From Rhizobacter sp. AJA081-3 (GTDB taxonomy: Bacteria; Pseudomonadota; Gammaproteobacteria; Burkholderiales; Burkholderiaceae_C), in contig NZ_CP059067.1 in the NCBI RefSeq assembly GCF_017795745.1, positions 2,542,001 to 2,606,000 of the forward strand: a stretch of DNA of 64,000 nt, read 5' to 3'. The position numbers were made by a program, and so were the translations under genes. Below, one piece after another: positions 1 to 64,000 of this stretch. The notes beneath the pieces are model-generated. The model saw nothing but the letters and a program-made list of their open reading frames with translations. It did no database searches and was not told where the DNA came from. Within the stretch, counting starts at the first letter, position 1. Each line of letters starts with the position of its first letter.

Positions 1-382
1 TAGCCTCGCCGTAGATGGCCTTGCCGGCCAGCACCATCTTGAAGCCGTTGTAGTCCTTCGGGTTGTGGCTGCCCGTGACCTGAATGCCGCTGCTGCAGCC
101 GTGCGCACCGCGCGTGGCCGCCACGTAGTACAGCATCGGCGTGGTCACCGCGCCGAGGTCGACCACGTCCAGCCCTGTCGAGGCCAGGCCACGGATCAGG
201 GCGGCGGCCAGGCCGGGGCCGGACAGGCGGCCGTCGCGCCCCACGGCCACGGCCCGCTCGCCTGCGTCGAGGGCCTCGCTGCCGAAGGCCCGCCCCAGGT
301 GTTCCGCGAAGACCTCGTCGATGCTCGCGCCGACCACGCCGCGGATGTCATAGGCCTTGAAGATGCTGGGGTCGACGTGCAT
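1..382 (-). CDS. Phosphomannomutase/phosphoglucomutase, N-terminal part (runs off the window)
   Basis: Reads leftward from ATG at 382 and is still open at base 1, so 127 codons of the N-terminus are visible. The product belongs to the alpha-D-phosphohexomutase family (AlgC/ManB type), which interconverts mannose- or glucose-6-phosphate and the 1-phosphates for exopolysaccharide and LPS precursors in the cytoplasm. Visible family marks are the N-terminal FKAYDIRG segment (residues 8-15), GRDGR (48-52) and the phosphoserine loop TGSHNPKDYNGFK, whose Ser105 would carry the phosphate. The C-terminal sugar-binding domains lie outside the window, so substrate preference cannot be judged. It is divergent from the TauE-like gene. 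Confidence 0.93.
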   Translation of the reverse strand, partial: MHVDPSIFKAYDIRGVVGASIDEVFAEHLGRAFGSEALDAGERAVAVGRDGRLSGPGLAAALIRGLASTGLDVVDLGAVTTPMLYYVAATRGAHGCSSGIQVTGSHNPKDYNGFKMVLAGKAIYGEA

Positions 383-427
383 GGAGGGGTCTGGGTTGAG
401 AATCGGCGCATTGTAGGGAGGCCGCGC

Positions 428-1177
428 CTGGACACGTCACTGCTCGTCATCGCCTTCGGCGCCGCCCTCGCCGGCTTCGTGCAGGGCCTGTCGGGCTTCG
501 GTTTCGGGCTCACGGCGATGGCCGTCTGGGCCTGGGCGCTGGAGCCGCGCCTGGCCGCCGTGCTGGCGGTGCTCGGCGCCTTGACCGGACAGGTGCTGGC
601 CGCCGCGACGGTGCGCCGCGGTTTCGATGCGCAGCGCCTGTGGCCCTTCGTGGCCGGCGGGCTGGCCGGGCTGCCGCTGGGCCTGTGGCTGCTGCCGCGG
701 CTGGACGTGCCGCTGTTCCGCGCCCTGCTCGGCGGCCTGCTGGTCGTCTGGTGCCCGCTGATGCTGATGGCGCCGCACCTGCCGCGCATCCAGCGTGGCG
801 GCCGCCTCGGCGATGCGGCCTCGGGCGTGGCCGGCGGCGTGATGGGCGGGCTGGGCGGCTTCACCGGAGCGATCCCGACGCTGTGGTGCACGCTGCGCGG
901 CTTCGACAAGGACACCCAGCGCGCGATCATCCAGAACTTCAACCTGGCGATGCTGACGGTGACCTTCATCGCCTACCTGGCCGGCGGCATCGTCACGCGC
1001 GACATGCTGCCGATGATCGTGCTGGTGCTGCCGGCCATGCTGGTGCCGGCGCTGATCGGCATGCGCCTGTACATCGGCATCAGCGAGATCGCCTTCCGGC
1101 GCATCGTGCTGTGGCTGCTCACCGCCTCCGGCGTGGCGCTGCTCTCGGCAGCCTTGCCGGTGCTGCTGCGACGCTAG
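428..1177 (+). CDS. TauE/SafE-family sulfite/anion exporter-like membrane permease
   Basis: About 249 residues, strongly hydrophobic, with around eight predicted membrane segments. The N-terminal FVQGLSGFGFGL stretch and a second Gly-rich GGVMGGLGGFTGAIPT segment are the two inverted-repeat motifs typical of the TauE/SafE (DUF81) family, which exports sulfite, sulfoacetate or other organic anions across the inner membrane. The start is uncertain. AGGGAGG at 415-421 sits six bases before an in-frame CTG at 428, and an in-frame GTG at 377 would overlap the divergent mutase gene. The frame stays open further upstream but codes there for shadow sequence of that gene. The substrate cannot be inferred. 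Confidence 0.85.
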   Translation: MDTSLLVIAFGAALAGFVQGLSGFGFGLTAMAVWAWALEPRLAAVLAVLGALTGQVLAAATVRRGFDAQRLWPFVAGGLAGLPLGLWLLPRLDVPLFRALLGGLLVVWCPLMLMAPHLPRIQRGGRLGDAASGVAGGVMGGLGGFTGAIPTLWCTLRGFDKDTQRAIIQNFNLAMLTVTFIAYLAGGIVTRDMLPMIVLVLPAMLVPALIGMRLYIGISEIAFRRIVLWLLTASGVALLSAALPVLLRR

Positions 1178-1184
1178 ACCTTCT

Positions 1185-2699
1185 TCACGCGAAGCGGCCG
1201 TGCAGGAACCAGCCGGCGGCCTCGCGGCCGGGCAGCCGCGCGCGGTAGATCCATACCAGCGCGCCATCGGCGTCCTCGGCGATGAAGTAGTCGCGCTCGG
1301 CCAGGGCGTGGTCCCACCAGCCGGCCTCGATGCGCTCCGGGCCACTCAGCAACTGCAGCGCGCGCCCCGCCAGCAGAGGCTGGGCGGCGCGCTCGGGCAG
1401 CGGCTCGGGCGGCGCGAGCAGCCACACCGGCCGCAACGGCGCGGGCGGCACCACCACCGAGGCGCCGCGCTGGCCCACGCGCGCCGCGTCGACCGGCCGG
1501 GTGGCGCTGGCGCACTCGGGCCGGTGGTCGTGCACGGCCTGCAGGCGCTGCACATGTTCGGCCCCGAGCCGCGCCTGCAGCCGCTCGACCAGCCGCACCA
1601 GGCCTTCGCGCTCGCTCGCGGCGCTGGGGAACAGTTCGCCGCTGGGCGCCTCGCCGGGCACGATCTCGCGCGCCGCCAGGCGCAGCTCGAGCGTGGGCGC
1701 GGGCAGCTGCAACTGCGCCAGCCGCTCGCGCAGCAGCACCTGCAGGTGCGCCGCGTCGCGCGAGGGCTCGGCCAGCGAGACGGACAGCAGGGTCTGCGCC
1801 GGCACCTGCGCATCGCTGCGCCAGCGCGGCTCGTGCTGCATGGCCAGCACGAAGCCGCGCACGAAGGCGTGCTGCGCGGCCAGCCAGGCGGCCAGGCGCG
1901 CCAGCAGCATGCCTGCGGCGTGCAGCACCTGCTCGGTGCTGTCGGCGCGGGCGAACAGCTCCAGCCGGCTCTCGAACTGCGGCGGCAGCACGATCGGCAC
2001 GCGCGGGTCGGCCCGCTCGCCGTAGGCCCGGTCGAGGTCGGCCAGCATCGCCTGCCCGAAGCGCCGCGCCAGGCCGGAGCGCGGCAGCCGGCGCAGGTCG
2101 GCCAGCGTCGCCAGGCCCATGCCCTGCAGCGCCTCCCAGTGCTCGCGCCCGGGGCCGAGCAGCCACACCGGCGTACCGTCGAGCGCGCGCTGCATCTCGG
2201 CAACCTCGCCGGCGTGCACACGGCGCGGCCCGCGTGCCAGCAGCGCGGCGCCCAGCGGCGTGGGCGCGCTGGCGGCGTGCACGCGGTGGCCCAGCGGCGC
2301 GACCGCCGCGCGCAGCCGCTGCAGCAGCCGCGCATGGCCACCGAAGTAGCGCAGGCTGGCGTGCACCTCGAGCAGCACGGTGTCGGCACCGCGCGAGGGG
2401 TCGTGCGCAGGCTGAACGCACACGCTCGGCGTGAAGGCCAGCGCGGCGTGGGCGATGGCCGTCAGCGCGGCCGCGTCACGCGCCGCATCGGCCTGGCCGA
2501 CCAGCAGGTCGGGCGCGAGCGCCAGCGCGGTGGCGCGTTTCTGGCCCGGCTCGACGCCGAGCGCGCGCGCTGCGGCGTTGACCGTGGCGATGTGGTGCGC
2601 ATCGACAAGCGCGAGCGGCGATTGCGCCTGCTCGCCCGCCAGCGTGGCGGCGAACGATTCGAGCGACAGCAGCGGCAGGTGCAGGGCGATCCAGAGCAC
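1185..2699 (-). CDS. imuB: ImuB, Y-family polymerase-like mutagenesis protein
   Basis: 504 residues, the usual ImuB length. The N-terminus (LWIALHLPLLSLESF) and following 330 residues resemble the palm/fingers/little-finger layout of Y-family DNA polymerases. In the characterised family ImuB has lost catalysis and acts as a hub linking ImuA, the beta clamp and the error-prone polymerase DnaE2 during SOS-induced translesion synthesis. It follows imuA by 19 bases, so the two are one transcription unit behind the LexA box at 3462-3481. The usual third member, dnaE2, is not downstream: the next gene is the convergent TauE-like permease, so dnaE2 would have to lie elsewhere in the genome. Confidence 0.9.
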   Translation of the reverse strand: MLWIALHLPLLSLESFAATLAGEQAQSPLALVDAHHIATVNAAARALGVEPGQKRATALALAPDLLVGQADAARDAAALTAIAHAALAFTPSVCVQPAHDPSRGADTVLLEVHASLRYFGGHARLLQRLRAAVAPLGHRVHAASAPTPLGAALLARGPRRVHAGEVAEMQRALDGTPVWLLGPGREHWEALQGMGLATLADLRRLPRSGLARRFGQAMLADLDRAYGERADPRVPIVLPPQFESRLELFARADSTEQVLHAAGMLLARLAAWLAAQHAFVRGFVLAMQHEPRWRSDAQVPAQTLLSVSLAEPSRDAAHLQVLLRERLAQLQLPAPTLELRLAAREIVPGEAPSGELFPSAASEREGLVRLVERLQARLGAEHVQRLQAVHDHRPECASATRPVDAARVGQRGASVVVPPAPLRPVWLLAPPEPLPERAAQPLLAGRALQLLSGPERIEAGWWDHALAERDYFIAEDADGALVWIYRARLPGREAAGWFLHGRFA

Positions 2700-2718
2700 G
2701 GTTCTTGTCCATGCCCGA

Positions 2719-3456
2719 TCAGCCGAGGTCGACGAAGGTGGCCACCGACAGCGCCGGGGCCGGCAGCGTGCGCTCGGGGCGGCGGCGCTGCCGCGCCGCG
2801 TCGGACAGCACCGGCGGCAGCGCCAGCCTGATCGGCGACTCCAGCGGCGGGCCGCGGCGCTTGAGCACGCGCAGCGCCAGCATGTCGGGCCCGTCCGCTC
2901 TCAGTGCCAGGCGCAGCGGCGCGGCGCTCGGCCGCTGCGCGGCGGCCATCTCGCGCAGCACGAAGGCGGCGCCGTCGTGCGCCTGCGCGGCGAGCTGCAG
3001 GCGGCGCAGCCGCTCGGCGCGCAGGCGCGGTGGCAGCCAGGCTACCAGCGCGCCGACATGGCCGCTTCGCAGCGCCTGCTCGAAGGCCCACAGGCTGTCG
3101 CTGCCGGGCACGACGCGGGTGCGCGTCTGCACCACCAGCAGCTGCTCGACGTCCAGGCCGAGCTGCGCGAGCGCCCAGGCCGAGAGCTGCGCCGGCGGGT
3201 CGAACAGCATCACCAGCCGGCCGCCGCGCTGTGCCGCCGCGAGGCTGGGCGCGAGCAGGCGCACCTCGCCCACGCCGGGGTGCGGCAGCAGCAGCTCGGT
3301 GAGCGTGCGGCGCGGCCAGCCGCCACCGGGCAGCTGCGCATCGAGCGCCGCGAAGCCGCTGGCCACGCCGTCGCCGCGCGGGCGGCCGAGCTGGTGGCCG
3401 AGCCACAGCGCAGGATGCAGATCCTGCAAAGCGAGTGCGGCGGGCAAGCGGTCCAT
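2719..3456 (-). CDS. imuA: ImuA, RecA-like translesion synthesis-associated protein
   Basis: 245 residues. The motif GVASGFAALDAQLPGGGWPRRTLTELL and the following RLVMLFDPP/LVVQTRTRV blocks match the ImuA (SulA/RecA-like) family, the first gene of imuA-imuB-dnaE2 cassettes. It is the SOS-regulated accessory factor of ImuB/DnaE2 mutagenesis and probably interacts with RecA. The ATG at 3456 lies only six bases from the edge of a canonical LexA box, leaving no room for a Shine-Dalgarno sequence. Either the mRNA is nearly leaderless or translation starts further in. It overlaps no other gene and is divergent from the MarR-GNAT gene. Confidence 0.9.
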   Translation of the reverse strand: MDRLPAALALQDLHPALWLGHQLGRPRGDGVASGFAALDAQLPGGGWPRRTLTELLLPHPGVGEVRLLAPSLAAAQRGGRLVMLFDPPAQLSAWALAQLGLDVEQLLVVQTRTRVVPGSDSLWAFEQALRSGHVGALVAWLPPRLRAERLRRLQLAAQAHDGAAFVLREMAAAQRPSAAPLRLALRADGPDMLALRVLKRRGPPLESPIRLALPPVLSDAARQRRRPERTLPAPALSVATFVDLG

Positions 3457-3461
3457 TCGAG

Positions 3462-3481
3462 TACTGTACTTTTATACAGTA
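3462..3481. promoter_or_regulatory. LexA (SOS) box upstream of imuA
   Basis: TACTGTACTTTTATACAGTA is a 20-base site with the full CTGT-N8-ACAG consensus and extended symmetry (TACTGT/ACAGTA). It lies immediately before imuA and between the divergent imuA and MarR-GNAT genes, so it should repress imuAB until DNA damage. Effects on the divergent gene are possible but unproven. Confidence 0.93.
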
Positions 3482-3485
3482 TTCA

Positions 3486-3505
3486 GTTCAATACGTGCTT
3501 TGAAC
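3486..3505. promoter_or_regulatory. Inverted repeat, candidate MarR-type operator
   Basis: GTTCAA (3486-3491) and TTGAAC (3500-3505) form perfect six-base half sites separated by eight bases, upstream of the MarR-GNAT gene. Length and spacing fit the sites bound by dimeric MarR-family winged-helix proteins, so autoregulation by the adjacent product is plausible. This is inference from position and symmetry. Confidence 0.45.
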
Positions 3506-3551
3506 ACATACTTGCTTGCCTGAAGCAACTGAATTGCCCAGAATCACCCGC

Positions 3552-4514
3552 ATGACTTCGCCCGCACCGGACGACGCCCGCATCGATGCCGCACGGCGCT
3601 TCGCCCGCTTCTACACCCGCCACATCGGCGCGCTGCACGAAGGACTGCTCGACAGCCCCTTCACGCTGACCGAATCGCGGCTGCTGTGGGAACTCGCCCA
3701 CCGCGAGCACTGCAGCGCCGCGACGCTGGCGCGCGAGCTCGATCTCGATGCGGGTTACCTCAGCCGCCTGCTGCGCGGGCTGAAGGAACGCGGCCTGGTG
3801 CGCAGCACGCGCTCGGCGCAGGACGCGCGCATCGCCGAGCTGAGCCTCAGCGCCGCCGGCCGGCGCGCCTTCGCGCCGCTGGAGCAGCGCTCGCGCACGC
3901 AGATGCAGGCGCTGCTCGCACGGCTCGACGAGGGCCAGCAGCAACAGGTGCTGCGCTCGATGGCGCAGATCGAGCGCGCGCTCGACGGCACCGCAGGCCG
4001 CGCAGCACCGGCCTGTGTGCTGCGCGCCCACCGCCCGGGCGACATGGGCTGGATCATCGCCCGCCACGGCGCCCTCTATGCGCAGGAGTACGGCTTCGAC
4101 GGCCGCTTCGAGGCGCTGGTGGCACGCATCGGCGCCGACTTCCTCGACCGCTTCGATCCAGCGCGCGAAGCCTGCTGGATCGCCGAGCGCGATGGCGTCA
4201 ACGTCGGCTGCGTGGCGCTGGTGCAGGCGCGCGATGAATCAAGCCAGGCCGTCGTCGAGGCGACGGCGCAGTTGCGCCTGCTGCTGGTCGAGCCCGCTGC
4301 GCGCGGCCTCGGCCTGGGCGAGCGGCTGGCGGCCGAGTGCGAGCGCTTCGCGCGCGAACGCGGCTACCGCCGCATCGTGCTGTGGACCAACGCCAACCTG
4401 GCGGCCGCACGCGGCATCTACCGCAAGGCCGGCTACCGGCTCACCGGCAGCGAACACCACCACAGTTTCGGCCAGGACCTGGTCGGCGAGACCTGGGAAC
4501 TGAACCTGGCATGA
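3552..4514 (+). CDS. MarR-family winged-helix / GNAT acetyltransferase fusion protein
   Basis: 320 residues from ATG 3552; an in-frame TTG at 3516 would add 12. Residues roughly 10-145 form a MarR-type winged helix: TLTESRLLWELAHRE, then ATLARELDLDAGYLSRLLRGLKERGLV as the recognition region, then the DARIAELSLSAAGR wing. Residues roughly 155-320 form a GNAT domain with the acetyl-CoA loop LLLVEPAARGLGLGERLAAECERFA and the C-terminal KAGYRLTGSE strand. Such MarR-GNAT fusions are a known architecture in proteobacteria, probably sensing or acetylating a small molecule while controlling transcription; the target is unknown. Its stop overlaps the next start (ATGA), so the YchJ-like gene is translationally coupled. 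Confidence 0.9.
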   Translation: MTSPAPDDARIDAARRFARFYTRHIGALHEGLLDSPFTLTESRLLWELAHREHCSAATLARELDLDAGYLSRLLRGLKERGLVRSTRSAQDARIAELSLSAAGRRAFAPLEQRSRTQMQALLARLDEGQQQQVLRSMAQIERALDGTAGRAAPACVLRAHRPGDMGWIIARHGALYAQEYGFDGRFEALVARIGADFLDRFDPAREACWIAERDGVNVGCVALVQARDESSQAVVEATAQLRLLLVEPAARGLGLGERLAAECERFARERGYRRIVLWTNANLAAARGIYRKAGYRLTGSEHHHSFGQDLVGETWELNLA

Positions 4515-4903
4515 CGACCGCGAACACCCCCTGCCCCTGCGGCACCGGCCAGCCCTACGCCGCTTGCTGCGGCCGCTACCACGCCGGTGCCCTGCACCTG
4601 CAGGTGCCGGACGCCGAACGGCTCATGCGATCACGCTACAGCGCCTACACGATGGGCCTGACGGACTACCTGCTGGCCACCTGGCATGCGAGCACGCGCC
4701 CGGCGGCGCTGGAGCCCGATCCGACGGGGCTGAAATGGCTGGGGCTGGACGTGCGCCAGCACGCGCAGCAGGACGAGGAGCACGCCACCGTGAGCTTCGT
4801 CGCGCGCAGCAAGCTCGGCGGGCGCGCCCACCGCCTGCAGGAGACGAGCCGCTTCGTGCGCGAACTCGGTCGCTGGTACTACGTGGACGGCGACGTGGCC
4901 TGA
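4511..4903 (+). CDS. YchJ-family (UPF0225) SEC-C motif protein
   Basis: 130 residues. The N-terminus CPCGTGQPYAACCG (residues 8-21) is a SEC-C zinc-binding motif, followed by the AERLMRSRYSAYTMGLTDYLLATWH block and the aromatic WYYVDG end that define the YchJ/UPF0225 family of NTF2-like small proteins. No biochemical role is established. The ATG at 4511 overlaps the stop of the MarR-GNAT gene by four bases, which fixes the start and suggests co-expression. It converges on a membrane-protein gene with a nine-base gap. Confidence 0.88.
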   Translation: MTTANTPCPCGTGQPYAACCGRYHAGALHLQVPDAERLMRSRYSAYTMGLTDYLLATWHASTRPAALEPDPTGLKWLGLDVRQHAQQDEEHATVSFVARSKLGGRAHRLQETSRFVRELGRWYYVDGDVA

Positions 4904-4912
4904 AGCAAGGGC

Positions 4913-5455
4913 TCAGGCGAATTCCTGCCGCACGCCGGCCGACATCAGCCGGTGGATGATCCAGCCGAGCAGCGCGCAGGCCACCAGCGTCATCGCCGCG
5001 CCCATCGCGCGCGCCGCCGTGACGAAGCCGCCGAACACGCCCAGTGCCTTCTGCGGCAGCGGCGAGCTGCTCAGCGTGGCGTCGACCACCGACTGCACCA
5101 CCTCGTGCTGGAACCACAGGCCCAGCAGGTTGGCGACGATGGCCAGCACCAGCAGGCCGATGAAGGCGCGGCGCGCCCAGTCCAGGCGCAGCAGCAGGCC
5201 GATCGCCGAGGCCAGCGTGGCCAGCGAGATCACCAGCCCGGCGCCCACCACCCACGGCAGGTAGGCGATCAGCAGCCCGGTGAGCAGCGGCAGCGGGTGC
5301 TGCGCACCGCTGGTCTGCCAGCCCGGCAGCAAAGAGGCCACTGCGGCGTTCTGCACCAGCGCCGAGGCGCTGGCCAGCAGTGCCAGGGCGATGAACACCC
5401 AGGCCACCGTGGTGACGAAGAGGGAGCGGGATCCGACGTTGAAGGTCTGCGGCAT
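4913..5455 (-). CDS. Four-helix inner-membrane protein of unknown function
   Basis: 180 residues from ATG 5455 (MPQTFNVGSRSLFVTTVAWVF). Four hydrophobic segments are visible: about residues 12-34, 57-82, 90-110 and 135-165, with short polar links. The frame is open 72 codons further upstream, but that part is Arg/Pro/Cys-rich and non-hydrophobic, so the internal ATG is preferred. No family motif was recognised. It lies between a convergent YchJ-like gene and the co-oriented oxidoreductase operon, about 160 bases from the latter's last gene. Confidence 0.72.
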   Translation of the reverse strand: MPQTFNVGSRSLFVTTVAWVFIALALLASASALVQNAAVASLLPGWQTSGAQHPLPLLTGLLIAYLPWVVGAGLVISLATLASAIGLLLRLDWARRAFIGLLVLAIVANLLGLWFQHEVVQSVVDATLSSSPLPQKALGVFGGFVTAARAMGAAMTLVACALLGWIIHRLMSAGVRQEFA

Positions 5456-5616
5456 GGTGGTGGCTCCGGGCGCGCGGTGCACTGCACCGTTGCCTGCGAT
5501 TGTGCGAACCGCTGTGTGACAGGACATCCCACACCTGAGCACATCCCCCGTGAGCGCGGGGTGGTGTGTGCGTTCGCCGCCACAGGCGGCCGGGCGGCCG
5601 GCGCCTGCTTCGATCG

Positions 5617-7242
5617 TCAGACCGTCTCGGGCACCATCGTGATGGCGCCGCAGGGGCATTCGGCGGCGCACAGGCCGCAGCCCTTGCAGTAGTCGAGGTT
5701 GAACTCGAAGCGCTGGCCGGGGCCGAGCTTGATGACGGCGTTGTCGGGGCAGACGCCGTAGCAGTTGTCACACTCGAAGCAGTTGCCGCAGCTCAGACAC
5801 CGGCGTGCCTCGAAGAGGGCGTTGCCCTCGTCCAGCCCGCCCTGCACCTCGTCGAAGCTGGTCTGGCGCCGCGCCAGGTCGAGCAGCGGCCGCACCGTCG
5901 CCGGCGCGTCGCTGTAGTACCAGGGGTTGAGCTTGTCGAAGCTCGCGGTCTCGTGCTTGGCCACTTCCGGCACGCCGGCACCGCGCAGCCAGGCGTCGAT
6001 GTGCTTCGCCGCCTTCTTGCCGTGGCCCACTGCCACCGTCACGTTGCGCTCGGCCGGCACCATGTCGCCGCCGGCGAACACGCCCGGCCGGCCGGTCATC
6101 ATGTGCGCGTCGACCTGCACCACGCCGTCGTGGATCGCCAGGCCCGGCACGCCGTCGAGCAGCGAGAGGTCGACGTCCTGGCCGAGTGCGAGCACCAGCG
6201 AATCGGCCTTCAGCGTCTCGAACTCGCCGGTGGGCTGCGCCTTGCCCTCGGCGTCGAGCACCATCTTCTCCACCGTCAGTTCGCCGGCCTCGGCCTGGCG
6301 GATGGTGGAGAGCCACTTGATCGTCACGCCCTCCTGCAGCGCCTCTTCGACCTCGAAGTCGTGCGCAGGCATGCGGTCGCGTGTGCGCCGGTAGACGATC
6401 ACCGCCTCGGTGGCGCCAAGGCGCCGTGCGGTACGGGCCACGTCGATGGCGGTGTTGCCGCCGCCGTAGACGACGACACGGCGGCCGAGCATGGGCTTGT
6501 CTTCGCCTTCCATGCTGCGCAGCACCGACACCGCATCGAGCACGCGCGCCGAGTCGCCGGCCGGGATGAAGGCGCGCTTGGCGATGTGCGCACCGACGGC
6601 CAGGAAGGCGGCGTCGAGCCCTTCCTCGCGCATCGTCGCCTGCAGGTCGGCGACCTTGGTGTCCAGGCGGATCTGCACGCCCATTGCGACAATGCGCGCC
6701 ACCTCGGCGTCGAGCACCTCGCGCGGCAGCCGGTACTTGGGGATGCCGAAACGCATCATGCCGCCGGGTCGCGGGCCGGCCTCGAACACGGTGACGCGGT
6801 GGCCGAGGCGGCGCAGGTGGTAGGCCGCGCTCAGGCCCGAGGGCCCGGCGCCGACGATGCCGACATGGCGGCCCGTCTCGGCCGAGGGTGGCGCGAACTG
6901 CCAGCCTTGCTTCAGCGCCTCGTCGCCGAGGAAGCGCTCGACTGCGTTGATGCCCACCGGCGCGTCGAGCTGGCCGCGGTTGCAGGCGCCCTCGCAGGAG
7001 TGGTAGCAGACGCGGCCCATGATGGCCGGGAACGGGTTGTCGCGCACCAGGTGCCGCCAGGCGGCCTCGTAGTGGCCGGCCTCGGCATGGAACAGCCAGC
7101 CCTGGATGTCCTCGCCGGCCGGGCAGGTCTGGTTGCACGGCGGCAGGCGGTCCACGTAGACCGGCCGGCTCGAGCGCCACGAGCCGGTCTTGTTGGCCAG
7201 CGACGAGCCGACGTCGAGCGTGATCGCGAAGGGCTTGTCCAT
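5617..7242 (-). CDS. GltD-like NAD(P)/FAD oxidoreductase with ferredoxin domain, 2-oxoacid oxidoreductase partner subunit
   Basis: 541 residues. The N-terminal part has Cys clusters CNQTC and CYHSCEGAC (about residues 36-97), like the Fe-S domain of the glutamate synthase small subunit. Next come an FAD-binding GAGPSGLSAAYHLRRLGH motif, a second Rossmann motif VVVYGGGNTAIDVARTARRLG and the GRPGVFAGGD flavin motif. The C-terminus carries a 2x[4Fe-4S] ferredoxin with CLSCGNCFECDNCYGVCP and CKGCGLCAAECPCGA. In this operon it is the likely electron-exchange subunit between the 2-oxoacid oxidoreductase and NAD(P)H or ferredoxin. It starts two bases after the beta-subunit stop and is the last gene of the operon. 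Confidence 0.88.
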   Translation of the reverse strand: MDKPFAITLDVGSSLANKTGSWRSSRPVYVDRLPPCNQTCPAGEDIQGWLFHAEAGHYEAAWRHLVRDNPFPAIMGRVCYHSCEGACNRGQLDAPVGINAVERFLGDEALKQGWQFAPPSAETGRHVGIVGAGPSGLSAAYHLRRLGHRVTVFEAGPRPGGMMRFGIPKYRLPREVLDAEVARIVAMGVQIRLDTKVADLQATMREEGLDAAFLAVGAHIAKRAFIPAGDSARVLDAVSVLRSMEGEDKPMLGRRVVVYGGGNTAIDVARTARRLGATEAVIVYRRTRDRMPAHDFEVEEALQEGVTIKWLSTIRQAEAGELTVEKMVLDAEGKAQPTGEFETLKADSLVLALGQDVDLSLLDGVPGLAIHDGVVQVDAHMMTGRPGVFAGGDMVPAERNVTVAVGHGKKAAKHIDAWLRGAGVPEVAKHETASFDKLNPWYYSDAPATVRPLLDLARRQTSFDEVQGGLDEGNALFEARRCLSCGNCFECDNCYGVCPDNAVIKLGPGQRFEFNLDYCKGCGLCAAECPCGAITMVPETV

Positions 7243-7244
7243 GG

Positions 7245-8252
7245 TCACACGGCCTCCGTGACGGGGTCGAGCAGGCCGTACTGGCGGATGTTGCGGTCGG
7301 CCATCGCCTGCAGGTGCGCGATGACGTCGTCGCGGCGCTGCGGCGCGAACAGGTGGGCGAATCGTTTCTGCGGCCTGAGGTAGTCCTCCACCGACACGCG
7401 GTGGCGGATCTTCGACACCGCCGTGACCTCGCCGTGCTCTGCCTCGAACACCGGGAAGGTGCCCGACTGCTGCGCCAGACGCGCCAGCCGGATGGTGTCG
7501 TGCGAGGCCGAGCCCCAGCCCAGCGGGCACGGCACCAGCACATGCAGGTAGCGTGCGCCGCGCAGCGTCATCGCGTGTTCGACCTTGGCCTCGAGATCGT
7601 GCAGGTCGGCCACCGTCGCCGTGGCCACATAGGGGATGCCGTGCGCCATCGCGATGCGCGGCAGGTTCTTGCCCTGGCCGAACACGTTGCCCGGCTGCAC
7701 GCCCACCGCCGGCGTGGTGGCCGTGCGCGCCGCGGCCGGCGTGGCCGAGGAGCGCTGCACACCGGTGTTCATGTAGGCCTCGTTGTCGTAGCAGATGTAG
7801 AGCACGTCGTCGTTGCGCTCGAACATGCCCGACAGGCAGCCGAAGCCGATGTCGGTGGTGCCGCCGTCGCCGCCCTGCGCGAGCACGCGCACGTCGGAGT
7901 GGCCCTTCACCCGCATCGCCGCGGCAATGCCGGTGGCCACCGCCGCGGTGTTGCCGAACAGCGAGTGGATCCACGGCAACTGCCACGAGGTCTCGGGGTA
8001 CGGCGTCGAGAACACCTCGAGGCAGCCGGTGGCGTTGGCCGCGATGAGCTGGCCATTCGCCGCTCGCATCGCCGCGTCGACCGCGTAGCGCGCCCCCAGC
8101 GCCTCGCCGCATCCCTGGCAGGCGCGGTGGCCGGAGTTGATGGCGTTGCTGCGCTCGGTGCTCGCCTGCACGCTGCGCTGCTCCGGCGCGAGCAGCCGGT
8201 TGCCCACGGTGAAGGTGCCGGTCTGGTAGAACTTGATCGTCTGTGCGGTCAT
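7245..8252 (-). CDS. 2-oxoacid:acceptor oxidoreductase, beta (thiamine diphosphate) subunit
   Basis: 335 residues from ATG 8252 (MTAQTIKFYQTGTF). It carries HRACQGCGEALGARYA near residue 43 and the thiamine-diphosphate/Mg motif GGDGGTTDIGFGCLSG with the downstream YDNEAYMNTGVQ block, both characteristic of PorB/KorB beta subunits of pyruvate or 2-oxoglutarate ferredoxin oxidoreductases. The reaction is oxidative decarboxylation of a 2-oxoacid to acyl-CoA. Its start lies 10 bases after the alpha-subunit stop, and it is followed by the GltD-like gene. The 2-oxoacid substrate cannot be read from the sequence. Confidence 0.9.
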   Translation of the reverse strand: MTAQTIKFYQTGTFTVGNRLLAPEQRSVQASTERSNAINSGHRACQGCGEALGARYAVDAAMRAANGQLIAANATGCLEVFSTPYPETSWQLPWIHSLFGNTAAVATGIAAAMRVKGHSDVRVLAQGGDGGTTDIGFGCLSGMFERNDDVLYICYDNEAYMNTGVQRSSATPAAARTATTPAVGVQPGNVFGQGKNLPRIAMAHGIPYVATATVADLHDLEAKVEHAMTLRGARYLHVLVPCPLGWGSASHDTIRLARLAQQSGTFPVFEAEHGEVTAVSKIRHRVSVEDYLRPQKRFAHLFAPQRRDDVIAHLQAMADRNIRQYGLLDPVTEAV

Positions 8253-8262
8253 GGCCTGGCCC

Positions 8263-9516
8263 TCAACTGACCCGCGACGCGACCGCGCCGACGTCGCGCA
8301 GGATGGACTCGGCCGCCGGCCCGGTGCGCTCGCCGCTGCGCTCGCGTTCAAGCTGCCGCTCCACCACCTTCCAGTCCATGTCGAGGAAGGTCAGCGGCTC
8401 CAGCGTGTCGGCGATCGCCTCGGTGAAGATCCGCTGCAGCGACACCTGCGTGATCGCGCGCCCACCCAGCCCGGCGATCACCGTGTAGCCATTGCGCCGC
8501 GTACCCGACATCGCCATGCGCACGTCGTTGGCGAGGATGCCGCCCAGGCCCACCGAGAAACTCTTCTCCAGCACCACCACGCGTTCGGCATGCACCAGCG
8601 CCTCGCGCACCGCCGCCAGCGGGAACGGCCGGAACGAGGTGATGCCCAGCACGCCGATGCGCTCGCCCTCGTCGCGCATGGCGTCGACCGTGTCCTTGAT
8701 CGTGCCCAGCACCGAGCCGAGTGCCACGACGATGGTGTGCGCGTCCTCGCATCGGTAGCAGTGCAGCAGCCCGCCGCTGTCTCGCCCGAAGAGGGCCTGG
8801 AATTCCGCGGCGATCTGCGGGATGCGCTCCAGCGCGCGCATCTGCCGCGCATGCGCCAGGTAGCGCACTTCGGTGAAGGCTTCCGGCCCGACCATCGCGC
8901 CGATGCTCACCGGCTCGGCCGGGTCCAGCACCTGGCGCGGCACGTAGGGCGGCAGGAAGGCGTCGACCTGCGCCTGCGTGGGCATGTCCACACGCTCGTA
9001 GGCGTGGGTGAGGATGAAGCCGTCCATGCACACCATCACCGGCAGGCTCATCTCCTCGGCGATCTTGAAGGCCTGGATGTGCAGGTCCAGCGCCTCCTGG
9101 TTGGTCTCGGCGAACAGCTGGATCCAGCCGCAGTCGCGCTGGCTCATCGAGTCGCTGTGGTCGTTCCAGATGTTGATCGGCGCACCGATCGCGCGATTCG
9201 CCACCGTCATCACGATCGGCAGGCCCAGGCCGGAGGCGTTGTAGACCGCCTCGGCCATGAACAGCAGCCCCTGGCTGGCGGTGGCCGTGTAGGCACGCGC
9301 GCCGGCCGCCGACGCGCCGATGGCCACGCTCATCGCGGCGAACTCGCTCTCGACGTTGATGAACTCGCAAGGGCTGAGCGAGCCGTCCTTCACCAGCTCG
9401 CCCAGCGCCTCGACGATGTGCGTCTGCGGCGAGATCGGGTAGGCGCAGATCACCTGCGGGCGCGACAGCGCCACCGCCTCGGCGACGGCGCGCGAGCCTT
9501 CAGTCTGCTTGAGCAT
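8263..9516 (-). CDS. 2-oxoacid:acceptor oxidoreductase, alpha subunit
   Basis: 417 residues. The N-terminal RPQVICAYPISPQTHIVEALGELV and EFINVESEFAAMSVAIGASAAGARAYTATASQGLLFMAEAVYNASGLGLPIVMTVANR blocks are the pyrimidine-binding domain of PorA-type alpha subunits. A C-terminal transketolase-like/CoA domain (VLGITSFRPFPLAAVREAL, then VVVLEKSFSVGLGG) follows. Alpha and beta subunits together bind thiamine diphosphate. The gene overlaps the end of the gamma-subunit gene by 17 bases, supporting translational coupling in the order gamma-alpha-beta-GltD-like. Confidence 0.9.
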   Translation of the reverse strand: MLKQTEGSRAVAEAVALSRPQVICAYPISPQTHIVEALGELVKDGSLSPCEFINVESEFAAMSVAIGASAAGARAYTATASQGLLFMAEAVYNASGLGLPIVMTVANRAIGAPINIWNDHSDSMSQRDCGWIQLFAETNQEALDLHIQAFKIAEEMSLPVMVCMDGFILTHAYERVDMPTQAQVDAFLPPYVPRQVLDPAEPVSIGAMVGPEAFTEVRYLAHARQMRALERIPQIAAEFQALFGRDSGGLLHCYRCEDAHTIVVALGSVLGTIKDTVDAMRDEGERIGVLGITSFRPFPLAAVREALVHAERVVVLEKSFSVGLGGILANDVRMAMSGTRRNGYTVIAGLGGRAITQVSLQRIFTEAIADTLEPLTFLDMDWKVVERQLERERSGERTGPAAESILRDVGAVASRVS

Positions 9517-10090
9517 GCGACAACTCCTCCATCTCGCGCGTGACGTACTCGAAGGCCTCGGTGGCCGCGGCCACGTTGCCCTCGGCCACCTTGCCGCTGA
9601 ACTTGTCGCGGATGGCGTGTGCCACAGCGTCGAGCGTGATCAGCCCGCTGATCGCCGCGAAGCCGCCGAGCAGCGCCGCGTTCGGCAGCGGCCGGCCGAC
9701 ATGGCGCAGGGCGATCTCACTGGCGGGCACATTGCACAGGCGTTCGCGGCGAAAGCGCTGAGCGAATTCGCCGACGCCCAGTTCGTCGAAGCTGCGCGTC
9801 GAGTTGATCAGCACGTAGCCCTCGGGCTTGAGGCCCTGGAACACGTCGACCTGGTGCAGCAGCGTCGGGTCCTGGATGATCAGCGCGTCGGGCGCCATCA
9901 CCGGCTCGCGCAGGCGGATCTCGCGGTCGGCGATGCGGCAGAAGGCCACCACCGGCGCGCCCGTGCGCTCGGAGCCGAAGCTCGGGAAGGCCTGCGCATG
10001 GCGGCCCTGCTCGAACGCGGCGATCGACAGCATCTCGGCGCCGGTGACGACCCCCTGGCCGCCACGGCCGTGAATGCGGATCTGGAACAT
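9500..10090 (-). CDS. 2-oxoacid:acceptor oxidoreductase, gamma subunit
   Basis: 196 residues. It begins MFQIRIHGRGGQGVVTGAEML, the diagnostic N-terminus of the PorG/gamma family, with PSFGSERTGAPVVAFCRI following. The ATG at 10090 is fixed by a strong AGGAGG immediately upstream on the minus strand. Longer in-frame extensions run into the region before rarD and lack coding character. It is the first gene of the four-gene operon. The enzyme would normally couple 2-oxoacid oxidation to ferredoxin or NAD(P). Related operons also occur in aerobic betaproteobacteria, so this is not by itself a sign of anaerobiosis. Confidence 0.9.
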   Translation of the reverse strand: MFQIRIHGRGGQGVVTGAEMLSIAAFEQGRHAQAFPSFGSERTGAPVVAFCRIADREIRLREPVMAPDALIIQDPTLLHQVDVFQGLKPEGYVLINSTRSFDELGVGEFAQRFRRERLCNVPASEIALRHVGRPLPNAALLGGFAAISGLITLDAVAHAIRDKFSGKVAEGNVAAATEAFEYVTREMEELSHAQAD

Positions 10091-10209
10091 GCCCCCTCCT
10101 GCGCTGCTGTGGCCGCATTCTTCGGGCCGCCCGCGACAAGGGGCTTGTCCTGCATCAAGTGCCGGGCGCGGCGACAATGCCGCTCCGCCCCGCGCGCCGC
10201 GCCGCCTTC

Positions 10210-11094
10210 ATGCACCCCGGAATCCTCTACGCCGCCTCCGCCTACGTGCTCTGGGGCCTGTTCCCGCTCTACTTCAGCCACTTGTCCGCCGTGCCCGCCA
10301 CCGAGGTGCTGGTGCATCGCGTGGTGTGGTCGCTGGTCTTCGTGATCGCCGTGCTGGCCTGGCGCCGGCAGTGGGCCTGGCTCGCACCGACGCTTCGCCA
10401 GCCGAAGGTGCTGGGCGCCTTCGTGGCCAGTGCACTGCTGCTGTCGTGCAACTGGCTGACCTACATCTGGTCGGTCAACCACGGCCACGTGGTCGACGCC
10501 AGCCTGGGTTACTTCATCACGCCGCTGGTCAACGTGTTGCTGGGCTACACGGTGCTGCACGAGCGCCCGAGGCGCCTGCAATGGGCGGCACTGGCGCTGG
10601 CGATGCTGGGAGTGCTGTGGCTCACCGTGGCCGCCGGCCAGCTGCCGTGGATCGCACTGGTGCTCGCGGCCAGCTTCGGCGGCTACGGCCTGCTGCGCAA
10701 GATCGCGCCGCTGGGCGCGCTCGAAGGCCTGTCGCTGGAGACCATGCTGCTCGCCCTGCCCGCGCTGGTGGCGCTGGCCCTGTGGTGGGGGCGTGGGCCG
10801 GCGAGCTTTCCGTCGCCCGACCTCGCCACCAACCTGTGGCTGATCGGAGTGGGACCGCTGACCGCCGTGCCGCTGCTGCTGTTCGCGGCCGGCGCCCGGC
10901 GCATCTCGATGACGACGCTGGGCCTGCTGCAGTACATCGGCCCGTCGATCCAGTTCGCGCTCGGCGTGTGGCTGTTCAACGAGCCCTTTGGCGGCCAGCG
11001 GCTGGTCGGCTTCGGGATGATCTGGGCGGCGCTTCTGGTATACAGCGCGGACGGCTGGCGCATGTCTCGCCGGACGGCACCGGTCGCGGCCTGA
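10210..11094 (+). CDS. rarD: RarD-type EamA-family permease
   Basis: 294 residues from ATG 10210 (MHPGILYAASAYVLWGLFPLYF); GTG 10159 and ATG 10177 are alternative in-frame starts. About ten hydrophobic segments form two EamA halves. Conserved RarD features are the LWGLFPLYF start, TEVLVHRVVWSLVF, NWLTYIWSVNHGHVVDASLGYFITPLVNVLLG and LLQYIGPSIQFALGVWLFNEPF. RarD proteins are inner-membrane drug/metabolite-superfamily transporters of unsettled substrate. The gene is divergent from the oxidoreductase operon and converges on the DUF3501 gene with a 14-base gap. Confidence 0.9.
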   Translation: MHPGILYAASAYVLWGLFPLYFSHLSAVPATEVLVHRVVWSLVFVIAVLAWRRQWAWLAPTLRQPKVLGAFVASALLLSCNWLTYIWSVNHGHVVDASLGYFITPLVNVLLGYTVLHERPRRLQWAALALAMLGVLWLTVAAGQLPWIALVLAASFGGYGLLRKIAPLGALEGLSLETMLLALPALVALALWWGRGPASFPSPDLATNLWLIGVGPLTAVPLLLFAAGARRISMTTLGLLQYIGPSIQFALGVWLFNEPFGGQRLVGFGMIWAALLVYSADGWRMSRRTAPVAA

Positions 11095-11108
11095 GCCGAT
11101 CCGACGCC

Positions 11109-11687
11109 TCAGCGCAGGTCGCCCGCCAGGCTGGCCAGCGTCTCGGCGGCGATCACCCCATGCGCCGGGTAGTTGGTGTGGTCGCAGCCGAGCTTGACGC
11201 TGGCACCGGCGCGCACCGCCTCGCGCGCCGCGGCCGGGAACTCGAAGCGCAGGAAGTGCACCGACGAGGTCTTCTCTTCGTTCTCGCGGTCCAGGTCCTC
11301 GTCGGCGATGGCGTAGATGCGCGCATGGCCCTCGACCTCGACGAACATGCGGTCCTCCACGCCGATCAGCCGCGACAGCTCGCGCTTGCGCTCGTGCGGA
11401 TCGGGGTACTCGATGAGCATCGTCGCCTTCCAGTTCGTGCCGTCGGGCACCAGCGGCGCGTAGGCGTCGATCTCGCTCTGGATGCCGTCCTCGTCGAAGA
11501 TCTTCTCGATGTGCAGCATCTCCTGGATCTGCCGGCGGATCGTCTGCTCGTCCTCGAACTGCACGCTGATGTGTTCGCCCAGATGCACGGTGCGCAGCCG
11601 GCGGTGCGCGATCACCTCGGGCTTGCTGGTCTTGCGGATCTTCGAGTACGCCTCCAGCGTCAGGAGGCTTTCGCGGGTGATGGTCAT
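11109..11687 (-). CDS. DUF3501-family protein
   Basis: 192 residues from ATG 11687, which has GGAG six bases upstream; ATG 11699 is an alternative adding four residues. The sequence (ITRESLLTLEAYSKIRK, then HLGEHISVQFEDEQTIRRQIQEMLHIEKIF) matches the DUF3501 family, which is nearly always encoded next to an HdrD/GlpC-like Fe-S protein and a rubrerythrin, as here. Family function is unknown. The gene follows the Fe-S gene by 20 bases and is the last of the operon. A role in peroxide or redox metabolism is inferred from context only. Confidence 0.86.
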   Translation of the reverse strand: MTITRESLLTLEAYSKIRKTSKPEVIAHRRLRTVHLGEHISVQFEDEQTIRRQIQEMLHIEKIFDEDGIQSEIDAYAPLVPDGTNWKATMLIEYPDPHERKRELSRLIGVEDRMFVEVEGHARIYAIADEDLDRENEEKTSSVHFLRFEFPAAAREAVRAGASVKLGCDHTNYPAHGVIAAETLASLAGDLR

Positions 11688-11707
11688 GTGATTCTCCATC
11701 GAGGGGT

Positions 11708-13057
11708 TCAGATTCCGTAGGCGATGCGCAGCAGGCTCAGCGGGTGAGCGATCTTCGCGGCGGGAAGCGCGTTGTTGGCCATGCCCTGCGCGATGTGGTG
11801 GCCGGCCATCGGGCAGTCGGAGCCGATGTAGTCGGGCTCGTCCTTGGCCATCAGCTTGAACACCGGCTTGCCAATTTTCATCGCCGTCTCGTGGTACGGC
11901 TTCTTCACGCCGTAGGTGCCGGCGTGGCCGGAGCAGCGCTCCACGGTGTTGAGCTGCACCGTCACGGTCTGGCCGATCAGCTTGAGCATCTCCTCTGTCT
12001 TCTTGCCGATCTTCTGCACGCGGCCATGGCAGGGGACGTGGTAGCTCACCTTGCCCAGCGGCTGCTTGAAGTCAGTCTTCAGCAGGCCGTCCTTGTGGCG
12101 CGCCATCAGGTACTCGAAGGGGTCGAACATCGCCGCCTGCACCGCCTTCACGTCCGCTTCGTCGGGGAACAGCAAAGGGAGTTCCTGCTTGAACATCAGT
12201 GTGCACGATGGCACCGCCGTGACGATGGCCCAGCCCTCCTTCGCGTACTTCGCGAGCACCGGGATGTTGGCGTTCTTGTGCTTCTCCACGCCCTGCAGGT
12301 CGCCGAGCTCGAGCTTGGGCATGCCGCAGCAGGATTCCTTCTCGACGATCACGTAGGGAATCTCGTTGTGCTCCAGCGACTTGATCAGGTCGTGGCCGAT
12401 GCCCGGCTCGTTGTAGTTGACGTAGCAGGTGGAGAAGATCGCCACCTTGCCGGGGCTTCGCTCGCCGTCCTTCACGTCGGTGGCGCGGCCCTTCTTCTTC
12501 GCGCTCCAGCGGAAGCGGCTGGTCGCCAGCCCAGGCATCCAGGCGTTGCGGTCCACGTCGAGCACGCTCTCCATCACCCCGCGCGCGGCCTTCGTCCTGT
12601 TGATCGCGTTGACCGTCTGCACGACGATCGGGATGCCGGCGAACTGGCCGTGCACGTCGGTCGAGGCGAGGAACTTCTCGCTCGCCTTCACCTCGCCCTT
12701 GCTGAACTTGATCGCCTTGGCGCGCAGCATGGTGTGCGGGAAGTCGAGGTTCCACTCGTGCGGCGGCACGTAGGGGCACTTGGTCAGGTAGCACAGGTCG
12801 CACAGGTAACACTGGTCGACCACCTTCCAGTAGTCGGCCTTGTTCACGCCGTGCACCTCGCCGTCGTCGGTCGCGTCGACCAGGTCGAACAGGTTGGGGA
12901 ACGACTGGCACAGGCTCACGCAGCGTCGGCAGCCGTGGCAGATGTCGAAGATGCGCTCCATCTCCTTGAACGCGAGATCCTCGTTGTAGAAGTCCGGGTT
13001 CTTCCAGTCGACGGGGTGGCGGGTCGGGGCCTCCAGGTTGCCTTCGCGAGCGGTCAT
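11708..13057 (-). CDS. HdrD/GlpC-like cytoplasmic Fe-S oxidoreductase
   Basis: 449 residues. Two ferredoxin-type clusters lie near the N-terminus (ICHGCRRCVSLCQSFP and QCYLCDLCYLTKCPYVPP). Two CCG-like Cys-rich domains follow (FSTCYVNYNEPG, then EKESCCGMPKLELGD; YHVPCHGRVQKIGK, then ERCSGHAGTYG and GSDCPMAGHHI), as in heterodisulfide reductase subunit D and the GlpC anchor subunit. It probably passes electrons between a soluble donor and the rubrerythrin encoded upstream. The start has GAGGAG six bases ahead. Operon order is rubrerythrin, this gene, DUF3501. Confidence 0.87.
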   Translation of the reverse strand: MTAREGNLEAPTRHPVDWKNPDFYNEDLAFKEMERIFDICHGCRRCVSLCQSFPNLFDLVDATDDGEVHGVNKADYWKVVDQCYLCDLCYLTKCPYVPPHEWNLDFPHTMLRAKAIKFSKGEVKASEKFLASTDVHGQFAGIPIVVQTVNAINRTKAARGVMESVLDVDRNAWMPGLATSRFRWSAKKKGRATDVKDGERSPGKVAIFSTCYVNYNEPGIGHDLIKSLEHNEIPYVIVEKESCCGMPKLELGDLQGVEKHKNANIPVLAKYAKEGWAIVTAVPSCTLMFKQELPLLFPDEADVKAVQAAMFDPFEYLMARHKDGLLKTDFKQPLGKVSYHVPCHGRVQKIGKKTEEMLKLIGQTVTVQLNTVERCSGHAGTYGVKKPYHETAMKIGKPVFKLMAKDEPDYIGSDCPMAGHHIAQGMANNALPAAKIAHPLSLLRIAYGI

Positions 13058-13083
13058 GCGTGTTCTCCTCGGTCCACCAATGA

Positions 13084-13106
13084 ACAAGGGGCACGAAGCC
13101 CCTTGT
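13084..13106 (-). terminator. Intercistronic hairpin in the rubrerythrin operon
   Basis: ACAAGGGGC (13084-13092) and GCCCCTTGT (13098-13106) form a perfect nine-base stem with a five-base loop, between the rubrerythrin stop and the HdrD-like start. There is no T-run on the minus strand, so it may be a processing or attenuation hairpin giving rubrerythrin more transcript than the downstream genes, rather than a full terminator. Confidence 0.5.
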
Positions 13107-13127
13107 CGTCCGGACGTCGCGCCGTGG

Positions 13128-13550
13128 TCAGTCGACGAGCGCGTCGAGCGCCTTCTGATAGCGGTTGGCGTGCGAGCGCTCGGCCTTGGCCAGCGTCTCG
13201 AACCAGTCGGCGATCTCGTCGAAGCCCTCTTCGCGGGCCTGCTTGGCCATGCCCGGGTACATGTCTGTGTACTCGTGCGTTTCGCCGGCGACGGCGGCCT
13301 TCAGGTTCTGCCGGCTGTTGCCGATCGGCAGGCCGGTGGCCGGGTCGCCCGAGCCGTTCTCGAGGAACTCGAGGTGGCCGTGCGCATGGCCGGTCTCGCC
13401 TTCGGCCGTGGAGCGGAACAGCGATGCCACGTCGTTCTGGCCTTCCACGTCGGCCTTGTTTGCGAAATACAGGTACCGGCGGTTGGCCTGGGATTCGCCC
13501 GCGAAGGCGTCCTTCAGGTTCTGCTCGGTCTTCGATCCTTTCAAGCCCAT
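13128..13550 (-). CDS. Rubrerythrin
   Basis: 140 residues from ATG 13550, preceded by CAGGAG. It has the diiron ferritin-like helices with [64 protein letters not shown] and [16 protein letters not shown], supplying the Glu and E-x-x-H ligands. The usual C-terminal rubredoxin domain is absent, so this is the short form that needs an external electron donor, plausibly the HdrD-like protein encoded next. The family reduces hydrogen peroxide in the cytoplasm. It is the first gene of a three-gene operon. Confidence 0.92.
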
Positions 13551-13720
13551 GTCGCTCTCCTGTCGTTGAGATGAACCGAAACGGCCGCCTGCGCCGGGGC
13601 GCGTCGAACTGCGGCACCCGAATACGCTAACCCACTGCCGGAGCCGGGGCAAATACAAATGGTCAATGCAGGGGATTGGCAAAGGCTATGCCGGCGATCG
13701 CCACGATTGATTGATCAGGC

Positions 13721-14587
13721 TCAGCTTTGGTCGCCACCCGGCAGCCCGAGCAGGCCGCGTGCGACGCGGTGCAAGCGCGAGCCGGCGTCGGCCAGGTCGT
13801 GCAGCACGGTCAGGTGGTTGGTGCCGGGGACGGCCTCGCACACCGGCACGGCGGCCTCGCCCCAGGCGCGGCGGATCAGCGTGTTCTGGCGCAGGAACTC
13901 CTCGCTCTCGTCGCCGCCCACCAGCGCGGCCAGCCGGCCCTGCGGCGCGGGCATCAGCGCCGGGCTCAGGCGCGTCGCCGACGCGGCCGTCAGGCGCAGG
14001 TCGGGCGCCAGGAAGGGCGTGTGGCGGATCGGCTCCAGTTCGTACAGGCCGGAGATCGACAGCGCGGACTTCACCAGGTCTGCCGGCAGGTCGCCCGCGA
14101 CACGCGGCCACTGGCAGGCGAGCATCATCGCAGCGAGGTGCCCGCCGGCGGAATGCCCGCCGACGACGATGCGCCGCGGGTCGCCGCCATGTTCGCGCGC
14201 GTGCCGAAACGTCCAGGCCAGGGCCTGCACCAATTGCAGCGTGATCTGTTCGATCGTCACCGCCGGGCACAGCGCGTAGTTGGGCAGCACCACCATCGCC
14301 CCGGCGTCGACCAGCGCCGGTGCGACGAAGGACTGCTCGCGCTTGTCCAGCGCGCGCCAGTAGCCGCCGTGGATGAAGACGAACACCGGCGCGTCGGGCC
14401 GCTCGGTGCGGAAGACGTCCAGCGTCTCGTTCGGCCCCTCGCCGTAGGGCAGGTCGAGGGTGCAGTCGGACTGCTCGCGCGCCAGCGCCGAGGCGTTGGC
14501 CCAGCGCTCGAAGATCTGCGCGTGGTCGGGGATGCGGGCGCGGTTGTTGTACTGGGCATCCAGCCACGCGGGGTCGGGTCGGGTCAT
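13721..14587 (-). CDS. Alpha/beta hydrolase, kynurenine formamidase/carboxylesterase-like
   Basis: 288 residues. Oxyanion-hole motif FIHGGYW and nucleophile elbow GGHSAGGH (catalytic Ser) are clear. The late GTNHLTVLHDLAD segment supplies the catalytic His, and an Asp-containing VGGDESEEF stretch lies before it. The HGGYW form and the N-terminal YNNRARIPDHAQIFERW are shared with bacterial arylformamidases and related esterases, but no kynurenine genes are nearby, so the substrate is open. The gene stands alone between the rubrerythrin operon and tRNA-Ala. Confidence 0.85.
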   Translation of the reverse strand: MTRPDPAWLDAQYNNRARIPDHAQIFERWANASALAREQSDCTLDLPYGEGPNETLDVFRTERPDAPVFVFIHGGYWRALDKREQSFVAPALVDAGAMVVLPNYALCPAVTIEQITLQLVQALAWTFRHAREHGGDPRRIVVGGHSAGGHLAAMMLACQWPRVAGDLPADLVKSALSISGLYELEPIRHTPFLAPDLRLTAASATRLSPALMPAPQGRLAALVGGDESEEFLRQNTLIRRAWGEAAVPVCEAVPGTNHLTVLHDLADAGSRLHRVARGLLGLPGGDQS

Positions 14588-14701
14588 CGGGCTGCCTGGG
14601 GTCGCTGCGGGGTCCCGTTTCTACCCCGATGCGCCGTCGGACGCCATCCGGTCGAGCCGGCGGAAGCCCACCGCGGACTTTGATAAACTACGTGGGTTCG
14701 T

Positions 14702-14777
<76 letters not shown>

Positions 14778-14786
14778 CACGAATCC

Positions 14787-14818
14787 AGGGGCCGCCAGTG
14801 AGCGGCCCCTGACATTTT
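14787..14818 (+). terminator. Rho-independent terminator of tRNA-Ala
   Basis: AGGGGCCGC (14787-14795) pairs perfectly with GCGGCCCCT (14802-14810) around a six-base loop, followed by GACATTTT. It begins ten bases after the tRNA end. Confidence 0.85.
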
Positions 14819-15128
14819 GGGCTACATGGGCTACAGATGGGCTACATGTAGCCCACGTGTAGCCCAGCCGTCTCAGAGCAAGCGAATGACCTTCGCATGT
14901 TTGTAGCCCACGGCTCGGATGACCCACGCACTACCTTTGCGATGGTCGAACCGCATCCGCCGGAGCTGCTGACCATCGCATGCATGTAGCCCACACGCGC
15001 CCTTGCGTCGGGCCACCACTGCGAAGGTCAAATGGGCTACATGGGCTACACGTGCAGGCCGCGCCCCTCAACGCATCTGCATCAGCGCAACAGTTCCCGA
15101 CGACCTTCGCACTGCGATGACCATCGCA
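14819..15128. repeat. Dense two-motif short repeat array beside tRNA-Ala
   Basis: The 8-mer GGGCTACA occurs five times on the plus strand (14819, 14828, 14839, 15034, 15043) and four times as its complement TGTAGCCC (14847, 14858, 14902, 14985). A second motif, GACC(T/A)TCGCA, occurs at 14888, 14971, 15102 and 15119, and inverted at 14938 and 15020. Its inverted form TGCGAAGGTC is also present inside the tRNA at 14740-14749. TGCGATG/CATCGCA forms a perfect inverted repeat at 15113-15128. No ORF of note crosses the region. It lies between a tRNA and a tyrosine recombinase gene, so a recombination or attachment role is possible but unproven. Confidence 0.8.
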
Positions 15129-15548
15129 TGATTTGCAGCCCGATTTGGGCGGTCAGCATCGATCCGGGACGACGCTGGAGAGGCCGCGCTGGGCCTATCC
15201 CCTTCGCAACCAGTGCCAACTGAAGCGGCGCGTGGAACGCGGCATGAATTCGCGACCAACGCTGCCCCTGAAGACATCGGGACTGTCGCGGGCGAGTTCC
15301 CGAAGCGCACCTGGCGGCGCTGCCAAGAGCGGCTCATGCGCAGCAATGCCCAGGTACCCAGGGACACATGGGCAGGGCATTGCCGCGCACGGTCAGCGCG
15401 GCCAATTGATCGTTATCGATGCAGCGGAAGACTCAACCGCTCATGCAGTAAGCGCTCCGGATGAGGTCGTGGGGGCTAAGAGTGCCACGGCTCTTTGCGA
15501 AGGTGGCGAGCGAGGCAATCCGCCTCGCTCCTGAACGGAGTTGCAACC
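15129..15548. other. Gene-less leader between the repeat array and the recombinase
   Basis: No convincing coding frame was found. Short overlapping frames on both strands lack recognisable protein features. The last 20 bases hold an ACGGAG Shine-Dalgarno sequence for the recombinase start at 15549. Confidence 0.5.
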
Positions 15549-16443
15549 ATGGACACGACCACCCGAGCGGCGTCGCCGCTGCGTCAACGCTTGCTCGACG
15601 ACATGCGCAGGCGCAAGTTTGCCGAGCACACTCAGGCTGGCTATATCCGCGCCGCTCGTAAGCTGACTGCATTTCTTGGCCGCTCGCCCGATTCGGCCAC
15701 CGCCGAGGATCTTCGACGCTTCCAACAGCACTTGATGGACGCCGGCACCGACCCGGTGACGATCAACGCGACCATCACCGCGTTGAAGTTCTTCTTCGAC
15801 GTCACTCTGGGCCTGCCCGAGGTGATGGCCAAGATGCGGTACGTGCACGTGCCCGTGCCGCGCACGCTGCCCGTGATCCTGAGTCCCGACGAGGTGGGCC
15901 GCCTGATCGCGGCGGCGCCGAACCTCAAGCATCAGGCGGCCATGTCGGTGGCGTACGGCGCAGGCCTGCGCGTCGGCGAGGTCCTCGCGCTGAAGGTCAC
16001 CGACATCGACGGCCAGCGCATGACACTTCGGGTCGAACAAGGCAAGGGCCGCGAGGATCGCTACGCCAAGCTCAGTCCGGTGCTGCTGGAGCAGTTGCAG
16101 GCCTGGCGGCGGCTGGGCCGCGCCCAGGGCAAGATCCTGCCCGACGGCTGGCTGTTCCCCGGCACGAATCCGGCCGATCACATGATCGGTGCGACAACTC
16201 AACCGCGCCGTCCACCTGGCCGCGGCCACGGCAGGCCTGGGCAAGCGGGTGACGCCCCACGTCCTGCGCCACAGCTTTGCCGCCCATCTGCTGGAGCAGA
16301 AGGTCGACATCCGCGTGATCTATGTGCTGCTCGGCCACAAGCGGGCGGAGACGACGAGCCTGTATGCTTCTGTGGCCACCGACCTGTTGCGCGGCGCGAT
16401 CAGTCCGCTGCACCAGACCTCGGACAAGCCCCAGTCCGAGTAG
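15549..16443 (+). pseudogene. Tyrosine recombinase/integrase of the IS91-associated type, frameshifted
   Basis: From ATG 15549 the frame encodes the SAM-like core-binding domain (HTQAGYIRAARKLTAFLGR) and the first half of the catalytic domain, with the first catalytic Arg in GAGLRVGEVLALKVTDI. After NPADHMIG, near 16190, reading must shift by one base to continue as RQLNRAVHLAAATAGLGKRVTPHVLRHSFAAHLLEQ, IRVIYVLLGHKRAETTSLYASVATDLLR. That second half holds HxLRHSFA, LLGHK and the nucleophile Tyr. A single-base deletion explains this. Relatives of this protein are usually encoded directly before an IS91-family transposase, as the stub that follows here suggests. Confidence 0.85.
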
Positions 16444-16460
16444 GCCGGTGGGCATCGTGA

Positions 16461-16679
16461 TACGGGCGGCCTGCTCTGGAGGTCGCCGACATCTTCCGTC
16501 TCCACGGAAGCGCCTGGCGTGGCGCCCAGCGCGCTCACCTGAGCTTGGCTCCGCTCACGGTGATGTGGACCATCACCCAGTGCCGCACGGCGGCGCGGGG
16601 TGGCCACTTCCTGCGTCGCGACGGGTGTGGGGTCGAGCAGGTCTCGTACAACCGTACAACTCGTGCACGGAGCCGGTGA
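16461..16679 (+). pseudogene. IS91-family transposase, N-terminal stub
   Basis: The frame from 16461 has no start codon but reads PALEVADIFRLHGSAWRG, then HLSLAPLTVMWTITQCRTAARGGHFLRRDGCGVEQVSYN, which is the zinc-binding N-terminus of IS91-type (Y2 rolling-circle) transposases. Just after, CGTACAAC is tandemly duplicated at about 16646-16661. This breaks the frame at the point where intact relatives continue YNSCRNRHC. The catalytic domain with the two tyrosines is not recognisable downstream. The initiator appears mutated (GGG where relatives have ATG/GTG). It is a dead remnant paired with the preceding recombinase. Confidence 0.7.
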
Positions 16680-17878
16680 ACTGAAGTTCTTCGGCAAGCA
16701 CCGCGCGCCGGCCGCGCTCTAGTTCAGCGAGTGCTCTGCGTGCTTTGCAGCGGTTGCGGCCGGTCGCCTGCGGCCAGCGCACTCACAGTAGGCGCCATCA
16801 AGCCGACGTTCGGCTCAGCGGCCTGCGCTGGTCCGAGTGACAGCTATACGAAGTACTGCTGACGTACCCGGCACCTGCACTGGGCCAGCACCGCCGGCAC
16901 CCGGCCGGTGACTGCTGTTCACCTGGCCGAACTCACCCAACCGACCCATTGCAGACATCTGCCTAGACCAGTTGAACTGCCCGACAACTGTCACTCAACT
17001 CAAAGTACAGCGGGCCAGCCAGCGCAATTGATTCAGGCCCGCTGCAACGATGGGATGGAAACCGCTCTTGTCTTCGTTCGACAGGGCAATAAGTACCGAA
17101 GCAGCAAGGTTTACGAAAGAGGTGGATTGCGCACAGAAGACTCGCGCTCTCCTCGGTGTGCTCTAGAGGCAGGCGTCCATCGAACCGGCTGACGAGCATC
17201 TTCTTGCCGCTTCTCTCGCGCGTGCGAGTCCTCAAACTAGAGCGGCCCAGACCTGAGAACTTCGCTGTGATTGCGGCGGCCGCCATCGCAGAGGCCACCG
17301 CGCTTTGGGGCCTGGAGCTGGGGGAGTTGTCAGTACCTCGCGAGCTCGATCTCCCATGGGTTCTGTTCTTGACTGCGAGGCAACCGCGCGTGGCGACGGA
17401 AGGGGCAGTCGCGGCTTGGGCACGAGAGCTGACAAGCCCGCGAATGCGGGGTGTAAGGTCTTACAGATTGCTCCTGCTTGAGGTGATTCATAGCATCCGC
17501 GCACGAAGAACAAGCGGGCGGCCAAGCCGCTCAGCTCAATAGATGCGCCGAAGCCGGATGGGTTCCTGCGCAGCACATCGGGGGAGGTCCAGCTTGCTGC
17601 GTTTTCAGTCCCACGACGGCGTCAGGCTGTCGCCGCTAAAGCGCGCCCGCAGTCTTGGTACCGCCTCTCCGGTCTTCAAGAGCAGTGTCGCGGACGCCTC
17701 GGTCCAGCCGACCACCAACGCGATGGTTTCGCCCGATCCACTCCCGACAAGGACACTGAGAGCGACAGGCCAAAGCGCTGCGCACGTAAAGGCCCGGGGC
17801 CGCGCAACCGTGCGCCAACTCGCCGGAAGCGTCGATGCGCTTCATCGCACCTGGCTGCTCCCAAGGGGGGGGCCATTG
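16680..17878. other. About 1.2 kb without a recognisable gene
   Basis: Overlapping short frames exist on both strands (for example 17156-17542 plus and 16963-17298 minus), but none has motifs or sensible composition. It is probably degraded mobile-element DNA linking the IS91-like scar to the RHS block. The last part holds an AAGGGGGGGG run at 17862-17872 that acts as the ribosome binding site for the first RHS gene. Confidence 0.5.
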
Positions 17879-20470
17879 ATGCGAGCGCACAAGTACTTTC
17901 ACTACGGGCAGCGGGCCATTGTGGTTGCGCTGGCGACGCAGCTTGGCGGCTTCGGACCATCAGCCCACGCCCAATTGCAGGCACAGATCAAGGTTCAGCC
18001 CAAAGTGCTGTGGTCTGCGACCTACTCCGGCTATTTCACGGGCTACGAAACCAGCACCGCACTAAGGGCGGCAATCAATGCGGCACAGGAAGCTGCGCTC
18101 GCCCGTTGCATTGCCTATGAGCAGGCGACCCCGCCCTACTCCTGCGGCAAGCTGGTGATCACAAGCGTGATTCCCGACGTGGGCTGGCCATCGACTCCGC
18201 CCCTGAAGTACAACGGCGTCGAGACCTATTGGTACGCCCAAGGTGACAGCTACTATCACCAGGTCATGTACCCGGAGTGGACGCTCTATACCGGGTCGAC
18301 TCCTGCCGTGCCCATCGGCTTCACGCGCAGCCTCGAGTGCCCCAAGACAGACGGGTTCGGCCCGGCCGTCACAAGTCTTGGCAACAGGGAATACAAGCTC
18401 GAGTGCATCAAGTACGAGACGCCACCGCAGCAATGCACGCCGGGTGCGAAGGGTAAGGCTGCAGGGTCAGGCGCTGGGGGCGGCGTCGGCAATCCGATCT
18501 CGGTGATCGGTGGCCGCAAGACCGAGTACCACGTGGACTACGTGGGTGGCGGTGGATTGCTAAGACTCGAACGCCGCTTCCGGGGTCAATACCAGGGCTG
18601 GGCGTTGCCGGGCCAGCCTGAACTGATCGATCCGAACTCCAGTGCCCCCTTCAGCGTTCAGGAGCCGCGCGAGTTCACCACCATCGATGCTGCAACAGGC
18701 GCTCAGGTTACCTATGTGAAGGTACTGGATTTTCCAGTGATCAGCAGTTCAACCACAGGAGAAGTCCAGCGCATCAATGCAGACGGTTCGACCGTGCCGT
18801 ATCGGACTGACGCGAACAACACGTTTCCGGTTGGAACGGATGGGGACAGCCTGCAGAAGGTCGACCCACCAACTGTGCAGGGTGCGACTTGGCGCTGGCG
18901 ACGCGCGAGCGATGAGACCGACGAGTACGGGCCGGATGGTAAGCCTCGACGCATGTATTGGCCGGACGGCAAGTCACTTGTCTATGCCTATAACGGAACG
19001 AATCTGGCGAGCATCACCGACAACTTCGGCCGCCAGATCACGACCACGGTTGATCCAGAAAATCGACTGACTCGGTTCTGGCTGCCGGATGGCACCAGCA
19101 TCGCCTATGACTACACCGGTGACTTGCTCACCCGCGCGACTTTCGCGGATGGCGCGTCGAAGGCGTTCATCTACGCCGAGCCCGCCAATACGGCGAACGC
19201 TTGGCTCCGTGCCCCGCTCACTGGCACGGTCGATGAGAACGGTCTTCGCATTGGTACCTACAAGTACGACAGCTCCGGCCGCGCGTTCTCGAGCGAGGGG
19301 GCCAACGGGGTAGGCAAGTTCGTTCTGAAGGACTGGGGAACCAACATCGAGGTCACGCCACCGGTCGGCGATCCCTACCGCGTCTTCTATGGCGATGCCA
19401 ACGGGGCCAAGGTTGTACTTTCTCGGTCGCAGCCTGCGGGAGCTGGCTGTACCGCTAGCAGCAGTTCCCTGGCATACGACGCTAGCGGCAATGTGACCAA
19501 TGTTCTGGACTTCTCTTCCCGAAGAACGTGCTACGCCTATGACCTGACTCGCAATATCGAGACAGTGCGAGTCGAGGGAACCGGAGGGGTGGGCTGCACT
19601 GGTCTGACCGCGGCCGGATCCACCCTCCCCGCGGGCAGTCGCAAGGTCAATACGCAGTGGCATCCGGATTGGCGCATGGAGAGCAAGGTTGCCGAACCTG
19701 GCCGAATGACGACATACGTCTACAACGGTCAGCCAGACCCGTTCAACGCCAACGCAATTGCAGGCTGTGCCCCGGTCACGGCGCTGCTGCCCGACGGCAA
19801 GCCCATCGCCGTGCTGTGCCGCCAAGTCGAGCAGGCCACAACGGACGCCAACGGCAGTCTAGGCTTCAGCGCAGCGCTGCAGGCCGGCGTGGCCAATCGC
19901 GAGCAGAAGTGGACCTATAACCAGTACGGCCAGGTTCTCACCCATGACGGCCCACGCACCGATGTGGTCGACATCACCACCTACGCCTACTACACGGACA
20001 CCGCCTTCACCGGCTCAGGGTCGGCTGCAGTGGGCCACACGATCGGTGATCTGCAGAGCGTGACCAACGCCGCCGGCAAGGTCACGCAGTACACAAAGTA
20101 CGACAAACACGGCCAGCTGCTCGAGAGCGTCGATCCCAACGGCGTGGTCAGTAGCTTCAGCTATGACCTGCGACAGCGGTTGCTGAGCAGCACCACGGGT
20201 GGCCAGACCACCACCTACACCTACGACCCGGCCGGCCAGCTCAAGCGCATCACGCGGCCCGACGCCAGCTACGTCGGCTATGAGTATGACTCTGCGCACC
20301 GGCAAACAGCGGTGTTTGACAACCTCGGTAACCGCATCGAGTACACGCTGGACAACGCGGGCAACCGCACAGCGGAGAACGTCAAGGACACCAGTGGCGC
20401 GCTCAGGCGCCAGCTGGCAAGAAGCATCGACGCGCTCGGGCGTGTTCAACAGACAAGGGGAAGAGAGTGA
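17879..20470 (+). CDS. Secreted RHS-repeat protein 1, without RHS core
   Basis: 863 residues from ATG 17879, chosen because a G-rich Shine-Dalgarno sequence precedes it and a signal peptide follows (QRAIVVALATQLGGFGPSAHAQ). The frame is open 112 codons upstream, but that part is Arg-rich and unlike protein. Residues about 50-180 are unique. A DUF6531-like segment (GNPISVIGGRKTEYHVDYVGG) leads into RHS/YD repeats such as YGPDGKPRRMYWPDGK, YDLRQRLLSSTTGGQ and YTYDPAGQLKRITRPDASYVGYEYD. It ends IDALGRVQQTRGRE without the DPIGL-containing core that normally closes an RHS shell. The stop overlaps the start of RHS protein 2 (TGATG). Probably periplasmic or exported; function inferred only. Confidence 0.82.
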   Translation: MRAHKYFHYGQRAIVVALATQLGGFGPSAHAQLQAQIKVQPKVLWSATYSGYFTGYETSTALRAAINAAQEAALARCIAYEQATPPYSCGKLVITSVIPDVGWPSTPPLKYNGVETYWYAQGDSYYHQVMYPEWTLYTGSTPAVPIGFTRSLECPKTDGFGPAVTSLGNREYKLECIKYETPPQQCTPGAKGKAAGSGAGGGVGNPISVIGGRKTEYHVDYVGGGGLLRLERRFRGQYQGWALPGQPELIDPNSSAPFSVQEPREFTTIDAATGAQVTYVKVLDFPVISSSTTGEVQRINADGSTVPYRTDANNTFPVGTDGDSLQKVDPPTVQGATWRWRRASDETDEYGPDGKPRRMYWPDGKSLVYAYNGTNLASITDNFGRQITTTVDPENRLTRFWLPDGTSIAYDYTGDLLTRATFADGASKAFIYAEPANTANAWLRAPLTGTVDENGLRIGTYKYDSSGRAFSSEGANGVGKFVLKDWGTNIEVTPPVGDPYRVFYGDANGAKVVLSRSQPAGAGCTASSSSLAYDASGNVTNVLDFSSRRTCYAYDLTRNIETVRVEGTGGVGCTGLTAAGSTLPAGSRKVNTQWHPDWRMESKVAEPGRMTTYVYNGQPDPFNANAIAGCAPVTALLPDGKPIAVLCRQVEQATTDANGSLGFSAALQAGVANREQKWTYNQYGQVLTHDGPRTDVVDITTYAYYTDTAFTGSGSAAVGHTIGDLQSVTNAAGKVTQYTKYDKHGQLLESVDPNGVVSSFSYDLRQRLLSSTTGGQTTTYTYDPAGQLKRITRPDASYVGYEYDSAHRQTAVFDNLGNRIEYTLDNAGNRTAENVKDTSGALRRQLARSIDALGRVQQTRGRE
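19655..20466 (+). repeat. Direct repeat, copy 1 (3' end of RHS gene 1)
   Basis: About 0.8 kb encoding QWHPDW...GRVQQ is closely repeated at 22253-23061, 2.6 kb downstream and in the same orientation. The copies share 73 identical consecutive bases (20117-20189 and 22714-22786). Divergence elsewhere is mostly synonymous or conservative, suggesting duplication with gene conversion. Confidence 0.85.
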
Positions 20471-23067
20471 TGGGCACACAAGACAGTGAATCGTCCGACG
20501 AGAGTCGTTGTGTCGCGTTCCAAGACGACATGCCCAGTTCTTTGGAACAAGAGCTGCAACTGAGGCACTGGGTGCTATCGGGCTCGCGACATGTCTTGAA
20601 GTTGTTGGCGGCGCTACTGATGCTGCCACAAGCGCCGACAGCCTACGCTCAGATGAGTCAGTATTGCGGCGACCAGAACCCAACAGGTGCGTATGAGTGC
20701 ACCTACCGGCCACATAAGGTTGACGATTGGTCTTACTGGATCGCTGGACCAATCAAATCCACCGGCTACCTTCTCACTGAAGACGGCCCGAAGGCCCGGT
20801 ACGCCGCGATCCTTGCAGAGGCTTGCCCTTCCTGCTGCAACCCAGGCACTCTGATCGGCGAGACCGGGTGGAATGACAACACAGGATCGGCACCAGCGTG
20901 GTCGCCGGACATAGTCGGACACTCAGTCAAAACTCTGACCTATGTCGTCGTCCCTCGAATCTCTCCATCCGAATGTGGAACGCCAACCAATCGCGAAGTA
21001 ACCCTGGGTCGGACTCGCGGTGCTCAGTGCGAATGGGCGCAATGGATTCGAGACGAGGGCAGTGGCCAGAGCTATTGTCGGAGACCTCGCCGTGCGCAAC
21101 CAGAGATGTGTGTCGGCCATCCCATTTCTCTGCCTTCGCAAAGCAAGGTGTTCCGGGAGGTTGACTATCGTGGGCCGGGCGACGGTGGGCTCAAGTTCAT
21201 TCGCGACTATCGCAGTGATGGCTTCAGCTACCCTGCGACCTTTTCGGCAAATCTCTGGGCGGGTCTGGGCAACACTTGGACGCACAACTATGCCGGGTTT
21301 GCGTTGCCCGGACAAAACTCCGTCTGGGTGTCCTGGGGGCAGTCTTCTCCGGATCACTTCTACACACCGAGTGGATCCACGTTTCCACGGGTGTTGCTCC
21401 CTTTGCGGCCTGGGCAGAAGAATCGTCTCGTTGAGCCAAGCCCCGGGCGCTACGTCTATTTCACGACAAGCAATGAGGCTGTGGTCTACCAGGGGGGGCT
21501 CCCCATTGGTTCGTATCGCCCCAATGGCCAGGGCGTGGAGCTTGGCTATGTAGTGCCCAGGCTGAGCACTGCTCGGGACACGTTCGGCAGAACGCTGGCA
21601 TTCAACTACGACGCCATAGCGCATCTTGAGTCGATCACAGACCCCGCGGGCCAGGCGATAACTTACGCATATAGAGCACCGCCACTGGACCCTGAAGGAG
21701 GAGGCGCCAACAACGTCGCCTATACAACTCTCGCCCGTGTCACCTATCAAGACCTGCAGTCCAAGCAGTACACAACTCCAAACTGGGTCTTCAATGATCC
21801 GAATCCCGTACCGAAGATGTCCGCGACTCGAATCGCTGGAATCGTCGATGAACTTGGCGCGACTTTCGAGACCGTTACCTACGACACATACGGGCAGGTC
21901 ACTCGGACGGAGCTTGCAGGGGGAGTCAGTGCCTTCGACGTCACGTCCGGCGTGTTGGATCCCCTAGGCACGCGCAGGACATACCAATTCGATACCGCGG
22001 CCGCCGCTTTCAGCTATGCCTCACAGCCTGCCGGCAGCGGCTGCCCTTCGGCTTATAGCAGCAGCACATTTGATACGAATGGCAATCTGACGAGTTCAAC
22101 AGATTTCAGAGGCAGCCTGACCTGCTACACAAACGACAGCGCACGCAATATCGAGAGTTCGCGCGTCGAGGGGCTGGGCACCTATGCTGCCTGCAACACC
22201 TACACCCCACCGTTGGCAGCATTGCCCGCTGGCTCGCGCAAGCTGAGTACCCAGTGGCATCCCGACTGGCGCCTCGCGAGCAAGATCGCGGAGCCCAACC
22301 GCGTCACGACCTACGTCTACAACGGCCAGCCCGACCCATTCAACGCCAACGCGACCGCCAGCTGTGCTCCCGCAACGGCCCAGCTGCCCGATGGCAAGCC
22401 CATTGCCGTCTTGTGCCGCCAGGTCGAGCAGGCGACGACCGATGCGAACGGCAGCCAGGGCTTCAGTGCTGCGCTGCAGGCTGGCGTGGCGAACCGCGAG
22501 CAGAAGTGGACATACAACCAGTACGGTCAGGTACTCACCCACGACGGCCCTCGCACCGATGTGGTTGATGTCACCACCTACGCGTATTACAACGACACGA
22601 GCTTTGCAGGCGTCGGCTCGGCCGCGGTGGGTCACACCATCGGTGACCTGCAGAGCGTGACCAACGCCGCCGGCAAGGTCACCCAGTACACCAAGTACGA
22701 CAAACACGGCAAGCTGCTCGAGAGCGTCGATCCCAACGGCGTGGTCAGTAGCTTCAGCTATGACCTGCGACAGCGGTTGCTGAGCATCACCACGGGCGGC
22801 CAGATCACCAGCTACACCTACGACGCAGCGGGACAGCTCAAGCGCATCACGCGTCCTGATGCCAGCTACATCGGCTACGACTACGACCCGGCGCACCGTC
22901 AGACCGCGGTGTTCGACAACCTCGGGAACCGAATCGAGTACACGCTGGACAGCGCGGGCAATCGTACGGCCGAGACCGTCAAGGACACCAGCGGTGCGCT
23001 CAGGCGCCTGCTCGCCAGAAGCGTCGACGCCCTCGGGCGAGTACAACAAGTCACCGGCAGGGAGTAA
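20470..23067 (+). CDS. Secreted RHS-repeat protein 2, without RHS core
   Basis: 865 residues from ATG 20470; GTG 20467 is possible. It has an N-terminal extension and then a hydrophobic stretch ending AYAQ, read as a signal peptide (HVLKLLAALLMLPQAPTAYAQ). A unique Cys-containing region (CCNPGTLIGETGWND, then QSYCRRPRRAQPEMC) precedes a DUF6531-like start (VGHPISLPSQSKVFREVDYRG). RHS/YD repeats follow to the end at VDALGRVQQVTGRE. Its last 270 residues are nearly the same as those of RHS protein 1, while the N-terminal halves are unrelated. Like protein 1 it lacks the core. It is coupled to the upstream gene and lies five bases before RHS protein 3. Confidence 0.82.
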   Translation: MGTQDSESSDESRCVAFQDDMPSSLEQELQLRHWVLSGSRHVLKLLAALLMLPQAPTAYAQMSQYCGDQNPTGAYECTYRPHKVDDWSYWIAGPIKSTGYLLTEDGPKARYAAILAEACPSCCNPGTLIGETGWNDNTGSAPAWSPDIVGHSVKTLTYVVVPRISPSECGTPTNREVTLGRTRGAQCEWAQWIRDEGSGQSYCRRPRRAQPEMCVGHPISLPSQSKVFREVDYRGPGDGGLKFIRDYRSDGFSYPATFSANLWAGLGNTWTHNYAGFALPGQNSVWVSWGQSSPDHFYTPSGSTFPRVLLPLRPGQKNRLVEPSPGRYVYFTTSNEAVVYQGGLPIGSYRPNGQGVELGYVVPRLSTARDTFGRTLAFNYDAIAHLESITDPAGQAITYAYRAPPLDPEGGGANNVAYTTLARVTYQDLQSKQYTTPNWVFNDPNPVPKMSATRIAGIVDELGATFETVTYDTYGQVTRTELAGGVSAFDVTSGVLDPLGTRRTYQFDTAAAAFSYASQPAGSGCPSAYSSSTFDTNGNLTSSTDFRGSLTCYTNDSARNIESSRVEGLGTYAACNTYTPPLAALPAGSRKLSTQWHPDWRLASKIAEPNRVTTYVYNGQPDPFNANATASCAPATAQLPDGKPIAVLCRQVEQATTDANGSQGFSAALQAGVANREQKWTYNQYGQVLTHDGPRTDVVDVTTYAYYNDTSFAGVGSAAVGHTIGDLQSVTNAAGKVTQYTKYDKHGKLLESVDPNGVVSSFSYDLRQRLLSITTGGQITSYTYDAAGQLKRITRPDASYIGYDYDPAHRQTAVFDNLGNRIEYTLDSAGNRTAETVKDTSGALRRLLARSVDALGRVQQVTGRE
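22253..23061 (+). repeat. Direct repeat, copy 2 (3' end of RHS gene 2)
   Basis: Partner of 19655-20466. It encodes the same run of YD repeats up to the shared ending ALGRVQQ. Homologous recombination between the copies would delete one 2.6 kb unit and leave a single chimeric RHS gene with N-terminus 1 and tail 2. Confidence 0.85.
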
Positions 23068-23072
23068 GCGCA

Positions 23073-26000
23073 ATGGTCCCACTTTGCTTCGAAAGACCCC
23101 GAGCAGGGGCCGATACGGCAATCTGCAACGCAGCGCCCAAGCGTGTGCCGGCCATCGCGCGGGCGGCAGGGCGATGCCGGCGCTGGGCGGCCCTACTAAT
23201 CGCGGGCGCCTCTCTCTTTGCCAGCAATACCGCGCTCGCGCAATCAGTGGCAAACGTCGCTATGCAGCTGCCAGCCCCGTTTGCTGCATACACGTATCAG
23301 TACATCACCTTCACGGCCAGCGTCAGCGGGACCGTCGGTACGCCTACGGGCACGGTGACTTTCATGGGGGGAAATGGCGGGGGGGCCATCGTCAGTGCTC
23401 CGCTCGTCAACGGCGTTGCCACGACCTCCGGATACATCCAGTACGCAGGCTCGTACGACATCTACGCCAACTACAGTGGTGATTCCAACTACGGATCTGC
23501 AACTTCGATTGGCAGCCCCGGTGGGGTGCGTAACGTATCGATCACTGCACAGACCCAGACCACAACCACGCTGGGGCTGAGCGCGAGTACCGTAGCCGCT
23601 GGACAGAACGTCACGCTGACCGCCCACGTGGAGCCGAGCGCCAACCCAGGGAACGGGAGTACGACCTTCGTCACCTTCTACGATGGTTCAGTTGCACTTG
23701 GCGTCGCCGCGATTGGTGACTATGTGTCGCGGAATGCGAGTCTCACCACCAGTCTTCCAACAGTGGGGACCCGTGCATTCACAGCGGTGTATGGCGGCGC
23801 CATTCCGTTGACTGCCAGCACCTCGAGCGTGGCCAATCTCGTGGTCACTCAGGCTGCGACGACCACCACGGTGTCGGCCAGTCCCAGCACGGCATACCAG
23901 AATCAGAACGTCACCTTGACGGCGTCCGTGACTGGCGCGAACCCCACGGGAAGCGTCACGTTCACTGATGGCGCAGCGACGCTGGGCACAGCTGCGCTGA
24001 CCGGTGGTCAGGCCACCTTGGTGACCAGCTTCGCAGCGGCGGGCAGCCATTCCGTTGCCGCGACTTTCTCTGGCGACACCAACAACTTGCCGGGTTCATC
24101 AGCACCCGTCACACAAACTGTCCAGGCCACGGCCGTGACTTCGACGGCGTTGAGCGCCTCTCCTGCTTCCATCACGGTCGGACAGCAGGTCATGCTGACT
24201 GCCACAGTGGCTGGCGGGGCGAGCGCCACGGGGACAGTGACGTTTCGCGACGGTTCGGTCGTCCTGGGCACTGTCCCACTGACAGCAGGTACAGCGAGTC
24301 TTCCTACGACCGTATCTGCTGCCGGCAGCCATCCATTGATCGCAAGCTACAGCGGGGATGTTGCAAACGGCGCCAGCACTTCGGCTACAAACAACTTCAA
24401 TGTGGCCAAGATGGCCACGTCGACCACCCTGAACGTTTCGCCCGATCCCTTGTTTCAGGGGCAGTTGGCAACGCTCCGGGCAAACGTTGCAGGATTTGGC
24501 CCGAGCGGGACGGTCACGTTCTTCGACGGCGCGACAACGTTGGGAACCGCGTCTATCGCCAACGGACTGGCGGCAATCACCACGACCTTCAACCAGATCA
24601 GCCACAGTCTCTCGGCAAGCTACACGGGCGATGCCAACAATCTGGCCAGTGCGTCTGCAGTCACGGCTTCACAGACCTATGCCGCGCCGGCGCTGTCCGC
24701 TGCGCCGGTCGTCAACTATGAGTACGACGCCACCGGCAATCCGACCAAGACCATCCAGGCTCCAGGTGTGGCCGGCTTCAACTTCGCCACGACCAACACC
24801 TTCGACTCGCTCAGCCGTCTGAAAGACAGCACCGACGCCAAGACCGGCAAGACCCAGTTCGGCTACAACGGCCGCGAGGATCTGACGCAGGTCACTGACC
24901 CGCGCAACCTGGTCACGCAGTACCCGCGCAACGGTCTGGGTGACGCCACCAGCCTGGTCAGCCCCGACACCGGCACCGCCAATCACACCTACGACGCTGC
25001 CGGCAACCTCAAGACCCGCACCGATAGCCGCGGCGTGCTGGCCACCTACACCTACGATGCGCTGAACCGACTGACCAAGATCGTCTACAGCCAGACCGGC
25101 CAGACCAGCCTGACCTACACCTGGACCTACGACCAGACCGGCACCGGCTACGCCAACGGCGTGGGGCGGCTCACGTCCACCAACACGCCCACGAGTTCCA
25201 GCCAATACACCTATGACGCGCAAGGCAGGCTGCTCACCGACATCCAGCGCATCAAGGCAGCCACCGGCGCCAACAGCGCGCAGATCGCCAAGACCGTCAC
25301 CTACACCTACGACACGGCCGGCAATGTCACGAGCATCCTGTACCCCAGCGGCCGCAAGCTGACCGTCGGCTACACAGCCGGTCAGCCCACCTCGCTGGCG
25401 CTGGCCAAGAACACCAGCACCGCAGCCGTCAACCTCATCACCCAGATCCAGTGGGAGCCCTTTGGCGGCCCACGCAGCTGGCTGTGGCAGATGGCCAGCG
25501 GCACGAAGCTGCATGCGTGGCTGTACGACACCTCTGGCCGCCTGGTGCGCCAGAACCTGGGCAACAACCTACGTGACCTGAGCTACGACGCGGCCGACCG
25601 CATCACCGGCTACGCGCACTACGACGCCACCAGCGGAGCCGCGCAGACCAGCCTGAACCAGACCTTCAGCTACGACGAGCTCGGCCGCATCACCGGCGTG
25701 GTCACGCCCACGGCGAGCTGGACCATCGGCTACGACGCCAACGGCAACCGCACCAGCGTCACGCTCAACGGCACGGCCAGCACCTACACCACGGCCACCA
25801 CCAGCAACCGGCTGAACAGCATCACCAACCCAGCGCGCAGCCTGGGCTACGACGCCGCTGGCAACACCACCAGCGACAGCTACACCGCCACCTACAACCT
25901 GGCAGGTCGCATGGCCACGCTGACCAAGGCCGCCGTGACCACCACCTACGCGGTGGACGGCATGGGCAAGCGAGTGCGCAAGTTCGACGGCAGCGGCGCG

Positions 26001-26825
26001 GCCAGCACGGTGCTGTTTGTGTACGACCAGCAGGGACAGCTGCTGGGCGAGTACAACAGCGCCGGCACGGCCAGCCGCGAGTACGTCTGGCTGGGCAATA
26101 CGCCGGTGGCGGTGTTCACGCCGGATCCGGCGAACTCGGCCAATCCGCCGCTGGTGTACTACATCCACACGGATCACCTGGGAACACCGCGCATCGTGGT
26201 GGACAAGAGTGGCAACCAGCGGTGGAACTGGCTGGCTGAGCCCTTCGGGACGACGGCGCCGAACAACAACCCGAGTGCGCTCGGGGCGTTCACCTTCAAC
26301 CTGAGGTTCCCGGGGCAGTATGCGGACCAGGAGAGCGGGCTCTTCTACAACTACTTCCGGGATTACGATGCGTCGGCGGGGCGGTACGTCCAATCAGATC
26401 CCATCGGGCTGGCGGGGGGGATCAACACGTACAGCTATGCGCTGAATCAGCCGACGCTCCACACCGACCCAGATGGTCGTCAAGTAGTGGTCGTTACGAC
26501 TACTCAGTCAGGCCCCCGATACGACCCGCGCAGCGACACTCTCGTTCCCCCAACGGCTCCGACTCCCAGCTTCACTCCTGCCCCAGCATCTCCGAGTGCG
26601 ATGTGTCAAGCGTTCCCGCTGATGTGCGCAGCGACTATCGCCACCCAAATCTGTCGAGAGTCGAACGAAACCGATCGCTGCAGGCAACGGCTGTCGGAAT
26701 GTCGCCAAGTGTGTCAAGGAAAATGGGAGCGCGGTGATCCGCCGTTCTCAGGCAGTGACACCGCCGGCCGTATGAGACGGTGCATAAGAGACTGCATGGA
26801 AGCAGGCGGATGTTTCAACTACTAG
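23073..26825 (+). CDS. Secreted Ig-like/RHS protein 3 with RHS core and Cys-rich C-terminal tail
   Basis: 1250 residues; ATG 23073 follows GGGAG. A late signal peptide is seen (RRWAALLIAGASLFASNTALAQ), so a downstream start such as GTG near 23142 is possible. Residues about 60-540 are five bacterial Ig-like repeats, each with a G(T/S)VTFxDGxxxLGT-type hairpin and ending in (A)xYxGD. RHS/YD repeats follow from YEYDATGNPTKT. The family core is present: YYIHTDHLGTPRIVVDKSG, RFPGQYADQESGLFYNYFRDYDASAGRYVQSDPIGLAGGINTYSYALNQP. After DPDGR comes a variable tail of about 115 residues with nine Cys, the place where polymorphic RHS proteins carry their effector domain. No known toxin motif was recognised. 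Confidence 0.85.
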   Translation: MVPLCFERPRAGADTAICNAAPKRVPAIARAAGRCRRWAALLIAGASLFASNTALAQSVANVAMQLPAPFAAYTYQYITFTASVSGTVGTPTGTVTFMGGNGGGAIVSAPLVNGVATTSGYIQYAGSYDIYANYSGDSNYGSATSIGSPGGVRNVSITAQTQTTTTLGLSASTVAAGQNVTLTAHVEPSANPGNGSTTFVTFYDGSVALGVAAIGDYVSRNASLTTSLPTVGTRAFTAVYGGAIPLTASTSSVANLVVTQAATTTTVSASPSTAYQNQNVTLTASVTGANPTGSVTFTDGAATLGTAALTGGQATLVTSFAAAGSHSVAATFSGDTNNLPGSSAPVTQTVQATAVTSTALSASPASITVGQQVMLTATVAGGASATGTVTFRDGSVVLGTVPLTAGTASLPTTVSAAGSHPLIASYSGDVANGASTSATNNFNVAKMATSTTLNVSPDPLFQGQLATLRANVAGFGPSGTVTFFDGATTLGTASIANGLAAITTTFNQISHSLSASYTGDANNLASASAVTASQTYAAPALSAAPVVNYEYDATGNPTKTIQAPGVAGFNFATTNTFDSLSRLKDSTDAKTGKTQFGYNGREDLTQVTDPRNLVTQYPRNGLGDATSLVSPDTGTANHTYDAAGNLKTRTDSRGVLATYTYDALNRLTKIVYSQTGQTSLTYTWTYDQTGTGYANGVGRLTSTNTPTSSSQYTYDAQGRLLTDIQRIKAATGANSAQIAKTVTYTYDTAGNVTSILYPSGRKLTVGYTAGQPTSLALAKNTSTAAVNLITQIQWEPFGGPRSWLWQMASGTKLHAWLYDTSGRLVRQNLGNNLRDLSYDAADRITGYAHYDATSGAAQTSLNQTFSYDELGRITGVVTPTASWTIGYDANGNRTSVTLNGTASTYTTATTSNRLNSITNPARSLGYDAAGNTTSDSYTATYNLAGRMATLTKAAVTTTYAVDGMGKRVRKFDGSGAASTVLFVYDQQGQLLGEYNSAGTASREYVWLGNTPVAVFTPDPANSANPPLVYYIHTDHLGTPRIVVDKSGNQRWNWLAEPFGTTAPNNNPSALGAFTFNLRFPGQYADQESGLFYNYFRDYDASAGRYVQSDPIGLAGGINTYSYALNQPTLHTDPDGRQVVVVTTTQSGPRYDPRSDTLVPPTAPTPSFTPAPASPSAMCQAFPLMCAATIATQICRESNETDRCRQRLSECRQVCQGKWERGDPPFSGSDTAGRMRRCIRDCMEAGGCFNY

Positions 26826-26859
26826 CCCAGATAATTTGGGGCTCCCATAGGAGTGCGCA

Positions 26860-27069
26860 GTGAACAAGGACTCAGCCGAGGCGATGATGAAGAAGCTGCT
26901 TGAACTGAGTGAGGCCATGGATCAAGTCTGCAGTTTGATAGATCAACTCGAGTCAGAAGAAGAACGAATGGAGCTTCGTCGCGGTATGAGTGGCATGTTG
27001 GCTGATGTGTACACAGAGTTGATGCGTCCGATAATTCGGCAGTTTCCAGAGCTTGATCCGGACAAGTGA
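26860..27069 (+). CDS. Small acidic helical protein, candidate immunity partner of RHS protein 3
   Basis: 69 residues, GTG start at 26860 with AGGAG six bases upstream, which supports a real gene. Rich in Glu/Asp and Leu, predicted all-helical (MMKKLLELSEAMDQVCSLI, then ESEEERMELRRGMSGMLADVYTELMRPIIRQFPELDPDK). No signal peptide. It begins 35 bases after the stop of an RHS gene with a variable tail, the usual position of an immunity gene. That role is inference; it could equally be a conserved small protein of the secretion operon that starts 77 bases later. Confidence 0.68.
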   Translation: MNKDSAEAMMKKLLELSEAMDQVCSLIDQLESEEERMELRRGMSGMLADVYTELMRPIIRQFPELDPDK

Positions 27070-27146
27070 GGTATGCATGCAATTCGAGGGGGCCGATTGC
27101 TAGCGGCGCCTTGGACCATCCAGTGAACGCGGCTCTATCAGCACCG

Positions 27147-27578
27147 ATGGGACTCTGGTGGCGCCCGCGCGGCTTTACCTTGCTCGAGCTCCTAGTGGTG
27201 ATGGTCATCATCGGGCTGCTGGCTAGCTACGTGGCGCCGCGCTTCTTCGATCACATCGGCAAAGCCGAAACCAAGACCGCCCGCGCGCAGCTCGACGCGC
27301 TGAACAAGGCACTCGCGGCGTACCGTCTGGACACCGGGCACTTCCCGTCCACCGAGCAAGGCCTCAAGTCACTGGTCGATCGCCCGGGTGACGAACCCAA
27401 GTGGTCGGGGCCCTATCTCTCCAAGGCAGTGCCGCCCGACCCATGGGAGCACGCGTACGTCTACCGCCGCCCCGGTGAAGGCGGACGCGACTTCGACTTG
27501 CTGACGCTCGGCAAGGACGGCCAGCGCGGCGGTGCGGGCGAGAACGCCGACATCAGCGTCTGGGATTCCGGCCGCTGA
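27147..27578 (+). CDS. gspG: Type II secretion major pseudopilin GspG
   Basis: 143 residues from ATG 27147; in-frame GTG 27123 is an alternative and no strong Shine-Dalgarno decides. The class III leader MGLWWRPRG is followed by FTLLELLVVMVIIGLLASYVAPRFF, with the processing Gly, N-methylated Phe and Glu5 in place. The body (KTARAQLDALNKALAAYRLDTGHFPSTEQGLKSLV, then PPDPWEHAYVYRRPGEGGRDFDLLTLGKDGQRGGAGENADI) matches GspG including the C-terminal Asp-rich calcium loop. It forms the pseudopilus shaft in the periplasm. First gene of an eleven-gene operon; a prepilin peptidase must be supplied from elsewhere. Confidence 0.92.
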   Translation: MGLWWRPRGFTLLELLVVMVIIGLLASYVAPRFFDHIGKAETKTARAQLDALNKALAAYRLDTGHFPSTEQGLKSLVDRPGDEPKWSGPYLSKAVPPDPWEHAYVYRRPGEGGRDFDLLTLGKDGQRGGAGENADISVWDSGR

Positions 27579-27593
27579 GGCCGGCTCACCGCC

Positions 27594-28787
27594 ATGCGCA
27601 TCCAGCTGGACGTGGTGCAAGGGCGCGGCATGCCGCAGGTCGTGCTCGTCGACGCGCCCAGCCTCGACGCGGCGCGTGAGCACTGCCGCGGCCAGGGCTT
27701 CACAGTGCTCGGTGCGCGGCCGGCCGGCGCCGATGTGTTCAGCTTGAAGTCGCTGGCCACCGTCGGCCCCAAGCTCGATGTGGTGGTGTTCGTCGAGCAG
27801 CTGCGTGACCTGCTGGGTGCGGGCCTGAGCGTTGTGGAAGCGCTCGGCACCTTACAGGCCGCCGCACCCTCACGGCAGCAACCGGCGGTTGATGCCTTGC
27901 TGAAGCGGCTGCGCAGTGGCGACACGCTCTCCGTGGCGCTGGCAGCGCAATCGCAATTCCCGGGGCTGTTGGTGGCACTGGTGCGTGCCTCCGAGTGGAC
28001 CTCGGACCTGCCCAAGGCGCTGGGGCGCTTTCTGGACCACGAGATGCGCGTGCGCGAGCTGCGCCACCGCATCGCCTCGGTGGCCATCTATCCGGTGCTG
28101 CTGACGGCCGTGGGATCGATGGTGATGCTGTTCCTGCTGCTGTACGTGATGCCGCGTTTCGCACGGGTGTTCGAGGGCATGCGCGGCGAACTGCCCTGGT
28201 CGGCGCAGGCGATGGTGGTGTGGTCTCACTGGCTGGGCGGGCGCGGCCCGTGGGTGCTGGCCGGCTGCGCGATGCTGGCCACTGCGCTGGGGCTGGCGGT
28301 TGCCTCTCCCGCGTTGCGGGTGCGTCTGCTGCAAGCGGTGATGGAGTGGGCGCCGCTGCGCACGCGGATGCGCACCTACTTCCTTGCGCGCTGGTTCCGG
28401 GCCACGGGCATGCTGGTCGAAGGCGGCATCCCGCTGCCCGAGGCGCTGGGGCTGTCGAATGGGTTGCTGCCGCGCAGCCTGCAGGCGGGCGGCGCGGCGG
28501 TGGAAGCCGCTGTGCGCAACGGCCTGAGTCCCGCTGAGGCCCATGTGCACGGCGGCATGATCACGCCGGTGGCCGAGCAGCTCATGCGCGCCGGCGAACG
28601 CACGGGCGAACTCGGCAGCGTACTGACGCGCATTGCGCAGTTTCACGAGGCTGAAGTCTCGCGCTCGCTGGAACAGGCCATGCGGGCCCTGGAGCCCATC
28701 GTGATGGTGCTCATCGGTGTGGGTGTGGGCACGGTGGTGGTGCTGATGTACATGCCTATCTTCGAACTGGCGTCGGCGCTGCAATGA
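27594..28787 (+). CDS. gspF: Type II secretion inner-membrane platform protein GspF
   Basis: 397 residues. Two GspF cytoplasmic helical repeats (VFVEQLRDLLGAGLSVVEALGTL and ARWFRATGMLVEGGIPLPEALGLS) alternate with three membrane helices (about residues 160-185, 215-235 and 365-390). The GERTGELGSVL motif of the family is present. GspF anchors the assembly ATPase GspE under the pseudopilus in the inner membrane. The next gene, gspE, starts within its stop codon (ATGA). Confidence 0.92.
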   Translation: MRIQLDVVQGRGMPQVVLVDAPSLDAAREHCRGQGFTVLGARPAGADVFSLKSLATVGPKLDVVVFVEQLRDLLGAGLSVVEALGTLQAAAPSRQQPAVDALLKRLRSGDTLSVALAAQSQFPGLLVALVRASEWTSDLPKALGRFLDHEMRVRELRHRIASVAIYPVLLTAVGSMVMLFLLLYVMPRFARVFEGMRGELPWSAQAMVVWSHWLGGRGPWVLAGCAMLATALGLAVASPALRVRLLQAVMEWAPLRTRMRTYFLARWFRATGMLVEGGIPLPEALGLSNGLLPRSLQAGGAAVEAAVRNGLSPAEAHVHGGMITPVAEQLMRAGERTGELGSVLTRIAQFHEAEVSRSLEQAMRALEPIVMVLIGVGVGTVVVLMYMPIFELASALQ

Positions 28788-30457
28788 GCGCGACCTTGGT
28801 CTCCCGCGTCGCGCAGCTTCGCCGCCAGGGCAACGGCGACCCCTTACCGGCCTTGTTGGGCGAGGCACCAGATGCGCGAGCGCTCTTTGACGAACTGGGT
28901 ACCGCTCTGCAGATGCCTGTGGTGCGCATGCAGTGGCTGATGTCCAGGCAGCCGCGCTTCGACCGGCTGCCCTTCACCGAGTGCGCCCGGCGGCGATGTG
29001 CGCTGGTGTCGGAGCTGGACGGCAGCGACAGCGCATTTCTCCTGATCGTTACCGACCCCTTCGACACCGACATGGTGGCCTGGGCGCGCACGCGCTTCGG
29101 CGCGGTCGACATTTGTCTGGCCAGCCCCGAGACCTTCGACGCCTGGCTGGCCCATTGCGAGACCACGCTCTCGGCGATGAGCAGCTTGAGCGTCGGCGCC
29201 GAATCTGGCGACGCGCAGCGCGAGCCAACGCGCGGTGCCGAAGTGCTGGACCTGCGCCAGATCGGCAGCGACGACAGCCCGGCGGTGCGCTTCGTGAACT
29301 CGACGCTGTACGACGCGCTGAAGACCGGCGCCTCCGACATCCACCTGGAGAGCGACCCTGCGGGCCTGGGTGTCAAGTTCCGGCTCGACGGCGTGCTGAC
29401 CGCCATGCGCCGCATCGACAGCCCGGAGTTGGCGATGCAGGCCATCAGCCGCATCAAGGTGATGTCTCAGCTCGACATTGCCGAGCGCCGAGTGCCACAG
29501 GACGGCCGGCTGCAGATTGCCTACGCAGGCCGCGCGATCGACGTGCGCGTGTCCATCATGCCCAGCATCCACGGCGAAGACGCGGTGTTGCGCATCCTGG
29601 ACCGACAGCACCTGGCCGAGAGCCTGGCCGGGCTGACGCTGGCCAAGCTGGGCTTCGACGAGCCCACTGCCGTTGCCTTGCGCGCCCTGTGCCGCAAGCC
29701 CCACGGCATGTTGCTCGTCACGGGGCCGACGGGCTCGGGCAAGACGACGACGCTCTATGCGGCCATTGCCGAGACGCACCAGTCGCGCGACAAGATCATC
29801 ACCATCGAAGACCCGGTCGAGTACCAACTACCCGGCGTGCTCCAGATCCCGGTCAACGAGCGCAAGGGGCTGACCTTTGCGCGGGGGCTTCGTTCAATCC
29901 TGCGGCATGACCCGGACAAGATCCTCGTCGGCGAAATCCGCGATGCCGAGACAGCGCAGATTGCGGTGCAGTCAGCGCTGACCGGCCACCTGGTGTTCAC
30001 CACGGTGCATGCAAACACGGTGTTCGACGTGGTGGGGCGGTTCGACCAGTTCGGCATCGACGCGTACACGTTTGCGTCGGCAATCAATGGCGTGCTGGCG
30101 CAGCGGCTGTTGCGGCGCCTGTGCCCGCATTGCGCAGTCGAGCACGACCTGAAGGCCGCGGAGGCAGACGTGCCGGACCTTGGGCTGGCGCTGCGGCGGT
30201 TCACTGGCACGCCGACGCTCAAGCAGGCGCGCGGGTGCGAGCATTGCCGGGGCACAGGGTACGCGGGGCGCTTCGCATTGGGGGAATTGCTGGAGCTGAC
30301 GCCTGCGCTCAAGGCGCTGGTGGCAGCGCGTGCGCCTCAGGCACAGATCCAGGCCGAAGCGGAGCGCACGGGATGGCAGCCGCTGCGACAGCTCGCGCTC
30401 GACGCCGCCCTGCGCGGCCAGACCACGCTCGAGGAGGTCGACCGTGTGGCCGTTTGA
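28784..30457 (+). CDS. gspE: Type II secretion assembly ATPase GspE
   Basis: 557 residues. Walker A GPTGSGKTTTLYAA near residue 313, Asp box IITIEDPVEYQLPG, Walker B DKILVGEIRDAETAQIAVQSALTGHLVFTTVHAN and the His box are intact. A tetracysteine zinc module (CPHC and CEHC, about residues 447-490) is typical of GspE/PilB. The N1 domain is short and diverged. It hydrolyses ATP in the cytoplasm to extend the pseudopilus. It overlaps gspF by four bases and the next gene by fourteen. Confidence 0.93.
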   Translation: MSATLVSRVAQLRRQGNGDPLPALLGEAPDARALFDELGTALQMPVVRMQWLMSRQPRFDRLPFTECARRRCALVSELDGSDSAFLLIVTDPFDTDMVAWARTRFGAVDICLASPETFDAWLAHCETTLSAMSSLSVGAESGDAQREPTRGAEVLDLRQIGSDDSPAVRFVNSTLYDALKTGASDIHLESDPAGLGVKFRLDGVLTAMRRIDSPELAMQAISRIKVMSQLDIAERRVPQDGRLQIAYAGRAIDVRVSIMPSIHGEDAVLRILDRQHLAESLAGLTLAKLGFDEPTAVALRALCRKPHGMLLVTGPTGSGKTTTLYAAIAETHQSRDKIITIEDPVEYQLPGVLQIPVNERKGLTFARGLRSILRHDPDKILVGEIRDAETAQIAVQSALTGHLVFTTVHANTVFDVVGRFDQFGIDAYTFASAINGVLAQRLLRRLCPHCAVEHDLKAAEADVPDLGLALRRFTGTPTLKQARGCEHCRGTGYAGRFALGELLELTPALKALVAARAPQAQIQAEAERTGWQPLRQLALDAALRGQTTLEEVDRVAV

Positions 30458-31271
30458 GTCGCGTCGGGATGTCGTGCGCGCCGGCCGGGATCGGGTCGAG
30501 TATTGGGCTGCGACGGGTGCTGGGTTTGCGCTAAAGGGCAGTAGAGCACTTGGTGCATCGGAAGGATCTCGCGCCGCGCAGTTGGCCACCGCCCTCGGTG
30601 GCTTGCTGGCCGAAGCCGGCTCAGCCTCCGAGTCCGCGAGCACGGCCTGCGCGGCCGATGTCGTGCTCGAATCGGCCTGGTTGCCCGTGGTCTTGCTGGA
30701 CACCGGCCGTGAGCTGTGGCGGCCGGCGCAAGTAGAGGCCCTATTGCGCCATCGGCTGGCTCGCGTCTACGACGAGCGTGGCGATGCCGTGGCCGGATGG
30801 GAGTTGAGTATCGACCATCGTGCGGGTGATGCACAAGGGCTTGGGTTCGGGCTCTCGCCCCTGGTGAAGTCGGCCGTCGTGAGCGCGGTCGCCGCTTCCG
30901 GATGCACGATGACGTCCATCCAGCCGGCGGTTCAGTGGGGGCGGCAACGCCATAGGCAGCGGCGCGAGGGCTGGTGGGTCTGGTTGGAACAGGACCGGGC
31001 CATCGTGAGCCACCTCGAAGCGGGCCGCATGACGGCGATGAATCCCGCCGCGGCTTTGCCCTCGGACCACGCCACGTGCCTGGCGATGCTGCGAATCGAG
31101 CGACTGCGGTTGGGCATCGAGAAGGATGATGTGGGTGGCGTTGTCGCGGGCTGGCAGCAAGACTTTGAGCTCACACCTCAGAGCGGATTGGCCTGGTCCG
31201 GGCTCGAGGCGCAGGCCGCTGCTGCCCGAGGTTCCGTTGCCTCTGCGATGCCGACCCGGAGTGCAGCATGA
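30444..31271 (+). CDS. GspL/PilM-like cytoplasmic assembly protein
   Basis: 275 residues from GTG 30444, with GAGGAGG six bases upstream and inside the end of gspE. No transmembrane helix is evident. The order ADVVLESAWLPVVLLDTG, LWRPAQVEALLRHRLARVYDE, WELSIDHRAGDAQGLGFGLSPLVKSAVVSAVAASGCTMTSIQPAVQWG resembles the actin-like fold of PilM and the cytoplasmic part of GspL. Similarity is weak, and the assignment rests mainly on position between gspE and PilN/PilO-like genes. It would link the ATPase to the inner-membrane subunits. Confidence 0.65.
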   Translation: MWPFESRRDVVRAGRDRVEYWAATGAGFALKGSRALGASEGSRAAQLATALGGLLAEAGSASESASTACAADVVLESAWLPVVLLDTGRELWRPAQVEALLRHRLARVYDERGDAVAGWELSIDHRAGDAQGLGFGLSPLVKSAVVSAVAASGCTMTSIQPAVQWGRQRHRQRREGWWVWLEQDRAIVSHLEAGRMTAMNPAAALPSDHATCLAMLRIERLRLGIEKDDVGGVVAGWQQDFELTPQSGLAWSGLEAQAAAARGSVASAMPTRSAA

Positions 31272-31792
31272 GCGCCGCCACGATCGACTTCCTCCATCCG
31301 CGCCGAACGCCGTGGCTGGGTTGGGTCCTGCTCGTCGCTGGAACAGGCGCGCTGGTGCTGAGCCTGTGGGCGGACCAGCGATGGACCGCGCAGCGCGCCG
31401 AGTTCGAAGCCGCCAAGCGCCAGCGTGAAGAGGCGACCCAGACCGCACGTGCACTAGCCGACAGGCCTGTGCCGCTGACGCCGCAGGACCTGCGCATGCG
31501 CGCGGTCGCACCACAACTTCGCCAGCCCTGGCTGCCGTTGCTGCGTGTGGTGGAGAACGTGACCGAGCCGCCGATTTTCCTGTTGGCCATGACGGTTGAT
31601 CCAGTCACGGGCTCGGTTCGCCTGGACGGCGAGGCGCCGGGCTTTGCAGAGGCGCTCGCCTACTCGCAGGCCTTGCGCAATGACGATGTGCTCGCCCACG
31701 CGCAGCTGCGCTCGCACGACGTCGTCGCCGACCCGAACTCGAGCCGGCAGGCGGTCCGCTTCAGCATCGCTGCCGAATGGATCGCGAAATGA
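31268..31792 (+). CDS. PilN-like (GspL C-terminal-like) inner-membrane protein
   Basis: 174 residues. One N-terminal membrane helix (PWLGWVLLVAGTGALVLSLWA) is followed by a coiled-coil segment (RWTAQRAEFEAAKRQREEATQTARAL) and a ferredoxin-like periplasmic domain (LPLLRVVENVTEPPIFLLAMTVDPVTGSVRLDGEAPGFAEALAYSQAL). This is the architecture of PilN and of the GspL membrane/periplasmic part. It overlaps the preceding gene by four bases and the next by four. Confidence 0.68.
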   Translation: MSAATIDFLHPRRTPWLGWVLLVAGTGALVLSLWADQRWTAQRAEFEAAKRQREEATQTARALADRPVPLTPQDLRMRAVAPQLRQPWLPLLRVVENVTEPPIFLLAMTVDPVTGSVRLDGEAPGFAEALAYSQALRNDDVLAHAQLRSHDVVADPNSSRQAVRFSIAAEWIAK

Positions 31793-32367
31793 CCTCCTGG
31801 ACGCCCACGATCAGCTGGCGTCTGCGGGTGGCTGGGGCACGCCTGCAGCAGCAGGCCGGCCTGGCCGGGCTGCTCGGCATCGGCCTGTTGGTACTGGCGG
31901 TGGCCAAGGGCGCCACAGCCTGGCGACTGCACGAGCAGTTCCTGACCGAAGCCGAGCAAGCTGCGCGCACCACGACAGCCGCTGCGTTGGCTTCACCCGT
32001 CGACAAGCGCGCCGAAACCCCAGTGGCTCGCACTCGCTGGCCGCTCGCGCAAGACGTGCCCACGCTGCTGTCTCGGCTGGAGCGCGCGGCGGTCAAAGAA
32101 GGTCTGGGCTGGCCGCAGGCGGACTACCGGATCAACCCGGCCACTGCAGAGTCTCCAGCAAGTCTGGAAGTCCGCTGTGCGCTGAAAGGGCCGTATCCGA
32201 ACATCCGCAGCTTCTTGACGGCAGCGTTGCTGGACACGCCCACTCTGGCGGTGCGGGAGTTCAACCTCAGCCGTCCGAGTGCGGACACACCGATTGTCGA
32301 AGCCAAGCTGTCCTTCGTGGTGTACCTAGGCGGCGCTGACGAGACTTCGGGCGAGGCTCCCAAATGA
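31789..32367 (+). CDS. PilO/GspM-like inner-membrane protein
   Basis: 192 residues from ATG 31789, which overlaps the previous stop (ATGA). A single N-terminal membrane helix (GLAGLLGIGLLVLAVAKGATAW) is followed by a helical stalk and a small alpha/beta periplasmic domain (DVPTLLSRLERAAVKEGLGWPQADYRI, then LEVRCALKGPYPNIRSFLTAAL). This fits PilO or GspM, the partner of the PilN/GspL-like protein in the inner-membrane complex. Family assignment rests on topology and order, not on strict motifs. Confidence 0.62.
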   Translation: MTSWTPTISWRLRVAGARLQQQAGLAGLLGIGLLVLAVAKGATAWRLHEQFLTEAEQAARTTTAAALASPVDKRAETPVARTRWPLAQDVPTLLSRLERAAVKEGLGWPQADYRINPATAESPASLEVRCALKGPYPNIRSFLTAALLDTPTLAVREFNLSRPSADTPIVEAKLSFVVYLGGADETSGEAPK

Positions 32368-32963
32368 AGGAGCGCCGCCTTCAGTTCTTGTTGCTTGTGC
32401 TCGTTGCATTGCTCGTGCTGCGCTGGTGGAGCCCGCCGGGTGGCACCAGCGAGGTGGTTCAAGCCGTGGAGCGCCCTGCGGCCAGCCAGTCGAGTTCTCA
32501 GGTGAACCTGAATGCGGCTCCATCGGCCACCTCGAACCGCCCGCTGCCGGATGACCTGTCTTCAGGCACCCGGTCTGCCGAAAGCACCGAGCCGCGCAAC
32601 GCCTTCGCAGCGCGGGTACCGCCGCCCCCACCGGCACCTCCACCTCCCCCCCCTCAACCGCGTGTGGCCGCCGTGACGCCCGTGGTGCTGGCGCCGCCTC
32701 CGCCACCTCCGGTGGATCCCACGCCGCCCCCGCCGCCGCTGCAGGTCATCGGCACCTGGAAGGATGAGCGCGGCGCCAGCGTCTTCATCGCCGGGCCGCG
32801 GGGCGTGATGCAGGCGCGCGCCGGCGATACGCTGCTCACCGAGTACAACGTGACCCAGATCTCCGCGCAGCAGGTCCTGCTCAGGCACCTGCCCACGAAC
32901 CGCGATCTCTCGCTGGCCGTGCCCGCGGCTACCGCACCGACTCCGAGGGCAACAGGCCTGTGA
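32364..32963 (+). CDS. GspC/PilP-like periplasmic linker protein, Pro-rich
   Basis: 199 residues. N-terminal membrane anchor (LQFLLLVLVALLVLRWW), then a Ser/Pro-rich linker with three polyproline runs (about residues 90-135). A C-terminal beta domain (LQVIGTWKDERGASVFIAGPRGVMQARAGDTLLTEYNVTQISAQQVLLRHLPT) resembles the homology region of GspC and PilP that contacts the secretin. It sits directly before the secretin gene with a four-base overlap, as expected for that role. Confidence 0.68.
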   Translation: MKERRLQFLLLVLVALLVLRWWSPPGGTSEVVQAVERPAASQSSSQVNLNAAPSATSNRPLPDDLSSGTRSAESTEPRNAFAARVPPPPPAPPPPPPQPRVAAVTPVVLAPPPPPPVDPTPPPPPLQVIGTWKDERGASVFIAGPRGVMQARAGDTLLTEYNVTQISAQQVLLRHLPTNRDLSLAVPAATAPTPRATGL

Positions 32964-35026
32964 CTTCACTCCATCCCCACCGCCGCCACCCACCGCGGCG
33001 CCGCTCCGCAAAGCGAAGCCTGCTCCTGACCGGGCTTGCTCTCGCGCTGGCCGGCTGCGCCGGCATGCAGTCCTATCGCGAAGGCCAGTCGGAGCTCGCC
33101 AAGGGCAAGCTCGAACCTGGGATCAGCAAGCTCAAGCAGGCGGTGGAACAGGATCCGCAGAACGTCGAGTTCCGCCGGGCCTACTTCACCGAGCGAGAGC
33201 AGGCGATCAACGGTCTGTTGCAGCAGGCCGAGGTCGGCATGGAGTCCGGGAGCTTCGACGCTGCGCGGGCCGCCTATCAGCAAGTCTTGCGGCTGGACGC
33301 TGCGAACGCGCGCGCGTTGGGCGGCGCGAATCGGGTGGACGTGGCGCAGCGCCAATGGAGCGCGATCGACGCGGCGGTTGCCTTGGCTCGCAATGGCGAC
33401 ACCGACAACGCCATCACCAAGGTTCGGCAGGTGATCTCCGAGAACCCGAACCACAGCCGTGCCAACCAGTTGCTCAAGCAGCTGATGCGGCAGCAGGCCG
33501 ACCGGACGGGCAAGGAGCTCGGCATCTACCCCAAGCTGAAAGCTGCCTACCGCACGCCGGTGAGCCTGAGCTTCAGCAACGCTCCGTTGCTGCAGGTCTT
33601 CGATTCCCTCAAGGTGGCCTCGGGGCTCAACTATGTGTTTGACAAGGAAGTCCGCCAGGACCTGCGCGTCACGCTGTCGGTGAACAACAAGCCCGTGGAG
33701 GACATTCTTCGCCTGCTGCTGGCCACCAATCAACTGGAGCGCCGGATCCTCGACGAGGACACGCTGCTCATCTACCCGAACACACCGGCCAAGGCAGCCG
33801 AGTACCGGGAGATGGTCGTGCGGACCTTCTATCTGAGCAACGGCGAGGCCAGCAAGGTCGCAGGCTTGCTGCGCACCATCGCAAAGGTGAAGGATGTGGT
33901 CGTCGACGAGAAACTGAACCTGATCGTCGTGCGCGACAGTGCTGAGGTCATCCGCCTGGCCGAGAAACTGATCGCCGCCCAGGACATGGCCGAGCCGGAG
34001 GTGATGCTGGAACTCGAGGTGCTCGAGGTCAGCGTCAACCGGCTGCTGGAGATGGGGATCAGCTGGCCATCCTCGGTGTCGGCGAGCGTGTCCGGTGCGG
34101 CGGGTGTCGCAGGCCAACTCACCTTGAACGAGTTGCGCAATCGCACCTCCGACATGGTGAAGTTGCAGACAAACGACCCGCTGATCGCAGCCCAGCTGCG
34201 CAGCCAGAAGGGCAGTGCCAATCTCCTGGCCAACCCGCGGGTTCGAGTGCGCAACAAGCAGCCGGCCAAGATCCTGATCGGCGAGCGGGTGCCGGTGTTC
34301 ACCACGACCGCCACCGCCAACGTGGGGACATCGGAGTCGGTCAACTATCTGGACGTGGGCCTGAAGCTGGAGATCGAACCCACGGTGTCGCTTGACGACG
34401 AGGTGTCGATGAAGCTGGCGCTGGAGGTGTCCAACATCCTCGAGACGATCACGCGCGCCAGCGGCACGCAGGCCTACCGGCTCGGCACCCGCAACACATC
34501 GACCACGCTGCGCGTGCGAGATGGCGAGACCAACATCCTTGCCGGGCTGATCCAGCGCGACGAGCGGCGCTCGAACACCGGGATTCCGGGTCTGAACGAA
34601 GCTCCGCTGATCAGCAAACTCTTCGGTGCAGCGCAGGACAGTGACAGCCGCACCGAGATCGTGCTGCTGGTGACCCCGCGCATCGTGCGCAACATTGAGC
34701 TGCCGGGGGTAGGACTGCAGGAGTTCCTGTCGGGCACGGATGCGTCGACAGGCGCAGCTCCGATTCAGTTGGGGACACCGGGTGCGCGACAGAACCCTGT
34801 GCCGACCGGCATGCCGCCAGGCTTCGCTCCGGGAACTGTCCCTCCGCCCGTGCCGATGTTGCAGCCGCCCGGCGGCATTCCGCAGTCGGGCGCTTTTCCG
34901 ACGACAACGCCGCTCCCACCGTCGGCCTTGCCGCCTGGCGTCCAGCCCATACCGCCGACTGGTATTCAGCCTCCGGCTTCCCCCGTGTTTACGGCGCCCC
35001 CGTTGGTGCCGACCTCGCCGCGATAA
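32960..35026 (+). CDS. gspD: Type II secretion secretin GspD with N-terminal TPR-like region (lipoprotein)
   Basis: 688 residues, GTG start overlapping the previous stop. The lipoprotein signal SLLLTGLALALAGCAG puts the lipidated Cys near residue 33. Residues about 40-180 are TPR-like helices (ARAAYQQVLRLDAANARALGG, then AITKVRQVISENPNHSRANQLLKQL), unusual for GspD. A secretin N0/STN domain (VSLSFSNAPLLQVFDSLKVASGLNYVFD) and an N1-like domain follow. The C-terminal secretin gate region carries VRVRNKQPAKILIGERVPVFT, VGLKLEIEPTV and ETNILAGLIQRDERRSNTGIPGLNEAPLISKLFG. The end is a Pro/Gly-rich tail. It forms the outer-membrane pore. TPR-bearing secretins also occur in MSHA/T4P-like systems. 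Confidence 0.9.
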   Translation: MTSLHPHRRHPPRRRSAKRSLLLTGLALALAGCAGMQSYREGQSELAKGKLEPGISKLKQAVEQDPQNVEFRRAYFTEREQAINGLLQQAEVGMESGSFDAARAAYQQVLRLDAANARALGGANRVDVAQRQWSAIDAAVALARNGDTDNAITKVRQVISENPNHSRANQLLKQLMRQQADRTGKELGIYPKLKAAYRTPVSLSFSNAPLLQVFDSLKVASGLNYVFDKEVRQDLRVTLSVNNKPVEDILRLLLATNQLERRILDEDTLLIYPNTPAKAAEYREMVVRTFYLSNGEASKVAGLLRTIAKVKDVVVDEKLNLIVVRDSAEVIRLAEKLIAAQDMAEPEVMLELEVLEVSVNRLLEMGISWPSSVSASVSGAAGVAGQLTLNELRNRTSDMVKLQTNDPLIAAQLRSQKGSANLLANPRVRVRNKQPAKILIGERVPVFTTTATANVGTSESVNYLDVGLKLEIEPTVSLDDEVSMKLALEVSNILETITRASGTQAYRLGTRNTSTTLRVRDGETNILAGLIQRDERRSNTGIPGLNEAPLISKLFGAAQDSDSRTEIVLLVTPRIVRNIELPGVGLQEFLSGTDASTGAAPIQLGTPGARQNPVPTGMPPGFAPGTVPPPVPMLQPPGGIPQSGAFPTTTPLPPSALPPGVQPIPPTGIQPPASPVFTAPPLVPTSPR

Positions 35027-35028
35027 GG

Positions 35029-35529
35029 ATGGGGCGGATCGTGAGTGGACGCAGCAGAGCGCGAAGCAGAGGCTTCTCGCTGGTCGAGTTGCTGGTCGTC
35101 GTCGCGATCATGTCGGTGCTGGCCAGCATCGGCATGCCTCTGGCCGAGTTGTCGAATCGGCGCGGCAAGGAGGAAGAACTCCGGCGGTCGCTTCGGGAGA
35201 TCCGCACCGCCATCGACAGCTACAAGCGCATGGTCGACAGCGGACGGATCGCAAGAGATGTAGGCGCCTCGGGTTATCCGCCGAATCTGGACGTGCTGGT
35301 GGACGGAGCTGTGGATGCTCAGTCTCCCAGGCAGACCAAGATCTTCTTCCTGCGAAAGCTGCCGCGCGATCCCTTCGCGCCGGAGTCGATCACCCAAGCA
35401 GCCGAGAGCTGGGGCCTGCGCAGCTACGAGAGCCCACCGACCGACCCCAGGCCGGGCAAGGATGTATTCGACGTCTACTCCAAGGCCGAGGGCAGCGGGC
35501 TGGATGGCCTGCCGTATCGGAAGTGGTGA
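35029..35529 (+). CDS. Type II secretion pseudopilin (GspH/GspI-like)
   Basis: 166 residues. A 15-residue basic leader (MGRIVSGRSRARSRG) precedes FSLVELLVVVAIMSVLASIGMPLAE, with Glu5 present. The globular part has EELRRSLREIRTAIDSYKRMVDSGRIARDVGASGYPPNLDVLVDG and KIFFLRKLPRDPFAP, a GspG-like layout. Which minor pseudopilin it corresponds to cannot be decided. It begins two bases after the secretin stop. Confidence 0.85.
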   Translation: MGRIVSGRSRARSRGFSLVELLVVVAIMSVLASIGMPLAELSNRRGKEEELRRSLREIRTAIDSYKRMVDSGRIARDVGASGYPPNLDVLVDGAVDAQSPRQTKIFFLRKLPRDPFAPESITQAAESWGLRSYESPPTDPRPGKDVFDVYSKAEGSGLDGLPYRKW

Positions 35530-35534
35530 GGCTC

Positions 35535-35915
35535 ATGACGTCGTCTCGGACGAGAGGGTTCACGCTGATCGAGATCCTGGTGGTCATGGCCATCCTGGCC
35601 ACGCTGCTCAGCCTGGCCGCACCGAAGTATTTCGACTCATTGGAGCGAGCCCAGGAGGCGGCCCTTCGCACCGACCTGCGTATGTTCAGGGAGGCCATCG
35701 ACAAGCACCGCGGCGATACCGGCAAGCTGCCAGCCAGTCTCGATGCTTTGGTGCAGGCGAGGTATCTGCAGGCTGTGCCGGTCGACCCGATCACTGACCG
35801 GACAGACACTTGGGTGGTCGTGCCCAGCGCGGATGTGAGCGTCCCCGGCGTGTTCAACGTTCGCAGTGGCGCACCCGGCGCGGCTCGGGACGGAACGGCG
35901 TACGCGAGCTGGTAG
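35535..35915 (+). CDS. Type II secretion pseudopilin (GspG-like, second copy)
   Basis: 126 residues from ATG 35535. Leader MTSSRTRG is followed by FTLIEILVVMAILATLLSLAAPKYF with Glu5 intact, then ALRTDLRMFREAIDKHRGDTGKLPASLDALVQARYLQAVPVDPITD. This short GspG-like pseudopilin lacks the calcium loop of the first copy. It begins five bases after the previous stop. It may sit near the pseudopilus tip. Confidence 0.85.
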   Translation: MTSSRTRGFTLIEILVVMAILATLLSLAAPKYFDSLERAQEAALRTDLRMFREAIDKHRGDTGKLPASLDALVQARYLQAVPVDPITDRTDTWVVVPSADVSVPGVFNVRSGAPGAARDGTAYASW

Positions 35916-35917
35916 CC

Positions 35918-36325
35918 ATGAAGCAGGAACGCGGCTTCACGTACCTGGGACTGCTTCTGGCCATAGCACTTGTTGGCCTGGGGCTCTCAGTCGCGTCGGA
36001 AGTCTGGGTGAACGTCGCGAGGCGACAGAAGCTCGAGCAGTTGGAGTTCGTTGGGCAGCAGTTTGTGCAGGCCATCGGCAGCTACTACGAGAGCACGCCG
36101 GGGCCGGTGAAGCGCTATCCGAACACGCTGCAGGACCTCTTGGAGGATCGACGCAATGCGTTCGTGAGGCGGCACCTGCGGCAGGTGTATGTCAATCCGT
36201 TCGGTGGCGACTGGGAGCGGATTGAAGCGACGGAGGGCGGCCTGCGCGGTATCCGAGTGCGGATTCCTAGCGCCGAGGGTGCTGGCGTGGAAGCTCGAGA
36301 ATTCACGTATGTCCCGGGTCGGTAG
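35918..36325 (+). CDS. Atypical pseudopilin lacking Glu5 (possible GspK-like tip subunit)
   Basis: 135 residues from ATG 35918. Leader MKQERG is followed by FTYLGLLLAIALVGLGLSVASEVWV. Processing Gly and Phe are present, but position 5 of the mature helix is Gly instead of Glu. In characterised T2SS only the tip subunit GspK lacks Glu5, so a tip role is a reasonable inference, although this protein is far shorter than classical GspK. The globular part contains QQFVQAIGSYYESTPGPVKRYPNTLQDLLEDRR and VNPFGGDWERI. Last gene of the operon. Confidence 0.78.
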   Translation: MKQERGFTYLGLLLAIALVGLGLSVASEVWVNVARRQKLEQLEFVGQQFVQAIGSYYESTPGPVKRYPNTLQDLLEDRRNAFVRRHLRQVYVNPFGGDWERIEATEGGLRGIRVRIPSAEGAGVEAREFTYVPGR

Positions 36326-37183
36326 ATGACCGTCGCGCCGCCCAACGCTGATGTTCCGGCGCGGTTGCGGCCTGCGCGTCTCACGGGGAGCACGTGGCCT
36401 CGAAGGCGGACGACTTATGACTCTTTCCATCTGTCCTTCTATGGTGAGCCCCAAAGTCGGGTCCGAGGTCGAGTGGGCCGGTTGGCGCCAGGTCGCGAGG
36501 CCTCGTGATTCGTTGCTCGAAAGCTGACCGCCACGAGAGACCGGAAGTGGCCGTCAAGCACCGCCCATCGATCCACGACGACTGACCGTTGAGTTGCACG
36601 TACCGGTCGTCCGGCGTCGAAGTTCCGGTGCAGGCGGCAAAGCGGACCGCCGGACGCCGGTGGTGAACACCTGCCCTCGACCCATAGCTGGCCCCTCAAG
36701 ATGGGCAATGCAGTCACTCGAACTGCCCGAAGCACCTCTTCAGTGGACAGCCTGTCCCACCCGTCGCTTTGTCAATCCAACGTCGCCCCCGACAACTTGA
36801 CCGGACCTCGGTATCAAGCCAGTCCAACGCGCCATAGGTTCGATAAGTCGTCGGGCGAGCCGACCCGCAACTCGGCACCGATGTCACCCAGGCGCTCGCT
36901 GCGTGAATTCAGCACCACATAGATCGCGGCAGGGACGCTGCGGGCGACTGGTGCCTGCGAGCCGCCCGGGGCGGCTGCGTTTGTGCTTCTGGCGGCAATC
37001 ACCGATCCTTCGAAAGCATGGAAAGGGTTTGTACGGACGCACCGACCCTTCAAACGGGTCATTGGCATGCCGATACCCGAGGCGTAAAGTCCGCCTACCC
37101 GATAGAGGCGTCTCTGTGCTCACTGTCTTCTTGGTGGATCCGGCAGGCGCCTATTTTGCGCAGAGCCAAACGCCTTCGGTCCG
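36326..37183. other. About 0.86 kb without a convincing gene, downstream of the secretion operon
   Basis: Short frames on both strands have no motif. The minus frame at 36814-37068 has a plausible-looking tail (PAAIYVVLNSRSERLGDIGAELRVG) but no ribosome binding site or family signal, so it is not called. No clear operon terminator with a T-run was found. Confidence 0.5.
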
Positions 37184-37417
37184 TTAAGACTTGAACCACG
37201 CTTCATGCAAGCTGACCAAGATCATGTACAGCGCCGCGCTGAACATCGTCAGCGAAAGGCACCTTCCCATCAGGCCCAGGATGATCACGAGCGTGGCGAT
37301 CAACGGCTCGACGGGGTGGATGACGTGAAAGAGGCTGTGGGCGTAGGGCTGGACGGCATTGGCGAATGTGAGCCACTGCACCTTCAGGAAGAGAACGAGG
37401 AATTCGAGTTCACTCAT
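37184..37417 (-). CDS. Small inner-membrane protein of unknown function
   Basis: 77 residues from ATG 37417, preceded by CGGAGC at good spacing. Two hydrophobic stretches are visible (LEFLVLFLKVQWLTFANAV and PLIATLVIILGLMGRCLSLTMFSAALYMILVSL). No family recognised. It stands alone, antisense to the prevailing direction, between the secretion operon and the unknown 402-residue gene. A good start and membrane-like composition make it likelier than chance, but it remains hypothetical. Confidence 0.5.
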   Translation of the reverse strand: MSELEFLVLFLKVQWLTFANAVQPYAHSLFHVIHPVEPLIATLVIILGLMGRCLSLTMFSAALYMILVSLHEAWFKS

Positions 37418-37528
37418 GGCTGCTCCGATCAGGGTTGTCACGTGGGACTCGGGTGGGCGTCGGAGCGCGGACTAGGCGCGACGAAGCCACCAAGCGCGGG
37501 CCTTCACTGGCTCGCGTGAGGTATGGGT

Positions 37529-37561
37529 GGTGGGCCGCGGCACCGGTTGCTGCGGCCCACC
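37529..37561. repeat. Ten-base perfect inverted repeat
   Basis: GGTGGGCCGC (37529-37538) pairs with GCGGCCCACC (37552-37561) around a 13-base spacer. It lies in the 424-base gap between the divergent small membrane gene and the 402-residue gene; no T-run follows on either strand. Otherwise the gap shows no gene. Confidence 0.5.
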
Positions 37562-37841
37562 TTGAGGGTTGGGTGTGCGTCCATTTGGTCGTACTTTCGG
37601 ATGTACGACGATGTCCGGGGGTATGTGAATACACCCAACTAGCCCCGAATGATTTCCCGTAGGACGACAGCCGCGCGTCCCAGCAATTGCAGCCAACTTT
37701 CAATGCCGCCGTCCTGCCTAGGTGGGCGGCGCTTTGACTTTTCAGTTGGATAGCTTCTGAACTTCTACTGCGCTAGGCTGAAAAGCTGTTGCGATTCAGG
37801 GGAACCTACGCGAAGATGTAAAAAAGCTCGCGGAGGAAGGC

Positions 37842-39050
37842 GTGTACTCCCGTCTAGAACGAAAGATGCTGGTGTTCCTGGCACCTTCGGCTCCGCTGTG
37901 GCAAGCAATGCTGGAGTGGGAGCAGTACCTCGCAAGGAATCGCATTTTCCTCGAGCAGTTGCTCGATCCTGCGACCACAGTAGGCAAGAGCAAACAAGGG
38001 CCGTCGAAGGCTGGACCTCGCGAGTTGCACCTCGGCTCGAACCATGCCTACGCGAACGAGTGGGGCAAGGGCCAAGGCACGTTTCGCAACACTGAACGGC
38101 AGCTGCAACAGTTCGGCGATGCGATCGATGCCGTTCAGCGATCAATCGTCCTACTCCGGGACGCCATCAAGAATCAGAACGACGCCCGAGTGCTTCGCCC
38201 TGGCGGCGAAAAGCACCCGGCTATCTGCGATATCTGGATCGATCGCATTACGCGTTTTGCCACCACGCTGGATGATCGGAACTACACGGTCTATCAGTCT
38301 GGGGCAATTCTTGACATGGGGATCAGAGCGGTCCAAAAGGCCATTGATGCAGTTATCAACCGGAACGCACCTCTCATTGCGCTGGCTTACTACGGTGCAG
38401 ACCATCGGTTCTTTGAAGATGACCTAGCTGGAAAGGGCGGCGTTCACTATCTCGGCATGCGTCGAGGTGCGCGTTGGCTCCAGGCGCCGCTTCAAGTGCG
38501 GTACGCGCTAGACCTGGACGGCGGTGTTGTTCTTCGCTGCAAGCTGCATATTCCAAACCTTCAAGGCTCAAAAGCGCCTTGGGAGTACGACGGAGTCTTG
38601 CGGGAACTACGAGACAACCTGTACTTTGTATTCGAGAAGCGCGCGAAGGCCGGTGGCGGCCGCAAAGACTTCTTCTTCCTGGTGGTGAGTGCTTCTCAAA
38701 CGCCAGGCTCGAAGCAGAACGTTTTGGCTGGAACCTACCTCACCTCAGATCAAGATGACCGCAGAACGACTGTGTCTGGACAGGCGGTCATGTGGCGCGT
38801 GTCTCCCTATGCAGATGGCGACGAAGAGCGCGAGAAGGAGCAGGCGGCCAAGATGAGGGAAGCCTGGGATCTGGATCCGAAGGCTGACCGTCCAAATGGT
38901 GCAGATGTTGAGCACATGATGGCCTTGCTCGCAGAGTACGACGAAGCATCTGTACCTGCACCGCCTGCAAAGCGGGCACGTGCGAAGGTTGGACTCAAAC
39001 CCGCGCAACACATCAGGCAACACCCGAAACCGCGCGCCAAGGGCCGATGA
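37842..39050 (+). CDS. Unknown 402-residue protein
   Basis: GTG start at 37842 with GGAGG five bases upstream; ATG 37866 is an alternative. No signal peptide or membrane helix. The N-terminal half has a helical stretch (QFGDAIDAVQRSIVLLRDAIKNQNDARVL, then AIDAVINRNAPLIALAYYGADHRFFEDDL). The middle is beta-rich (YALDLDGGVVLRCKLHIPNLQG, then LYFVFEKRAKAGGGRKDFFFLVVSASQTPGSKQNVLAGTYLTSDQDD). The C-terminus is basic and low-complexity (PPAKRARAKVGLKPAQHIRQHPKPRAKGR), suggesting nucleic-acid or membrane contact. No family was recognised. It stands alone before a cytochrome c gene fragment. Confidence 0.75.
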   Translation: MYSRLERKMLVFLAPSAPLWQAMLEWEQYLARNRIFLEQLLDPATTVGKSKQGPSKAGPRELHLGSNHAYANEWGKGQGTFRNTERQLQQFGDAIDAVQRSIVLLRDAIKNQNDARVLRPGGEKHPAICDIWIDRITRFATTLDDRNYTVYQSGAILDMGIRAVQKAIDAVINRNAPLIALAYYGADHRFFEDDLAGKGGVHYLGMRRGARWLQAPLQVRYALDLDGGVVLRCKLHIPNLQGSKAPWEYDGVLRELRDNLYFVFEKRAKAGGGRKDFFFLVVSASQTPGSKQNVLAGTYLTSDQDDRRTTVSGQAVMWRVSPYADGDEEREKEQAAKMREAWDLDPKADRPNGADVEHMMALLAEYDEASVPAPPAKRARAKVGLKPAQHIRQHPKPRAKGR

Positions 39051-39260
39051 AGCCAGCGCGCTAGTTGGTATGGCGGGTATGCGAACGTTGCCTTGACCAA
39101 GAACATCCTCTTCCCGCCCACGATCACGAACAGCGACATCGAGGATCGCAAGATCTACAACGCGAACATGTTCGGGCAGGGCAACGGGGGACACACCTTC
39201 AACTCAGTGCTCACCGATTCGGAGCGCAAGGCCCTCAGCGCGTACCTGAAGACGCTGTAA
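39051..39260 (+). pseudogene. C-terminal fragment of a cytochrome c-like protein
   Basis: The frame between the stop at 39048 and TAA at 39258 has no start codon, but reads like the end of a c-type cytochrome or dihaem peroxidase-like oxygenase: YGGYANVALTKNILFPPTI, DIEDRKIYNANMFGQGNGGHTFNSVLTDSERKALSAYLKTL. The GHTF...LTDxERKALxxYLKTL ending is common in that group. No CxxCH haem site remains. It lies in the same frame as the preceding gene but looks unrelated to it. Probably what is left after an insertion or deletion at about 39050. Confidence 0.6.
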
Positions 39261-39401
39261 CGCGTCGAACGAGGTCGATGCGAATGGAGGGGCACCGGCA
39301 CCGGCCCGTGCAGCAGCGGGCGCCTTCGCTTGGCGTTTTGCGCCAGCATATGCTCAAAGGCAACCGCCGGTCGTTCCCTTCCGAAATCGAGGAGAGCGAG
39401 G

Positions 39402-39545
39402 ATGGATCAGTTGATCAATGCCGGCGTCGACCGCGCAGTGCGAGGAATGGAGATCCGGGCCTACGTAGTGCGTGGCGGCCAGATCCGGCGCAGCGGCACC
39501 GTGGACGAGGTTCGTGAAGAAGCGCTAGAGGAGGAGTGTCTCTAG
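39402..39545 (+). CDS. Small 47-residue ORF of unknown function
   Basis: ATG 39402 preceded by AGGAG at about eight bases. Encodes MDQLINAGVDRAVRGMEIRAY, VVRGGQIRRSGTVDEVREEALEEECL, a soluble charged peptide. A 24-base perfect palindrome follows ten bases after the stop and resembles a terminator stem, which supports a real transcript. An in-frame start at 39330 would add 24 residues. No function can be proposed. Confidence 0.4.
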   Translation: MDQLINAGVDRAVRGMEIRAYVVRGGQIRRSGTVDEVREEALEEECL

Positions 39546-39554
39546 CTTGTCCCA

Positions 39555-39578
39555 CCTGGCCGTCGATCGACGGCCAGG
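39555..39578 (+). terminator. Perfect palindrome, terminator-like hairpin
   Basis: CCTGGCCGTCGA (39555-39566) is followed directly by its exact reverse complement (39567-39578). The stem is GC-rich but no T-run follows, so factor-independent termination is uncertain. It closes off the small ORF at 39402. Confidence 0.5.
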
Positions 39579-39981
39579 CGTTGCCGAGTGGAGTGCGCGA
39601 AGGCGAGTCGATAAGCTGAACGGCGCCCGAGGGCATGGCAGCGTCGCTGAGTCAAAGACCTGATGCCGGTCACTTGCGTAGCCTGGTGCTCATCACATTG
39701 CGAGAGCGTCACGGCAGCGATGGCAGCTCCAGCAGATCGATTCCCACGACCACTCCCCAGACAATGGGGCTCGTCTTGCTCGTCGGCACTCGCTGGCGGG
39801 ATTCGCAGGCCTGCCTCACGCTTCGGGCCCGCTCTCTGAGCCGACCCGGTTGGGTCGGGGGCTGGAGACCCGTTCGGTCGATCGTCGAGATGAACGGGAC
39901 GCGACTCGACGCCCGCCCGCCGACGGCCTTACCCCGCGAAACCGTTGACACCTCACTGAGCTTCGATGAATACTTACATAG
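39579..39981. other. About 0.4 kb gene-less upstream region of the RiPP cluster
   Basis: No convincing coding frame. It is the likely promoter region of the following gene cluster; no operator or clear -35/-10 pair could be fixed by eye. Confidence 0.4.
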
Positions 39982-40554
39982 ATGGCCATGCAGCTGTCCG
40001 CCACCGTTGCACACGCAGGTGACACGTCAGATGTGTGGCTAGGCAGCCCGGTAGTCCAAGTTTTCGACAACTACGTCGAGATGGAGGAACTGCGAACGGA
40101 AGTGCTTGCGCTGCATGACAGCTTGCTCCCTGCGGATGGTCGTGGTGCTGCCGTCTGGCACCTGCAGGACGAGGCGCCCGGCGCTGCGCCGCAGCCAATC
40201 CGTGCACTGGCATGGCGCATCTTCGCGGACGCTGTGGCGCGCGGAGTCCGCGCGATCGAGTACTGGTCCAACACGATCGGCGTGGGACACCAACTGCCGG
40301 CGCACATCGACAAGGACGAGGGGTTGTACCGCCGCAGTGGAGTGGTGGTTTCGCCGGTGCTGACGGCTGTCTACTACGCCGACGTCTGTGTATTCACTGG
40401 GGGTCAACTCGATGTTGAAGGAATATTGGTCAAGCCCCGACAGAATCGTTTGGTGATGTTTGACGGTTGTCTTTCGCACCAAGTCCGTCGCGTGAGGACA
40501 GGGGTCCGGCGGAGCTTGGTTCTCAACGCGTGGCGCTCGCCACCCAGCCCGTGA
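39982..40554 (+). CDS. 2-oxoglutarate/Fe(II)-dependent oxygenase-like protein
   Basis: 190 residues from ATG 39982 (ATG 39988 is also possible). The iron-binding triad of the 2OG-Fe(II) oxygenase fold is visible: HID (His108, Asp110) in LPAHIDKDEGLY, and distal His166 in DGCLSHQVRRV. Downstream basic residues in RTGVRRSLVLNAW could bind 2-oxoglutarate. Such enzymes hydroxylate Pro, Asn, Asp or Lys side chains. It lies 21 bases before the RiPP precursor gene, so precursor hydroxylation is a reasonable inference. Soluble, no signal peptide. Confidence 0.78.
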   Translation: MAMQLSATVAHAGDTSDVWLGSPVVQVFDNYVEMEELRTEVLALHDSLLPADGRGAAVWHLQDEAPGAAPQPIRALAWRIFADAVARGVRAIEYWSNTIGVGHQLPAHIDKDEGLYRRSGVVVSPVLTAVYYADVCVFTGGQLDVEGILVKPRQNRLVMFDGCLSHQVRRVRTGVRRSLVLNAWRSPPSP

Positions 40555-40575
40555 CTCGGGAGAAGGGACGAAACG

Positions 40576-41067
40576 ATGTCGACCTCCAAGAAGCAACCTC
40601 CCTCCAAGACAGCCGCATCCAAGAAGGCGGTCGCCAAAAAGGCGACCGCAGCCAAGAAGACTTCAGCTGCGGCGCCTAAGGCGAAACGGTTCACCGAGTA
40701 CGAAGAGCGCGAACGCGGGCACCGATACGCGAAGGTGATCGCGCGCGCCTGGGCCGACGAGAAGTTCAGGAAGCGACTCATGGACGAGCCCGCCGCGGTA
40801 CTCGGTGAATTTGACATTGCGGTGCCCAAGGATCACACCGTCAAGGTGGTCAGTGAAGCGCCCGCAACCAAAGGACGACGCGAGATTGTCTTCGTGCTGC
40901 CCGCCAAGCCGCGTGGGTGGATCGAACTGGAGTCTCGCTCGCTGACGGCTTCACCCAAGGACGACTGGCTGGACGGTGGTGAAGCGCAGTTGGCCAAAGC
41001 TAAGCCGAGGCCAAAACCAAAGCCCACTCCGTTTCCCTGCGCCAAGTGCTGGAATGGTTGCTGTTGA
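40576..41067 (+). CDS. RiPP precursor with nitrile-hydratase-like leader (NHLP) and Cys-rich core
   Basis: 163 residues. Residues 1-38 are a Lys/Ala/Ser-rich extension resembling histone H1 tails. Residues about 48-112 (YAKVIARAWADEKFRKRLM, EPAAVLGEFDIAVPKDHTVKVV, REIVFVLPAKP) match the nitrile hydratase alpha-subunit fold used as leader in the NHLP family. WLDGGEA at 131-137 contains a Gly-Gly (134-135), a candidate leader cleavage site. After it come a Lys/Pro-rich spacer and the end PFPCAKCWNGCC with four Cys (155, 158, 162, 163). GGAGAAGGGACG precedes the ATG. The azole-forming enzymes encoded next make a heterocyclised peptide product likely. No PCAT transporter-protease is local. Confidence 0.85.
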   Translation: MSTSKKQPPSKTAASKKAVAKKATAAKKTSAAAPKAKRFTEYEERERGHRYAKVIARAWADEKFRKRLMDEPAAVLGEFDIAVPKDHTVKVVSEAPATKGRREIVFVLPAKPRGWIELESRSLTASPKDDWLDGGEAQLAKAKPRPKPKPTPFPCAKCWNGCC

Positions 41068-41155
41068 TCGAAGTGTCTCGGTGCGCGCAGCACGGTCGGC
41101 GAGTTTGCCGCCTAGCTGCAGCGCGTCTTGACCCGGCGGCCAAACGCCAAGCAAC

Positions 41156-43411
41156 GTGTTGAAGGCACCTCGACTGCGGCCGGATCTGCGCGCACGCGTC
41201 GTGCCTGGGGAAGGAGTCGTTCTGGTCGACGGCGAGAGTTGTACGGTCCTACTTGATCCGGTGTCAGAGCGAATCGTGCCGCTGCTGGATGGGCGCCACT
41301 CTCCCGAAGATATCGCCGAGGCGATGTCCGACGAGTTGCCACTGGAGGAGGTTTATTTCGCGCTCCTCCAACTGGAGCAACAGGGCTATGTGTCCGAGTG
41401 CGCGCCGGAGATCTCCGATGACCTGGCCGCATTCTGGTCCGCCGGCGGACTCGACCCTGCGGAGGCTGTTGCGAGTACGGCACGCGCGGAAGCGCACTTC
41501 CTGACCCTGGGAGGTCTGGATTCGCAACCGGTGGAGGACGCACTGAGGGCAGCAGGAGTCCGCATCCACACGAAAGCGGCGTTCCAGCTCGTCTTCACCG
41601 ACGACTACCTCAACCCGGCGCTTGCCGAGATCAATGAGCAAGCACTGCGCACACGGATTCCGTGGCTCCTTTTCGGTCCTCTTGGGCGCAAGCTCTGGAT
41701 GGGGCCGCTGTTCCTACCGCACGAGGGAGCTTGCTGGGAATGCCTCGCCTTTCGACGCCGTTCAGCGCAATTCCTCGTGGATCTGGGACGCCCGGGCGCC
41801 CACCCAAGCCAACGCGGCGGCATGCTTCCTTCGACTCTTGCCGTCGCTGCCGATGCAGCCGCCCTCGAGGTGTTGAAGTTCTTCGCGGCGGGTGGCCGGA
41901 CACCGCTGCTGGATCGCCTCGTCACCTTCGACCTGCTTCGCACCGACATGCAGTCCCACGTCGTGACTCGCAGGCCGCAATGTACGAGTTGTGGATCTCC
42001 TAGCGTGTCCGCCAATCGGCCGCCACCGGCCCTTGTTTCGCGCGCGAAGGGCTTCACGTCCGACGGAGGCTTTCGCGTTGATACACCGAAGGCAACGCTC
42101 GATCGATACATGCGACACGTGAGTCCGCTGACGGGGATCGTCGATGCGATCGAACCCATTGGCAATCTTCCCGAAGAGATGCCAGCCGTGAACTTCCACG
42201 TTTTCACGGCTGGCCACAACTTCGCCTTTCAGTTCAAGAACCTGCGCGCCTTCGCGGAGAACATGCGCAGCCGAAGCGCGGGAAAGGGAATGACCGCCGA
42301 CCAGGCACGCGCCGGCGCGTTGGCAGAAGCGCTGGAACGGTACTCTGCGATCTTTCACGGTGACGAGCAGCGCGTGCGCGCGAGTTACCGCGCACTTGGG
42401 GAGCGCGCGATTCATCCCAATGCGTGCATGCTCTTCAGCGACCGTCAGTACGACGAACGTGAGCGCTTCGGACCGGGCAAGGACACATACAGTCAGCGCG
42501 TTCCGCTGCGTCTGGACGAACATGCGGAGATCGACTGGTCGCCGCTGTTCTCGCTCACCCGTCGCGAATGGCGCTACTTGCCAACGCTCTACCAATACTT
42601 TCCGTCGCAGCTCGGGCGGGGAGCGCAGCCATCATCCCCGTACTTCTATGCCGACTCCAATGGCAATGCTTCCGGCAACGTGCTCGAAGAGGCGGTCCTA
42701 CAAGGTTTCCTGGAGCTAGCCGAGCGCGATGCGGTGGCCATCTGGTGGTACAACCGCATGCGCCGAAGAGGGGTAGATCTCACGAGCTTCCGGGAGCGCT
42801 ACTTCCAAGAGTTCGTGGCAATGTACGAGAGCATTGGTCGGGAAGTCTGGGTCCTCGACATCAGCAATGACCTGCAGATCCCGGCATTCGCCGCCCTTTC
42901 CAGGTCGCGCCGGGGCCGCGAGGACATCGTGTTCGGCTTCGGCTGCCACCTCGACGCCAGGCTTGGCGTCTCGCGAGCGCTGACAGAGATGAACCAGATG
43001 CTCGCCTTGTCTTTTGGGGAGAACGAGCCGCAGGGTATTGCGCGAGGGCTTGACCTGGAGCTGAACGAGTGGTTTCGCACGGCGACACTCGAATCGGAGC
43101 CCTACTTGGTGCCGCTAAAGGACGTGCCGTGTGCCGACGGTGGAAGCTTCGCCGTCCCGTCGAGTACCGATCTACTGGATGACATTCGGCTGTGTCAGTC
43201 GCGTGTGGAGCGCCTGGGCCTGGAGATGCTCTTGCTCGAGCAGACCCGTCCCGACGTGGGCATGCCCGCGGTGAAGGTTGTCGTGCCGGGACTTCGGCAC
43301 TTCTGGCCGCGCTTCGCGCCAGGGCGGCTGTTCGATGTTCCCACCCAGCAGGGATGGCTCGCGCGCCGCTTGAGCGAGGACGAACTCAATCCTCGCCGAA
43401 TGTTCTTCTAG
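41156..43411 (+). CDS. Fused E1-like/YcaO TOMM cyclodehydratase
   Basis: 751 residues; GTG 41156, or TTG 41159. Residues about 1-90 resemble a RiPP recognition element (VDGESCTVLLDPVSERIVPLLDGRHSPEDIAEAM). Residues about 110-300 are an Ocin-ThiF/E1-like domain with zinc-type Cys pairs CWEC (near 194) and CTSC (near 277). From about residue 312 comes a YcaO domain with its ATP-site segments (GKGMTADQARAGALAEALERYSAIF; LEEAVLQGFLELAERDAVAIWWYNR). It should bind the precursor leader and convert Cys/Ser/Thr to azolines using ATP. It lies 88 bases after the precursor stop. The C-terminus NPRRMFF lacks the proline-rich ending common in azoline-forming YcaOs. Confidence 0.9.
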   Translation: MLKAPRLRPDLRARVVPGEGVVLVDGESCTVLLDPVSERIVPLLDGRHSPEDIAEAMSDELPLEEVYFALLQLEQQGYVSECAPEISDDLAAFWSAGGLDPAEAVASTARAEAHFLTLGGLDSQPVEDALRAAGVRIHTKAAFQLVFTDDYLNPALAEINEQALRTRIPWLLFGPLGRKLWMGPLFLPHEGACWECLAFRRRSAQFLVDLGRPGAHPSQRGGMLPSTLAVAADAAALEVLKFFAAGGRTPLLDRLVTFDLLRTDMQSHVVTRRPQCTSCGSPSVSANRPPPALVSRAKGFTSDGGFRVDTPKATLDRYMRHVSPLTGIVDAIEPIGNLPEEMPAVNFHVFTAGHNFAFQFKNLRAFAENMRSRSAGKGMTADQARAGALAEALERYSAIFHGDEQRVRASYRALGERAIHPNACMLFSDRQYDERERFGPGKDTYSQRVPLRLDEHAEIDWSPLFSLTRREWRYLPTLYQYFPSQLGRGAQPSSPYFYADSNGNASGNVLEEAVLQGFLELAERDAVAIWWYNRMRRRGVDLTSFRERYFQEFVAMYESIGREVWVLDISNDLQIPAFAALSRSRRGREDIVFGFGCHLDARLGVSRALTEMNQMLALSFGENEPQGIARGLDLELNEWFRTATLESEPYLVPLKDVPCADGGSFAVPSSTDLLDDIRLCQSRVERLGLEMLLLEQTRPDVGMPAVKVVVPGLRHFWPRFAPGRLFDVPTQQGWLARRLSEDELNPRRMFF

Positions 43412-43424
43412 TCGGACAGCAGAT

Positions 43425-44855
43425 TTGAAGGCACGTCACTCTCTGCGCTCCCACGTGGCCCGTGTTGCGCGTGAGCCGACAAGACTGTGCGCCAACCCAA
43501 GGCGGCGCGCAGAACTGGTGGAGGTGCTGAGCCTCATCGACCAAGAGGAGCCTCGACCGAAGCTGCTTCTGCGCGCCTTGGCGACGTTGCTACGCGGCGG
43601 TGTGCGGGCAGAGGAACTGGGCCCGTTGATGGCTCGGGCCGATCCGATCGAACTGGCGCGCCTGTTCTACATGATCGAATGGTTCGACGGCCGGGGCCTC
43701 CTCTGCAAGTCGGTTGAAGACCGTCGTGGCTTTCACGTCGCGATGGTGGAGCCGGTCGGCGCCCGACGTCTCCCAGAAGCGCCATTGACCGACGACACGA
43801 TGCTCGCGCTTTCGCCTTATGCGCTGGCAGCCCGGTGCGGCGAGACAATGGTTCTGGAGGCTGCGACCGGTACGGCGCGCATCCTGCTCGTGGAGCCGAA
43901 GTGTCTCTGGTTGTTCGGCTTACTCGCTGCTCCGACCAGCGCTGCCGATGTCATCGCCAAGGCCGATACGGCTCTCGGCAGAGCCGCCGTCATGGCTCTC
44001 CTGGGTTCAGCAGTCGGAGCTGGAATCGTGGAGCTCCTCGACGCGCAAACCGGCAACTCGCCAGCCGCGAACGCGTCGGATCAAGGTTGGGTTCTTCACG
44101 ACCTTCTGTTTCACGCGCGGAGTCGTGAAGGTTGGAACACCGCGCCATGTGGAGCAACCTACCGATTCCGCGGACAGACGGCCCCTTCTCCAGCGCTAAA
44201 GCAACTGTCTTCCGAGAGGGCGGTAGCCCTTCCGGCCTCTGCGCTGGTTGCAGGCTCCGAAAGCTTCCTGGCGGTGCTGGAGCGACGGCGCTCACTTCGG
44301 GAGGGCGAAGGCCCGATGACGCTGCAAGCGCTCGGTGACCTCCTGTACCACGCTGCTCGTGTGCGCAACATCTCGGTCGGGCCAGACGGCGGCGAGATCA
44401 CCGACCGACCCTATCCGAGCGCAGGTGCCTCATACGAACTCGAGATTCATGTTGTGGTCGGACGTTGCGCAGGTCTAGATCCGGGGATCTACACGCACGA
44501 TCCGGCCAATCATCGCCTCGTCTTCCCCACCGGTACCGCGAACGGAGCACAGTTTCTTGAAGACGCCAGGATCGCCTGCGGGGCTACTGCCGTACCCGAC
44601 GTACTGCTGGTCATCACGTCACGCTTCCGGCGACTGGCGTGGAAGTACGAGTCCATCGCCTACGCGCTGGCGCTCAAGAATGCCGGAGTACTACTGCAGA
44701 CACTTTGCTTGACAGCAGCGGCGCTGGACCTCGCAGCTTGCCCGGTCGGCAACGGCGATGGCCCGGCGTTCTGCGCGGCCACGGGCCTGGACTACTTCGA
44801 GGAGTCCCCGGTGGCCGAGCTGTCTCTGTACGGATTTCGGAGCGTGAAGGCGTGA
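43425..44855 (+). CDS. SagB-type azoline dehydrogenase (nitroreductase fold)
   Basis: 476 residues; the start is probably TTG 43425, 13 bases after the cyclodehydratase stop. The N-terminal half is diverged. The C-terminal half (about 270-476) carries the SagB pattern: FLAVLERRRSLREGEGPMTLQALGDLLYHAARVR, DRPYPSAGASYELEIHVVVGRCAGLDPGIYTHDPANHRL, then AWKYESIAYALALKNAGVLLQTLCLTAAALDLAACPVGNGDGPAFC. The FMN enzyme oxidises azolines to azoles in TOMM biosynthesis. Its stop overlaps the next start (GTGA), indicating coupling. Confidence 0.9.
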   Translation: MKARHSLRSHVARVAREPTRLCANPRRRAELVEVLSLIDQEEPRPKLLLRALATLLRGGVRAEELGPLMARADPIELARLFYMIEWFDGRGLLCKSVEDRRGFHVAMVEPVGARRLPEAPLTDDTMLALSPYALAARCGETMVLEAATGTARILLVEPKCLWLFGLLAAPTSAADVIAKADTALGRAAVMALLGSAVGAGIVELLDAQTGNSPAANASDQGWVLHDLLFHARSREGWNTAPCGATYRFRGQTAPSPALKQLSSERAVALPASALVAGSESFLAVLERRRSLREGEGPMTLQALGDLLYHAARVRNISVGPDGGEITDRPYPSAGASYELEIHVVVGRCAGLDPGIYTHDPANHRLVFPTGTANGAQFLEDARIACGATAVPDVLLVITSRFRRLAWKYESIAYALALKNAGVLLQTLCLTAAALDLAACPVGNGDGPAFCAATGLDYFEESPVAELSLYGFRSVKA

Positions 44856-46012
44856 GTCTCTCCTGGCCACCGCTGCCGGTGACCTTGCGTTCGATCAGAC
44901 GCCAGACCGCGACCGGCCTGACGCCCGCGGCACTCCATTCGCCAACCCCTCAATTGTTTTCCGGCCATTGCGCGGGCTGGCCGCTCACACGCGAACTGTC
45001 GGCGAGACGGCTCGACCTGACCAAGATCGCGTACCTGAGCGAGCTCAGTGGGCGTCAGCGCATTCAGTTCACCTACCTCCCGCCGGCAATGGCCGGAGAC
45101 CTTGGCTGCGCGCCCAACGGACGTCCCAACGTGCCGTATCTCAGCCATGAAGCCACACTGTCCGACTTCTTGCAAGGCATCGCAAGCTGCCTTCGCCATG
45201 CGGATGGCAGCGTTGCATACGCTCAGTCGCGACCCCTTCGATCCTTTCCCCGATTTGCAGGGATGCTCGGGTGCGACGAAGTTCTCGGCGATCTGCCGGA
45301 GGCAAGCCGCCGCCTTTGGCTTGGATCCGGCGGGCATGTGAATAACCTTCACTTCGATTGCTTCGCCAACTTCCTGTTCATGATTGCAGGGTACAAGCGA
45401 GTTTGCTTGTTCCCGCCGGACTCATTTGTGGAGCTGCGGCCGACACCGCCTCGCCGCGGCATCGGTGGTGCGACGGGTAGTCCAGTGAAGCTGCTGCGGC
45501 CACAAACCAAGGACATGGCCAGACTGCGGCGTCTCGCGCGCCGGGGTATGTACGTCGTGCTGCGTCCCGGCGACGCGCTGTTCATTCCTCCCAACTGGTG
45601 GCATCACGTCGAAGGACAGCGCCTCAACCTAATGGTGAACGCCTGGGTCCACGCGATCGAGCGGCCCACTCTAGGCTCGCTTGAAGATGGCTTGCAACGC
45701 ACGATTCGCGCGATGGCGGATATGCGGCCGACGGTGCGAATCAGCCTGAGGGATGTCGTGCGTCGAGCTTGCAAGGGCGAGCCCGCCTCGCAGGTTCTAA
45801 GGCAGGTTCCGACGGACATTGCAGTCGTCCTGGCCCCCATTCTGAAATCGATTGTCGACCTGCAGCTTCCTTCTGAATGGCGCTCATTCGCCGCCGCCGC
45901 CGCCGACTACTACTTGTTCACTGCGAGCGCAGATTCAAGGCAATGGGCCGAGATCGTAAGCTACGCAATCGAGCGGAATGCGGGCGAGCGCTTCATTTCC
46001 CAGGAACTATGA
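44852..46012 (+). CDS. Cupin_8/JmjC-like oxygenase, RiPP cluster copy 1
   Basis: 386 residues from GTG 44852, overlapping the SagB stop. The central domain has the JmjC/cupin-8 iron site: HFD (His167, Asp169) in NNLHFDCFANFLFMIAGYKRVCLFPP, and a distal His in DALFIPPNWWHHVEG (251/252). Members hydroxylate protein side chains using 2-oxoglutarate and Fe(II). The N-terminal LFSGHCAGWPLTRELS, then GRQRIQFTYLPP block fits the FIH-like subgroup. The C-terminal 120 residues are helical. With a second cupin-like gene and a 2OG oxygenase in the same cluster, tailoring of the precursor is the likely role. Confidence 0.82.
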   Translation: MSLSWPPLPVTLRSIRRQTATGLTPAALHSPTPQLFSGHCAGWPLTRELSARRLDLTKIAYLSELSGRQRIQFTYLPPAMAGDLGCAPNGRPNVPYLSHEATLSDFLQGIASCLRHADGSVAYAQSRPLRSFPRFAGMLGCDEVLGDLPEASRRLWLGSGGHVNNLHFDCFANFLFMIAGYKRVCLFPPDSFVELRPTPPRRGIGGATGSPVKLLRPQTKDMARLRRLARRGMYVVLRPGDALFIPPNWWHHVEGQRLNLMVNAWVHAIERPTLGSLEDGLQRTIRAMADMRPTVRISLRDVVRRACKGEPASQVLRQVPTDIAVVLAPILKSIVDLQLPSEWRSFAAAAADYYLFTASADSRQWAEIVSYAIERNAGERFISQEL

Positions 46013-46782
46013 GCGAAGTCAAAATGCCCGAGCCGACGTGGCAACGAACGCTGCAGCTTCACTGGGAACGCCGCCCTGTGGTGCTACCTGCTCGGGACAC
46101 GCTGGTCTCGCCTCGAGCGCTGTTCACCATCGCCTGCGAACTCGGCGCGCGCTGCCCGCAAGATGGCCCGCCAAGCGATTTCGTTGTGCACTTCGCCAGC
46201 GGCCAACGTCGTGCCGTTGTCGCCCAGGCGCTGTTTCCGCGCCTGCAGGACCAAACGTTCAGTGGCTACGCCGCGCGCATTGAACGAGAGCTTTCGACGA
46301 GATCCTTCCTGCTCTACGTTCGAGGATTCGCCGAGCATGCGCCAGCGCTGCGTGAACGTGCCCTGAGCCGACTCCAATCCTTGCGCCAAGCCGGCTTGCA
46401 CTGGCGCCATCTGGAGGTAGAACTGTATATCGGCCGCTACGACTGGACGGCGATCGGCGTGCACCGCGAACGATGCGGGAACCTTCACGAGGTCATCCTG
46501 GGTCGAAAACAGCTGTTGTTCTGGCCTCCTCGAGTGCTTGCTGCTCGCGGTGATCGACCAGAGTGCGCGCAACACGGCGAAAGCCGCCAGCGAGCGGTTG
46601 ATGCGGGCCTGCTGGATCGCGCATCCGTTTGCTGTCGGGCGCGCAGTGGCGAAACAATCTACTTTCCAAGCGGGCATTGGCACGTCGGGGCATCGCCGCG
46701 GCTCAGCGCGGCGGTCGACCTCGCGCTCTACGGGATCGGGAGCTCACGGCCTGGCAGGCCTTTGAAAGATTCGACGCGGTGA
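46009..46782 (+). CDS. Cupin/JmjC-like protein, RiPP cluster copy 2
   Basis: 257 residues from ATG 46009, overlapping the previous stop (ATGA). It keeps the fold of the preceding protein: RTLQLHWERRPVVLP, then WTAIGVHRERCGNLHEVILGRKQLLFWPP, and SGETIYFPSGHWHVGASP. The metal-site HxD is replaced by HxE (His152, Glu154). Distal His is present in SGHWHVG. It may be active with a Glu ligand or may be a non-catalytic partner of copy 1. Its stop overlaps the next gene's GTG. Confidence 0.72.
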   Translation: MSEVKMPEPTWQRTLQLHWERRPVVLPARDTLVSPRALFTIACELGARCPQDGPPSDFVVHFASGQRRAVVAQALFPRLQDQTFSGYAARIERELSTRSFLLYVRGFAEHAPALRERALSRLQSLRQAGLHWRHLEVELYIGRYDWTAIGVHRERCGNLHEVILGRKQLLFWPPRVLAARGDRPECAQHGESRQRAVDAGLLDRASVCCRARSGETIYFPSGHWHVGASPRLSAAVDLALYGIGSSRPGRPLKDSTR

Positions 46783-48887
46783 ATACAGAGATCCTGCGTC
46801 GGCCACAGCGGCGCCGATTCGGATACCTGGAGGCTGAGAGGGCCGGCCCGCTGGTCAGCGAACTCGAGGAGTGCGGTCCGGTGGCCGTCACTGACCTGAC
46901 GCTCGGTCCCGCGCGGGGGCACCATGTTGCGCGGGAGATTGCCGAGCAACTGGGCGTGTCGCTGCCGGACCTAGGTCATCAGGCGACGGACGATTCAACG
47001 CAGAACATCGAGGATGAACTGCACGGGCATGTCGGCCGTCGTGCCGCCTTCGCTCTCGCCGAGAGCTTGGCCGAGCCCTTGCGACGCGGTCGTTTCTGGG
47101 TCGTCGTGCTGGCACCGCTCGCCGAGGCGACATGGGGCGACGCGAACCTCGCGCTTATCGAGTTGCTGGCCGACATGTTGCGAGCGAGCGTTCCGCGCGT
47201 GGTGATCGTGCGACTTGCTTCGGTTGCGATGGCGCCGGTTCCCGCACACTGGACCTTGCTGGAACATCGATTGCGACGCACCCTGGAGATGCCTGTGGAA
47301 GAACAGGTGGCCAACCGAAATAGGTTCTCGCCTGGACTGCTCCCTCTGGGAGCAGCAGTCGTTCGGTCCGGTGGGGTTGTGACGTTCCGAACCGCATTGG
47401 GTGCACGGTTCATCGAGATGTGCCATCGTCCGCAGCGACAGGAAAGCACGCGAAGGCCTGCGTCCGTGGCCACGCGCCTGCAGTCTGCCGAGGATGCTGC
47501 GGTACAGGGAGATTTGGCCTTTGCCATTCACCGGGCAGAGACTGCGTATCGTCTTGCCCGCGGCGAAGAGCGTCGCGCCACAGTCCTCTATCCACTGCAG
47601 ATCTACCGCATCCGTGCCGCCCGATTCGAAGAAGCTGCTCGAGCGGTGTTTCCGTTCGTGGGGATTCGTCCCGAGCTTCTCCGGCAATTGCTTGGTTGCA
47701 CGGGTTATGCCGCCGCCATGGCGGGCGACCCGATGCTTGCACGTTGGTTTGTCTGCGCCGCGAACCCGAGCATCGCCCCACATGAGTGGCCAGACCTTTT
47801 CTCGCGCAACTCGCTCGCGCTGGCGCTCGCGCGCGGCGGCGATGTCGCCGGTGCGCTCGATCTTTTGCAGAGCGTCCTCGCGGAAAGCCGCCAGGCCAGG
47901 ACAGTTCATCATCACCTGGTCGCGATCACTGCTCTAAACATCGCACGCGTCCATCGTCAGCTTGAGCACAAGGCCCGAACGGCCAACGCCGTTCAACTTT
48001 GGGCACGTGAGATCGAGGGCCACGCGACCACCTCAGAGCTCCTCTACGGCAATCTCTTTCGCGCGCGCATGGCCTTCGATGCTGATGCGAAGAACACCCT
48101 CATGCACTGGATGCGCGCAGCGTTGCACTGGGTGGCGCAGTCGCACCCGGAATGCATGGGATGGCGCGCAGCGTCGGCAATCCTGAGGCGCAGGGTAGAG
48201 GCCGCAGATGTCGACGCGATCTGTGATGTCTTCCAGTTGGAACTGATGCAGGCAGCGGAAGCGGCGGAAGTTCGGCCTGTGACCACCGACGGTGCACCCA
48301 CCTATGCGTACGTGCCGCGTATCTGCGATGCGGTTCCGCACCCGCTCACGGCGATTCAGGCGCCGGGCCTCGGGCTGCTTGCAAGTACCAGGCGCATCGC
48401 CCCTGCGTACGACACGACTGCGCACCGTCGCTTGCGTCGTACCTTGTCTGGACTGCTCGTCAGGCTCGTAGGCTCGAAAGCGGCCGCGCCGACGTACCTT
48501 CTCGATGCCGATCTCGGCTACGACCTTCCAAGCACGCTCAATGGGGTCGTCGATTCGGCCGCACGATGCGGTGCGCGGGCGTTAGTCCATGATCACACTG
48601 TGTTCGCTTTCGATGACGCGGCACAGCGCGCGTGGAGGAAGGGCGCCTTGGTTCAGTGGAGCGCCGCCGTGGACGATCTGCTTGTCCACCCTGGCGGCTC
48701 CACCGTGCGCTTCAAGCGAAACCGGCCCCCGCTGCTTCTTGATCGTCAGGAAGCTGATCTCGTCCGATCGGTGCGCTGGGGCGTGCGACTGCAAGGATGC
48801 GTTTCGCACACTGTCGAGCTTGCGCGCGAACTCGAACGGCTGGGCGTTCTTCGGCTGTACACCCCCGCCGGTGCGGCGGCAATTTGA
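46779..48887 (+). CDS. Unknown 702-residue protein of the RiPP cluster
   Basis: GTG 46779 overlaps the previous stop (GTGA), which fixes this start although the frame is open 50 codons further up. No membrane helix or signal peptide. The N-terminal third has a Rossmann-like alternation (FWVVVLAPLAEATWGDANLALIELLADML, then VPRVVIVRLAS) but no Walker A. The middle (about 270-470) is helical and TPR-like (AAVQGDLAFAIHRAETAYRLARG, ALARGGDVAGALDLLQSVLAESRQ). The end is mixed alpha/beta (TYLLDADLGYDLPSTLNGVVDSAARCGARALVHDHTVFAFDD). No family was recognised. Coupling to the oxygenase genes argues for a role in the pathway, for example as scaffold or regulator. Confidence 0.75.
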   Translation: MNTEILRRPQRRRFGYLEAERAGPLVSELEECGPVAVTDLTLGPARGHHVAREIAEQLGVSLPDLGHQATDDSTQNIEDELHGHVGRRAAFALAESLAEPLRRGRFWVVVLAPLAEATWGDANLALIELLADMLRASVPRVVIVRLASVAMAPVPAHWTLLEHRLRRTLEMPVEEQVANRNRFSPGLLPLGAAVVRSGGVVTFRTALGARFIEMCHRPQRQESTRRPASVATRLQSAEDAAVQGDLAFAIHRAETAYRLARGEERRATVLYPLQIYRIRAARFEEAARAVFPFVGIRPELLRQLLGCTGYAAAMAGDPMLARWFVCAANPSIAPHEWPDLFSRNSLALALARGGDVAGALDLLQSVLAESRQARTVHHHLVAITALNIARVHRQLEHKARTANAVQLWAREIEGHATTSELLYGNLFRARMAFDADAKNTLMHWMRAALHWVAQSHPECMGWRAASAILRRRVEAADVDAICDVFQLELMQAAEAAEVRPVTTDGAPTYAYVPRICDAVPHPLTAIQAPGLGLLASTRRIAPAYDTTAHRRLRRTLSGLLVRLVGSKAAAPTYLLDADLGYDLPSTLNGVVDSAARCGARALVHDHTVFAFDDAAQRAWRKGALVQWSAAVDDLLVHPGGSTVRFKRNRPPLLLDRQEADLVRSVRWGVRLQGCVSHTVELARELERLGVLRLYTPAGAAAI

Positions 48888-48909
48888 GACCCCTTATCGA
48901 GGGAAGATC

Positions 48910-49704
48910 ATGCCAAAGAAGACTATTGGACGGCCAACAATGCTCACGCGTGCCGAGTTCTCGCCGCTTGCTGGCGCTGAGCCACTCATTTTGAAGGCAT
49001 ATCTGACGGATGGGAAGACCGATGTGATCATTCGGGCGAACGATGTCCGGCGCGAGTGGATCACGCGGGATACCGATGGCAATGCCTACCGCTGCATTCC
49101 GATCAACATGGCTTCGAGCCTCGGTTGGAGCTTCTTGATGCCGTTTACGCTGACAGTGGTCTACGACGGCAAGCGAATGGCCATATCGGCCAGGAGCCGA
49201 CGAATCGACGCAACGCGTTTGGTCACCGACCAGTTCGGTGGCGGGATATTCACCTTCTACGTGGCCGTCATGTTTCGCTCGCCGCCTGGTCACAACCTCT
49301 TCGTGACCGGTCCCTTGAACGAGCCGCGCCGTGGTGCTTCGCCATTGAGTGGCATCGTGGAGACTGACTGGGTGGAGGTGAACTTCACCATGAACTGGAA
49401 GGTCACCGAGCTCAACCATCCGGTGACATTTCACAAGGGTGAACCCTTTTGCACATTCTTCCCATATCCCCGGCACTACGCCGAAAACTTTAGACCGGAG
49501 ATTCGCCTCCTTTCGGAGGAACCCGAGTTGCAGGTTCGCTACGAACGTTGGTTGTTTCACCGGCTGACAACGGAGTCACCAGAGGGGCAGTACGCACGCG
49601 GGGAGCACTACATCGATGCAGGCAGAGGGCCGTTTCCGGATCATCAACGGCGGATCCAGATGGAGGAGTTTCAATTGCGACGACAGCGCCGATCCTCCCG
49701 ATAG
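48910..49704 (+). CDS. DUF6065-like protein
   Basis: 264 residues from ATG 48910 with GAGGGA upstream, 22 bases after the previous stop. Soluble, mixed beta structure: REWITRDTDGNAYRCIPINMASSLGWSFLMPF, QFGGGIFTFYVAVMFRSPPGHNLFVTGPLNEPRRGASPLSGIVETDW, FTMNWKVTELNHPVTFHKGEPFCTFFPYPR. The order of these blocks recalls the DUF6065 family, for which I know no biochemical function. It is the last gene in the cluster with short spacing. A 0.74 kb gene-less stretch follows. Confidence 0.7.
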   Translation: MPKKTIGRPTMLTRAEFSPLAGAEPLILKAYLTDGKTDVIIRANDVRREWITRDTDGNAYRCIPINMASSLGWSFLMPFTLTVVYDGKRMAISARSRRIDATRLVTDQFGGGIFTFYVAVMFRSPPGHNLFVTGPLNEPRRGASPLSGIVETDWVEVNFTMNWKVTELNHPVTFHKGEPFCTFFPYPRHYAENFRPEIRLLSEEPELQVRYERWLFHRLTTESPEGQYARGEHYIDAGRGPFPDHQRRIQMEEFQLRRQRRSSR

Positions 49705-50445
49705 ATCTGCTCGGGGGAAACGCAGGTTCCCGAGAGGTCAGAGGCAGTCTGTGCCGAGTTCATCGTGCCGGCGCAACCGGCGAGTTCCAACCCTTCGATC
49801 GCGTGCCATACAGACCGGGTCACGCACCTCATATCAAACGCTGAGCGTCGTCACGCAGCTCGCTGGCGCAATGCTGGCCGAGAACTCCAGAATCGGGTGG
49901 TCGGGAGACGAGTGACCGGAGGACTCAAGGAACTTGCCTTCGGCAACGCGCTGTCGGGTCTGCTGCACGAATCGCTCACCTTCCGCTGTGTTGGTGTGGA
50001 TAGTCTCTGCGTTGGTTGAGCCGGCGCCTGCGGCGAGACTCAACGACTGCTTGGTGCGAGTCAGCGTGAGCTCGCGCGCCAGCATCCACCGACGGCAACC
50101 GGCCACGAAGCGACACTCGCCCCTGAGCCGGAAAGCTGCCCTTCAGCGCCCACAAGCGCCCCACAGCCGAAGCACGACGCGAGCACCTTATGTGTGTGCG
50201 TCGGCGATAAGGGAGCGCCGAGCCCAGGCTCGCGAGCGCTCCCTTGCCCACAATGCGATTATTCGATCGATCGCACTTGCCGCGTGAGATGGAAAAGTGT
50301 CGGCGCACTGAGTACGAGCCACTCAGGAGCTTCGGCTTAGGGGCTTGCAGGCAAGAGGCCGCCGTGGCCCACTTCCAGGGCAGATTGGCATCGCCCGTTG
50401 CGCGCGTGGGCTCTTGCGTCGTCGGTGCTGCATAGGAGTTTGAAG
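49705..50445. other. About 0.74 kb without a recognisable gene
   Basis: Frames on both strands (for example 49834-50106 minus) lack motifs and start signals. The final bases hold ATAGGAG, the ribosome binding site of the next gene. Nothing else was seen. Confidence 0.5.
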
Positions 50446-53400
50446 ATGCAAGCCAAGATCCGGGCGTTTGCCCGGTACGCCGATGGTTCGCCCTGGCCGG
50501 GCGCGACATTGCAGCTTTCCGTCCGCTCCTCGCTGCCGGCCGACCCGCCGCAGAGGCCTCAAACCCGGCCGGTGCAAGTGATCATTGCTGAGGCTCGCGG
50601 CGACCACCAGGGCTACGCCGTGATCGACCTCGGCCGCCTGCCGCCGACCACGCGCGGCCTGCTCATCACGACGCTGCAGGCGCTGGTGAAGTTGGGCAGT
50701 GGCGAGATCGTGCTGTCCATCGCTGAAGACCCCACCGCGCACGCGCCGGTGCTGGCATTGGATGAGCTGGTCGGCCTCGCCTCACAGGTGAGCTTGCAAG
50801 GGCAGGCCGAGCTCATTGTGGCAGCGGCCTTGGACACCTGTCGCGCGGTGAACGTGGTATCGGCACTCGGCCCAATGGAGACTCCTGAAAGCGGCACCGC
50901 GGGCCTCGTGGAGCGCCCCGATAGCTGCGACTATCGGCTCTCGCCGGCCTCCTTTGTGGTACGTAGCGTGGCGCGCGCCGGGGATGCGCAGGGATGCGAG
51001 CACCTTATGCCTTCGGCTTACCCGGTGCGGACGCGTACGCTGCGCCGAACTGTGGTGCGCAACCCGCAAAGGCCCAAGCCGCCAGAAGGACGCACGTATG
51101 AGTCGGCCGATGCGTTCCTGACTGCCATAGTACCCGGCACCGATCGCGGTGTCGTCAGCGACGACGATGAGCTTGGCCCCGACGCGACACCGCGCTTCGC
51201 GGAAGTGCACGAGTTCGAGCAGCGCTGGTTCGGCCTGGGCCATTCACTGGGCGAGATCAAGTACAGCTTGGCCCTCGCGCCCGGCGAGGCGGTGCGCATG
51301 GCCGTGATCGACTGGTCGCGCACCGACGAGATCTCGCGCGACGACAGCACGCGCTACCTGGAAGATCTGCGCCACCGCCAATCGCGCGAGCGCGAGATCG
51401 ACGACATCATCGACGGCCGCCTGCGAGAAGACCAAGGAGGCGGCAGCTTCCAGGCCGGCCTCGCCGGCGGCGCCAAGGCCACTGTGCCTGTCAAGGGCGT
51501 GCCGGTGGAGATCGACGCGCGCACCGCGCTGGGCGGCGCTGTAAGTCACAGCTGGGGCGAGCGCGACCTGCGCGCACGCGAGCAGCAAGACCTGCAAGAG
51601 GAGATCCTGCAGCGTTCGTCGCTTTTCCGCGCGCAAACCAGCACCGTCGTCATCCAGGCCACGCAGGCCGAGCGAAACGTGCTGGCTACACGCATTGTGG
51701 CCAACATGAACCGCATGCACGCGCTCACGATCAGCTACTACGAGGTGCTGCGCCATTTTCTCATCACCACTGAGTGGAAGCGCACGCAACATGCGCTGCT
51801 GGTGCCGGTGTCGCTGATCAGCTTCGACGACACCACTGCGCGGCGCTTTCGTCCAGCGTTGGAAGACGCGCTGCTCGATCCCTCCCTGTCACCGGCGTTC
51901 GAAGCACTCGACCGTTTGAATGGCGGAGCGGGGCTCTACGCCAAGCTGGCGGCAGAGGCGGCGGCAGCGAACGGCCAAGCCGCAAGCACAAGTGGCAGCC
52001 CCGGCGACGGTACGCAACTGCCGACTTTGGTCACCCAGACTGCCACCTTCCGCATCGAGCTGTGGTCAGGCCCAGGCAACAACCGCGACACCTGGGGCGA
52101 GGTGCGCGTCGTCCTGCGCGTAGCGGGCCAGAACGACGGCATCGAGTTGCTCGCGCTTGGCCCAAAACCCGCAGATAACCTCGACGTATCGGTGGGCACC
52201 TTCTGGCACGAAAAGCCGAGCGGAAACGCCAAGCTCAAAGGTGGACAGATTGATCAGCCCTCCGAGAACAAGGATGGCAAGACTCTCAGTTACTACCGCT
52301 ATCGCAACCAGGCGCTGGTTCTGCCCACGCCAGTGGACGTGAACCGCGTCGAAGAAGTCGAGGTCGAGTTCAAGCGCTACGCCGGCAACTTACCCTTCGC
52401 CCGCGAGAACGATGCCTTCGATCTCGACCGGCTAATCTTGGAAGCCGTGTTCCCCGGCACGCAGCCTCGCTTGATGCTGGTCAACAAGGCCTGGAAGCGT
52501 ACCGAAGGCACGGCCACCTTCCCAAAGGGGTTTGACGGCAAGCAGAGCGAGCCGGTAACCGCCCGCGTCACCCGGGCTGCGAAGGACGAACCACCTTCAC
52601 CGCAGGCGGGTGAAAGCAAGGGCAGCGGCGGCAACAAGCCCGTGCAGCTGCCTCCCACCGAAGCCAGCGACAAGGCGCTCGTGGCTATGCTGCTGGCTCA
52701 CCTCAACGCCAACCGCTTTCACTACGGCATGCTGGCCTGGGCCGGCATGCCGTCAAGCGAGCGACGCCGCCGCGTGGGCGCGGCGCTAGGCATCATCGCT
52801 GAAGGGCTGGGCGACGAGGTGCTGGGCATCGTAGGCTTCTCCATCGTGCTGCCTTGGGACGGCCCGGTGCCGCCCTGGGTGCCCAGTCTCGGCAGCACAC
52901 AGCCGCCCCCGCCCACCGAGGACATCGTCACGCTTCCGACGCGTGGCGTGTTTGCCGAGGCGCACCTGGGCCGCTGCAACGGCGCCGAGCAGCGCGACGT
53001 GACGCGCTTGTGGAACTTTGCGGAGCTTCCCGTATCGCTGCTGCCCAACATCGAAGGATTGACGCCAGGGCCACGTGGACAGGCACCCAACGTCGCACCG
53101 GCTGCGTTGCCGCAGCCTGTGGTGACAATCGTCAACCCGCCAGCCGCGCCTGCGCCCACAGGGCTAGGCCCCGCTTTGGTGACGCTGCAAACGCCGGGAA
53201 TCTTCCGCGACATGTCGGGGCTGAAAGAGGTGTCTGATCTGCTCGGCAAGCTCATCGAGGCCGGGGCAGACCCGAAAAAGGAACTGATCGACGCCAAGCA
53301 GAAGATCGACAAGGAAATCGGCAAGGGCCAGCCCGACGCCGGCAAGCCGCCGCCAACGCCGCCCAACGAGATGCCGCTGTCACCGCCACCGCTGGTGCCA

Positions 53401-54351
53401 GCGCCCGACACGCCGACGCCACCGAAGACGCCGCAGGAGGAGTGGGACGAGTGGAAGGTGACCAAAGAAACGGGCGAAAAGCCGACGCCCAAGGTGCCAC
53501 CCGTGCGCTTGAAGCGAATGGACGTGCGGCTGCGCGTATTCACTCCTTCTCGCCTATGGGCCCTCCGGGATGCAGTTCCGAATCTACTGCTCGACGACTT
53601 GCTGTCCGATGTGCTCACCATTGGCCCGGCTGGCACCGCACTGCAGCGCTTACTGCGCTTCGATGGCGAGGCTGCGGGATGGGGAGCCGATGCCTCGGCG
53701 CCCGGCATGGTGCGCGCTCAAGTACTCTTCTCGCTGCACCCAACCACCCTGGCCACGACGGGGCTGCAGGCCTCCGCCCGGCTTGCCAAGCGCAGGCTGT
53801 GGCTGCTGCCTCAAACGCAGCAAACCACAAGCGCCGGTGCCGTGCCGCTGTACAACACGCCACCGAACTGGGCATGGGAGCCGCGCTCGGGAGCTGTGCC
53901 GCTGCTGACCGGATTCGAGCCGCCGGCCGAGCTGAAGCAAGACGTGTTCACGATCGACGCATTGCGCGATGCCGAGACCATCGTGAAGCTGCGACTGAAG
54001 TCTTCTCACAAGTACTACTTTCCTTTCAGCGCCAAAGACGTCGTCGGGCAGGTGCCAGACATCGGCATCAGCAAAATCAATACGAAGTTCGTTAAGGACT
54101 TGCTGTTGATGGTGGAGGACCTGTCACTGCCCGACTTGTGGCTCGATCTCGACCTGGTGCTCTCGCGCACCGCCAAGGGTGAACTACGGTACCGGCTGCA
54201 GGGCAGCCATTCCGCCTTCCCTGCGTTCGAAGTGACGATGAACGGGCAACCCATCCTCCGACACTTGCCGGGCACAGCCGACCCGCAAATGTCGCTGTTG
54301 CCGGGCGGGCGCGTCGACGTGGATTCTGGCTTGCGACCCCTGCCGGGGTGA
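50446..54351 (+). CDS. Giant 1301-residue protein of unknown function
   Basis: ATG 50446 with AGGAG seven bases upstream. No signal peptide or membrane helix. An N-terminal beta region (residues 1-250) precedes HEFEQRWFGLGHSLGEIKYSLALAPGEAVRMAVIDWSRTDEISRDDSTR. A long charged helix follows (YLEDLRHRQSREREIDDIIDGRLREDQ; RDLRAREQQDLQEEILQRSSLFRAQTSTVVIQATQAERNVLATRIVANMNRMH). A beta-sandwich-like segment (FRIELWSGPGNNRDTWGEVRVVLR, about 545-640) follows. LPTRGVFAEAHLGRCNGAEQRDVTRLWNFAELP (about 830-860), shared by other very large uncharacterised bacterial proteins, comes next, then a Pro-rich linker (960-1030). No enzyme motif was recognised. Single gene, flanked by gene-poor DNA. Confidence 0.8.
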   Translation: MQAKIRAFARYADGSPWPGATLQLSVRSSLPADPPQRPQTRPVQVIIAEARGDHQGYAVIDLGRLPPTTRGLLITTLQALVKLGSGEIVLSIAEDPTAHAPVLALDELVGLASQVSLQGQAELIVAAALDTCRAVNVVSALGPMETPESGTAGLVERPDSCDYRLSPASFVVRSVARAGDAQGCEHLMPSAYPVRTRTLRRTVVRNPQRPKPPEGRTYESADAFLTAIVPGTDRGVVSDDDELGPDATPRFAEVHEFEQRWFGLGHSLGEIKYSLALAPGEAVRMAVIDWSRTDEISRDDSTRYLEDLRHRQSREREIDDIIDGRLREDQGGGSFQAGLAGGAKATVPVKGVPVEIDARTALGGAVSHSWGERDLRAREQQDLQEEILQRSSLFRAQTSTVVIQATQAERNVLATRIVANMNRMHALTISYYEVLRHFLITTEWKRTQHALLVPVSLISFDDTTARRFRPALEDALLDPSLSPAFEALDRLNGGAGLYAKLAAEAAAANGQAASTSGSPGDGTQLPTLVTQTATFRIELWSGPGNNRDTWGEVRVVLRVAGQNDGIELLALGPKPADNLDVSVGTFWHEKPSGNAKLKGGQIDQPSENKDGKTLSYYRYRNQALVLPTPVDVNRVEEVEVEFKRYAGNLPFARENDAFDLDRLILEAVFPGTQPRLMLVNKAWKRTEGTATFPKGFDGKQSEPVTARVTRAAKDEPPSPQAGESKGSGGNKPVQLPPTEASDKALVAMLLAHLNANRFHYGMLAWAGMPSSERRRRVGAALGIIAEGLGDEVLGIVGFSIVLPWDGPVPPWVPSLGSTQPPPPTEDIVTLPTRGVFAEAHLGRCNGAEQRDVTRLWNFAELPVSLLPNIEGLTPGPRGQAPNVAPAALPQPVVTIVNPPAAPAPTGLGPALVTLQTPGIFRDMSGLKEVSDLLGKLIEAGADPKKELIDAKQKIDKEIGKGQPDAGKPPPTPPNEMPLSPPPLVPAPDTPTPPKTPQEEWDEWKVTKETGEKPTPKVPPVRLKRMDVRLRVFTPSRLWALRDAVPNLLLDDLLSDVLTIGPAGTALQRLLRFDGEAAGWGADASAPGMVRAQVLFSLHPTTLATTGLQASARLAKRRLWLLPQTQQTTSAGAVPLYNTPPNWAWEPRSGAVPLLTGFEPPAELKQDVFTIDALRDAETIVKLRLKSSHKYYFPFSAKDVVGQVPDIGISKINTKFVKDLLLMVEDLSLPDLWLDLDLVLSRTAKGELRYRLQGSHSAFPAFEVTMNGQPILRHLPGTADPQMSLLPGGRVDVDSGLRPLPG

Positions 54352-55884
54352 CCGGCCAGAAATCATGCGGCGCGCCCGGACGGGCGCATGGGGCAGTTCT
54401 CGCTGTCGTCCTGAAGGGTGCGCGGACTGAACCGCACGGATCGCGACAGACAGCATCACACGATCGATCGACGAACCCAGGAGCGCCACGCGCCTGCACC
54501 CGCGCATGGCGGGCTCGGTCGCTGTGGGCCAAGCGGTTACCTTGATTGCGCAGCGCGGTGAAAATGGCGGCGGCCTCATACCGAAGGGCCAGAGGTATGG
54601 TGGGCACGGCGCTATGCAATGATGGCTGTGTGCGGACGGCCTCGGATAGGGGCGAGGGGAGGTTCATGGCCGACCGAAACATTACTTACCAGTCCTTCAC
54701 CGGAACGTTCACTGCGAGGCGATTGCGAACGCTTGGCGCTCCGCGTCGACCGTCAGCTTTGCGGTAGCCCACGAAACTCGGGTTGCATCGGCTAGTTCAG
54801 CCTTTGGCTGCCAAGGACTGATCACGAACGGCAGGTCTTGCTGATCTGGAGTGGCGACAGTGGGTCGGTACCGCCACATCGCGGCCTGAGAGAGCTGACA
54901 TAGCCAAGCACCTGGGCGGCGGGGCCCGGTGGACCTGGAGAACCGGCTCGACGGCAGCTTCCTGGGCACTGCGGTCACAGGCCGCGGCAGAAGTCGAACG
55001 GCCGGTTCCGGCGGCCGCCGACACTCGCGGTCGCAGATCGAATGACCGCCCCCAGTCTTGACCGGCTGATCGAATCGGCAATGAGTTCAGTTGCCGATGG
55101 CCAGCTCCGCCTGCCGATGAGGGGCCGATCGGCCACTGTGCAATCAACGGGCGTGCACCACTACTGTCATTGACGACGCGCCACCAAGTCCGCCGCGAAG
55201 AATGTGTTGAGGTCCTCCCCCGCGGCCGCCTCTGCAAAACCGTCAAATCACCCTCCTCGCGATCAGCCGCGCCGCGCGCATGAACCCTCCCCATGCAGGA
55301 CGAGCGAGCGCTCCGCCAACGCTGATCCGCCTCACGCCCAGAGTTCGATCTGTTCCGAAATCCGCACCTGCTGGGCCAGAAGTTCTGAAGCGATGTCCTG
55401 GCCATTAAATTGAGCCTTTGAGGTGGATGCCGATCGATCATAGGCGACCCAAATTCCGCAGACGATTCCGCGCTACCTGTCGTCACACACACGCCGATTC
55501 CGCCTGATCGGCCTCTTGGCGGCTTGGAAGTAGGTGCGAGATCGCCCTGCACTCTCGCGCAAGGCGTCCTCCTACCCGGCCAGGTCCGGTTCTCGACGTC
55601 GTCCGACTCTGCGGCGGTGACTGAAACTCGGCTTCGCTCGTGGCATTTCGCTGCCCGTGCCTGCTTTGGTGCTTATCAGCTGGCCGCCAGTCGCCGTCGG
55701 GCCCATCTCCGAGCGCTGATCACGCATTTCGTACTTCTACGTCCCGACCGGTCTGGCAATCGCGTCGGCGAACTTGCAGCATGACGTCAAACGATCTGCC
55801 GACTCGCCAAAACCGGCTTAGTTCGTCGATCCGAATTCGCAAAGTGAAGACCTCTCAAACACCTGTCCAAGGACGGAGGACTTC
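54352..55884. other. About 1.5 kb gene-poor stretch
   Basis: No intact gene recognised on either strand. Many short overlapping frames have shadow-like composition. One minus-strand fragment (55332-55472) looks protein-like and is listed separately. The region ends with GGAGG before the small DNA-binding gene. It probably marks the left flank of the accessory element that carries the integrase. Confidence 0.5.
55332..55472 (-). pseudogene. Possible C-terminal gene fragment
   Basis: Between two stops the minus strand encodes RGIVCGIWVAYDRSASTSK, AQFNGQDIASELLAQQVRISEQIELWA, which has the composition and amphipathic helix of a real protein end but no start codon. Family unknown. It may be the last trace of a gene lost from this gap. 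Confidence 0.3.
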
Positions 55885-56115
55885 ATGGAACAGCAAGCCG
55901 GGTCGACCTACCTGACCGCTCGCGAACTCGCGCAGCGCATCAAGTACAAGCCCAACGTCATCAACAACATGCTGAAGGACTCGGTCCTTCTGGAGGGCGT
56001 CCACTACGTGCGCCCGTTCGGTCGGCGCAAGGTGCTGTACCTCTGGGAGGCGGTCGAGCGCACGATGCTCGAGGGCGGTGCGCGCTCGGCGGCGGTGATG
56101 GCGATGGGTCAGTGA
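55885..56115 (+). CDS. Small AlpA/excisionase-like DNA-binding protein
   Basis: 76 residues, ATG 55885 with GGAGG upstream. The sequence TYLTARELAQRIKYKPNVINNMLKDSVLLEGVHYVRPFGRRKVLYLWEAVE has the MerR/AlpA-like helix-turn-helix layout used by excisionases and by helper proteins encoded beside integrases. The integrase starts seven bases after its stop, so the pair is co-expressed. A role in directionality of recombination is inferred. Confidence 0.75.
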   Translation: MEQQAGSTYLTARELAQRIKYKPNVINNMLKDSVLLEGVHYVRPFGRRKVLYLWEAVERTMLEGGARSAAVMAMGQ

Positions 56116-56122
56116 GGCGCCC

Positions 56123-57379
56123 ATGGCATCGGTACGTCAACACCGCGGTCGCCTGCTGATCGACTATCGCGAAGGTGGAACGCGACAGCGGGTCTACACC
56201 AAGCTCGCCGACAGCCCCGCCAACCGGGTCCAGCTCGAGCAGGTCGCCGCCCAGGTCGAGCTTGCGCTCACCAAAGGCAACAGCGTCGAGACCATTCTCG
56301 TGCAGGCAGGTCTGCTGGCCGGCCCCGAGCCGGTCTTCATCGCGCCGCCGCAGCATCTGCGTCCGACCACTGCGGCCGCTACGACAGCGACACCTGCGTT
56401 CTCCGCCTTTGCGGAGCAATGGTTCGGGGAGTTCAAGGTCGGCTGGCGCAAGACCTACATCACCACGGTGCGCGGCATTCTCGACCAGCACCTGCTGCCT
56501 CGCTTCGGGCAGTTGATGGTCGGTGCAGTCACGCGTGCCCTGATCCTGGATTTTCGCGCCCACCTGGCCGCCGTGCGCGGCCGCCGGCCGGGCACGAAGC
56601 TGTCGCCCGCGCGGATCAACACCATCATGCTGATCCTGCGCCAGGTCCTGCAAGAAGCGGCTGACCGCTATGAGTTCACTCTGCCGATGGCGCGCCTCAA
56701 GCCGCTCAAGGTGCCGAAGTCGGACGTCCAGCCCTTCACCCTCGAGCAGACCCATCTGCTGATCAACACGATCCGCAAGGACTACCAGAACTACCTCAAG
56801 GTCCGCTTCTTCACGGGCATGCGATCGGGTGAGTTGCACGGCCTGAAGTGGAAGTACGTTGACTTCGAAAAGCGGTTGATCCTGGTGCGCGAAGCGTTTG
56901 TTGGCGGTGAAGACGAGTACACCAAGACAGACTCGTCGCAAAGGGACATCCCCCTCAGTAGGGTCGTCTGGGAGGCACTTTCCGCCCAACACAAGGTGAC
57001 GGGTCACCAGGAGTACGTCTTCTGCAATCGGGCGGGTGAGCCGATCGACACGAACAACTTCACCAAGCGCATCTGGTATCCGCTGCTGCGCCACCTCGGA
57101 TTGGCCCTGCGCCGGCCCTACCAGACGCGGCACACAGCGGCCACCTTGTGGCTTGAGGCCGGCGAGTCTCCCGCGTGGGTGGCGATGGCCCTGGGTCATT
57201 CTTCGCAGGCCATGCTCTGGAAGACGTATGCACGCTACTGCGCCAACCTGACCCGGCGCGACGGCTCGGCCATGGACCGGCTGCTGAACGCGACCTTCGG
57301 GGTGCAGGCCGACGCTGGCGCGACCCCGCCACCCGCCCAGCCGCCGCCGGGGAACGCTGAGAACGCCGCGGCCGCGTAA
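56123..57379 (+). CDS. Phage-type tyrosine integrase
   Basis: 418 residues. An N-terminal arm-binding-like beta domain (MASVRQHRGRLLIDYREGG) is followed by a core-binding domain (FGEFKVGWRKTYITTVRGILDQHLLPRFG) and the catalytic domain. Catalytic residues are visible: Arg in FFTGMRSGELHGLKW, the conserved Lys region in EYTKTDSSQRDIPL, RHTAATLWL, then WVAMALGHSSQAMLWKTYARY with the last Tyr as nucleophile. It appears intact, unlike the recombinase at 15.5 kb. No tRNA or clear attachment site was found nearby. Confidence 0.9.
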   Translation: MASVRQHRGRLLIDYREGGTRQRVYTKLADSPANRVQLEQVAAQVELALTKGNSVETILVQAGLLAGPEPVFIAPPQHLRPTTAAATTATPAFSAFAEQWFGEFKVGWRKTYITTVRGILDQHLLPRFGQLMVGAVTRALILDFRAHLAAVRGRRPGTKLSPARINTIMLILRQVLQEAADRYEFTLPMARLKPLKVPKSDVQPFTLEQTHLLINTIRKDYQNYLKVRFFTGMRSGELHGLKWKYVDFEKRLILVREAFVGGEDEYTKTDSSQRDIPLSRVVWEALSAQHKVTGHQEYVFCNRAGEPIDTNNFTKRIWYPLLRHLGLALRRPYQTRHTAATLWLEAGESPAWVAMALGHSSQAMLWKTYARYCANLTRRDGSAMDRLLNATFGVQADAGATPPPAQPPPGNAENAAAA

Positions 57380-57495
57380 GCCGCAACCACCGCACCACTG
57401 ACAACGCGGGCCCATGGCTCGCGCGGGTGAACTCGCGCCTCAGGCATGCCCGTCCACGGGACTTGGTGGAGTTCCCCTCTCGAAGGAGTTCGATC

Positions 57496-57963
57496 ATGAA
57501 ACAACGCAAGTCTCCGCCCCCTGCCCTGCCCCAGGACTTCGAAGCCGCGGAATCCGGCCTCGGCTTCACCGTCTGGGTCCATCTCGCCCGCCCCGCATCC
57601 GCGGCCGAGGTCAGGCTCTACCGGCAAGGCCTGGACCGCTACCTCGACGAGAACGGGCTGTCGCGCAGCATGAACCCGCTGCACATGCTGGTGTGGGCCA
57701 CCGAGCGCAGCCTGACGCTCGTGGACCAGATCGACCTGCTGGTCTGGATGGTGCACGACGGTCGCGCGGTTGCGGTCGAGATCGGCCCGCTGCAGACACA
57801 CATGGGCCTGCCGGCCGGTCGCGATCGGGTGCCCACCTTGCCGGTACGCCTGGCCGACAACTCGCTGCTCTCGATGGTATGGCTGTACCGCGTCGGACAC
57901 CTTCCCGCCGAACAGTGCGTCGAGATGCTCGGCGGGTTCCAGGGTCCGGTGACGCTGCATTGA
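57496..57963 (+). CDS. Unknown 155-residue protein downstream of the integrase
   Basis: ATG 57496 with AAGGAG seven bases upstream. Soluble. The first half (ESGLGFTVWVHLARPASAAEVRLYRQGLDRYLDENGLSRS) faintly recalls YggL/DUF469 proteins, but too weakly to assign. The second half is beta-rich (VDQIDLLVWMVHDGRAVAVEIGPLQ, then LADNSLLSMVWLYRVGHLPAEQCVEML). It is followed after ten bases by another unknown gene with its own GAGGAG, so the two form a pair, probably part of the integrated element. Confidence 0.72.
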   Translation: MKQRKSPPPALPQDFEAAESGLGFTVWVHLARPASAAEVRLYRQGLDRYLDENGLSRSMNPLHMLVWATERSLTLVDQIDLLVWMVHDGRAVAVEIGPLQTHMGLPAGRDRVPTLPVRLADNSLLSMVWLYRVGHLPAEQCVEMLGGFQGPVTLH

Positions 57964-57973
57964 GGAGACGGCC

Positions 57974-58636
57974 ATGAAGCAACTCAGTCTCTGGCCGCGC
58001 AACGGGCTCCCGCAACCGGCAGGCGTCGCTCGGGCTCGGTCCGGGCGAGGCCAGGCGTTCCGGCGCCACCAGCCGGTTCCGCGTCTGCGCTACGTGACGG
58101 CAGATCGCGAGCCGCAGGTGCTCTGGGCCGATCCCGAGCAATCGCCGCAGGACCGGTGGTACGCCATCGAGGATCTCCTTCTCCGATTGGCCGCCCGCCT
58201 GCCGGTTCACGCGGTACTGGTGGACCGCCACTGGCAGATCACGCTGGCGGGCATCCTCGAGCACGAGGACGACGAGGTCCGCTCGCTTGCCGCGGTTGCG
58301 GCCGACACGGCGACATTCGCCTGGCGCACCGATGGTCAACGCAGCTGCTTCGCGCAGGCCGTGCTCCGCGAGGGCAGCGACCTGGTGATCGTTCTGGCCT
58401 CCGTGGCGACGATCGCTCGGTGGCCTCTGGGCGCCGACCTCGGCTGGCAGGTCACGGCGTTGATGTCCCGGCTGCGGGCGCTGTCGGCGCCCGCGAGCGA
58501 GCGACCGGACAGCCGCTACGCCGCAGACTTGCGCCGTCGTCCGCGCGCCAGTTGCGCGACCACGCGCGCGACGAGTTCTCCGCCGTCGAGTTCGAGCGCG
58601 CCGGCGATGCGCAGCAGCAAGGCCAACGATGGCTGA
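57974..58636 (+). CDS. Unknown 220-residue protein, tail antisense to an HTH gene
   Basis: ATG 57974 preceded by GAGGAG. Residues about 60-175 look like a globular domain (DRWYAIEDLLLRLAARLPVHAVLVDRHWQITLAGILEHEDDEVRSLAAVAADTATFAWRTDG, then DLVIVLASVATIARWPLGADLGWQVTALMSRL). The last 45 residues are Arg/Ser/Pro-rich and lie opposite the coding strand of the HTH gene, sharing 121 bases. The tail is probably an accident of the missing stop rather than a domain. Function unknown. Confidence 0.65.
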   Translation: MKQLSLWPRNGLPQPAGVARARSGRGQAFRRHQPVPRLRYVTADREPQVLWADPEQSPQDRWYAIEDLLLRLAARLPVHAVLVDRHWQITLAGILEHEDDEVRSLAAVAADTATFAWRTDGQRSCFAQAVLREGSDLVIVLASVATIARWPLGADLGWQVTALMSRLRALSAPASERPDSRYAADLRRRPRASCATTRATSSPPSSSSAPAMRSSKANDG

Positions 58637-58824
58637 CGTTCGCCGCGCTCGAGCTTGCCGTAGTAGGAGCGATCGACGTTGGCGAGCAGCGCGAACTTGT
58701 CCTGGGCGACGCCGCGCTCTTCGCGCAGCGCGCGGACCACCTCGCCGAAGGCGCGCGCCACGTTCGGTTCGAACGAGGTGGCGCGTTTGGCAACAGGGGT
58801 GGAGCGATTCGAGGCGGTAACCAC
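58516..58824 (-). CDS. XRE-family helix-turn-helix regulator
   Basis: 102 residues from GTG 58824. The canonical HTH_3 domain covers residues about 24-80: ALREERGVAQDKFALLANVDRSYYGKLERGERQPSLALLLRIAGALEL. It is divergent from the lipoprotein gene, with a 16-base palindrome in the 103-base gap, so it is the likely repressor of that promoter and of itself. No clear Shine-Dalgarno sequence is present. It overlaps the end of the convergent unknown gene by 121 bases. Confidence 0.82.
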   Translation of the reverse strand: MVTASNRSTPVAKRATSFEPNVARAFGEVVRALREERGVAQDKFALLANVDRSYYGKLERGERQPSLALLLRIAGALELDGGELVARVVAQLARGRRRKSAA

Positions 58825-58859
58825 GATCGCAGCGTGCCCGGCATGCTATCTTGTTGGAC

Positions 58860-58875
58860 ACGGCATATATGCCGT
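58860..58875. promoter_or_regulatory. Palindromic operator between HTH regulator and lipoprotein genes
   Basis: ACGGCATATATGCCGT is a perfect 16-base palindrome centred in the divergent intergenic region. Length and AT-rich centre fit an XRE-type repressor site, and TATAT could belong to the -10 region of either promoter. Confidence 0.65.
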
Positions 58876-58927
58876 ATTTCACAGCGCGAGGGTCGTCTCG
58901 CGCTCAACACTGAAGAGGGAGATTCCC

Positions 58928-59539
58928 ATGAAGAACCACATCATTGCTTCCTGCGCACTCGCGACGCTGCTCGGTGGCTGCGCATCGATGACCCCGACGA
59001 AGGAGACGTCGGTGGGCTACGCGATCTACGACATCAAGGCGTCGGGCGACGTGGGCAATGCCAAGCTCGCCGAGGCGATCAGGACCGCGCTGCAGCGCAA
59101 TACCAGCCGCTTGCAGGTCAGCAATGGCATCCCGCCGTCACCCCTGCCGGAGAAGGCGCCACGCTTCCAGTTGGTCTCGCCCTTCAAGGGCAGCAATCTG
59201 GGCGCCCTGGCGGCTGCGCAGGGTCAGTCGCTGCAGGTTCCGACCTGCGAGGGCGCGACACTGACCGCCAACGCCCGTGACTCCTCGATGAGCAACTACG
59301 GCGAGGCCACGACCTTCTTCGCCTGCCTCATGCCCTACCAGGGCGGCTACAGCCTGAACATCTACACGACGTTCACCAAGGTGTCGGGCAGCGTGAGCGC
59401 GGCGACCTTGGGCGCCACGCTTATGCGGCCGTTCGTCGGAGACTCTGGGCAGTTCATCCCGCGCACGATTGGACAGATCGTGGACGGGATTCAGAAGACC
59501 GGGGTGGTAGTGACGCTCGTCGAGGCGTATCCGTCCTAA
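58928..59539 (+). CDS. Predicted lipoprotein of unknown function
   Basis: 203 residues, ATG 58928 with GAGGGAG upstream. The lipobox LLGGC places the lipidated Cys at residue 18 (MKNHIIASCALATLLGGCAS). The mature part (KETSVGYAIYDIKASGDVGNAKLAEAIRTALQRNTSRLQV, then YQGGYSLNIYTTFTKVSGSVSAATLGATLMRPFVG) looks like a compact alpha/beta envelope domain; no family recognised. Probably controlled by the divergent XRE regulator through the palindrome at 58860. Confidence 0.78.
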   Translation: MKNHIIASCALATLLGGCASMTPTKETSVGYAIYDIKASGDVGNAKLAEAIRTALQRNTSRLQVSNGIPPSPLPEKAPRFQLVSPFKGSNLGALAAAQGQSLQVPTCEGATLTANARDSSMSNYGEATTFFACLMPYQGGYSLNIYTTFTKVSGSVSAATLGATLMRPFVGDSGQFIPRTIGQIVDGIQKTGVVVTLVEAYPS

Positions 59540-59562
59540 TGTGCCTGCAAGGCCACTTAGCC

Positions 59563-59590
59563 CGCGCTCACGCCTTGCGGCGTGAGCGCG
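59563..59590. terminator. Bidirectional hairpin between convergent genes
   Basis: A 12-base perfect stem (CGCGCTCACGCC / GGCGTGAGCGCG) with a TTGC loop lies just after the lipoprotein stop and covers the stop codon of the small minus-strand ORF. No T-run on either side, but its position and stability fit a shared terminator. Confidence 0.65.
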
Positions 59591-59813
59591 ACACAGCGAC
59601 TGCATTGCCGCTGCATCGCTGCCGCCGTCTAGCAATCTTGCGCTGAAGCTTCTTGATGAATGCGTCGAGAACTTCGTCCGAGATGCAGACCGCGATGTAG
59701 CCGACCACGCCTGACGGCGTCTCCACGCGAATGACGTCGCGCCCGCCTTTGCCGCGGATGAGTCGGGGCGCGGCGGGCTCGCGTCCGCGCTTGGATGAAG
59801 TTACTTTGCCCAT
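59568..59813 (-). CDS. Small basic hypothetical protein
   Basis: 81 residues from ATG 59813: MGKVTSSKRGREPAAPRLI, RGKGGRDVIRVETPSGVVGYIAVCISDEVLDAFIKKLQRKIARRRQ. The beta-hairpin followed by a helix looks protein-like, while both ends are Arg/Lys-rich. No good Shine-Dalgarno sequence. Longer upstream frames are unconvincing. Its end lies inside the hairpin at 59563-59590. Confidence 0.42.
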   Translation of the reverse strand: MGKVTSSKRGREPAAPRLIRGKGGRDVIRVETPSGVVGYIAVCISDEVLDAFIKKLQRKIARRRQRCSGNAVAVSRSRRKA

Positions 59814-60105
59814 GGCGTCAACAGAGCCGCCACGACAAACTCCGCGGCGAAGACGGTGACGGAGATTCCAAGCCACTTGCGAGACTGGCGCCTGAAGAGC
59901 CTCCTCGTTGCTGGCCAAGGGATAGACGTGAACGGCATATCTACATCGTAGACCACCCAGCTGCCACAGGCGGAGTCCCTGGGCCCGCACCGGCTCGGCG
60001 CAAGCCTCGATCTGCCTCGATATAGCTTATGTCAACTGCGCTGCCCCCGGATATCCGTAGCAAGTAGTTCTAGAGTCCGATCAACCCGAGACGGAGATCG
60101 GACCG

Positions 60106-60366
60106 ATGAAGAAGCGATACACCGAGGAACAGATCATTGGCTTCCTGCGTGAGGCCGATGCCGGGCTGCCGGCCAAGGAACTGTGCAGGATGCACGGCTT
60201 CGGCGAGCCGAGCTCCTACGCCTGGAAGGCCAAGTTCGGCTGCATGAACGTATCGGACGCGCAGCGCCTGAAGGCGCTGGAGGCTGATAACACGGAGCTG
60301 AAGAAGCTGCTGGCCAACTCGATGTTCGAGATCAATGCGATGCGCGAGGTGCTCAAGGGAAAGTAG
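60106..60366 (+). CDS. IS3-family transposase OrfA
   Basis: 86 residues. N-terminal helix-turn-helix (KKRYTEEQIIGFLREADAGLPAKELCRMHGFGEPSSYAWKAKFG) is followed by a leucine-zipper segment (AQRLKALEADNTELKKLLANSMFEINAMREVL), the standard OrfA layout. ATG 60106 is preceded by ACGGAGATCGG. Its stop overlaps the GTG of orfB by one base; IS3 elements normally fuse the two by -1 frameshifting. It appears intact. Confidence 0.9.
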   Translation: MKKRYTEEQIIGFLREADAGLPAKELCRMHGFGEPSSYAWKAKFGCMNVSDAQRLKALEADNTELKKLLANSMFEINAMREVLKGK

Positions 60367-61175
60367 TGGCCGTGGCGGCGCGTCGCGAGGTCGTGCGGCA
60401 GCTGCGGGAACGAGGCTTGAGCGAACGCCAGGCCTTGAGGCTGGTGGGCATGAGCGCCAGCACCCTGCGCTACCAACCCCGCGACGACTGCAACGGCCGG
60501 CTGCGCGAGCGCCTGACGGAGCTCGCCGGCCAGCACCGCCGCCACGGCTACCGGATGCTGCACAGCAGCCTTCGGATCGACGGCTGGGCGATCAACGTCA
60601 AGCGCACGTACCGGGTCTACCGCGAGGAAGGCCTGATGGCGCGCAAGCGCCGGCGCAAGAAGCTGCCGGTGCCCGAACGGCAACCGCTGGTGCGGCCAGT
60701 GCAAGCCAACGAGGTGTGGAGCATGAACTTCGTGTTCGACGAGCTGGCCAACGGCCGGCGGGTGAAAACGCTGACGGTCGTGGACGACTGCAGCAACTAG
60801 GCGGTGCAGACTGCCGTGGACACCTCAATGCCGGCGCTGTACGTGACGCGCGTGCTCGACCAGCTCAAGGCCGAGCGCGGGCTGCCCAAGGTGATCCGCA
60901 CCGACAACGGCCCGGAGTTCGCAGGCCGGGCGATGCAGACCTGGGCGGCCAGAAACGGCGTCGAGCTGCGCTTCATCCAGCCCGGCAAGCCGGTGCAGAA
61001 CGCCTACATCGAAAGCTTCAACAGCCGCTTCCGCGACGAGTGCCTGTCGCAGAACTGGTTCGCCAGCCTGAGCCACATGCGCAGCATCATCGACAACTGG
61101 CGTGAGGAATGCAACCACCACCGGCCGCACAGCACCCTCGGGTACGTGCCGCCGGCCGTGTTCGCCGCGCGGTGA
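60366..61175 (+). pseudogene. IS3-family transposase OrfB, interrupted by a stop codon
   Basis: From GTG 60366 the frame runs through HTH_21 (HRRHGYRMLHSSLRIDGWAINVKRTYRVYREEGL) into the integrase core, but a TAG at 60798-60800 interrupts it after VVDDCSN. It then continues in the same frame as AVQTAVDTSMPALYVTRVLD, RTDNGPEFAG and YIESFNSRFRDECL to 61175. The second Asp and the Glu of the DDE triad are present. The usual first Asp (in a WSMDF motif in relatives) reads Asn in WSMNFVFD. Two independent lesions make the element inactive unless helped in trans. Confidence 0.88.
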
Positions 61176-61422
61176 CGCCAATCTGGGCACCTTGGGCGTC
61201 CTCTACCCGGAGGGCGCGCTGGAAACGATGGTCACCGCAGGCATCGGCCGCGCCGAGCCTTCGGCGCAGTATTTCGCGGCAGGGGGGATTCTCGGCGCCT
61301 GTGCGGTGCTGCGTTGGCGCATCGACGCGGCCTCGCAGATCGGCGTGGCCGGCCACTGGTGGAGCGATGCTGCGGGTCGGCGCCATACCTGGCGCCTGTG
61401 GTGGCAAGGCGGCGCCTGGTAG
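61174..61422 (+). pseudogene. C-terminal fragment of an unidentified, beta-barrel-like protein
   Basis: Directly after the IS stop an open frame reads DANLGTLGVLYPEGALETMVTAGIGRAEPSAQYFAAGGILGACAVLRW, RIDAASQIGVAGHWWSDAAGRRHTWRLWWQGGAW. Alternating hydrophobic/polar residues and a C-terminal aromatic (Trp) recall the last strands of an outer-membrane barrel. The upstream part of the gene was lost at the IS junction. Family not recognised. Confidence 0.45.
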
Positions 61423-61724
61423 CGGCCGACGGCGCGGCAGGCGCGTGCGCCGTCATGGACGTTGGGATCTGTTCCCGGCGACGCACCTCGCTGTGCCTGC
61501 CCTGCCGCGGCGGACGTGTCGCTTCTTCGTTAGGTGTCGGCCCCATCTGGGGCTCGCAGGCGGCCGACGCCAGGCCGCATGGGCGGTCACAACCTGCCAC
61601 AGGTTGGACGGCCAGACAACACCATGAAGCGGCATCGGGCGTGCAATCGCGAGCTGCACTCGAGCGCGAGCCTCGCGCTCCCCGGACTGCCACGCAGCAC
61701 CGGAGTACCACCGGATGCGTTCTC
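61423..61724. other. About 0.3 kb gene-less upstream region of cydA
   Basis: No coding frame with protein character. It should contain the cydA promoter, but no clear -35/-10 pair, FNR or ArcA-type site could be fixed by eye. Confidence 0.4.
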
Positions 61725-63398
61725 ATGACCCCCGATTTCTTACCACAGTATCTGGCGCGATGGCAGTTCGGCATGAGCTTGAGCTTCCACTTCCTCTTCG
61801 TGCCCCTGTCCCTTGGGCTCTTGCTGGGCATCAATATCCTGCAGACGGCGCACGCCATGAGCCGACGCCTGACGTTGGCCCGTGCGGCGGCGTTCTGGAG
61901 CCGCATCCTGTTGCTGGTGTGGGCCACGGGCATGATCACCGGCTACCCCTTGCGCTGGCAGCTGAGCGACCACTGGGCCTATTACCTGCATGAGGCCGAG
62001 CCCGTGCTCACCCGCGTCTTTGCCATCGAAGGCGCGATTCTCTGGCCCATGATCCTGGCGATGCTGGCCATCACCTGGTTGCGCGGCTGGTTGGCGAGCC
62101 CCGTGCTGGCGCTGATCGGCTGGCTGCTGCTGGCGGTGATGTCCGTGCAGGCCTGGACCATCCTGTCGGTCAACGCCTGGATGCAGAATCCAGGGCAGTT
62201 GACGCAGATTCAGGGCCGCTGGCAAGTGCAGTCGGTTTGGCAGCTGCTGCTCAGCGAGATGGCGCTGCACAAGCTCACGCATACGCTGGCCGCGGCCATG
62301 CTGAGCGGCGCGTTCTTCATCTTTGCGTTGGCTGGGCTTTGGCAGCGGCTGCGCCGGCATGCTTCGGTGGCGCGGGTCTCCGTCGGCGTGGCGGTGTGGA
62401 TCGGCTTCGGCGCCGCACTGGCCGTGCTCCTGAGCGGGCACATGAGTGCTTCGGGTGTGGCGAAGCTGCAGCCGCTCAAGTTCGCCGCGTTCGAGGCGCA
62501 CTGGCGCAACGGGCAAGTAGACGCACCGCTCGTGTTGTGGGCGCGGCCTGAAGACGAAGCGCGCATCAATCGCGACGAATTGGCCATTGCCGGATTGATG
62601 GGCCTGCTCATTGAAGGACAGGAGGGCTCGCCTGCGGGCCTGGACGAACTCGCGCAGGAGCTGGCGTGGCTCGAGCTCGCGCAGCAAAGCGGCGGCAAGG
62701 TCGAAGGTGTTGCGGGCATCACCCCGCAGGCGCTGCAGGCGCTGCGCCCTGTGGTGGCGCAGCGGTACGGCCTGGAGAAGTGGGCGACCCTGTCCGCCGC
62801 CGAACGTGCCCAGGCGGTGGCGCAAGCGGCGGCCCCACCGGTGGCCGTCACCTTCTATGCCTTTCGCGCGATGGTCGCCAGCGGCCTCATCTGCCTGGCG
62901 CTGACGGCGCTGGCTTTCCTGCGCCGGCGCCGGCTGCGCGAAGGAAGACTTCCGGGGCTGATGCGTGCGCTGGTGTGGGCTGCGCCGTTGCCCTGGATTG
63001 CCATTCTCTGCGGCTGGGTGGTGGCTGAAGTCGGCCGCCAGCCCTGGGTCATCTACGGGCGCTTCTCGGTGCATCAAGCAGCCAGCATCATGCACAGTAC
63101 GCGCGGCGGTGAGCTGAACCTGCTGCAGATGTCGCTGGCGGGCGCGGCGATCTCGTCCGTCTTCATCGTCGCCTTGCGCTCGATTCTGCTGGCCGGCCCA
63201 GACCGGGCTCACTGGCTAGATGCACGCCATCTGTGGGCGACGGCGCCCGCGGCCACAAACTTTCGCGCGCACGTGCGCCGATGGCTGGACGCCGGCGCGT
63301 GGCGCACGTTGTTGCGGCATGCCCCGGGGTGGAGGCGGCGCGGCCGGGCGTGGCAGGACACGGTGTTCAGGCCGCGCGTTCAGCTGCGGCGCCGTTGA
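61725..63398 (+). CDS. cydA: Cytochrome bd ubiquinol oxidase subunit I
   Basis: 557 residues from ATG 61725, about nine membrane helices. Haem ligands of CydA are recognisable: His22 in FGMSLSFHFLFVPLSLGL (b595), His in ALHKLTHTLAAAMLSGAFF and Met in TFYAFRAMVASGL (b558). The Q-loop residues Lys and Glu occur in QPLKFAAFEAHW, and the GRQPW motif is intact. The enzyme oxidises quinol and reduces oxygen at the inner membrane. The C-terminus is unusually long and Arg-rich (VFRPRVQLRRR). The expected cydB does not follow: an Arg-rich gene-less stretch and a broken molybdo-hydroxylase gene come next, so the oxidase is probably incomplete here. Confidence 0.9.
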   Translation: MTPDFLPQYLARWQFGMSLSFHFLFVPLSLGLLLGINILQTAHAMSRRLTLARAAAFWSRILLLVWATGMITGYPLRWQLSDHWAYYLHEAEPVLTRVFAIEGAILWPMILAMLAITWLRGWLASPVLALIGWLLLAVMSVQAWTILSVNAWMQNPGQLTQIQGRWQVQSVWQLLLSEMALHKLTHTLAAAMLSGAFFIFALAGLWQRLRRHASVARVSVGVAVWIGFGAALAVLLSGHMSASGVAKLQPLKFAAFEAHWRNGQVDAPLVLWARPEDEARINRDELAIAGLMGLLIEGQEGSPAGLDELAQELAWLELAQQSGGKVEGVAGITPQALQALRPVVAQRYGLEKWATLSAAERAQAVAQAAAPPVAVTFYAFRAMVASGLICLALTALAFLRRRRLREGRLPGLMRALVWAAPLPWIAILCGWVVAEVGRQPWVIYGRFSVHQAASIMHSTRGGELNLLQMSLAGAAISSVFIVALRSILLAGPDRAHWLDARHLWATAPAATNFRAHVRRWLDAGAWRTLLRHAPGWRRRGRAWQDTVFRPRVQLRRR

Positions 63399-63703
63399 TC
63401 GCGCGGCAGCTTCGCCGCCGTCTTGACACTGCCTCGATGCGCCGCGCCGGTGCGGCGGCGCCGCAGGAGCGGCCCACGCGTGCGATTGACGCAGCCGCGC
63501 GGGCGCTATGTCAACGGGTCGGCGGGGAGCGCCGAATCCCTGAAGGACGCCCGCCGCCGAAGGCAAGGCATGTCATGGGCAGCCCGGCGGAACGTCGCGC
63601 TCGGCGCTCGGCCCAAGGCCTGCCGAGATGGCTGCCTATCGCAAAGCGCGCAGAGAGAACCGCTGGCGTGGCTTGCCAGAGTTGATCGGGAAATGGTGCG
63701 GCC
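63399..63703. other. About 0.3 kb between cydA and the xanthine dehydrogenase remnant
   Basis: Several overlapping Arg/Ala-rich frames, none recognisable. No trace of CydB could be made out. Confidence 0.4.
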
Positions 63704-64000
63704 GTGCAGCTCAACATGGCGAGGCAGCTGGAGCTCAAGATCAAGACGGCGCTGGCGCTGCCGGGCGTGAAGGCCGTCATCACGCCCGACGACGTGCTCG
63801 ATCGCGTCTACTCGCCCATCTTCTACATGCCCACTGAGGCGCTCGGCTGCATCCAGTACCTGCGCGTGCTCAGCCGCGACGTGCGCTTCTGCGGCCAGGT
63901 GGTGGCCGGCGTGTGAGCCACCACGGTGGACATCGCCGAACGCGCGCTCGGCCTGATCGAGGTGGAGTACGAGGAGCTGCCCGCCGTCTTCACGGTGGAC
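63704..64000 (+). pseudogene. Xanthine dehydrogenase-family molybdopterin-binding subunit, broken N-terminal part
   Basis: From GTG 63704 the frame reads ALALPGVKAVITPDDVLDRVYSPIFY, then VLSRDVRFCGQVVAGV, followed by TGA at 63914-63916. It then continues in the same frame as ATTVDIAERALGLIEVEYEELPAVFTVD to the window edge. This is the N-terminal a/b-hammerhead domain of large molybdenum hydroxylase subunits (aldehyde oxidase/xanthine dehydrogenase). The in-frame stop and the abrupt start (no [2Fe-2S] or FAD partner upstream) mark a decaying gene; the rest lies outside the window. Confidence 0.75.

Follow-up and report, generated by a model that had tools for sequence, protein, structure and literature searches.

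NHLP-type TOMM clusters have been described by Haft et al. (2010) (PMC2887384) and Cox et al. (2015), and neither "cupin" nor "oxygenase" occurs as the start of a word in the main texts of these two papers. As far as the former sets out their gene content, and in the example carried by a plasmid of Nostoc C057, such clusters share with the operon analyzed here a nitrile hydratase (NHase)-like leader with Gly-Gly, a fused E1-like/YcaO protein, and SagB. In the Nostoc plasmid an NHLP exporter set adjoins, whereas our operon lacks one and has three oxygenase-like genes, a 702-aa orphan, and a DUF6065 gene; the cyclodehydratases have similar C-termini, ELNPIPMFF in Nostoc and ELNPRRMFF here. NHLP-Burk clusters (the BMA_0021/BMA_0022 family, also represented in Paraburkholderia PGU19) likewise pair an NHLP-like precursor with a fused YcaO protein, and according to PMC2887384 paired precursors can include one with a Cys-Cys end, which the precursor here also has. 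However, the PGU19 locus (L200) differs in its tandem precursors and kinase/cyclase fusion, and neither it nor locus L201 has a match to SagB or to the cupins of our operon. The azole-containing proteusin nostatin A, in the portion of its description considered (PMC11583998), resembles our operon in its NHLP-type precursor, its azoles (predicted here), and its azoline oxidase, but involves a LanM-like enzyme and an epimerase that are absent from the operon as described here; "cupin" and "oxygenase" are again never found as word starts in that paper. A Thalassospira marina plasmid cluster encodes relatives of the precursor (34 percent across 44 residues) and of the YcaO protein (40 percent), with a SagB-like stretch inside an enzyme annotated as cytochrome P450; positions 8508-15709 of this locus (L008) encode LanM, an NHLP/thiocillin-like precursor, YcaO, the P450-annotated SagB-like protein, and an S53 peptidase.

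Hydroxylation of ribosomal peptides is known from other pathways. According to the sections consulted on the biphenomycin bip/pbs clusters (PMC12707348, PMC12257519), a JmjC/cupin-like hydroxylase tailors the RiPP precursor by hydroxylating Orn; these clusters use MNIO, B12 radical SAM, and arginase, with no YcaO in the gene list, and none of those three domains was detected among the eight proteins of our operon (E 0.1). The 2OG-Fe(II) oxygenase TsaJ of the thioamitide thiostreptamide S4 is reported, in the relevant part of PMC8153245, to hydroxylate the RiPP core; it belongs to pfam05721 and acts on His, in a product with thioamides as opposed to the azoles predicted here. YcaO-TfuA pairing for thioamides is stated in an abstract, and a YcaO-TfuA pathway with MNIO hydroxylation is outlined in a 2026 preprint; Pfam/NCBIfam scans (E 0.1) detected no TfuA domain among the eight operon proteins. 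A Synechococcus study presents, in the part consulted, YcaO/SagB clusters with TOMM/NHLP precursors and hypothetical P450 hydroxylation. Within the literature searched, the nearest precedent for NHLP combined with a cupin comes from sponge metagenomes (PMC9426513), for which the text consulted reports an NHLP domain alongside a cupin-4 enzyme in four gene cluster families; the cupin here is of the Cupin_8 family, and YcaO and SagB are not mentioned for the sponge families in that text. Among the papers searched, "cupin", "YcaO", and "RiPP" occurred together only in the sponge and Synechococcus studies. The unusual tailoring set pointed out in the initial annotation needs a correction: no counterpart of the whole set was found, but biphenomycin already provides a RiPP tailored by a JmjC/cupin enzyme, and NHLP with cupin-4 has been noted in sponges.

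Gene content and predicted azole-forming enzymes

The window (the whole 64-kb stretch of DNA that was analyzed) lies on one contig of 5,402,301 bases. Eight genes at 39982-49704, all on the + strand, were recovered as ORFs with their translations and are listed here after a promoter-like site:

39945..39974, +, promoter-like TTGACA-18-AATACT, 10/12 matches, upstream of the first gene; only suggestive
39982..40554, +, 2OG-Fe(II) oxygenase, 190 aa; PF13640; H108-x-D110 ... H166 ... R
40576..41067, +, NHLP-type precursor, 163 aa; PF02979, TIGR03793, GG and Cys tail
41156..43411, +, fused E1-like leader-binding/YcaO cyclodehydratase, 751 aa; PF02624, TIGR03604, TIGR03882
43425..44855, +, SagB-family dehydrogenase, 476 aa, TTG start; TIGR03605
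44852..46012, +, first cupin, a FIH-like Cupin_8/JmjC protein, 386 aa; PF13621; H167-x-D169, K182, H251
46009..46782, +, second, divergent cupin, 257 aa; near-cut-off PF13621; H152-x-E154, K167, H223/H225
46779..48887, +, orphan protein with TPR-like middle, 702 aa; weak TPR_12 match
48910..49704, +, DUF6065 protein, 264 aa; PF19541; predicted dUTPase-like fold

None of the eight frames has an internal stop, and in each the third-position GC exceeds the second-position GC. The intergenic distances in operon order are 21, 88, 13, -4, -4, -4, and 22 bases; this spacing suggests one transcript. The 4-base overlaps, which depend on the choice of GTG/ATG starts, run from the SagB gene through both cupin genes to that of the 702-aa protein, linking the tailoring genes to the azole genes. 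Domain calls come from Pfam/NCBIfam profile scans, in which the strong E-values lie far past chance and two scores lie near the cut-off. The frames, profile matches, gaps, and overlaps together bear out the tight eight-gene set proposed in the initial annotation. A simple codon-bias gene picker chose 6/8 of these frames, with antisense frames on the minus strand at the second cupin (46084-46683) and DUF6065 (48712-49560); these were rejected because the Pfam matches fall on the + strand frames. The region contains three promoter-like sites, against 1.9 +/- 1.3 in shuffled sequence, which is not above chance. A defense-system reading was also rejected: among the seven proteins scanned (five from the operon and two neighbors), the sole match was that of the oxygenase to two "2OG" models listed as CAS-associated.

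The precursor gene is preceded by an SD-like sequence (gggagaaggga). Its product matches PF02979 (NHase_alpha; E 9.4e-13, 48.4 bits, cut-off 27.2), and TIGR03793 (leader_NHLP) with 48.1 bits (E 7.5e-13) in one scan and 49.2 bits in another, just under the cut-off of 50.9, in keeping with the NHLP-type precursor recognized in the initial annotation. A Lys/Ala-rich N-terminus is followed by a nitrile-hydratase-like leader, Gly-Gly at positions 134-135, and a 28-residue C-terminal tail, EAQLAKAKPRPKPKPTPFPCAKCWNGCC, which ends in CAKCWNGCC and includes four Cys, one Thr, and no Ser; the calculated pI is 10. The leader lacks the CxxCSC metal motif, whereas the genome's own nitrile hydratase alpha subunit has CTLCSC. 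That true alpha-subunit gene accounts for the second TIGR03793 match in the genome, which was rejected as another precursor, and a profile search of the genome (E 0.1) found no second NHLP precursor.

The fused protein matches PF02624 (YcaO) at E 3.1e-92, TIGR03604 with 246.7 bits (cut-off 219.25), and the leader-binding model TIGR03882 with 117.9 bits (cut-off 36.9); its N-terminus matches a DUF4423_like wHTH (24.9 bits, cut-off 24.1). Its CWEC and CTSC pairs are likely to form a Zn site. The gene is the sole YcaO gene found in the genome (E 0.001). The dehydrogenase matches TIGR03605 with 139.2 bits (cut-off 78.4). With cyclodehydratase and dehydrogenase both over curated cut-offs, and the precursor over one cut-off and slightly under another, the azole set claimed in the initial annotation (precursor, fused E1-like/YcaO, and SagB) is upheld at the sequence level.

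Oxygenase-like proteins, the 702-aa protein, and DUF6065

The H-x-D/E...H triads are intact in all three neighboring oxygenase-like proteins. The first oxygenase matches PF13640 (2OG-FeII_Oxy_3) at E 6.5e-8 (33.9 bits, cut-off 27). The first cupin matches PF13621 (Cupin_8) over the cut-off (E 1.1e-32) and aligns with FIH, the hypoxia-inducible factor 1-alpha inhibitor (E 3.2e-14), over a span that includes the H-x-D, the GYKR lysine, and WWHH; K182 presumably occupies the 2OG-binding Lys position. The second cupin retains H-x-E and a distal His, and scores 27.1 bits against PF13621 (E 4.7e-6), just under the cut-off of 27.4; a search for solved relatives gave none that was convincing, the best being JMJD7 (E 0.16). 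Because of this sub-threshold score, we treat the JmjC pair as one firm and one tentative member; the "up to three hydroxylase-type enzymes" of the initial annotation stands with respect to the triads. The two cupins share no BLAST similarity (E 0.37), and a recent duplication was rejected. P4H-type enzymes act on Pro. FIH is described in abstracts as acting on Asn. By analogy, the oxygenase and cupin families suggest which precursor residues may be hydroxylated.

Relatives of the first cupin are weak and are present in 26/398 genomes of the phylum (own genome included) and in 19 plasmid records; the best-scoring other relative is 35 percent identical, with short stretches reaching 37 percent (genomes) and 39 percent (one plasmid). 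Searches of plasmids found no relatives of the first oxygenase and one weak match to the second cupin.

The sole domain signal in the 702-aa protein is a weak TPR_12 match under the cut-off (E 8.4e-4), which leaves it the unknown that it was taken for in the initial annotation. It was found in its own genome only among 399 genomes of the order and, among 398 of the phylum, in its own genome and as a 75-residue stretch in one other (E 4.3e-4), with no match in plasmids or viral contigs. A single-sequence structure model was unusable (pLDDT 35.1).

The DUF6065-like assignment was confirmed and refined: PF19541 is matched at E 4.8e-60, the match covering profile positions 1-195 of 236, and the protein is better seen, on its predicted structure, as a putative dUTPase-fold protein than as a plain unknown. 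Profile comparison sets its GIVETDW and KGEPFC opposite dUTPase motifs 3 and 4 (P 0.049, probability 1 percent); a second alignment gave P 0.18 and BLASTP gave E 0.46, and a Gly-rich C-terminal motif was not seen in DUF6065. A sequence search of the PDB returned nothing convincing. The family occurs in Alphaproteobacteria, in viral contigs (many matches), and inside the operon at 39982-49704; there was no match in phage records, and DUF6065 is named in no paper of the literature searched. In three phage loci, a DUF6065 gene lies directly after a dUTPase gene. A scan of 85/158 proteins encoded beside phage DUF6065, made for hydroxylase or RiPP genes, matched 57 families; the best 25 consist largely of DNA polymerase B, DNA methylase, dUTPase, ligase, and PhoH. 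In one locus (L081, 6242-7303, - strand), a DUF6065 protein carries a fused PqqD (RRE-like) domain at its C-terminus, with PqqD, HprK-related, and NTP_transf_5 genes close by, and in Sinorhizobium medicae (L043, 5439-8720) a DUF6065 gene is 9 bases downstream of an autotransporter beta-barrel gene.

Distribution, genomic setting, and possible export

YcaO relatives were listed at three loci of a species-representative collection (searched with six short peptide patterns, and so for close relatives only), in 21 plasmid records, and in 5/349 phylum genomes besides our own; a search of 59 other relatives, which included seven members of the genus, found none (E 1e-20). We examined 22 of these 29 loci (3/3, 14/21, and 5/5, respectively; one genome could be listed twice). 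At tblastn E 1e-3, a SagB relative was present in 10/22 and a precursor relative in 4/22, and 0/22 matched the oxygenase, the first or the second cupin, the 702-aa protein, or DUF6065, in a comparison that includes some short loci (5.2 and 12.9 kb) and in which distant cupins could escape the threshold. The azole set with up to three putative iron hydroxylases was thus not found in the other clusters examined, and the literature searches returned, among the matches listed, no characterized TOMM with this tailoring set, which agrees with the initial annotation in calling the set unusual. The comparison of cluster conservation that it had proposed leaves the tailoring genes without relatives at the 22 loci, and since no other cluster with the set was found, conservation of the operon is not demonstrable. 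Four loci (L012, L050, L051, and L052) are YcaO and SagB mini-clusters with a related Gly/Cys-rich precursor; a VOC-like gene is close by in L012 (annotated), L050, and L052 (judged by eye), and L051 and L052 have weak matches to the heterocycloanthracin model.

Two further features of the window bear on the setting of the operon:

14702..14777, +, tRNA-Ala (CGC), left edge of the accessory region holding the operon; genus collinearity ends nearby
27066..35529, +, T2SS/pilus-like operon (T2SSG, T2SSF, T2SSE, secretin, prepilin), upstream of the RiPP operon and counted outside it

The first 10 kb of the window have a GC content of 0.70-0.75, compared with 0.60-0.64 at 36-50 kb. In the four of six genus relatives having the left-flank gene that were compared, collinearity stops at 14787 (one, past the tRNA) and at 14591-14595 (three, ~110 bases before it). 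Integrase-like, RHS, and T2SS-like genes come next, and the window also has IS genes. Against the other genomes of the genus, the T2SS ATPase reaches at best 53 percent, the same similarity as to a paralog in its own genome, which marks the T2SS operon as probably accessory. Based on the GC content, the end of collinearity at tRNA-Ala, the integrase-like and RHS genes, and this probably accessory ATPase, the RiPP operon was probably acquired. No empty island site could be defined: beyond the points where collinearity stops, the following 18-19 kb of the relatives gave no further match of >150 bases to the host sequence, which was compared as far as 60 kb past the window. At E 1e-80, none of the seven other genus genomes matched the cytochrome bd-like gene at the right. 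The window also contains two tyrosine-recombinase-like genes (15495-16460, ~0.7 kb past tRNA-Ala, and 56123-57379), three consecutive RHS-repeat frames (17543-26825) with a 300-base repeat (19628, 22225; 81 percent identity) shared by the first two, and a 1317-residue frame (50398-54351) that had no Pfam or NCBIfam match at E 0.1.

None of the eight operon genes encodes an exporter, a protease, or a recognizable immunity protein, and the Pfam/NCBIfam scans of these genes gave no NHLP ABC exporter beside the precursor. The absence of transporter and protease reported in the initial annotation is hence true of the operon but not of the genome, which has two C39 matches (1.71 and 2.98 Mb). The one at ~1.71 Mb, a possible distant exporter, is a C39 peptidase/ABC exporter; the family that fits it best, at 524.7 bits against a cut-off of 853.3 that it does not reach, is the NHLP exporter TIGR03796. 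At ~1.712-1.716 Mb (L101, 4238-7978), a short Gly-Gly peptide gene (...SGGVV), an HlyD-like gene, and the C39 peptidase ABC exporter gene lie together, likely as a separate peptide export system. It is conceivable that the T2SS/pilus-like operon serves as the export route for the peptide.

Predicted pathway and its alternatives

We infer that the operon probably makes a hydroxylated, thiazole-containing ribosomal peptide of TOMM/LAP type from the NHLP-like precursor; judged from gene content, the TOMM-type assignment is very likely and hydroxylation of the product likely. The fused protein would bind the leader of the 163-residue precursor through its wHTH/E1-like part, as expected from the family. 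The YcaO domain would then cyclodehydrate some or all of the four Cys of CAKCWNGCC to thiazolines (-18 Da each), which SagB would oxidize to thiazoles (total -20 Da per ring). Side chains of the Lys/Pro-rich linker (KPRPKPKPTPFP) and/or the Asn of CWNG would be hydroxylated (+16 Da each) by the P4H-type oxygenase, by the FIH-like cupin, and perhaps by the second cupin. As a guess, the 702-aa TPR-like protein would organize the enzymes or bind the leader, and the DUF6065 protein, with its predicted dUTPase fold, might be a maturation, regulatory, or self-protection factor. A protease from outside the operon would be expected to cut at Gly134-Gly135 or beyond it. Of this scheme, the gene content, gene order, and triads are observed and the chemical steps are predicted. 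In its favor are the curated-model hits, the single YcaO gene, the leader without CTLCSC, the 4-base overlaps, the triads, the FIH alignment, the Nostoc-like C-terminus of the cyclodehydratase, and the precedents in biphenomycin, a thioamitide, and sponges. Counting against it are the lack of a second cluster with the tailoring set, the slightly sub-threshold scores of the precursor (TIGR03793) and the second cupin (Cupin_8), the missing exporter, protease, and immunity genes, a tail with four Cys, one Thr, and no Ser, promoter-like sites at chance frequency, and the antisense picks at two of the eight genes.

One alternative concerns the hydroxylation. An azole peptide may be made while one or both cupins are scaffolds or have a different substrate, leaving only the first oxygenase, or none, to hydroxylate; we give this a real but minority chance, given that the second cupin is divergent, falls below its cut-off, and has H-x-E instead of H-x-D, and that the first cupin has relatives in 26/398 phylum genomes (own included), whereas all metal-ligand positions of the cupins are kept and both genes overlap their neighbors by 4 bases. 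The fate of the product could also differ. That the whole Lys-rich 163-residue protein stays uncleaved in the cell as a modified protein or metal ligand, and is no secreted antibiotic, seems to us unlikely: the lack of a protease or exporter in the operon, the Lys/Ala-rich N-terminus, and the pI of 10 would fit it, but there is a Gly-Gly close to where the leader should end, a T2SS-like operon lies in the vicinity, and the genome has the C39 exporter of best family TIGR03796, though with its own adjoining Gly-Gly peptide.

It is rather improbable that the operon was imported and is now decaying or silent, perhaps with no product any more. Its place in an accessory region that begins near tRNA-Ala and holds RHS, integrase, and IS genes, the missing export genes, and the lack of YcaO relatives in the other seven genus genomes would suit such a history; what argues against decay is that all eight adjoining frames are open, keep their motifs, and have third-position GC above second-position GC, with no internal stops. 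At the speculative end, we think there is only a slim chance that the operon specifies an undescribed kind of peptide, in which a Pro/Lys-repeat, perhaps resembling proline-rich antimicrobial peptides and hydroxylated by the P4H-type oxygenase and the FIH-like cupins, precedes a C-terminal polythiazole, with a dUTPase-fold protein (DUF6065) of phage or nucleotide-related origin as its dedicated RiPP maturation or immunity factor.

For the preferred reading, a hydroxylated azole peptide, the 28-residue tail makes the predicted modifications directly checkable by mass. The predicted dUTPase-like fold offers a structural handle on DUF6065 and is the most transferable by-product of this analysis. 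Azole RiPPs hydroxylated by several non-heme iron enzymes, if true, would widen the chemistry that one leader directs.
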